Part shown: one piece after another, positions 1 to 31,511 of the stretch | Layout: each line of letters begins with the position of its first letter | Position numbering within the stretch: the first letter of the stretch is position 1 | IMG/VR virus record: IMGVR_UViG_3300034082_000574 | Location: 1 to 31,511 of that record | Length of the DNA: 31,511 nt | Reading direction: 5' to 3' (one strand) | From: a virus | Program-made: the position numbers and the translations under genes | The notes under the pieces: model-generated | The model's database searches: none | Told to the model about the DNA's origin: nothing | Seen by the model: only the letters and a program-made list of their open reading frames with translations

Positions 1-2
1 TC

Positions 3-683
3 AAATCAGAGGCTGCCGGAGTTACTCCACAGGAAAAATTTGATGGAGCATCGGATGCTACAAAAACTGTCACGGGCGCAGGTCTACATAAACCCGCAGG
101 TGATAAATCTTTAAGAAATCAACCCGACCCCGGTAGTACTGTAGGCAATCTATCAAAAGAACAAATGACAGCATTACTAGCACAAATTGGTAACAGTGAA
201 AGTGGCGGAAATTACACTAGCATTAATCCTTTTGGTTATATAGGAAAATATCAATTTGGCGCAGAAGCCCTACAACGTATGGGTTATATTAAATCAGGAT
301 TAGTAACCAGCTATAAACAGCTAGGAGCAGAAAAGCACAAGGCTCTACTAAACAATCCTAACAGCTGGGTCGCTAATAAATGTGCTAGCCAAGACGAATT
401 CCTTAACAATCCAGCACTACAAGAAAAAATAATGGAACAATTTACAGCTCAGAACTATTCTGACATGATTAGCAACGGTGCTATTACCAAAGATATGACC
501 CCAGAAGATGTTGGTGGTATGTTGATGACCGGACACATGTTGGGCGCAAGCGGAGCAAATACTTGGCGCAAAACAGGTAGTGGGCAGGACGGCAATGGTA
601 CAACCGGTAGCTTGTATTTCAAAACAGGCAAATATGCTGTATCAGTGCTGGCACCTAAAATGCCAGAGATCAACGCTGGATAA
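3..683 (+). CDS. Baseplate hub / tail lysozyme, C-terminal part (left end cut by window)
   Basis: The frame is open from the first complete codon at position 3 to the TAA at 681-683, so this is the 3' end of a larger gene and the ATG at 165 is internal. The visible ~226 residues begin with a Gly/Pro/Asp-rich linker (about 50 residues). A lysozyme-like domain follows, with the block GNSESGGNY and then GYIGKYQFG. The Glu at nt 198-200 sits where the catalytic acid of goose-lysozyme/SLT-type folds lies. Later blocks (FLNNPALQEK, MLMTGHMLGASGANTW) match tail-lysozyme domains I know from T4-like marine phages. The likely role is local cleavage of peptidoglycan during tail penetration, as part of a gp5-like hub. 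The position directly before gp25 and gp6 supports this. The hub part itself lies outside the window, so the gp5 assignment is inference. Confidence 0.8.
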   Translation, partial: KSEAAGVTPQEKFDGASDATKTVTGAGLHKPAGDKSLRNQPDPGSTVGNLSKEQMTALLAQIGNSESGGNYTSINPFGYIGKYQFGAEALQRMGYIKSGLVTSYKQLGAEKHKALLNNPNSWVANKCASQDEFLNNPALQEKIMEQFTAQNYSDMISNGAITKDMTPEDVGGMLMTGHMLGASGANTWRKTGSGQDGNGTTGSLYFKTGKYAVSVLAPKMPEINAG

Positions 684-686
684 ATA
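679..686 (+). promoter_or_regulatory. Candidate T4-type late promoter before gp25
   Basis: The octamer GATAAATA matches the T4-like late consensus (TATAAATA in T4; NATAAATA in marine relatives). It contains the TAA stop codon of the lysozyme gene. The gp25 ATG is only 5 nt downstream, so a start 5-7 nt after the octamer would give a nearly leaderless gp25 mRNA. It could be a chance match in AT-rich DNA, but three other gene starts here carry the same octamer upstream. Confidence 0.45.
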
Positions 687-691
687 TTACT

Positions 692-1069
692 ATGGCTATT
701 ATGTATAGAGGATTTAGTACAGTGGGGCGAACTAGAAAGTTTCGTCTGACTGACTTTGAACTAGTTAAACAGGATATTATCAATCACTTCCATATCCGTA
801 AGGGTGAGAAGTTAATGAATCCTAACTTTGGTACGATCATCTGGAACGTACTACATGAGCCTTTGACCGAAGACTTAAAAAGTGTAATAACTTCTGACAT
901 TAAATCTATTGCTAGCTACGATCCACGTGTTGGCATCGACAACGTAATCATCACAGAATACGAATTTGGTATTCAAATTGAATTAGAACTACGCTACATT
1001 CAAACTAATCAGACCAGCGCAATGAATCTACGCTTCAACAGTCAATCAAACTCAGTTACAATGGTATAA
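692..1069 (+). CDS. gp25: Baseplate wedge protein gp25 (GPW/gp25 family)
   Basis: This 125-aa protein has the usual length and pattern of GPW/gp25 proteins. Its core block MNPNFGTIIWNVLHEPL (about residues 42-58) corresponds to the family signature of a Pro/Phe/Gly turn followed by a hydrophobic 'FeP' helix. Gp25 is a conserved component of the contractile-tail baseplate wedge and helps start sheath assembly around the tube. It lies 8 bp after the tail lysozyme gene and 51 bp before gp6. The start at 692 is chosen over the ATG at 701 because it is first after the upstream stop. No clear Shine-Dalgarno sequence precedes either ATG, which fits a nearly leaderless message from the octamer at 679-686. 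Confidence 0.93.
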   Translation: MAIMYRGFSTVGRTRKFRLTDFELVKQDIINHFHIRKGEKLMNPNFGTIIWNVLHEPLTEDLKSVITSDIKSIASYDPRVGIDNVIITEYEFGIQIELELRYIQTNQTSAMNLRFNSQSNSVTMV

Positions 1070-1092
1070 TAAACTACGCACTTATATTTCCT

Positions 1093-1100
1093 GATAAATA
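1093..1100 (+). promoter_or_regulatory. Candidate T4-type late promoter before gp6
   Basis: GATAAATA lies in the 51-bp gap between gp25 and gp6, 20 nt before the gp6 ATG. It is followed by CATTATAACAGGAAATAAGT, which supplies an AGGAA ribosome site before ATG 1121. The bases after the octamer (CATTATA) recur after the octamer-like site at 4493-4500, suggesting an extended element. Confidence 0.7.
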
Positions 1101-1120
1101 CATTATAACAGGAAATAAGT

Positions 1121-4100
1121 ATGGCTACCACAACAAGACAAACGAGTTTACTAGTTGCTGAAGACTGGACAAAGCTCTATCAAACCTTCCGTAGTGCGGA
1201 TTTTCAAAGCTATGATTATGAAACCTTGCGTAAGAGCATGGTCGACTATCTTCGCTTATACTACCCAGAAGATTTCAACGACTTCATTGAATCAAGTGAA
1301 TTTGTTGCCTTAATTGATCTCATTGCTTTCTTAGGACAATCGCTAGCATTCCGCGGCGACTTAAACGCACGTGAAAACTTTATCGACACAGCGCAACGTC
1401 GTGATAGCATTCTTAAACTTGCTAAACTAATTTCATATAACCCTAAACGCAATGTTGCTAGTAGCGGTTATTTAAAACTTGACAGTGTAAGTACTACCGA
1501 AACAGTATTTGACAGCAACGGCTTAAATTTAGCCAGCTTGGTTGTTAACTGGGCAGATGCTGGTAATGATAACTGGTATGAACAGTTCATCACAGTATTG
1601 AATGCTAGTTTTAACTCAACGCAGGTTGTAGGTAAGCCTAGTAACAGTGCCTTAATTAACAACATTGTAACTGATGAATATCAAATTAATCTAATTCCTA
1701 ACCTTGTTGCTACATATTCTTTCCAAGCAGACATTGAAGGTAGCCAAACACCTTTTGAATTAGTAAGCCCTACTAGTGCTGGTCAAAGTTACATCTACGA
1801 AGCTGCGCCTCGCCCTAATACTAGTTTTAATCTATTGTACAAAAACGACAACCTAGGAAATAACAGTGCTAATACTGGATTTTTCTTATACTTCAAGCAA
1901 GGCGAATTAAAATCAATTGATGTAAACTTCCAAGAAAGTTTACCTAATCGTGTTTATAGCATTAACGTTAATAACATTAACAACTCTGACATCTGGGTTT
2001 ATAGTTTAGATCAAAATGGCGCTGTCGACACACAGTGGGCTAAAGTTCCTGCTGTGGGCACTACCAACGTGATCTACAATAAGAGCACAAACAAAAATGT
2101 TTACCAAGTAAACAGCCGTGCTGGCGATCAAATTGATCTAGTGTTTGGTGACGGATCATTTAGTAACGTACCACAGGGTCGTTTCCGTATCTACTATCGT
2201 GTCAGCAACGGATTAGAATATAAAATTACTCCAGACGAGCTACGTGGCATTACTATGTCAATAAACTACACTAGCCGTAACAATCGTGTTGAAACATTGA
2301 CCATGCGTGCTAGCTTACAGTACACAGTGGCTAATGCTACAACACGTGAAACATTAGATGACGTGCGCCAAAAAGCACCGCAACAATACTATACACAAGA
2401 TCGTATGGTCACTGCGGAAGACTATAACATTTTACCATATACCCTGTTCAACAACGTATTAAAAGTTAAAGCAGTTAACCGTACAAGTTCTGGTGTTAGT
2501 CGTTACCTAGATGTTATCGATACTACAGGTAAGTATTCAACTACTAATATTTTCTGCCAAGATGGTATGTTGTATCGCGAATCATTCATTAATTCGTTTA
2601 ATTTTGATTTTGCCACAACCAATGATATTTTTAAAATATTAACAAATAGAATTAAACCTATTGTGGCAGAAAAAGAAACACAACAATTCTTCTATGCCTT
2701 CTATGATCTAATCAATCTTGATGACTGCTATTGGAATAAATCAACTGAGATTGCCAACGGCAACACAGGATACTTCTATGACAGCTCAGATAAGATTCTA
2801 CAACTTGGTAGTTATGTAGCTGGTAACAAAAAATACATTAAACAAGATGCTATTGTTAAATTTAGCGCAGGTGAAGGCAACTATTTTAATGCGTTAAATC
2901 AAATTAAAGCAGGTACTCCTACTAAAAACGGTGATAAATTTTATATCTATGCTAGCATACGTGAAGTACTAGCTGACGGTACTAACGGCGGCAACGGCAA
3001 TTTATCTAACGGCAGTGGCCCGGTAGTTATTAATCAATCCGTGCCTACAGGTGCTAAGGCAATTCAAGCCTATGCGGTGTTTAATATTGATCTACCAAAT
3101 TCATTAATCACTAGCATGACTGAATACATTGAAGCATTCCAAGACTTTGGTATACGTTATGATGTTGACACTAGCAGTTGGAAAATTGTCCTACCAGAAA
3201 ACCTAAACACCACAGGTGACTTTAGTCTAGCAAACGCAGGACTTGCTAATGACACTAGCTGGATAATTCGTTTCCAAACCAAAGGACAAACATTTACAGT
3301 TTGGTACCGTGGTGTTAACTATGCGTTTGAAAGTGTTATAGAAACTAACTTCTATTTTGATACTAAAGTTAAAGTGTTTGATCCTAAAACAGGATTTACA
3401 ATCAACGACCAAATCAACGTCCTCAAAATTAATAGTCAGCCCGATAGCACAGCCTTCTTGGGTATTGATTATAGTTGGTATGTTTATAAAAATATTACAG
3501 AAGCAGATGGCTACGAAAATCCTAGTAAGATCTTAGTTACCTTTCCCGACAGTGACAATGATGGCGTGCCAGATAATCCTGAACTGTTTGAATTAATTGT
3601 TGCTCCTAGTACAGACACAAAATCTAAATATGTGTTCTTCCAAAATACATATAGCTATGATAATTTTGTAGTACAAACACCAGTTAGCAATGATTTGGTT
3701 ATAACAGAATACGACACCCTAGTACAAATACAATCTGCGGCAACCTTATACACTAACGGGCAACTATTTTATCTAGCAGACAGAAATGAATTTTATCAAC
3801 TAGTAGTAGTTGGCTCAGTATATACTCCAACATTGGTCACTGGCTACACTGCTAAAATAGGACGTCAAGACCTATACTTCCAGTATCGTCATAACAGTCC
3901 TAACAACAGACGTATTGACCCTAGTCCAAATAATATTGTTGACTTGTACATGCTGACTAAAACTTATGCTACTGATTACGTTGCTTGGTTACAGGACACA
4001 TCAAATAAATTATCTGAACCGACTGCTCCTACTCCTGAGGTTTTAGCCACAGACTTTAATGCGCTAGACAACTATAAGAGCATCAGTGATACAATCATTT

Positions 4101-4486
4101 ACAATCCTGCTAAATTTAAACCAATCTTTGGTAGCAAGGCAGCTACAGCATTACAGGCTACGTTTAAGGTAGTTAAAAATCCCAACGTGGTTGTCAGCGA
4201 CAACGACGTTAAAGTTGGAGTAATTGCGGCTATTAATCAATATTTTGATATAGCTAACTGGGACTTTGGTGAAACATTTTACTTTTCAGAGCTAAGTGCG
4301 TATCTACACAATGCTCTAGCACCTAACATTGCCAGTGTTATAATTGTGCCAGCAAGCGAAACAGAAGCATTTGGTAGACTGTTTCAAATCAACGCTGAAT
4401 ACAATGAAATTATAGTAAGTGCCGCAACAGTAGACAATGTACAAATTATTAGTTCCATTACTGCTGCGCAATTAAACCAGGTTTAG
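1121..4486 (+). CDS. gp6: Baseplate wedge protein gp6, enlarged version
   Basis: The N-terminal region (about residues 27-112) has the classic gp6 layout: DFQSYDYETLRKSMVDY, LRLYYPEDFNDFIESSEF, FLGQSLAFRGDLNAREN and LISYNPKRN. Gp6 dimers form the inter-wedge ring of the T4 baseplate. At 1121 aa it is much longer than T4 gp6 (660 aa). The added length is mainly in the C-terminal half, rich in beta-strand-like sequence and ending in a gp6-like tail. Residues 810-818 (D-S-D-N-D-G-V-P-D) form a DxDxDGxxD loop typical of calcium-binding sites. An AGGAA site 10 nt upstream supports the start at 1121. The 5' neighbour gp25 is also a wedge component, so the two genes form an assembly unit with a late promoter between them. 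Confidence 0.93.
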   Translation: MATTTRQTSLLVAEDWTKLYQTFRSADFQSYDYETLRKSMVDYLRLYYPEDFNDFIESSEFVALIDLIAFLGQSLAFRGDLNARENFIDTAQRRDSILKLAKLISYNPKRNVASSGYLKLDSVSTTETVFDSNGLNLASLVVNWADAGNDNWYEQFITVLNASFNSTQVVGKPSNSALINNIVTDEYQINLIPNLVATYSFQADIEGSQTPFELVSPTSAGQSYIYEAAPRPNTSFNLLYKNDNLGNNSANTGFFLYFKQGELKSIDVNFQESLPNRVYSINVNNINNSDIWVYSLDQNGAVDTQWAKVPAVGTTNVIYNKSTNKNVYQVNSRAGDQIDLVFGDGSFSNVPQGRFRIYYRVSNGLEYKITPDELRGITMSINYTSRNNRVETLTMRASLQYTVANATTRETLDDVRQKAPQQYYTQDRMVTAEDYNILPYTLFNNVLKVKAVNRTSSGVSRYLDVIDTTGKYSTTNIFCQDGMLYRESFINSFNFDFATTNDIFKILTNRIKPIVAEKETQQFFYAFYDLINLDDCYWNKSTEIANGNTGYFYDSSDKILQLGSYVAGNKKYIKQDAIVKFSAGEGNYFNALNQIKAGTPTKNGDKFYIYASIREVLADGTNGGNGNLSNGSGPVVINQSVPTGAKAIQAYAVFNIDLPNSLITSMTEYIEAFQDFGIRYDVDTSSWKIVLPENLNTTGDFSLANAGLANDTSWIIRFQTKGQTFTVWYRGVNYAFESVIETNFYFDTKVKVFDPKTGFTINDQINVLKINSQPDSTAFLGIDYSWYVYKNITEADGYENPSKILVTFPDSDNDGVPDNPELFELIVAPSTDTKSKYVFFQNTYSYDNFVVQTPVSNDLVITEYDTLVQIQSAATLYTNGQLFYLADRNEFYQLVVVGSVYTPTLVTGYTAKIGRQDLYFQYRHNSPNNRRIDPSPNNIVDLYMLTKTYATDYVAWLQDTSNKLSEPTAPTPEVLATDFNALDNYKSISDTIIYNPAKFKPIFGSKAATALQATFKVVKNPNVVVSDNDVKVGVIAAINQYFDIANWDFGETFYFSELSAYLHNALAPNIASVIIVPASETEAFGRLFQINAEYNEIIVSAATVDNVQIISSITAAQLNQV

Positions 4487-4492
4487 AAAACG

Positions 4493-4500
4493 TTTAAATA
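4493..4500 (+). promoter_or_regulatory. Candidate late promoter before the giant virion gene
   Basis: TTTAAATA lies in the 41-bp gap after gp6 and is followed by CATTATAGCA. The site before gp6 reads GATAAATA then CATTATAACA, so 17 of 18 positions after the first two agree or nearly agree. The octamer itself departs from NATAAATA at the second base, and the same octamer occurs by chance at 9210-9217. The downstream match and the intergenic position are the main support. Confidence 0.55.
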
Positions 4501-4527
4501 CATTATAGCAAAAGAGATCTTACAACA

Positions 4528-7500
4528 ATGGCCGCAAGAAAAAGTATAAATTTACTTCCACAAATATTTCAAACAGACATCAACGACAAGTTTTTATCTG
4601 CGACGATTGATCAATTAATCAGCGAACCATCACTGAAGAATATCAATGGTTATATTGGCCGTAAATTTGCTCCAACATATAAAAGCACAGATAGCTATCT
4701 ATTAGAAAACAATGCTAATAGAGAAAATTATCAACTTGAACCTAGTGTATTAATTAAAAATGAGTCGGGTGATGTTACTTTCTTTGCCAGTTACATTGAC
4801 TTTCTAAACAAAGTTAAGTACTATGGCGGCTCAATAACAGACCATAGTCGTTTATTTAAAAACGAATACTACACATATGATCCAGGTATTAGCTTTGACA
4901 AGTTTGTTAACTTTGGTCAGTACTACTGGTTGCCCGACGGACCCGACACAGTACACGTTAACACAACCGGAGTACCTCTAGTTAAATCGTTTGATGTAAC
5001 TCGTAATGTTACAACTAACACCTACGATTTTGATATTGGCAATCTAAAAAATAACACCATAACATTGGCACGCGGCGGCACATATACATTTAATATTAAT
5101 CAACCAGGACATAAATTTTGGATTCAAAGTGAGTTGGGACTAGACGGCAAAGTTAACGCGACTCCTACAGTTAGCACAAGAGATGTACTTGGTGTATACA
5201 ACAACGGCCTAGAAACCGGCGCAGTAATATTTGATGTGCCACAAAAAGATGCGCAAGATCGTTATACACTAATGAGCTCAGTCTACAATGTAGATTATGC
5301 GGCACCTATTCCTTATAGCAAATTACATAATCGTATTTTAAGCGATTTCCTAGAAGAATATCCGCAATACGCAGGCATTACTGGTCAGCTCAACGGCAAA
5401 ACATTGGTATTTGTTGATGTAGACAAGTGGTCAGAGTCAACCGAAGAAGCATGGGTTGCCCGTGGTGTGTTTGATCGTGATGGGTTAGCAATTGATGGAT
5501 ATGACGCAGGCGTAGCAGTTCCAGAGAACCAAAGATTTGGTGTATGGAAAGTACTGTACACTGATGGTGGTGCCGGTGATCCATTGATTCGCTTGGTATA
5601 CGAGCAAGACATAGCCATTGAAGAAAAAGTATATATTAAGTACGGTATTGGCAATGCTAACAAAGAGTTCTATAAAGAATTAGACGGGCAACTACGTCGA
5701 GTGCCACATATTACTGCGGTACAGGATACATTGTATATCCAAGACGGCACAGACCCCGGCATTTATTCATTCATTAAAATTGTTGATTCGACTAATTTTG
5801 TGATTGATGTAGAGAACGATATTCTAGGTAAGAAAACTTATACTAGCCCGAACGGTGTTAAATTTACCAGCGGATTAAAAATACATTTTGAAAATGATGT
5901 AACTCCGGCTAGCTATCAAAACAATACCTATTACGTAGAAAACGTTGGTGATGCGATTCGACTAGTAGACGTAACATTGCTAGTGACACCAGAACTATAC
6001 AATGATGAATTAGCAGTAAACTATCCTGATCAAGTATTCCCAGAATATATTACAATCAAACGCGATGCGTTAGATCTTAACGCATGGGCACGCAATAATC
6101 GTTGGTTCCATAGAGAGGTTATTGTAGCAACATCTGAGTATAATGGTACATTATTATCATTTAACCAAACCTTGCGTGCGCAACGCCCTATCGTCCAATT
6201 TGAAAGTGATTACAGACTATTTAACAATGGTAGAATCGGTAAACGTGCCATTGATATTTTAGATACAAATACCACAGACCCGTTTAATACATTAGAAGGT
6301 AAAACACTAAGTGGGGCATTTGGTATTACTCTAACCGACGGTCTTCGTGTGTTATTTGGATCAGCAGTTGACCCATTAGTACGTGATAAAATTTATGTAG
6401 TAAATTTAGTTCAATATGACGCAAATCCTGTAACAGGAATCCCAGAAGGTGATTTTTATATCAAATTGACCATAGCCGACGACGGCGACAGTGAGATATA
6501 CGACACTGTAGCAGTTACAAACGGAAATTACAAAGGTAGCCAATGGTGGTATGATGGTACTAGTTGGTTAGAAAGTCAACAAAAAACTACCCTACAACAA
6601 GACCCATTATTTGATGTATTTAATAACAGCGGAATTAGCTTCAGTGATACCACAACATATCCTAGAAGCGCATTTACCGGCTGTAAAATATTTGGGTACC
6701 AACGCAATACTGCCGGAGTAAATGACTTAGTACTAGGATTTCCACTAACGTATAAAAATTTCCAAACACAGGGCGATATCCAATTCCTTAACTATTTTAG
6801 TAATGATACGTTTACCTATGTGGTTAACAACGAAACACTATCTGTTGATGTGGGTTCCGGCTTGTTGCAGAAAACTGTAGATAGAAATACAGTTAAATCT
6901 GCTAATACTTGGAGAACTGTAGTTGAAGCTAGTAGACAATACCAAATTATTAACACAGTATATGACGGCAATAATCAAATTGGTAAAAACATAGGTACCG
7001 TTAACGACGATCAAAAATTCTATATTGATATTCTACCAGAAACAGAAGCAACAATCCCTTATGTAAAAGTTTTTGTTAATAATAAATTAGTGCCAAATAG
7101 CCAATGGAATTTGGTATTGGCTAACAGCGCAGATGTTTATACTAAAAAGAATGGTATTCATATTCTTAATACATACCCGCTGACAGTCAACGATAAAGTT
7201 GATCTATTAATCCACAGTAGACAAATTAGTAAATTAGGACACTATCAAGTCCCTAGTAACTTAGATCTAAATGCGCAGGGTGTTAACTTAACATCACTGA
7301 CATTAGGTCAGATGCGAAATCACTTAGTTGAATTAAGTCAGAATAGTTTTGCCATAGACGGAAATATTTTAGGCACTAGCGATCTACGAGATATCGAACT
7401 TAAAGCACAAGGCGGCACGATCCTGCAGCACAGTGCTCCATTGCCTTACGCTAGTTTGTTCCTGTTGGACGAGCAGGCTAGCTATATTGATTCATTGAAA

Positions 7501-10500
7501 TATGCGCAAAAAGAATATACTAAGTTTAAAAATAAATTTATAGAATTAAGTAGTTCTTTACCCGGAATTGACCCAATGAATCCGGTTGCGTCTGTAGATC
7601 TTATTTTAACACAAATCAACGCTAATAAAAATTCTACATTCTCGTGGTTTTACAGTGACATGGTCCCATACGGTACACTTAAAACTACAATTAACTATAC
7701 AGTATTTGATCCGTTAGTTACAGAATACCAAATCACTAATGTGTTTAATGACACAACATTAAGTGGGTTGGCAGTATTGGTGTACCTAAACGATGTACAA
7801 CTAGTTAAAGATCGAGACTATACATTTAGTAAAGTTAGTCCAAGTATTGTTTTCAACACAGACGCGATTACATTAACGATTGATGATAAAATTACATTTG
7901 TTGAATATTCTAACACAGACGGCGCTTACATTCCGGAGACTCCGACTAAGTTGGGATTATATCCCAAATTTATTCCTGAACTGTATGAAGATGATACTTA
8001 CAGAATAACTATCAATGCCATTCGTGGACATGACGGTAGTATTACTCCAGCATTCAATGACTATAGAGATAATATTCTATTAGAATTAGAAAAACGTATA
8101 TTTAATAATATCAAACTAGTAGATACTGGTATCTATAAAAATATCTATCATATTTTACCTAGCAAATTTAGAAATAATGATTATAGCAACGTTGAGATTA
8201 ACAATGTTTTAACTAAGAGCTTCTTAAGCTGGGTAGGAAATAACAAACTAGACTACACATCGAATAGTCTATTTGAAAGCAATGACGCATTTACCTGGAA
8301 CTATAATCTTTTTGTTGATAGATTGGACAACGAGTACCTACCAGGAAGCTGGCGTGCTTGCTATATGTATTTCTATGATACAATAGCACCGCATCAACGT
8401 CCATGGGAAATGTTAGGATTTAGTATTAAACCTAATTGGTGGGAAAATTATTACGGCCCAGCACCATACACTGGTGGCAACGGACTATTGTGGGAAGACT
8501 TAGAAGCAGGATTAATTGTTGATGGTGACCGCGCAGGCATTGATAAACAATTTGCTCGCCCTGGGTTAACATCGATTATTCCGGTTGACGAAAATGGATT
8601 CTTATTGAGCCCAGCCGCAATTATTGCCAAAGCAACAAACTCTACTAAAGCCGCCACATCGTGGGCAATCGGGCAGATTGGACCAGTTGAGTGGACATGG
8701 AGAGCAAGTAGTGATTATCCGTTTGCTGTTAACCAAGCACTAGCATTGACCCGTCCGGCAATGTATTTTGGTAGATTTATCGACACATATAATATTAAAT
8801 TCAATAGTGATCTAGACCAATACCTAACAGCAAACAATCAACACGTTAACCAAAAAGAAATATATTACAATGGTGACACTAGTTCTGGGAGTGTTAAACG
8901 TAGTGCTGGATATTTAAATTGGATTGCGGATTATTTAACTAACCTAGGTATAAGTCCTGAGGTAAAATTAAAAGGTATGATCCAAAACTATCAAGTAAAT
9001 TTAGCCTACAAAATGGCAGGCTTTACTGATAAGAAATTCTTAAATGTCCTAGCAGAGCAAAGTAGCCCAACAAGCACAAATGAAAGCGTGTTACTACCGG
9101 ATGAAAACTATAACATTTATTTGTATAAATCAACACCTATAGACAAAGTAGTTTACAGTGGTGTAATTGTAGAAAAAACATCTAACGGATATACGGTACG
9201 CGGCTATGATTTAAATAATCCGTACTTTACTATTATTCCTAGTGTGGTTAATACCAATGCGTTTAAGATCACTGTATTAAATGCCGACGGGACTATTTTC
9301 CGTGACTATCAAAACATTAAATTAACTGTTCCATATGGTTATGAATTTAAATCACGTCAACAGGTTGTTGATTTCTTAATTAGCTATGAACGCTACTTAA
9401 TGGCGCTGGGTTTTCAATTTAACGAATACGATGGCCAATTAAAAGAAACACGTAACTTTAAATTAAGTGCTAAAGAATTCTTATTCTGGGCCCAACAAGG
9501 ATGGAATGTTGGTAGCTTAATGATTCTAAGTCCTATTGTTAATTACTTAAAAGTCAACACCAACGGTAGTATTGTAGACGCAATAAGTAACAGTCAATAC
9601 AGTTCTAGAATCTTAGATCAAAACTTTAACTTGGTTAAAAATACCAGTTACAATGTTACTAGATCAGCAAACAACTTTTCAGTATCATTAACTGATGCTA
9701 ACAGCGTTTTGGCATTTGCTGAATTAAATTTAGTACAATACGAACATGTTTTAATATTTGACAACAGCACAGTGTTTAATGATGTTATCTATAGACCAGA
9801 ATTGGGTAACAGACAATATCGTTTAAAACTAGTTGGTCAAAAAACAGCCAACTGGGATGGTAGTTTATATGCTCCTGGATTTGTATATAATTCAGGTGAT
9901 GTACAAACATGGCAACAGGGTAAAGATTACCTTAAAGGCGATCTAGTAGAATACAAAAATCTATACTATGTGGCCCTTAAACTAGTGCCAGCAGCAGTTG
10001 ACTTTGACTTCTCAGTATGGAAACAATTATCTAGTTCAGAAATTAAAACAGGCTTACTACCTAACTGGTCAACTATCGCAGTTAAACCACAATCATATTA
10101 TGATTCATACAGTGACTTTGACGACGAAAACGTTATAAAATACAGTCACGGTTTGATTGGATATAAACCGAGACAGTACCTAGCAGATCTAGGACTAAGT
10201 GACACAACACAAATGGAATTCTACAAAGGATACATTCGTCAGAAAGGTAGTGCTAATGCGGTTAATGAATTAACCCGTGCTGAATTTAACAATTTAAAAT
10301 CAGCGATCAATTACTACGAAGAATGGGCAGTACGTGTAGGCGAGTATGGCGCATTAGACAGTAACCCGTATATTGAAATTGTGCTTGACGAAAAATCGTT
10401 TAGTGCTAACCCAACGACTGCGGAATTCGTTGATGATCAAAACAGCAACGATGCTGATGGCGTAACGGTGTTTAATCGTTTCCAACTATACAGATCTACT

Positions 10501-13500
10501 AATCAGTTCAATGGTAATATTGCCCTAAACAGAGATGATTCAAGCATCTACGATCGCGATATCCCTACAGCTGGTTATGTTAACCTTGAAGACGTCGACG
10601 CTACTATATTTGATCTATCTAACTATACTGATTTGAATGCTGACTTAGATAATATTGGCACAGGGTATAAAATTTGGGTAGCTAAAGATTTCACACAAGA
10701 CTGGAATGTCTATCGTGTTACTGAAACAGACAACACAGTAATTCAAATTAATAATATTCTTGATGGGTTGATTACATTTACTACAGCAACTCCGCATAAC
10801 TTAGAAGACAACGAAATCTTCCTAGTACGTAATTTTGGCAGTACCTATGATGGATTCTACCAAGTATATAACGTAATTGATCTTAACACGATAGCAGTAG
10901 TTTATTATGGTCTTCCATCTAACCTAGATACATTAACAACCTTAACTGGATCTGGACTGTTATTGCGTTTAGACAGTATGCGTTTTACATTTATGGAAGA
11001 TGCTCGTGTGTACGGCCTATCTAATCCTATCCGTAACTGGAAAGTAGGCGACAGAATTTGGATCGACGACGATGCGGCTACAAACTCAGTACAAGGTCAA
11101 CCATATGATACTCCGGATGGCACATGGAAAGTATATGAAAAAACCAATCCGTGGAACTACGCACAGACATTAGAGAAATCAACTCTTGACTACGGTAAAG
11201 ATGATGGCTTTGGTTCTAGTATTAGAATGAGCGCCGACGGATTAATTGTGGTAGCAGGTAGCCCATTTGCTAACACCACTCCAAGTTGGTCTGCTACTGG
11301 AGTTAAAACGGGTAGAGTTATTGCCTACGACAAAAATTACAGTGGTGAATTTGTACAAGGTTTTAACGTAACTGCCGATGCGGGCAACGCAAATGTTGTT
11401 GTTAGAGAATACGGCAACAACATTGATATGGCTGTAGAAAAACTAGGGGTTGGTGCTCCTGGCAGTTACGGCAATGTGGGATTTGTGTTTGTTTATAACA
11501 GACCGATAGGAACTACAGAATACCAACGTGGACAAGTTATTGTAGGTAATGTAAATTCCGCAGGTAGATTTGGTTCTAGCATATCTTTTGAAGAATTTGG
11601 TAACTGGTTGTATATTGGTAGTCCAGATGAAGATACAGTGTACGTGTATGGTTTAAACAAAAATGTTACAACTAGAAAACAATTATACTCTGCTAGCGGA
11701 TCAGCTAATACAGTTACACTAAACTTTACTCCTGATGTAGCCAACGTAGCTAGCTCATTGTTAGTGACTATTAGTAATCGTACTTACATACCCGACATTG
11801 ATTATACCCTAACTGGTTCTATATTAACATTTACAGAAACTGTGCCAGCTGGTACAGTTACAATTATACAACAGCCTTACTTCACACCAGTTGGTGAGCC
11901 GTTAGTGGGGCCAGCAGATAGTGAATTTGGCTATGATCTAGATTCGAGCTTAGATGGCGCACAGTTAGCCATTAGTGCCCCGGGCGCCAACGTAATGGTA
12001 AACGGCACATGGAAGATAGGTGCTGGTAGTGTTTATGTATACGATCGTGTTATTGAAGCATTTAACAGTGTCACCGATGCGGTAGTAGGATCAGGCAGTC
12101 GTAATTATGAAGCTACAGGAAATATTGGATTAGTATATAGAGTTACAATCGACGACATTGAAGTCAATGATTATCAAGTTATAGCTAATGCTGGATCGTA
12201 TACTAATACTATTAGTTTTATTAATCCGCCACCAGTTGGTAAGATGATTTTTGTTGAAACTAATAAATTTAACCTATTAGAATTATTGATTGGTATTGAC
12301 AGCTTAGAAGGCGGACGATCAGCAATTCAAGACGGCGCACGTTTTGGTACAAGTCTAACTATCTGTTCAAACAACTGTGCGATTTATGTAGGTGCTCCTA
12401 AATATACTGCTGATTCACTATACAATCAAGGTGCTGTTTGGAAGTTCCACCACAGAGGTCGCTTATACGGTACTAACACAGGATATACTTACAATCCAGT
12501 GTTCACACCAGGTGACACAATACGTTTAGATAACTTCGAAGTTGCGGTTACTGGTCGTATGTTGCCAACTGTGTTGGCCAACGGAACTAACGCAAACATA
12601 CTAGCAGTAAGTGGTAATATAGTTGCTAATGTTGGTGATTATATCACTCAAACACTCAGTGGAGCAAACGTTACTGTATTAGAAAGTAACTGGCCAACAG
12701 GTAGCAAAACTATCACAGTTAGTCAAGAATATAATACAAATATTCAATTGACATTGAACAGCACAATTACAGCATCACGTGGTGACTTCCTAGTACAAAA
12801 CATCGACGGGGTTATTGCTAATGTAATGGTATACGCTGATGTAAGTTCAAGTACTACTGTAAACGTAAGACCTATTATGGGTAGTATTATTGCTGACGGT
12901 ACTAAACTTGTTAAGAATGGCAGTTATATGGTACCAAACGTTCACGTAACTACAGTAACTACATTTACATCAAATACATTTACCTATGGCGCAGACGATC
13001 TATTAGTAAATGATGCGGCTTATATTAGCAATGACTATGTAACAAACACAGCATCATGGTCTAATGTAGCAGTACATCCAATGGCTAGTTTAGATTCGTT
13101 TGTTAAAGATATTAATGACGCTGGTATTCTTGGTGTAAGCGCAGTTAACGAAAACGGATTCTTTAGATTAGATTCTGACAGAACTGTGGCCAAAAACCTA
13201 CTACGTAACCTATCTGGCAGAAACAGCGATGGTAGTACAGGTGTAAGCGATATCTACGCATCAGCGGATATGGCTATTTTTGCGTTCATGCAGATTATTG
13301 TTAATCCATTTAGTCGCCAAGGCGAATACTTTGGTAGTAAAGTTATCCTGGCTCGCAACGCATACATGTTGGTTATTGCTAGTGAACGCGGAACTACACA
13401 GTATCAAACAACATTTGACAGTGGTGAGATGGTCTTAGATGATGACTCTACTGTATTCTTTGACGCAGTACTTGGTAGCGGTAGTGTTTACATTTATGAA

Positions 13501-16500
13501 CTATATGATGATCCACGCAATCAAGTTGAAGATCCTGGTCGTTATGCCTACTGTCAACAACTAACTCTTAATGGTTTAGAAGTTGGTGACAGATTTGGTG
13601 CTGACATTGACATTGTTAACGGCGAGATTATTGTCAGCGCACCGGGCAACGATGATGTTGATGTTGACGGAAATCCGCTAACTCAAGACAACGCAGGCAA
13701 ATTGTATCTATTCTCTAATCCAGCTCGCACACGTGGTTGGAACTTAATTAGATATCAAGAAGACAAAGTTGACCCCGACACTGTTAGTCGTATGTACTTG
13801 TATGACAATCAATCGAATACTATTCTAACTAACTTAGAATTTATTGATCCTGCTAAAGGTAAGATCTTAGGTCAAGCTGAACAAGACCTAACATACAAAA
13901 CAGAATACGATCCGGCTATTTACAATAGAGGCAACGTTACAACGACTATCTTGAACAGCCAAACTTACTGGGGTGAGAATCAAGTAAATCAAGTTTGGTG
14001 GAACTTAAGCCAAGTACGTTTTGTTGACTATGAGCAAGGTTCATTGGCCTATAGAGCTGTTAACTGGGGTAGATTGTTCCCGGGTAGTAGTATAGAAGTA
14101 TGCGAGTGGGTAGAATCAACAGTACTACCAAGCCAATATGTAGGCGCAGGCTTTGATGGCGTACCTAAATATAGCAATGATGAAGCATACGTAGAAATTA
14201 CCTATGTTGATCCAACTACTAATATTATTACCAGCAAGTATTATTTCTGGGTTACAAATAAAACTAGTCTAACAAATAATACCACAGGCAGAACACTGCC
14301 AGTACAGGTTATTTCTGACTTGATTAGTAATCCCAAGAGTCAAGGTATTGCCTATACTGCTGTTATTAAATCTAATGCGTTTATTGTTTATAATGTTAGC
14401 GAATACTTATCAGCTACAGATACAATCTTACATTTAGATTATGACCTAATCAGAAACACAAATCTAATCCATAGTGAATACGAGCTACTCCAAGAAGGAA
14501 ATAGATTCAGCGTTATTCCGGACAAGATCAGTAACAAAATGATTGATAGTTTGAGCGGAGTAGACTCACAAGGTGCTGTGGTTCCGGACAGTAAACTTAG
14601 CGTGGCAGATCGTTACGGTATTAGTTCACGACCAAGACAAAGTATGTTTGTTGACAGATTGCGTGCTCTAAGTGACCTAGTAGAATATGTTAACGCAGTT
14701 CTAGCCCAGAAACCAATCGCCAGACAATACAACTTATCACAACTTGATTCGGCTGAACCTATACCGTTAAGTTATACACAAAATCCTGAATCGGGTGCGT
14801 GGGATTCAACTGTTGACACTGATATAGAATTAGCATACTTAGATACATTAAGTTTGACAACAGGTTATAGAATATTAGTTAAACAAGATACCACACAAGA
14901 CAATCTATGGACTATTTACGCCCTTGGTGCTAATAAACAGTGGAGTATTGTACAAGTACAAAGTTATAGCACTAATCAGTATTGGGAATATATAGACTGG
15001 TATGCTGATGGATTTGGTCCTAACGAGCAGATCGAATATGTTGTTGACACACTAGTAGATGCCTTAAGATTACCGGCTAGTATCGGCGATGAAATTCTTG
15101 TTAAAGTTAACAATACCGCATTGGGTGGCTGGAACTTGCTAACTGTGTTACCAGACGGCACATTTAGTGTCGTTGGTATTCAAAACGGTACAATACAAAT
15201 TAAAACAGCTATTAGTGATTTTGCTAATAATGGACTAGGCTTTGGCAACCAAGGTTTTGCCAGCGCACGTTACGACCAAAATCCTAACATAGAAATCCGT
15301 TACATTATACAAGCTCTTAGAGACGACATCTTCATTGGCGAACTAGACGGCGAATATAATAAATTATTCTTTGTAATGATGAACTACTTGTTCAATGAAC
15401 AAAAATATGTAGATTGGATCTTCAAAACAAGTTTTATCTCAGTTACGCACAACCTGCGAGAATTAACGCAACCAGCTAACTACATCAAAGATAACCAAAC
15501 TTACTACGAAGAATACATCAATGAAGTTAAACCTTACATTACTAAAATACGCGAGTATCTAACTTCTTATACAGGTACAGATGAGTTTAAAGGTAGTGTA
15601 ACTGACTTTGACCTAGCACCGTACTATGATGCTGAACGTGATATATTCCGTAGCCCGAGTGGAGAAAGTGGATATGCTGCGTCTGATAGCCAACTATGGG
15701 CTACAGGCTACTTAACATCAACAGGTCAACTAATTAATCAAGATTACCCACAATGGTATAGTCATAGAACCTACAGCATTGGTAGTATTGTAATCACAGA
15801 CCCGGGCGCAGGATACACTGCTGATCCAGAAGTAATTATCACTGGTGGCGGTGTTGGCGTGGTATCTGCTAAAGCAATTGCCGAAATTGATTTTGATACT
15901 GGACGTTTATTGCGCATTACGGTTACTTCTCCAGGTAGCGGATACACACAAAATCCAACAATTGAAATTAACGGCAGTGCTGTTACTGACGCTAGAGCAT
16001 ACGCATTATTGACCAACGAACAAGTTCGCTCATTCGATACAACGTTAAAATTTGATCGTATAAGTTACACAAGTTCTGTGGTTGACTGGTCTGCTAATAC
16101 ATTATTTACAGCCAACACTATTGTTAGTTACAACGGTACTGGCTATAAAGTACTAGCAACAATTACAACTACTGATAAGTTTAATCCAGGTGACTACGAA
16201 TTATACTTTGCTAATGCGTTTACTAATGCCAACGATCGTATTATGGCATACTATGCTCCGCAAGATACTATGCCAGCTAAAGATTTGAATCAATTAGTCT
16301 ACGGTATTGAGTATCCTGGTGTACAGGTACAGGGATTAGGATTTAATCAACAACCTGGCTTCCCGGGAACAACACAGGCTAACATTACATTTAGCAGTGC
16401 TGTTACCACTGCGGTTGGTAATGTAATTACACAATCCGAAGCAGACATAACATTAAAATTAAACTATCCTATCACAGCAAATGTAGGCGAGTACATTACT

Positions 16501-18402
16501 CAAACTATCGTAACTCCATACTGGGGTAACGTGTTTAGTTCAAGTAATGCCGCACCGTACTTCTGGGCCAACACTGGTACCACTGCCAATGGTAGAGTGT
16601 ATAGTTCTGTAACCAGCAGTGAACAGGTTAGTTTGGTATATGTTAGCTTAAACACATTTACTGAAGGCGCGGCTAATATTACCATAGCTGGTAGTTCAGC
16701 AGTTCGCAGTATCTGGGGCAACGTTGTGGTAGACCCAACTACAGGATTCTCAAGCAACGTAACTCCATGGAAATGGTCTAATGTAGGCGTGCGTCCAGAA
16801 GCAACTATTGTCAGCGGCACTAGCTATGTTGGTACTCCAATTACAGATGCTAGTTTAACTGTAACTAAAGTATGGGCGGCAAATAAAGTAACAGGTATTA
16901 TCAACAACACAACTGATTGGGTAATAGGAAATAGCAGTATCACATTTGGTAATATTAAAGTTGATACTCTTGCTGTTGGTAATGTTCATGTAACCGCAGT
17001 TGAATATATCAGCAACAATGATATTAATCCGTTTGACACCGGCAGTTTTGACAATGTTGAATATGATGAAGATGGTATTCCACTATCCAGTGAGGACCTA
17101 TTAGATACAGTTATACGCAGTACGTTCTTAGATTCAACACTAGGTACACGTCCAGAAGACATTAACATCAGTGGCGGCGCTTATATTGATAGCTATGGTA
17201 GTCATGCTCCTGAGGAACTAGTACCGGGTATTATATATGACACGTTAGATATGAAAGTCTACACTAAGATAGAAATCAGCGCAAACGTTGATGCTATTTT
17301 AGGGCATCGCATATTTAAAAACATGGTTAACAATACTGAGTTTTTACGTATATCCGGTGACTACACTACAACATTAACGCAACCATTGGCACTTAGTGAC
17401 ACAGAAATACATGTGGCTAATGTTGCGGCACTGGCAACACCTACACCAAGTCAAGAAATTCCAGGTGTGATATTCATTGGTAGTGAACGTATTACATATT
17501 GGACAGCTAACGTGACAGCAGGAACGCTAGGCCAAATACGTCGTGGAACACAAGGAACAGCCGCACAAACTGTACACAGTTACGGGGCTGCTGTAATTGA
17601 TGCGTCAATTGAGCAATTAGTTCCAAATGTGACTCTAGCAAATGTATCTTACACAACTGCTAATACATATACTATTACAGATTACATAGCATATTGGATA
17701 AGATTAAACACTAATGTTAGTGCTAATATTGGTGACACTATAGCACAAACAACATCAGGAGTTGATGCTAAAGTAACGGGTGTAGATGCTGATTCTAATT
17801 TATTGTTAGTGAACTTTACTAACAGTTATAGATTCAATCACACCAATGTTAGTGTACAGTTAAGTGGTAACATCACAGCCAATGTTGGCGATTTTATTAG
17901 TCAACCAAGTACAGGTGCTAATCTAACAGTAGTTGACAATTATACCAATGGTGCTAATATTTTAGCCACATACAATACAATTAACTTATTATCAACTGAT
18001 GTTGCGTATGTACAGATAAATGATGCGTGGCCTAGTGCTAACGTGTTTGTACGTGATGTGGGTGTAATACCATTGACAGGATCTAATATAGCAATCAACG
18101 GTGTACATAATGCTAATATATACCCAATGGTTACAACAATTGCCGGAAACGTAACTGCTAACGGTACTGCTACATTTGGTGCTGGTACAATATATCAACA
18201 AACACGCAGTTGGTACAATGTTGGAATATCATCAGCGACAGATGGCGGTGGATACGAACAGGCTACTACAGAACAAGTAGCATTCTTAAAAGCAAGTCCT
18301 GCTACGTACTCAACTAGAATCCCATCAATACCAGATGCTATAACCACTGAAGATGCGATAAATATAACAACAGAAGATGGCAATGATTTATACGAGGAAT
18401 AG
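4528..18402 (+). CDS. Giant multidomain virion structural protein (4624 aa), baseplate/tail associated
   Basis: One uninterrupted frame of 13.9 kb. The N-terminus (MAARKSINLLPQIFQT, then GRKFAPTYKSTDSYLLEN and FGQYYWLPDGPDT) and later blocks such as RPWEMLGFSIKPNWWENYYG (near residue 1293) and YEHVLIFDNSTVFNDVIYRP are ones I recognise from very large structural proteins of marine T4-like phages. Further features in order: a cupredoxin-like TYTF...GHKFW stretch (residues 185-198); seven FG-GAP blades (about 2221-3070); two copies of a PGxGYT motif (3752-3817); a PGVIFIGSERITYW and RRGTQGT block (about 4312-4345); and a TTEDGNDLYEE tail. Small GDxIxQ motifs recur in the C-terminal half. It follows gp6 where T4 has gp7/gp8, so a baseplate-periphery or fibre-attachment role is likely by position, not shown. 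An AAGAGA sequence precedes the ATG. Confidence 0.85.
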   Translation: MAARKSINLLPQIFQTDINDKFLSATIDQLISEPSLKNINGYIGRKFAPTYKSTDSYLLENNANRENYQLEPSVLIKNESGDVTFFASYIDFLNKVKYYGGSITDHSRLFKNEYYTYDPGISFDKFVNFGQYYWLPDGPDTVHVNTTGVPLVKSFDVTRNVTTNTYDFDIGNLKNNTITLARGGTYTFNINQPGHKFWIQSELGLDGKVNATPTVSTRDVLGVYNNGLETGAVIFDVPQKDAQDRYTLMSSVYNVDYAAPIPYSKLHNRILSDFLEEYPQYAGITGQLNGKTLVFVDVDKWSESTEEAWVARGVFDRDGLAIDGYDAGVAVPENQRFGVWKVLYTDGGAGDPLIRLVYEQDIAIEEKVYIKYGIGNANKEFYKELDGQLRRVPHITAVQDTLYIQDGTDPGIYSFIKIVDSTNFVIDVENDILGKKTYTSPNGVKFTSGLKIHFENDVTPASYQNNTYYVENVGDAIRLVDVTLLVTPELYNDELAVNYPDQVFPEYITIKRDALDLNAWARNNRWFHREVIVATSEYNGTLLSFNQTLRAQRPIVQFESDYRLFNNGRIGKRAIDILDTNTTDPFNTLEGKTLSGAFGITLTDGLRVLFGSAVDPLVRDKIYVVNLVQYDANPVTGIPEGDFYIKLTIADDGDSEIYDTVAVTNGNYKGSQWWYDGTSWLESQQKTTLQQDPLFDVFNNSGISFSDTTTYPRSAFTGCKIFGYQRNTAGVNDLVLGFPLTYKNFQTQGDIQFLNYFSNDTFTYVVNNETLSVDVGSGLLQKTVDRNTVKSANTWRTVVEASRQYQIINTVYDGNNQIGKNIGTVNDDQKFYIDILPETEATIPYVKVFVNNKLVPNSQWNLVLANSADVYTKKNGIHILNTYPLTVNDKVDLLIHSRQISKLGHYQVPSNLDLNAQGVNLTSLTLGQMRNHLVELSQNSFAIDGNILGTSDLRDIELKAQGGTILQHSAPLPYASLFLLDEQASYIDSLKYAQKEYTKFKNKFIELSSSLPGIDPMNPVASVDLILTQINANKNSTFSWFYSDMVPYGTLKTTINYTVFDPLVTEYQITNVFNDTTLSGLAVLVYLNDVQLVKDRDYTFSKVSPSIVFNTDAITLTIDDKITFVEYSNTDGAYIPETPTKLGLYPKFIPELYEDDTYRITINAIRGHDGSITPAFNDYRDNILLELEKRIFNNIKLVDTGIYKNIYHILPSKFRNNDYSNVEINNVLTKSFLSWVGNNKLDYTSNSLFESNDAFTWNYNLFVDRLDNEYLPGSWRACYMYFYDTIAPHQRPWEMLGFSIKPNWWENYYGPAPYTGGNGLLWEDLEAGLIVDGDRAGIDKQFARPGLTSIIPVDENGFLLSPAAIIAKATNSTKAATSWAIGQIGPVEWTWRASSDYPFAVNQALALTRPAMYFGRFIDTYNIKFNSDLDQYLTANNQHVNQKEIYYNGDTSSGSVKRSAGYLNWIADYLTNLGISPEVKLKGMIQNYQVNLAYKMAGFTDKKFLNVLAEQSSPTSTNESVLLPDENYNIYLYKSTPIDKVVYSGVIVEKTSNGYTVRGYDLNNPYFTIIPSVVNTNAFKITVLNADGTIFRDYQNIKLTVPYGYEFKSRQQVVDFLISYERYLMALGFQFNEYDGQLKETRNFKLSAKEFLFWAQQGWNVGSLMILSPIVNYLKVNTNGSIVDAISNSQYSSRILDQNFNLVKNTSYNVTRSANNFSVSLTDANSVLAFAELNLVQYEHVLIFDNSTVFNDVIYRPELGNRQYRLKLVGQKTANWDGSLYAPGFVYNSGDVQTWQQGKDYLKGDLVEYKNLYYVALKLVPAAVDFDFSVWKQLSSSEIKTGLLPNWSTIAVKPQSYYDSYSDFDDENVIKYSHGLIGYKPRQYLADLGLSDTTQMEFYKGYIRQKGSANAVNELTRAEFNNLKSAINYYEEWAVRVGEYGALDSNPYIEIVLDEKSFSANPTTAEFVDDQNSNDADGVTVFNRFQLYRSTNQFNGNIALNRDDSSIYDRDIPTAGYVNLEDVDATIFDLSNYTDLNADLDNIGTGYKIWVAKDFTQDWNVYRVTETDNTVIQINNILDGLITFTTATPHNLEDNEIFLVRNFGSTYDGFYQVYNVIDLNTIAVVYYGLPSNLDTLTTLTGSGLLLRLDSMRFTFMEDARVYGLSNPIRNWKVGDRIWIDDDAATNSVQGQPYDTPDGTWKVYEKTNPWNYAQTLEKSTLDYGKDDGFGSSIRMSADGLIVVAGSPFANTTPSWSATGVKTGRVIAYDKNYSGEFVQGFNVTADAGNANVVVREYGNNIDMAVEKLGVGAPGSYGNVGFVFVYNRPIGTTEYQRGQVIVGNVNSAGRFGSSISFEEFGNWLYIGSPDEDTVYVYGLNKNVTTRKQLYSASGSANTVTLNFTPDVANVASSLLVTISNRTYIPDIDYTLTGSILTFTETVPAGTVTIIQQPYFTPVGEPLVGPADSEFGYDLDSSLDGAQLAISAPGANVMVNGTWKIGAGSVYVYDRVIEAFNSVTDAVVGSGSRNYEATGNIGLVYRVTIDDIEVNDYQVIANAGSYTNTISFINPPPVGKMIFVETNKFNLLELLIGIDSLEGGRSAIQDGARFGTSLTICSNNCAIYVGAPKYTADSLYNQGAVWKFHHRGRLYGTNTGYTYNPVFTPGDTIRLDNFEVAVTGRMLPTVLANGTNANILAVSGNIVANVGDYITQTLSGANVTVLESNWPTGSKTITVSQEYNTNIQLTLNSTITASRGDFLVQNIDGVIANVMVYADVSSSTTVNVRPIMGSIIADGTKLVKNGSYMVPNVHVTTVTTFTSNTFTYGADDLLVNDAAYISNDYVTNTASWSNVAVHPMASLDSFVKDINDAGILGVSAVNENGFFRLDSDRTVAKNLLRNLSGRNSDGSTGVSDIYASADMAIFAFMQIIVNPFSRQGEYFGSKVILARNAYMLVIASERGTTQYQTTFDSGEMVLDDDSTVFFDAVLGSGSVYIYELYDDPRNQVEDPGRYAYCQQLTLNGLEVGDRFGADIDIVNGEIIVSAPGNDDVDVDGNPLTQDNAGKLYLFSNPARTRGWNLIRYQEDKVDPDTVSRMYLYDNQSNTILTNLEFIDPAKGKILGQAEQDLTYKTEYDPAIYNRGNVTTTILNSQTYWGENQVNQVWWNLSQVRFVDYEQGSLAYRAVNWGRLFPGSSIEVCEWVESTVLPSQYVGAGFDGVPKYSNDEAYVEITYVDPTTNIITSKYYFWVTNKTSLTNNTTGRTLPVQVISDLISNPKSQGIAYTAVIKSNAFIVYNVSEYLSATDTILHLDYDLIRNTNLIHSEYELLQEGNRFSVIPDKISNKMIDSLSGVDSQGAVVPDSKLSVADRYGISSRPRQSMFVDRLRALSDLVEYVNAVLAQKPIARQYNLSQLDSAEPIPLSYTQNPESGAWDSTVDTDIELAYLDTLSLTTGYRILVKQDTTQDNLWTIYALGANKQWSIVQVQSYSTNQYWEYIDWYADGFGPNEQIEYVVDTLVDALRLPASIGDEILVKVNNTALGGWNLLTVLPDGTFSVVGIQNGTIQIKTAISDFANNGLGFGNQGFASARYDQNPNIEIRYIIQALRDDIFIGELDGEYNKLFFVMMNYLFNEQKYVDWIFKTSFISVTHNLRELTQPANYIKDNQTYYEEYINEVKPYITKIREYLTSYTGTDEFKGSVTDFDLAPYYDAERDIFRSPSGESGYAASDSQLWATGYLTSTGQLINQDYPQWYSHRTYSIGSIVITDPGAGYTADPEVIITGGGVGVVSAKAIAEIDFDTGRLLRITVTSPGSGYTQNPTIEINGSAVTDARAYALLTNEQVRSFDTTLKFDRISYTSSVVDWSANTLFTANTIVSYNGTGYKVLATITTTDKFNPGDYELYFANAFTNANDRIMAYYAPQDTMPAKDLNQLVYGIEYPGVQVQGLGFNQQPGFPGTTQANITFSSAVTTAVGNVITQSEADITLKLNYPITANVGEYITQTIVTPYWGNVFSSSNAAPYFWANTGTTANGRVYSSVTSSEQVSLVYVSLNTFTEGAANITIAGSSAVRSIWGNVVVDPTTGFSSNVTPWKWSNVGVRPEATIVSGTSYVGTPITDASLTVTKVWAANKVTGIINNTTDWVIGNSSITFGNIKVDTLAVGNVHVTAVEYISNNDINPFDTGSFDNVEYDEDGIPLSSEDLLDTVIRSTFLDSTLGTRPEDINISGGAYIDSYGSHAPEELVPGIIYDTLDMKVYTKIEISANVDAILGHRIFKNMVNNTEFLRISGDYTTTLTQPLALSDTEIHVANVAALATPTPSQEIPGVIFIGSERITYWTANVTAGTLGQIRRGTQGTAAQTVHSYGAAVIDASIEQLVPNVTLANVSYTTANTYTITDYIAYWIRLNTNVSANIGDTIAQTTSGVDAKVTGVDADSNLLLVNFTNSYRFNHTNVSVQLSGNITANVGDFISQPSTGANLTVVDNYTNGANILATYNTINLLSTDVAYVQINDAWPSANVFVRDVGVIPLTGSNIAINGVHNANIYPMVTTIAGNVTANGTATFGAGTIYQQTRSWYNVGISSATDGGGYEQATTEQVAFLKASPATYSTRIPSIPDAITTEDAINITTEDGNDLYEE
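11191..13735 (+). other. FG-GAP (integrin-alpha-like) beta-propeller domain inside the giant protein
   Basis: Seven copies of the FG-GAP pattern (FG-x-S/D..., then V/I-G/S-A/S-P, then G-x-V-Y-V-Y) can be read. Their FG or YG positions are residues 2228, 2295, 2348, 2467, 2606, 2935 and 3023. Clear examples are FGSSIRMSADGLIVVAGSP, FGYDLDSSLDGAQLAISAPG and FGADIDIVNGEIIVSAPG, each followed by a GRVIAYD, GSVYVYD or GKLYLF strand. Seven blades is the number expected for a closed integrin-type propeller. About 240 extra residues with GDxIxQ motifs interrupt blades five and six. Such propellers usually bind protein or glycan ligands; the ligand here is unknown. Confidence 0.75.
15781..15978 (+). 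repeat. Tandem PGxGYT beta motif in the giant protein
   Basis: Residues 3752-3817 hold two successive copies of a ~33-residue motif. The first reads IVITDPGAGYTADPEVIITG and the second ITVTSPGSGYTQNPTIEING, joined by an Ala/Val-rich strand. This motif is common in phage tail and fibre proteins, where it is expected to form a small beta-rich module. No function beyond structure is visible. Confidence 0.7.
18357..18364 (+). promoter_or_regulatory. Candidate late promoter before the gp53-like fibre gene
   Basis: GATAAATA occurs within the last codons of the giant gene, 40 nt before the next ATG, followed by TAACAACAG. It is inside coding sequence and farther from its gene than the other sites. 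Support comes only from octamer identity and from the fibre gene otherwise lacking a promoter of its own. Confidence 0.4.
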
Positions 18403-18404
18403 TA

Positions 18405-19670
18405 ATGACAATCAAGATTAGCGAGTTAGGTAATCTAACCGTATTTTATGGTAACACTGTAGTTCCGGTAGTAGCGGATATATTTGGTACCCCAACAACA
18501 TTAAAAGCCAATGGCGCTGTGATGAAAACATATATCACCAGTGACGTTGTTGCCAATATATCGTCGTTGACCGCAACAGTTAATGTGTTGTCAGCCAACG
18601 CGGCCGCACAGTCCGGGGCGATTGCTAGTCTAGATGCTAATGCCGCTGTACAAGCAGGTGCGATAGTAACAGCCAACACAGCTATGAAAGGTTATGTTGA
18701 CGCAGTTACTACTGCGTGGACTGCTAACGCTGGAGCGCAAGCAGGTGACATTGCTACATTATATGCTAATGCTGGTGCGCAGTCAGGTACTATTGCTAGT
18801 GCGACTACAGCTATAACTACTGCTAACACAGCAATGAAAGGTTATGTAGATGCCGCTAACACAGCAATGAAAGGTTATGTTGATGGGCAAGTATCGAGTT
18901 TGGTTGACGGAGCACCAGGTACATTAGATACATTAAATGAAATTGCTAGTGCCTTAGGCGACGATGCTAATTTATCAGTAACATTAACTAGTTACATTGG
19001 TAACGTTAATGCTAACATTGGCACAGCTAATACTGCTATGAAGGGTTATGTTGATGGGCAAATAACAACATTAACATCAAATGCCGCAGTACAAGCAGGT
19101 GCTATTGCTAGCGCAACCACAGCGATCACCACAGCTAATACAGCAATGAAGGGTTATGTTGATGGACAAGTGTCTACACTAACATCAAATGCCGCTGTAC
19201 AAGCAGGTTTAATTAACGATGTAACTGTGGCATTTAATAACTATAGTCCGAATGCTGCCGTAGCGAGTTTTGTTACAGTGACCCCTTTACAGCCGAATCA
19301 AGGTGGTACAGGACTAGCAAGTTCAGGCATACTGGGCAACGTACTAACATCAGACGGAGCCGGCTGGGTAAGTAATTCTTTAGCAAATTTATTAGTATTT
19401 TCAAACTCGTTAGGAACGTCGGGATATCAAAAATTACCAGGTGGATTGATAGTACAATGGGGTAATGTTGCTACACCAACGTCGTCAACTAATATTACAT
19501 TTTCAACGGCATTTCCAACAGCGGCATTTGTGTTGATAGCAACAAGAGGAGCGCCGGGCGACACTGGTGGGGTTGATGTAGGACCAGCAGTATCTAGCTT
19601 AACAACAAGTGGTGCTGTCTTATCAACTGCTTCGGGCGATTGGCATTATTATGTAGTACTAGGTAATTAA
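18405..19670 (+). CDS. Tail fibre protein with coiled repeats and gp53-like C-terminal tip
   Basis: The 421-aa protein has three parts. Residues 1-45 (TIKISELGNLTVFYGNTVVP) match the attachment segment of many marine phage fibres. Residues ~93-270 hold five AMKGYVD units alternating with Ala/Asn-rich helical stretches such as TSNAAVQAGAI, plus the common fibre block GTLDTLNEIASALGDD; this looks like a trimeric shaft. After a GGTGLASSG hinge, residues ~336-421 start with GYQKLPGGLIVQWG, the hallmark of the gp53-like fibre C-terminal domain that binds the host receptor. The GAGGA at 18394-18398, inside the end of the giant gene, sets the start 6 nt later; the genes are 2 bp apart. The exact host ligand cannot be read. 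Confidence 0.87.
   Translation: MTIKISELGNLTVFYGNTVVPVVADIFGTPTTLKANGAVMKTYITSDVVANISSLTATVNVLSANAAAQSGAIASLDANAAVQAGAIVTANTAMKGYVDAVTTAWTANAGAQAGDIATLYANAGAQSGTIASATTAITTANTAMKGYVDAANTAMKGYVDGQVSSLVDGAPGTLDTLNEIASALGDDANLSVTLTSYIGNVNANIGTANTAMKGYVDGQITTLTSNAAVQAGAIASATTAITTANTAMKGYVDGQVSTLTSNAAVQAGLINDVTVAFNNYSPNAAVASFVTVTPLQPNQGGTGLASSGILGNVLTSDGAGWVSNSLANLLVFSNSLGTSGYQKLPGGLIVQWGNVATPTSSTNITFSTAFPTAAFVLIATRGAPGDTGGVDVGPAVSSLTTSGAVLSTASGDWHYYVVLGN
18681..19212 (+). repeat. Internal repeats of the fibre shaft (AMKGYVD units)
   Basis: Five AMKGYVD-encoding units occur, at about 18681, 18831, 18864, 19035 and 19143. Two units are near-perfect 33-bp neighbours: a 26-bp identical stretch starts at 18822 and again at 18855. 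The last two are 108 bp (36 codons) apart and also repeat the TLTSNAAVQAG segment. The spacing suggests growth and shrinkage by recombination between units, which would alter shaft length. Confidence 0.85.
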
Positions 19671-19686
19671 TAGGTAAGAAAAACCA

Positions 19687-20373
19687 ATGGCCGAAAACGA
19701 AATAAATAGTAATATGAATAAAAATACACAAGAGAATTCTATGGATCAACAGAAAAAACAACCTGACGAACGTGGTGGCGTACACATTCAAGGTCACATC
19801 AAGATTTTTGACCCAGAAACTAAAGAAGTATTTGTTGATAAACGCAATGCTATTCACTATGAGAATATGAGTGAAGCTATTGCCTTAAGTTTATCTAATA
19901 AAGGTACTAATTTTATTTCGGAAATGCACTTTGGCAACGGCGGTACTACTGTTGACCCAACTGGCGTTATCACATATCTGCCAACTAACACTAACGTACA
20001 GAATGCTGACTTATACAGCCCACAATACTATAAAATTGTAGACGATACTAACGCGGCAAACATAGATCCACTAAGAAATAAAATTGTGGTAACACATACT
20101 CCTGGTGTGGTATATACAGACATCGTAGTAAACTGTTTACTAGACTACGGTGAGCCACAAGGGCAAGCTGTGTTTGATAACAGCCAAGATTTAAATGGAC
20201 AATTTGTATTCGACGAATTGGGCCTTAAAGGATTTAGCGTTAACGGCGCAGGCTCTGGCCAACTGCTAACACACGTAATTTTCAGTCCAGTACAAAAATC
20301 ATTAAACAGACTGATACAAATTGATTACACAGTGCGTATACAGACACTGACTAACTTGAGCACAACTGTATAA
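19687..20373 (+). CDS. Virion structural protein (HIKIFDP family)
   Basis: This 228-aa protein has a polar, Gln/Asn/Lys-rich first 30 residues that look disordered. A conserved block follows, HIKIFDPETKEVFVDKRNA, then IHYENMSEAIALSLSN (about residues 37-70) and a beta-rich body with MHFGNGGTTVDPTG. I recognise this block from structural proteins of marine T4-like phages, but the exact place in the virion is not established from sequence. AGGTAAG lies just before the ATG at 19687. ATGs at 19714-19716 and 19741 are possible later starts but would discard the best ribosome site. It sits between two fibre genes, so a fibre-attachment or baseplate-edge role is plausible. Confidence 0.72.
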   Translation: MAENEINSNMNKNTQENSMDQQKKQPDERGGVHIQGHIKIFDPETKEVFVDKRNAIHYENMSEAIALSLSNKGTNFISEMHFGNGGTTVDPTGVITYLPTNTNVQNADLYSPQYYKIVDDTNAANIDPLRNKIVVTHTPGVVYTDIVVNCLLDYGEPQGQAVFDNSQDLNGQFVFDELGLKGFSVNGAGSGQLLTHVIFSPVQKSLNRLIQIDYTVRIQTLTNLSTTV

Positions 20374-20386
20374 TTAGGAAAAGACA

Positions 20387-21769
20387 ATGGCATATACAAT
20401 AGTAAAAACAAATGGGGTATCGTTGGGGACCATCGCAGATGGTACTATAGATAACAAGTCTAAGACTAGTTTAGTTCTTATTGGACGTAATTACAGTAAC
20501 TACGGTCAGCTAGTAGCAAATAACTTCGTAGCCTTATTAGAAAATTTTGCCAATTCGTCAGAACCGCCTAATCCAATTGCTGGACAATTATACTTTAACA
20601 CTGCTGACCAACGTATGCGTGTGTATACTGGCACAAGTTTTAAAATTATCAGTAGCTGTACAGCACAGGCATCATCTCCTACTACAACGGTAGCAGGTGA
20701 CCTTTGGTGGGACAGCACAGAAGAACAACTATACATCTACAACGGCACTGACCCATATACAAGTTTAGGTTGGATCCTAGTAGGCCCTCCTTACAAAAAA
20801 TCTAAAGGCAAAAGCGGTGCTATTTGGGAACAAATCAGTGACGGCACTACTGACTATGATGTTGTTAGTGTTTATCTAAACGGTAGACGAACTAGCGTAA
20901 CTTCGCTATCAACTGCGTTTACACCAAGCCCAAGTATTCCTGGGTTTAGTTTAATTAATCTAGGTCTAACATCAAATTCTAGCGTAGCCAACGGTATACA
21001 CTATATCACAGCAAACAACGCAAATTACCTAGGTAATGTCTATGCTGAGAACTATCTAAGAACAGATATTAATAACACTGCTACAGGCAATCTACAAATT
21101 GTTAACAACAGTGGTATTACTGTTGGTGGTAATTTAGATTTAGCAATTACCACAGCAACTAGTGGTGTAGTGAGTATCACTAACAGAATTAACAACGGTG
21201 ACACAACATTCTACGCTAATGTTAGCGGAACATTGCGCTCAACATTGTCAATCGATGGTGCTACAGGATTGATCACTGTTTACGACAGTCCTACAACAAA
21301 CTACGGTATTGCTACTAAGAAATACGTAGATGATAGCTTTATTGATGCTGAGTTAACTGGTGTAAGTACAGCAGTAACAATGCCATCCAATACAGCAAAT
21401 ACAGCAATTGCCACAACAGAATTTGTTGTTAATAATTCTGGGTTCTTAACTAACAAAATTTATCAAGGCAACAGCTACGTTGAAATACTTGACTCTGGGT
21501 CAGGCGCATTAACTGTGGTAGTTGATGGTGCTACTGTAGCAACTGCTAGCGGCAGTGGATTTAACCTACAAAACGGTGCTACTGCTATTACTCAAACACA
21601 AACTTACTCTTCAGCAGGTAATGCAGCAGTGGCTACTACCCAATACGTGAGATCAGCTGGACAATGGTGGGGCGGAAGTGCTAAATTTGTTAGTACTAGT
21701 GCTCCTGACGCTGGGGTCAATGATATCGGCAGCAACAACGGTGATTTCTGGTTCCAATACCAGGGCTAA
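20387..21769 (+). CDS. Fibre-like virion structural protein, paralogue A
   Basis: The 460-aa product shares its first ~150 residues with the next gene: YTI..T.GV.L.TIADGT, LIG.NY..YG, LLENF, GQLYFNT and GDLWWDS (residues 104-110). This common part probably docks the protein to the virion. The middle is beta-rich with NYGIATKKYVDDSF. The C-terminal half has repeated AIATTEFV and AVATTQYV phrases typical of fibre shafts, and the protein ends in GDFWFQYQG. AGGAAAAG ends 5 nt before the ATG, and the preceding gene is 13 bp away. Presence in the virion is inferred from domain style and position among structural genes. Confidence 0.75.
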   Translation: MAYTIVKTNGVSLGTIADGTIDNKSKTSLVLIGRNYSNYGQLVANNFVALLENFANSSEPPNPIAGQLYFNTADQRMRVYTGTSFKIISSCTAQASSPTTTVAGDLWWDSTEEQLYIYNGTDPYTSLGWILVGPPYKKSKGKSGAIWEQISDGTTDYDVVSVYLNGRRTSVTSLSTAFTPSPSIPGFSLINLGLTSNSSVANGIHYITANNANYLGNVYAENYLRTDINNTATGNLQIVNNSGITVGGNLDLAITTATSGVVSITNRINNGDTTFYANVSGTLRSTLSIDGATGLITVYDSPTTNYGIATKKYVDDSFIDAELTGVSTAVTMPSNTANTAIATTEFVVNNSGFLTNKIYQGNSYVEILDSGSGALTVVVDGATVATASGSGFNLQNGATAITQTQTYSSAGNAAVATTQYVRSAGQWWGGSAKFVSTSAPDAGVNDIGSNNGDFWFQYQG

Positions 21770-21776
21770 TAGATAA

Positions 21777-21784
21777 GATAAATA
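21777..21784 (+). promoter_or_regulatory. Candidate T4-type late promoter before fibre-like paralogue B
   Basis: GATAAATA lies in the 41-bp gap between the two paralogues, 26 nt before ATG 21811, followed by AACATATAATTTAATAGG. The spacing to the start codon resembles that of the sites before gp6 and the giant gene. A TAGGTTAGAAAT ribosome region separates it from the start. Confidence 0.65.
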
Positions 21785-21810
21785 AACATATAATTTAATA
21801 GGTTAGAAAT

Positions 21811-23322
21811 ATGTCATATACAATAACTACAACGGCTGGCGTAACGTTAGCTACAATCGCAGACGGTACTGTAAATAGTACTAATACTAGTTTAACACTT
21901 ATAGGTAAGAACTATGCCGGTTACGGTATTTTCTTAAATGAAAACTATGTTAAACTTTTAGAAAACTTTTATAATACAACTGCTCCAACTGCTCCGCTAC
22001 CAGGCCAATTATGGTATGATAGCTCAAACAGCTTACTAAAGGTATACGACGGAAGTCTTTGGAAACCAATTTCAAGTTCAGCAAGTGGTAGCACACAACC
22101 AGCAAGTCCGATTACAGGTGACTTGTGGTGGGACAGTGCTAACGCACAACTTAAAGTATGGAGTGGCGCTGCTTGGATTACAGTAGGCCCATCATACACT
22201 ACAACATCAGGTACAAGTGGTGCGGTAGTTGAAACTATTCCTGACAGCACAGGTGCTCCAAAAGTTGCTGTTAAATTCTACATCAGCAATACAGTTATTG
22301 GTATATTAAGCAAAGAAGCTACATACACACCACAATCAAGTATCGCAGGTTTTGCTACAATTAAACCAGGCTTTAACTTAATTAACTCTAGTACATTAAG
22401 CGGCTCACAATTTACAGGTGACGCAAGTAACGCACTAACACTTCAAGGTGTTGCGGCAAACCAATTCTTACGCAGTGATCAAAACACCAGCACAAACTAT
22501 CAATTAACCATTGGTGGTGGTGTGGTTGTTGGTAGTGATTTACAAATTAACACTACAAGCGGAACAGAAGTACAATTAAACAACGTAACCACTGGTAAAG
22601 ATTTAAACTTATATGTTACTAAATCAGTTGGCGGTAGCACTAAAGCTATTGGTATTACAGGTAACACAGCCGCAGTTAGTCTAGCTGGCGCATTGAGTGT
22701 TACTGGAACAACAACATTAACTGGTGCTGCTTCACTAAGTTCAACACTGTCAGTTACAGGACAAAGTACATTTACTGGTAAACTAGTACCTAGCGGCGGT
22801 GGTGGCGGTACTGATATTGGTGCTACAGCATCAAGATTTGCCAACGTATTTGCCACAGTTGGGTCATTTACAGGTAATGTATCGGCAGGTACGTTCATTG
22901 GTAACGTAGTTGGTACATCACAAACAGCATTGTACGCTGACTTGGCAGAACGATTTGAAGCTGACGTTCCTATGGTACCAGGTACTGTAGTTGAACTAGG
23001 TGGTATGAAAGAAATTACATCAGTAGTTCAAGACTTGAGTGAAGCTGTGTTTGGTGTTATAAGTACATTGCCGGGCTTCTTATTAAATGGCGGCGCAGGA
23101 TCTAATACTACACATCCAGCAGTGGCAGTAAACGGTCGCGTACCAGTTCGTGTAATTGGTAAAGTTAACAAAGGTGATCGACTAGTATCAGCAGGTAATG
23201 GTCTAGCTAGAGCCGCTGACAGATCAGAACTTACAGCCTTTAACGTGCTCGGTCGTGCGTTAGCAGATAAACACACTACTGACGAAGGCCTAGTAGAAGC
23301 AATCGTTAAATTGAATAGTTAA
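21811..23322 (+). CDS. Fibre-like virion structural protein, paralogue B, with conserved C-terminal domain
   Basis: This 503-aa protein shares the ~150-residue N-terminal module of its upstream neighbour (IADGT, LIGKNYAGYG, LLENF, GDLWWDS at residues 103-109). After that the two diverge. The middle is Thr/Ser/Gly-rich, with TGTTTLTGAASLSSTLSVTG-type beta repeats and then the block DIGATASRFANVFA. The C-terminal ~130 residues (from YADLAERFEADVPMVPGTVV at 375) continue with VFGVISTLPGFLLN, NGRVPVRVIGKVNKGDRLVS and FNVLGRALADK. I know this domain from structural proteins of marine T4-like phages. It recalls self-cleaving or chaperone-like fibre ends such as Peptidase_G2, a resemblance I rate weak. 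It has its own candidate late promoter and ends 12 bp before the next gene. Confidence 0.78.
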   Translation: MSYTITTTAGVTLATIADGTVNSTNTSLTLIGKNYAGYGIFLNENYVKLLENFYNTTAPTAPLPGQLWYDSSNSLLKVYDGSLWKPISSSASGSTQPASPITGDLWWDSANAQLKVWSGAAWITVGPSYTTTSGTSGAVVETIPDSTGAPKVAVKFYISNTVIGILSKEATYTPQSSIAGFATIKPGFNLINSSTLSGSQFTGDASNALTLQGVAANQFLRSDQNTSTNYQLTIGGGVVVGSDLQINTTSGTEVQLNNVTTGKDLNLYVTKSVGGSTKAIGITGNTAAVSLAGALSVTGTTTLTGAASLSSTLSVTGQSTFTGKLVPSGGGGGTDIGATASRFANVFATVGSFTGNVSAGTFIGNVVGTSQTALYADLAERFEADVPMVPGTVVELGGMKEITSVVQDLSEAVFGVISTLPGFLLNGGAGSNTTHPAVAVNGRVPVRVIGKVNKGDRLVSAGNGLARAADRSELTAFNVLGRALADKHTTDEGLVEAIVKLNS

Positions 23323-23334
23323 GGAAAGTAAAGA

Positions 23335-24291
23335 ATGGCATACGCACAAGGTGATTTGATCCTTAAAGATCATTATAATACGTTTTCAACAGGAACAGCG
23401 TCAGGAACAGCAGACCACAACGTAGCAAACATTAACACTGTTTGGGGTGTTGGTAATGGTAATAAAGGTTACGGTCAATCAACTGTACTAACACCAGTAA
23501 CAACTGGTGCTGTGGTAACAGCCACACAATGGTCAACTTTAATTGCTAGATTGAACACTATTTTAACACACCAAGCAGGTGCTGGTTCTGGCGTTACTAG
23601 TCCGGTATCCGGTGACTTAGTTGCTTATCTAAGCACACTAAGTGGTAAAGTAACAGACGCCTATAACAATCGTTTGAATTTTAATAGTACACGTGGTTCA
23701 GCAAGTACAACCAACTACGATGCTGTTTGGACATCAGCCACTCCGACAACATTCCAGCAGGTTCGTACAGTGACATTTGTTGACGCAGATGCGGCACGTT
23801 ATTTCTTTAACGCAGGCGGCAGAATTGGTATTGGTCTAAGTATTCCAGCTGGCGGAACAGACAACACAAAAGAAACCTCATGGGGCACGCTATTATCAAG
23901 TGTTGGTACATTAAGCCTTGATGCCCTAACTAGTGTTAGAAGCGGCACTGGAAATACTCTTACTACTGACGGGTCGGCTATCGGGTTTTGGGATTTAACT
24001 GGCACAGACCAAACATTAATTAAAATAACAAACTTAGTTTCACCTTATAACACTAACTATGTTGAGGTATTATGTAAAGTTACCGGAACAGCAGGCGCCA
24101 ATGGCGGGCTAGGTACAACCATTACATTTACCATTAACTACAATGATGCGGCAGCTGACTCAACTGGCACCGGACAATTCAATGATGGTATTTCGATGAC
24201 TATGCGTGCGGCTGTAACAGTTACTCCACCAGAAACAGTCAACTTAACTAGTACATGGGGTACACCAACTCCGGCAGCTACAGTAAACTAG
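23335..24291 (+). CDS. Virion structural protein (YFFNAGG family)
   Basis: A 318-aa protein beginning MAYAQGDLILKDHYNTF. The central block FVDADAARYFFNAGGRI (residues ~147-164) is one I recognise in many structural proteins of T4-like marine phages. The C-terminal half is a beta-rich domain ending in VNLTSTWGTPTPAATVN. AAGGAAAG lies 6 nt before the ATG and the gene follows paralogue B by 12 bp, so it is probably co-transcribed with it from 21777. It is the last late gene before the terminator. A tail or fibre role fits the context, but the precise position in the virion is unknown. Confidence 0.75.
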   Translation: MAYAQGDLILKDHYNTFSTGTASGTADHNVANINTVWGVGNGNKGYGQSTVLTPVTTGAVVTATQWSTLIARLNTILTHQAGAGSGVTSPVSGDLVAYLSTLSGKVTDAYNNRLNFNSTRGSASTTNYDAVWTSATPTTFQQVRTVTFVDADAARYFFNAGGRIGIGLSIPAGGTDNTKETSWGTLLSSVGTLSLDALTSVRSGTGNTLTTDGSAIGFWDLTGTDQTLIKITNLVSPYNTNYVEVLCKVTGTAGANGGLGTTITFTINYNDAAADSTGTGQFNDGISMTMRAAVTVTPPETVNLTSTWGTPTPAATVN

Positions 24292-24320
24292 TTGACAACA
24301 TAACTAATTTAGTATATAAT
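24292..24320 (+). promoter_or_regulatory. Perfect sigma70 promoter opening the modification operon
   Basis: TTGACA (24292-24297) and TATAAT (24315-24320) are both exact consensus hexamers with the optimal 17-bp spacer. It begins directly after the stop codon of the last structural gene. It should be read by unmodified host RNA polymerase, so the downstream operon is likely expressed early or through infection, unlike the late structural genes. The expected start point is near 24327. Confidence 0.88.
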
Positions 24321-24347
24321 AAAGGCACCTTTGGGTGCTTTTATTTT
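24321..24347 (+). terminator. Rho-independent terminator after the structural module
   Basis: The arms AAAGGCACC (24321-24329) and GGTGCTTTT (24334-24342) pair over 9 bp with one G-T pair around a TTTG loop. A T-rich tail (TTTTATTTT) follows. It would stop late transcripts coming from the structural genes. It touches the -10 box of the sigma70 promoter, whose own transcripts would start inside the left arm. Confidence 0.85.
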
Positions 24348-24378
24348 GACTTTACCTTTTACAGATAATTATATATAT

Positions 24379-24693
24379 ATGTCCACTCCAGAACAATTAG
24401 TTAATCAAATACGTACTGCTACTGATTATCAAACAAACAAAAGATTTTTAAAAGAGAAGATCTTAACCGATCTCCATCTTGCCTACAATGGCGGACTTTT
24501 TAAACTTGACACCGGCCTACTTGCGTTTGTTGCCACTTGGCCTAATCTAGAATTATTTTTAGAAGATGTTTACGGTAATCCTATTAAAATTCAACGCGAA
24601 GATTTTTTAACACAGGCTCGTGAACAGTACCACGCAGTGATGAACTCATGGCACATCCAACATGACGAACTTAAACGCATCAGAAAAATCTAA
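24379..24693 (+). CDS. Small conserved phage protein of unknown function
   Basis: A 104-aa protein starting MSTPEQLVNQIRTATDYQTN. The block LHLAYNGGLFKLDTGLLAFV and the following VYGNPIKIQREDFL look like a small alpha-helical family I recall from T4-like marine phages, with no known role. It is acidic to neutral, with no signal peptide, membrane segment or cysteine pattern. The frame extends upstream to a TTG at 24331, but that would lie in the terminator hairpin, so ATG 24379 is chosen even though its ribosome site is weak. It is the first gene after the sigma70 promoter and its 3' end overlaps the next gene by 32 nt. Confidence 0.75.
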   Translation: MSTPEQLVNQIRTATDYQTNKRFLKEKILTDLHLAYNGGLFKLDTGLLAFVATWPNLELFLEDVYGNPIKIQREDFLTQAREQYHAVMNSWHIQHDELKRIRKI

Positions 24694-25444
24694 AGGCGTT
24701 GTAATTTTTGCCACAAATACAGCAACAATAGACTACCTAGCTATTGCTCGTCATGCTGAACAGCTAATTAACCACTATCTCAAACTGCCTGTAACAATAA
24801 TTTCAAACGACACAACAACTACAACAAACCAAAGATACAATATTGATACTGGACAGTTTGACCTATGGAACAACAGTCTTAGATGTCAAGCATACGAGCT
24901 AAGTCCCTATGATCAGACTATACTATTAGACAGCGACTACTTTGTCTTAGATGATAGTCTATTAAAATTGTTAGATTCAGTACAAGACTACAAAATTATA
25001 AGAAATAACATCTACATTGACGGTGCTCCGTCTGACACTTTAGGCAAATACAGTATACCTAGTCTATGGGCCACAATTATAGCTTTTGATCGCACACCTA
25101 AGAGTAAGATGCTATTTGATCTGGTAGCACGGGTTGAACGCAATTACTCATACTATCGCAGGTTATACAATATACAAGCGACTAATTTTAGAAATGACTT
25201 TGCCTTTACCATAGCCGATAATATTCTAAACGGATATTGCCAAGATCCAACAAATTACATACCGTGGCCTATGCTAAGTGTGAACACACCTATAGACAGT
25301 TTAGAACTACAGGGTAGTAAACTGTACATCAAAACCAAAGATCAAGCCTATGTTACACCAAAGCAAAGCATACACATTATGGGCAAGGCTTGGCTAACCA
25401 GTGATGCCTGCGCTGACTTTGTTAAGGAAGCTGTTAATGCGTGA
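24662..25444 (+). CDS. Glycosyltransferase-like protein (GT-A type, DSD motif)
   Basis: The 260-aa product opens with a beta-strand (GVVIFATNT) and a helix in the style of nucleotide-sugar-binding GT-A folds. The segment LSPYDQTILLDSDYFVL contains D90-S-D92, the expected metal/sugar-nucleotide DxD motif. Later motifs include SLWATIIAFDRTPKS and NDFAFTIADNILNG, which would lie in the acceptor half. No membrane segment is seen, so a cytoplasmic enzyme is likely. It would transfer a sugar to an unknown acceptor. It overlaps the preceding gene by 32 nt and the next by 8 nt. The neighbour at 25437 has the same arrangement (TPFKETIKLESD), so the two are probably diverged duplicates. Donor and acceptor are unknown. 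Confidence 0.68.
   Translation: MTNLNASEKSKGVVIFATNTATIDYLAIARHAEQLINHYLKLPVTIISNDTTTTTNQRYNIDTGQFDLWNNSLRCQAYELSPYDQTILLDSDYFVLDDSLLKLLDSVQDYKIIRNNIYIDGAPSDTLGKYSIPSLWATIIAFDRTPKSKMLFDLVARVERNYSYYRRLYNIQATNFRNDFAFTIADNILNGYCQDPTNYIPWPMLSVNTPIDSLELQGSKLYIKTKDQAYVTPKQSIHIMGKAWLTSDACADFVKEAVNA
25424..25430 (+). promoter_or_regulatory. Ribosome binding site fixing the start at 25437
   Basis: AAGGAAG lies 6 nt before ATG 25437, inside the end of the upstream gene. It decides for this ATG over the in-frame GTG/ATG pair at 25401-25406, which has no such site and would lengthen the overlap to 44 nt. Confidence 0.8.
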
Positions 25445-26243
25445 GTTTAAAGAACAATTTGGCTTTTTAACTATTGCGCAGAATACAGATGTGGACTATC
25501 TACACCTAGCATACCTACAGGCGCAGAACATCAAAGCCACACAAAAGTTAAACAGTTATGCTGTGATCTTAGACGAAGCTACAGCAGAACATTTAACTCG
25601 AGGACATAGACAGGTATTTGACCATATCATAATACTGCCCAACGATTGTGCTAGTAACGAAACATGGAAACAATCAAATGAATGGCAGGTGTTTAATCTA
25701 ACACCGTTTAAAGAAACAATTAAGTTAGAAAGCGACTTACTGTTCACTCGAGATATTACCCATTGGTTAGATGCCCTGCGATTAAAAGAAATTTGCTTTA
25801 GTTATCATTGCTTGGATTATCAAGAGCAGGCAATAACAGAAACACCCTATAGACAGATATTTAAATTAAATGATCTACCTGACATATACACAGGTATGTA
25901 TTATTTTAGATATAGTCGCACTGCGGCAGAGTTCTTTAGGCTAGCAAAAAACGTCTACAGCAATTGGACTACAGTGAAAGAAAATATTGTACAATCTAGC
26001 GACGCACCTAGCACTGATTTGGCCATGTCTATTACTGCTAAACTATTTGGTCAAGAGCAGTGCTATATTCCTACCCTAGACTTTTTTAACTTTGTTCATA
26101 TGAAGTCGGGCATACAAAAGTGGAGTGATCAACAGCCGTGGACTGATTATGTTAATGTTGAACATGACGGGCAAATGATACGCATTAACAATATAAATCA
26201 ATATATGCCAGTACACTACTATGAAAAGGATTTCTATGATTGA
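25437..26243 (+). CDS. Second glycosyltransferase-like protein (ESD variant of the DxD motif)
   Basis: A 268-aa protein beginning MREFKEQFGFLTIAQNTDVDY, where an opening strand and helix resemble those of the neighbour at 24662. The position of the DxD motif reads TPFKETIKLESDLLFTRDI, with E98-S-D100 replacing the first Asp. The middle block YTGMYYFRYSRTAAEFFRLA and SSDAPSTDLAMSI look like the acceptor-side half of a GT-A fold; a C-terminal NINQYMPVHYYEKDF closes it. It may be an active transferase using a Glu ligand, or one that has lost metal dependence. It overlaps the gene before by 8 nt (ATGCGTGA) and the gene after by 8 nt (ATGATTGA), which suggests coupled translation. Confidence 0.65.
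   Translation: MREFKEQFGFLTIAQNTDVDYLHLAYLQAQNIKATQKLNSYAVILDEATAEHLTRGHRQVFDHIIILPNDCASNETWKQSNEWQVFNLTPFKETIKLESDLLFTRDITHWLDALRLKEICFSYHCLDYQEQAITETPYRQIFKLNDLPDIYTGMYYFRYSRTAAEFFRLAKNVYSNWTTVKENIVQSSDAPSTDLAMSITAKLFGQEQCYIPTLDFFNFVHMKSGIQKWSDQQPWTDYVNVEHDGQMIRINNINQYMPVHYYEKDFYD
26226..26230 (+). promoter_or_regulatory. Ribosome binding site fixing the start at 26236
   Basis: AAGGA lies 5 nt before ATG 26236, within the end of the preceding gene. The earlier in-frame ATG at 26221 has no comparable site and would place this one inside the coding sequence. Confidence 0.75.
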
Positions 26244-26595
26244 GGGCGAAGCTGATTTTTTATCCGCGTTTTCTGACATTGTACAACCAGTGGTTCCTGA
26301 AGACTATCGAGCATACTATGACGAAGATGGCTGGGTAACTGGATTTGCTGGTAGTGGATTTCCTACAGGTGATAATTGGATAGCCATTGACAGAGACCTA
26401 TATACAACACACGATTGGAATTGGTTGCGGGTAATCAACGGCAGTATAGTTAAACAACAACCAGTGTATACATACCATTTTTCTTTGACAAAGAGCGACA
26501 AAGGTGTTAAAATAGTTAAGAATCATGCTGGAATCGTCATCGAAGACAGCGAAGAATATACGGATATTGAGTACTATGACAAACGAAATAATTGA
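26236..26595 (+). CDS. Small acidic protein of unknown function
   Basis: A 119-aa protein rich in Asp, Glu and aromatic residues. EDYRAYYDEDGWVTGF and GDNWIAIDRDLYTTH suggest a small beta-rich fold; RVINGSIVKQQPVYTYHF follows. I recall similar small proteins near glycosyltransferases in marine phages but know no function. There is no signal peptide, membrane segment or cysteine. It sits between two GT-like genes, overlapping the previous by 8 nt and the next by 20 nt, so it is probably made together with them. It may be a partner of one of these enzymes, but that is only a guess from position. Confidence 0.65.
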   Translation: MIEGEADFLSAFSDIVQPVVPEDYRAYYDEDGWVTGFAGSGFPTGDNWIAIDRDLYTTHDWNWLRVINGSIVKQQPVYTYHFSLTKSDKGVKIVKNHAGIVIEDSEEYTDIEYYDKRNN

Positions 26596-27475
26596 CGTAG
26601 CAGATTTAGATGTAATATATCTGACCTATGACGAACCAAACAAAGAAGCAAACTGGATTAAAATACAGAATATGGTTCCTTGGGCTGTTAGGGTAGATGG
26701 GGTCAAAGGTACTGATGCTGCCCACAAAGCAGCCGCAGATGCTAGCAGTACTGATCGCTTTGTGCTTATCGACGGCGACAATCTCCCTGATCCTGCGTTC
26801 TTTAACCTTCAACTTAAACTTGATGACACTAATAGAGACTGTGTATTTCGCTGGCGTGCCCGTAACTACATTAATGGTCTACAGTATGGCAATGGCGGGC
26901 TAAGTTGCTGGACAAAAGACTTTGTCTATGCGATGAAAACGCACGAAGCATCAGATGGCTCAGCTGAGAATGATGTAGAGTTTTGTTTCTATCCTAACTA
27001 TTGGGCTATGAGCGACTGCTATAGTACTACATATCCTAACCAAACTCCATTCCAAGCATGGCGAGCTGGCTTCCGTGAGGGCGTTAAAATGTGCCTAGAC
27101 CGCGGAACTAAACCTAGCTTAGAAGACTTTGAAAAGCGTGTACACTCACGTAACTATGATAACCTATGTATTTGGCAAACTGTAGGAGCAGATGTAAAGA
27201 ATGGCTTCTGGGCTATATATGGCGCACGCTTAGGTACATATCTAACTATGCTATGCGATTGGGAATATCGTTGGGTACAAGACTTTGATACACTTGAAGA
27301 TCTCTGGAACGAATACAAAGACCGTGATACAGAACACTGTACGCAAATAGGTGATATACTGCGCACACGATTGGCTTTACCTATTGTGGACATGGATTCG
27401 GAAGAAAGTAAGTTCTTCAAACATCATTACAAGAGTAATTTTAAAAATCAGGGACCAATGGTCAGAGAAAACTAA
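26576..27475 (+). CDS. Glycosyltransferase-like protein (DGD motif, YDEPN family)
   Basis: The 299-aa protein starts MTNEIIDVADLDVIYLTYDE followed by PNKEANW, and then has HKAAADASSTDRFVLIDGDN. D66-G-D68 is a clear DxD-type motif after a hydrophobic strand, as in GT-A transferases. I recognise the YDEPN...HGVKG...AHK...DGD pattern from a family widespread in T4-like marine phages; here HGVKG reads DGVKG. A second half with GNGGLSCWTKDFVYAM, FCFYPNYWAMSDCYSTTYPN and FQAWRAGFREGVKMCLDRG is long and Trp/Tyr/Cys-rich, typical of the acceptor part. The ATG at 26576 is chosen because the family begins near here; the upstream extension to 26525 would overlap the preceding gene by more than 70 nt. 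It ends 3 nt before the next start. Confidence 0.7.
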   Translation: MTNEIIDVADLDVIYLTYDEPNKEANWIKIQNMVPWAVRVDGVKGTDAAHKAAADASSTDRFVLIDGDNLPDPAFFNLQLKLDDTNRDCVFRWRARNYINGLQYGNGGLSCWTKDFVYAMKTHEASDGSAENDVEFCFYPNYWAMSDCYSTTYPNQTPFQAWRAGFREGVKMCLDRGTKPSLEDFEKRVHSRNYDNLCIWQTVGADVKNGFWAIYGARLGTYLTMLCDWEYRWVQDFDTLEDLWNEYKDRDTEHCTQIGDILRTRLALPIVDMDSEESKFFKHHYKSNFKNQGPMVREN

Positions 27476-27478
27476 TTT

Positions 27479-28453
27479 ATGATAACAATGAGCAACAAAG
27501 ATAGGCGCATATATAATATAGAACATCTAATTATTGACGTTGTGGCCGAACTTCAGAATACAGGCAAGGTTGAAATCTTTCTTAACTATGAAGGACCATG
27601 TGCTCGATCACTGGGCCTGTATGATCTGTTAGATCATATTTGTCGATCGTTTAATGTTAACAAAAACTTAATAACAGTACGTACCCATAACTATTTAGAA
27701 AAACACAGTGAATACAATGTTGTAATTGAACCAAATCAATGGATAACAGGTGCTAGACAACATGCGCCAATCTCTATACCTAGTAAGCAGACCCAGTTAA
27801 AAACAGTCGGGTTCTTTAGTGGTCGCACTAGTTGGTATAGAATGATATTGGGCGCTTGGTTATTTAATAACTATCGAGATCAAACGTTGATGAGTTTTAA
27901 TTATAGACACGTAGATGATGATAAGTTTTTATGCGAGTTAGATGAATTAAACTTCTTTAAGGGCGATAACTTAGAAGAAGCGGTATGTTTTTTAAAACAT
28001 ACCCCTATAATCTTAGATGATATGTACTACTATAAACAAATACACACAAACGACGTTTGGGTCAATGTTAACGGTAACAGTTTGTATAATTACTATGATC
28101 AAATATTCTTAGAACTAGTAACAGAAACTTATGTCACTGGAGTAACATTTTGCCCAACTGAAAAAACTATTCGAACGATACTTGCTAAAACTCCATTTAT
28201 AGTATTTGGAGCAGTAGGATATTTAGAGAATCTTCGCAGGATTGGATTTAAAACATTTAGTCAATGGTGGGACGAAAGTTACGATACACTCGAGGGTGCT
28301 GATAGGATAGATGCTATAAAACGCTTAATAAGTGAAATAATGTCTTGGCCTCAAGACATAATGTGTGCTACAATAGTAGATATGCGTGAGATATTAGACT
28401 ACAACCGCACCCACTTTATGACTATGAATCTCAATGAGGTCCCACAATGGTAA
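27479..28453 (+). CDS. Glycosyltransferase-like protein of a marine-phage family
   Basis: This 324-aa protein has a hydrophobic and aromatic centre (TSWYRMILGAWLFNNYRDQT). The C-terminal block that I recognise follows: ETYVTGVTFCPTEKTIRTIL (FCPTEKT at 224-230), then TPFIVFGAVGYLENLRRIGF and WWDESYD (263-269). The second-half pattern (FCPTEK, PFIVFG, GF.T...WWDE) resembles GT-B-like or fucosyltransferase-like enzymes of phages. I cannot assign a donor or acceptor. The N-terminal part contains YEGPCARSLGLYDLLDHICR, perhaps part of the other half of the fold. ATG 27479 is 3 nt after the previous stop; a second ATG at 27488 is possible. It overlaps the SGNH gene by 7 nt. Confidence 0.6.
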   Translation: MITMSNKDRRIYNIEHLIIDVVAELQNTGKVEIFLNYEGPCARSLGLYDLLDHICRSFNVNKNLITVRTHNYLEKHSEYNVVIEPNQWITGARQHAPISIPSKQTQLKTVGFFSGRTSWYRMILGAWLFNNYRDQTLMSFNYRHVDDDKFLCELDELNFFKGDNLEEAVCFLKHTPIILDDMYYYKQIHTNDVWVNVNGNSLYNYYDQIFLELVTETYVTGVTFCPTEKTIRTILAKTPFIVFGAVGYLENLRRIGFKTFSQWWDESYDTLEGADRIDAIKRLISEIMSWPQDIMCATIVDMREILDYNRTHFMTMNLNEVPQW

Positions 28454-29247
28454 ATGTAGTACCAAATCAAGATTTCATTGGTATAGGGTCTGACCTTTTG
28501 GTTGTAACTGCAGGTGATAGTACAACCTATGGAACTGATTTAGGTACCGATGAATTCAGACTTAATAATATCTATGGAAGACACATTGCGAATGCCCTGT
28601 CAGCTGATTTTTTAAATCTTAGCGAGTCAGGAGCAAGCAACGCTAGTATTGCTAAACAAATAGAACTTTTTGCTAGTCAAATTAATAATTTAAATTACAA
28701 ACACATATATGTAATATGTATGATGACTGAACCTGGTAGAAAATTTGACTCTATAGAAGATGAGCACATAGATTATTTTACATGGTTGAAAGATAATATC
28801 AAAGAGTCGGCTGATTATTATAAGTTATTAACATTTTTGAACACTGACAGTATTAATCGTATCTATGCTGCATTAGAATCACACAATGTGACCTTACGCA
28901 TTGGAACTCATATAGCAGACTTATATGGGGTAGACGGAGTTAAATCGGGTGATCTATTAGAAAAGACTATGTTTAAAGTAGTAGCAGAGAAAAAAAACTT
29001 TAACTATATTGAGGGGTGTTATGTAGTATTCCCAGAAACAACCACAGCAAGATTGTCCAATGTATTAAAACTACAGCCGGCATTGAAACGTGTGGATTTT
29101 CTTAAATGGTATATGGAATTAATTGAAATAGCAGTTGTCCGTCGAAGACAACTTACAGAGTGCGGTGGATTCAACAACTATCATACCAATGAAATAGGTC
29201 ATAAATTATGGTCCGATTATATATTAGGGACAATTAAAGATGTCTAA
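28447..29247 (+). CDS. SGNH/GDSL hydrolase-like protein
   Basis: The 266-aa protein shows the block order of SGNH hydrolases. Block I is VVTAGDSTTYG with nucleophile S25; block II is LSESGASNASI with G62; a block-III-like segment VICMMTEPGR follows at 89-98. The C-terminal NYHTNEIGHKLWSDYI (244-259) carries the His of block V (H246). The residue three positions before it, normally the catalytic Asp, is Asn (N243). Such enzymes remove acetyl or other acyl groups from sugars or peptidoglycan, or add them when paired with acyltransferases. No signal peptide is visible. The start has a GAGG site 7-8 nt upstream and overlaps the gene before by 7 nt and the next by 8 nt. Confidence 0.72.
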   Translation: MVNVVPNQDFIGIGSDLLVVTAGDSTTYGTDLGTDEFRLNNIYGRHIANALSADFLNLSESGASNASIAKQIELFASQINNLNYKHIYVICMMTEPGRKFDSIEDEHIDYFTWLKDNIKESADYYKLLTFLNTDSINRIYAALESHNVTLRIGTHIADLYGVDGVKSGDLLEKTMFKVVAEKKNFNYIEGCYVVFPETTTARLSNVLKLQPALKRVDFLKWYMELIEIAVVRRRQLTECGGFNNYHTNEIGHKLWSDYILGTIKDV

Positions 29248-30649
29248 GAGTAAATTTTTAAACGCCGCAGAAGAAATGAAAGATAAGTTAGGGCCTAGTT
29301 TATGTTTGGCCAAGTGGCAACAGGTAAGTCTACACTTGCCAACTGGTCTTAACAATAGCTGTTATCATCCTCCACTACATGAGATTGATGCGCAGATAGT
29401 TAAATTTCATCCTACTGCCCTACACAACACACAGCACAAAAAAGAACAGCGTAAGAAAATGCTAGAAGGTGAAAAGCCTAAAGAATGTAACTACTGCTGG
29501 CATATGGAAGATGCTGGACATCTAAGTGATCGTCACTATCGCAGTGGTGAGCCATGGGCGGCAGAACATTATGATACTATTGTAAATGGTCCATGGGATC
29601 AAGATGTTACTCCTAGCTATGTAGAAGTAAACTTTAGTCATGCTTGTAACCTAGCCTGTAGCTACTGTAGTCCACAGTTTAGTACAGAGTGGGGTAAAGA
29701 TATTGATCGTTGGGGTGCTTATCCTACTAAGGTTCCTCACAATGACCCTAATCACTTTAAAGGTCGTCGTAAGCCTATTCCTGTTAAAGATGATAATCCC
29801 TATGTAGATGCCTTTTGGGATTGGTGGCCTACCCTGTATCCTAAACTAAAACACTTCCGTATGACTGGTGGTGAGCCACTTATGGATAAGAACACGCATC
29901 GTGTGTTTGACTATATTCTTGCTACGCTACCTAACACTGATCTACACGTAGACGTTACTAGTAACTTCAGTGTCGACGAAGGCCTGTTTACCAAGTATTT
30001 GGCCAAGGTAAAAGAACTATGTACAGGTGAACGCATAGAACACTTTATGCAGTATGTTAGTCTTGATACAGGTATTGCTGAACACGCAGAATATATTCGT
30101 AGAGGATTGAACTTCCAACGTAACCAAGCATACGTACATCGTTACCTAACAGAAGTGCCATATCGTAACAGTCTAACCTACATTATCACAATGAATAATC
30201 TAAGCCTACTAGGCCTACAACGTCAACTTGAGCATATCTTAGAACTGCGTAGATTGTACAGCACTACCTATCAACGTGTTTGGTTTGACACTCCTGTACT
30301 GCGTACACCAACTTGGCAGAGTCTACAGATTCTTCCGCCAGCATACGTAGGTATCATGGAAGGCGTGGTTAAATGGATGAAACTTCATTTGATTAAAGAA
30401 GGCGAGAATCGCTTTGATGGATTTAAAGATTACGAAATCCAACGTATGGAACGTGATCTAGTATGGATGAAGAACGGTAAGAAGCTAACAGACAAATACA
30501 TCAACGAACAACGTGCAGACTTCTATCGTTTCTTTAGTGAATACGATAAACGTCGAGGAGCATATGAAACTGATGCGGGACACTTTACAGACATATTCCC
30601 GCAGATGAAAGAGTTTTGGCAGGAGTGTAAGTGGCATGCTGAACAATAA
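29240..30649 (+). CDS. Twitch-type radical SAM enzyme
   Basis: The 469-aa protein has the radical SAM cluster motif CNLACSYC (C136, C140, C143), which binds the 4Fe-4S cluster that cleaves S-adenosylmethionine. MTGGEPL at 208-214 is the GGEP motif that binds SAM. N-terminal to this is a region with C22 (SLCLAKW), C41 (SCYHP), and C83/C86 (ECNYCW), all shared with the partial enzyme at 30964. The KKEQRKKMLEGEKP block lies between. I match this to twitch-domain radical SAM proteins seen in phages. The C-terminal half has few cysteines (KELCTGE and QECKWH), so a classic C-terminal auxiliary cluster is not obvious. The reaction and substrate are unknown. It overlaps the SGNH gene by 8 nt. Confidence 0.85.
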   Translation: MSKSKFLNAAEEMKDKLGPSLCLAKWQQVSLHLPTGLNNSCYHPPLHEIDAQIVKFHPTALHNTQHKKEQRKKMLEGEKPKECNYCWHMEDAGHLSDRHYRSGEPWAAEHYDTIVNGPWDQDVTPSYVEVNFSHACNLACSYCSPQFSTEWGKDIDRWGAYPTKVPHNDPNHFKGRRKPIPVKDDNPYVDAFWDWWPTLYPKLKHFRMTGGEPLMDKNTHRVFDYILATLPNTDLHVDVTSNFSVDEGLFTKYLAKVKELCTGERIEHFMQYVSLDTGIAEHAEYIRRGLNFQRNQAYVHRYLTEVPYRNSLTYIITMNNLSLLGLQRQLEHILELRRLYSTTYQRVWFDTPVLRTPTWQSLQILPPAYVGIMEGVVKWMKLHLIKEGENRFDGFKDYEIQRMERDLVWMKNGKKLTDKYINEQRADFYRFFSEYDKRRGAYETDAGHFTDIFPQMKEFWQECKWHAEQ

Positions 30650-30971
30650 ATTAATATTATGTATAGGTAATAATACTAGACAAACGGATCAACTGGCTAG
30701 TGAAGTAGCTGCCAAATATCAAACTGTGAACTTAGGATTGCTGACTAGTACCACAGCAGAATTACAAGAACAGGGGGTGTATCATACTAGTCTAGGCGAT
30801 CTAGGCAGTGTAACACCATTGGTAAATTTAGCTGCTGAATTTGACCATGTACTATTTTTTAACCAATCAGCTGACAGCTATTCTGATGAACGTACTTATG
30901 ATCTAACTAAGTTTGCTATCGAACTTATTGAAAATCGATTAGAAATACCCGTAGAAATTATCAATGCCTAA
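30636..30971 (+). CDS. Small protein between two radical SAM genes, function unknown
   Basis: A 111-aa protein starting MLNNKLILCIGNNTRQTDQL. The opening hydrophobic strand followed by a Gly turn and helix suggests a small Rossmann-like fold. GVYHTSLGDLGSVTPLVNLA and EFDHVLFFNQSADSYSDE look like further strand-helix units; a helix-strand pair ends the protein. I recall proteins of this form beside twitch radical SAM genes in marine phages but know no function. It overlaps the radical SAM gene before by 14 nt and the one after by 8 nt (ATGCCTAA), a strong sign of co-production. It could be a carrier, chaperone or cofactor partner, which the sequence does not decide. Confidence 0.7.
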   Translation: MLNNKLILCIGNNTRQTDQLASEVAAKYQTVNLGLLTSTTAELQEQGVYHTSLGDLGSVTPLVNLAAEFDHVLFFNQSADSYSDERTYDLTKFAIELIENRLEIPVEIINA

Positions 30972-31511
30972 ACTAACTAACGAAACAGATCTACAGTATA
31001 AACGTCGTGTGATAGACATTAAGTCAGAATCATTCTGTGCGGCCAAATGGTACAATGCTACCATATGGTTAGGCAGTGGACAAACTACCAGTTGTCATCA
31101 TCCCTTGCCACATGCTATAGACAAGGAAATGATAGCCATCAATCCTAGCGCAATACACAATACTCCGCAGAAAAAAGAACAGCGTCGCATGATGCAACAA
31201 GGCGAACGACCTAGCGGTTGTGAATACTGCTGGAAGATAGAAGACATGGGCACCGAGGCAGTCAGTGACCGCGTGTATAAAACAGTAATATATGATGATA
31301 AGGATCTAGATGATGCGTATAAACTTGGATGGTATCAAGATGTCAACTTACAAACTTTGGAAATCGCATTCGACAGAACTTGCCAGCTTGCTTGTAGCTA
31401 CTGTAACCCTGCTTTCAGTACTTCCTGGGTTAGAGATATTAAACGCAATGGAGCCTATGAACATCTTGTATCTGACGGACGCAATCACTTTACTCACACT
31501 CACGATAGTAG
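30964..31511 (+). CDS. Second twitch-type radical SAM enzyme (right end cut by window)
   Basis: From ATG 30964 the frame stays open to the window edge (182 full codons). The product has C25 (SFCAAKW), C44 (SCHHP), C86/C89 (GCEYCW) and the radical SAM motif CQLACSYC (C140, C144, C147). The Cys spacing before the core, C-x18-C-x41-C-x2-C, equals that of the enzyme at 29240. KKEQRRMMQQGERP matches its KKEQRKKMLEGEKP. The stretch NPAFSTSWVRDIKRNGAYE corresponds to SPQFSTEWGKDIDRWGAYP. So it is a paralogue, probably a second member of the same pathway with a different substrate or step. The GGEP region and C-terminus lie outside the window. It overlaps the gene before by 8 nt. Confidence 0.85.
   Translation, partial: MPKLTNETDLQYKRRVIDIKSESFCAAKWYNATIWLGSGQTTSCHHPLPHAIDKEMIAINPSAIHNTPQKKEQRRMMQQGERPSGCEYCWKIEDMGTEAVSDRVYKTVIYDDKDLDDAYKLGWYQDVNLQTLEIAFDRTCQLACSYCNPAFSTSWVRDIKRNGAYEHLVSDGRNHFTHTHDS

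Follow-up and report, generated by a model that had tools for sequence, protein, structure and literature searches.

A candidate self-exempting insulator in a T4-like phage: a sigma70-type promoter with a predicted start inside a terminator-like hairpin

At the end of a block of virion genes in a T4-like phage, a 56 bp sequence (24292–24347) probably functions as a self-exempting insulator, which blocks read-through from upstream and spares the transcript that begins within it. The window, i.e. the whole stretch of DNA analysed, is a virus record of 31.5 kb that carries gp25-like and gp6-like genes for the baseplate wedge; we take these T4 names from the PHROG term ‘baseplate wedge subunit’. 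In the mechanism envisaged, transcripts of the virion genes would carry both arms of a 12-bp hairpin and terminate at its U tract. Polymerase recruited by the sigma70-type promoter would start at about A24327, inside the left arm, and its RNA, having the right arm only, would form no stem and continue into a 104-aa gene and the genes behind it. The purpose might be to decouple the downstream gene from the virion operon. The logic is best read as the one used by T4 gene e and I-TevI, except that termination replaces translational silencing.

If this is correct, about 55 bp of DNA would constitute a protein-free one-way gate, where upstream transcription is halted and the local transcript passes. 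The classical T4 trick known from gene e and I-TevI would be extended from translation to termination, and there would be an explanation for the insulation of neighbouring transcription units without spacers in dense phage genomes. Such a sequence would also be a compact part for synthetic biology. The features are listed in Table 1.

Table 1. Coordinates of the promoter, hairpin, late boxes and adjoining genes in the window
Feature	Position	Strand	Basis or remark
Putative late promoter GATAAATA	679..686	+	5 nt before gp25-like gene, upstream block
Putative late promoter GATAAATA	1093..1100	+	before baseplate wedge gene
Putative late promoter GATAAATA	21777..21784	+	gap before gene at 21811
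Upstream gene, 318 aa	23335..24291	+	ORF; last of virion-gene block
-35 hexamer TTGACA	24292..24297	+	sequence; conserved in relatives
-10 hexamer TATAAT, 17-bp spacer	24315..24320	+	sequence
Terminator-like hairpin, 12 bp, one G-U pair	24318..24345	+	folding; 24318–24329 pairs with 24334–24345
Predicted transcription start, A	24327	+	promoter geometry, 7 nt after -10 box; inside left arm
U tract of terminator, UUUUAUUUU	24339..24347	+	sequence
Late-promoter-like box GATAATTA	24364..24371	+	7 nt before downstream ATG; one base from GATAAATA
Downstream gene, 104 aa, without Shine-Dalgarno sequence	24379..24693	+	ORF

The promoter agrees with the sigma70 consensus at all 12 hexamer positions. 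It is the sole 12/12 site in the window, where dinucleotide shuffles predict 0.083, and an earlier note on this DNA had described it exactly so, as TTGACA-17 bp-TATAAT ending at 24320. Weaker promoter-like matches occur at chance level (53 versus 51.9 expected in 15000–31511). The earlier note held that its proposal would fall if the -35/-10 pair varied in close relatives; consensus hexamers at a spacing of 16–18 bp are kept there, with scores of 12/12 in L002, L196 and L213, 11/12 in L003 and 10/12 in L015, L020 and L042. Consensus TTGACA-TATAAT sites are several-fold commoner than a reversed control pattern in the relatives studied, and the site in the window is presumably an active promoter. 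The stop codon of the upstream gene (24289–24291) directly adjoins the -35 box. The putative start at A24327 is on a preferred C/A step, and the RNA predicted from it keeps just ACC of the left arm.

Intrinsic (Rho-independent) terminators consist of a stem with a GC-containing core, a small loop and a U tract. The window has the same components, a stable 12-bp stem-loop with the U tract directly after; it differs from ordinary terminators in that the left arm has a second role in a same-strand promoter, to which it supplies part of the -10 box and the initially transcribed region. The hairpin loop is UUUG (24330–24333), a G-U pair is formed by 24324 and 24339, and the left arm shares AAT with the 3′ end of the -10 box. 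The hairpin itself had been correctly recognized from the sequence, but not its extent: rather than 9 bp beginning at 24321, the stem has 12 bp beginning at 24318 and overlaps the -10 box. RNA of 24315–24350 folds at -15.1 kcal/mol (z = -5.5), which none of 200 shuffles equals, and the hairpin ranks first of 17 terminator-like sites in 15000–31511, where 9.7 are expected. These properties are consistent with termination at this site. A role on the minus strand, i.e. as a bidirectional terminator, was considered and rejected: the hairpin scores on that strand too, but no convincing minus-strand gene adjoins. A search of Rfam gave one sub-threshold match at chance level, on the opposite strand (E 0.72).

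The promoter's own RNA has a predicted folding energy of -2.0 kcal/mol when begun at 24327. Escape from termination needs a start within about 2 nt of this position, because RNA begun at 24325 would fold at -8.5 kcal/mol, with a 5-bp GC-rich stem remaining; such a start could attenuate the promoter's own RNA. In 12 fusions of this type, from this and unrelated phages, most of the stem is lost between start offsets +5 and +7.

Relatives were collected via the 104-aa gene, which gave 39 loci, then 80 with alignment (many on the same contigs) and four more; the de-duplicated set comprises 60 junctions, all from uncultured phages. A good sigma70-type promoter (at least 10/12) is present in 38 of them. 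In most junctions the flanks are shared, with PETTNL..WGT as the C-terminus upstream and the 104-aa gene downstream, yet the intervening gap, which is only 36–95 nt long, takes several forms. These were assigned by eye to classes A–G.

Class A, in which the -10 box is fused to the terminator arm, comprises the window, L002, L003, L015, L020, L042, L196 and L213, the last with a UUCG loop. A C/A step at +7 fits most class A relatives as well, and the class A arms among the fusions examined are cut at the same place, where two G/C bases before +7 carry most of the stability. A compensatory change from C-G to U-A distinguishes the stem of the window from that of L015. In class B, one arm occupies the promoter spacer, the loop contains the -10 box and the start, and the second arm, with a U-rich tail, lies past the start. 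The class B arms have a GGTGTA..CTACACC-like sequence over 13 members at constant spacing and contain a one-base bulge of shifting position. The class B helix is 97% paired, with two pairs changed on both sides; its score is reached by 15 of 500 shuffles, which is modest support. Class C has GGTAAG..CTTACC just 3′ of the -10 box. Class D has a dyad whose right arm extends to the ATG of a message predicted to be leaderless; in two members, L004 and L005, long and nearly perfect dyads (CATCTACACAGTA..TACTGTGTAGATG) cover the promoter, and there is no U tract. In class E a terminator precedes a GATAAATA box placed exactly 5 nt from the ATG, in class F a terminator precedes a sigma70-type -10 box, and in class G a dyad encloses GATAATTA or an AT-rich box resembling it.

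Relatives that have no U tract cannot have an intrinsic terminator at the hairpin. The hairpin of many relatives seems fitted to blocking translation rather than to termination; the right arm holds the Shine-Dalgarno sequence or the AUG in L036 (GGAGG), L004 and L029. The classes largely track the clades of the gene tree, which was built on few columns and leaves many forks unresolved. It seems, then, that the logic is retained while the arms change in sequence.

The proposition that read-through RNA forms the hairpin and the promoter's own RNA cannot is strongly supported by this comparison. Over the 38 junctions with good promoters, folding across the predicted start contributes extra energy with a mean z of -2.73, and 26 of the 38 are significant at p<0.05; about a third have no significant start-spanning hairpin. 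The promoter's own RNA is less structured than its shuffles (mean z +0.9). By comparison, the mean z is -0.3 at 22 further TTGACA-TATAAT consensus promoters in these phages, some of them perhaps intragenic (Mann-Whitney p = 4e-7). It should be pointed out that the junctions are mutually related and not independent, and that the counts overstate the number of events.

The best hairpin at the junctions is stronger on the sense than on the antisense strand (-15.5 versus -13.7, p = 3e-5), with 77 G-U pairs of 850 on the sense strand against 35 of 796 on the antisense, and 20 U-rich tails against seven. Shuffled sequences have no such strand bias, and therefore a function in RNA is favoured over a DNA operator; 50 of the 60 junctions fold better than all six of their own shuffles. 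An operator, where a repressor or activator would bind the dyad over the promoter and the RNA hairpin would be incidental, is thus an improbable explanation. It would account for the long dyads without U tract in the two class D members, and for the shared arm sequence and constant spacing of class B. However, the arms differ wholly between clades, without a conserved strand-symmetric motif. An operator does not predict the sense-strand excess in folding, G-U pairs and U-rich tails; the shifting bulge of class B and the standard terminator shape of the window hairpin also argue against it.

Perhaps an ordinary terminator and promoter overlap by chance or through compaction of the genome, and the start inside the stem is not selected. 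The short gaps fit this explanation, as do the junctions where terminator and promoter lie in series (L006, L053 and L078) or where a terminator is followed by a late box (L007, L008, L041 and others). It is nevertheless unlikely, although less so than an operator: a promoter inside the hairpin is the predominant arrangement among relatives, the own RNA is less structured than shuffles, and the design recurs with a probable translational outcome in the three relatives with ribosome-binding or start-codon sequences in the right arm. A third explanation is recycling, in which terminated polymerase would stay on the DNA and restart at the adjoining promoters, so that the virion operon feeds the downstream gene. 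Purified bacterial polymerase almost always remains on DNA after termination and often restarts (PMC6978322), and the window has zero distance between promoter and terminator, with a late-like box next, at 24364. But the restart described is mostly in the reverse direction (PMC6978322), and a sigma70-type promoter could be used late in infection only if sigma70 were retained or bound again. This is the least credible of the three explanations, and a self-exempting insulator is the reading that is followed here.

The pattern of a consensus promoter with a fused terminator is found in 26 viral contigs, compared with one when the 3′ arm is scrambled. Outside the family defined by the 104-aa gene, a dozen or so contigs have it before a gene-32-like gene for a single-stranded DNA-binding protein, and there are about seven further contexts among the fusion matches, e.g. 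L195 and L203. One match, L211, is not a real hairpin, and in L200, L202, L208 and L210 the own RNA could still fold. Phages may have evolved self-exempting insulators repeatedly, with a promoter in a hairpin and read-through that is either terminated or translationally silenced. One group would keep the logic at one gene boundary while the arms, the outcome (termination, Shine-Dalgarno masking or start-codon masking) and the kind of promoter (sigma70 or late) are exchanged; the version that terminates would have arisen independently in several other phage contexts. For this broader proposition the case for and the case against are about evenly balanced.

In the gene-32 group, a conserved fusion is situated ~200 nt before the gene-32-like gene in L198, L199, L201, L204–L207, L212, L215–L218, L220 and L222, all uncultured. 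That the fusion is general before gene-32-like genes was rejected, as it is present in the metagenomic group and absent in six cultured relatives. One of the cultured relatives, Pseudomonas phage Ettore, has a 12/12 promoter before its gene-32-like gene, yet without the fusion; in Ettore this gene follows a virion structural gene.

Promoters within inhibitory hairpins are well known from T4. Long early transcripts of gene e form an inhibitory structure, and local late transcripts are without its 5′ part (PMC3014915); likewise, for I-TevI and others, transcripts of the local promoter begin so far 3′ that they lack the 5′ arm (PMC2988022). In the leaders of gene e, soc, 49 and I-TevI, the late promoter is within a hairpin that sequesters the ribosome-binding site (PMC3014915, PMC2988022). 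The window resembles gene e and I-TevI in silico in that the hairpin forms only on RNA initiated upstream, with the local start inside or past the 5′ arm. It differs in that the T4 hairpins block translation, whereas that of the window ends 33 nt before the ATG and masks neither Shine-Dalgarno sequence nor AUG. The promoters differ as well: those of T4 are late promoters, and that of the window is TTGACA-17-TATAAT, with a separate GATAATTA box 3′ of the hairpin. L036, L004 and L029, with the Shine-Dalgarno sequence or AUG in the right arm, are closer to T4 in this respect.

The promoter is of the same type as sigma70-type phage early promoters, but it is situated inside a terminator hairpin and at the end of a virion-gene block. 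Terminators also serve as insulators in Tn916-type mobile elements, where they bar outside transcription from element genes; fusion to the protected promoter is not described in the passages cited (PMC11658703). In E. coli, terminator tR2 is, according to the passage cited, almost completely repressed several bp behind a gene and recovers with distance (PMC4824070). A similar effect of distance may add to the design of the window, where the hairpin lies 26 nt behind the stop codon, a distance taken up by the -35 box and spacer. No description of a terminating promoter-in-hairpin, or of promoter-terminator overlap, was found in the open-access papers searched, which is not proof of absence.

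The earlier note considered the sequence to be an insulator between late and early-type transcription. This has partial support. A late character of the upstream genes is suggested by T4-late-like GATAAATA boxes before virion genes; the early character of the downstream gene is less clear-cut, since this gene has a GATAATTA box of its own. In five long relatives, 22 of 33 occurrences of GATAAATA are at most 60 nt upstream of gene starts, and it is likely the late box of this phage group. Late transcription of the T4 type (gp55 with NATAAATA) would involve a late box before virion genes and a gp55-like sigma. The window has three such boxes before virion genes. Of 16 records of relatives, 13 have a gp55-like sigma stretch (E about 1e-6) that extends over ~70 residues and represents a core region only; at 31.5 kb, the record of the window is too short for a judgement on the sigma. 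Because of the late-like box at 24364, and because 17 of the 60 junctions have GATAAATA or GATAATTA at a distance of exactly 5 nt from the ATG, the downstream gene may also be transcribed late, perhaps from a restart past the terminator. The hairpin would therefore separate two transcription units, the second of which may be read both early and late.

In many relatives, the 104-aa gene lacks a Shine-Dalgarno sequence, and its ATG is preceded by GATAAATA or GATAATTA at exactly 5 nt or by a sigma70 -10 box at 5–7 nt. Judging from this spacing, the gene seems to be transcribed leaderless in these phages. Several other of their consensus promoters are also just a few nt before an ATG. In addition, one locus, L132 (G012:C1:46661-46689), has a terminator-like hairpin (AAAAGCCGA..TCGGCTTTT) whose loop contains TTGACA; this is another kind of overlap, upstream of a different and apparently near-leaderless gene.

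AlphaFold2 gives a compact helix-hairpin-helix-hairpin-helix model of the 104-aa protein (pLDDT 89.7). Its fold matches are weak, to prefoldin and DUF4376 proteins, and a prefoldin-like chaperone is possible but only a guess. Searches of Pfam and PHROG gave no match to this protein or to the upstream 318-aa protein. Cultured phages had no match to the window region in a nucleotide search, nor to three versions of the 104-aa protein in protein searches, and no relative was found in bacterial and archaeal genomes.

The genes before the 318-aa gene match tail and baseplate families. Between the baseplate and tail-fibre-like genes, one ORF of 4624 aa (4528–18402) takes up 44% of the window. A 469-aa protein (29240–30649) has a CNLACSYC motif and is radical-SAM-like by eye; it had no Pfam match at E 0.001, as was the case for all ten window proteins in that scan. 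The neighbouring virion genes at 20387–21769 and 21811–23322 have related N-termini (MAYTIVKTNGVSLGTIADGTI and MSYTITTTAGVTLATIADGTV), which suggests a tandem duplication. Finally, an 11/12 promoter match at 26485–26513 (TTGACA-17-TAAAAT, with TG ahead of the -10 box) is contained in one ORF and stops 11 nt 5′ of the ATG of the next (26525); it is a possible internal promoter.
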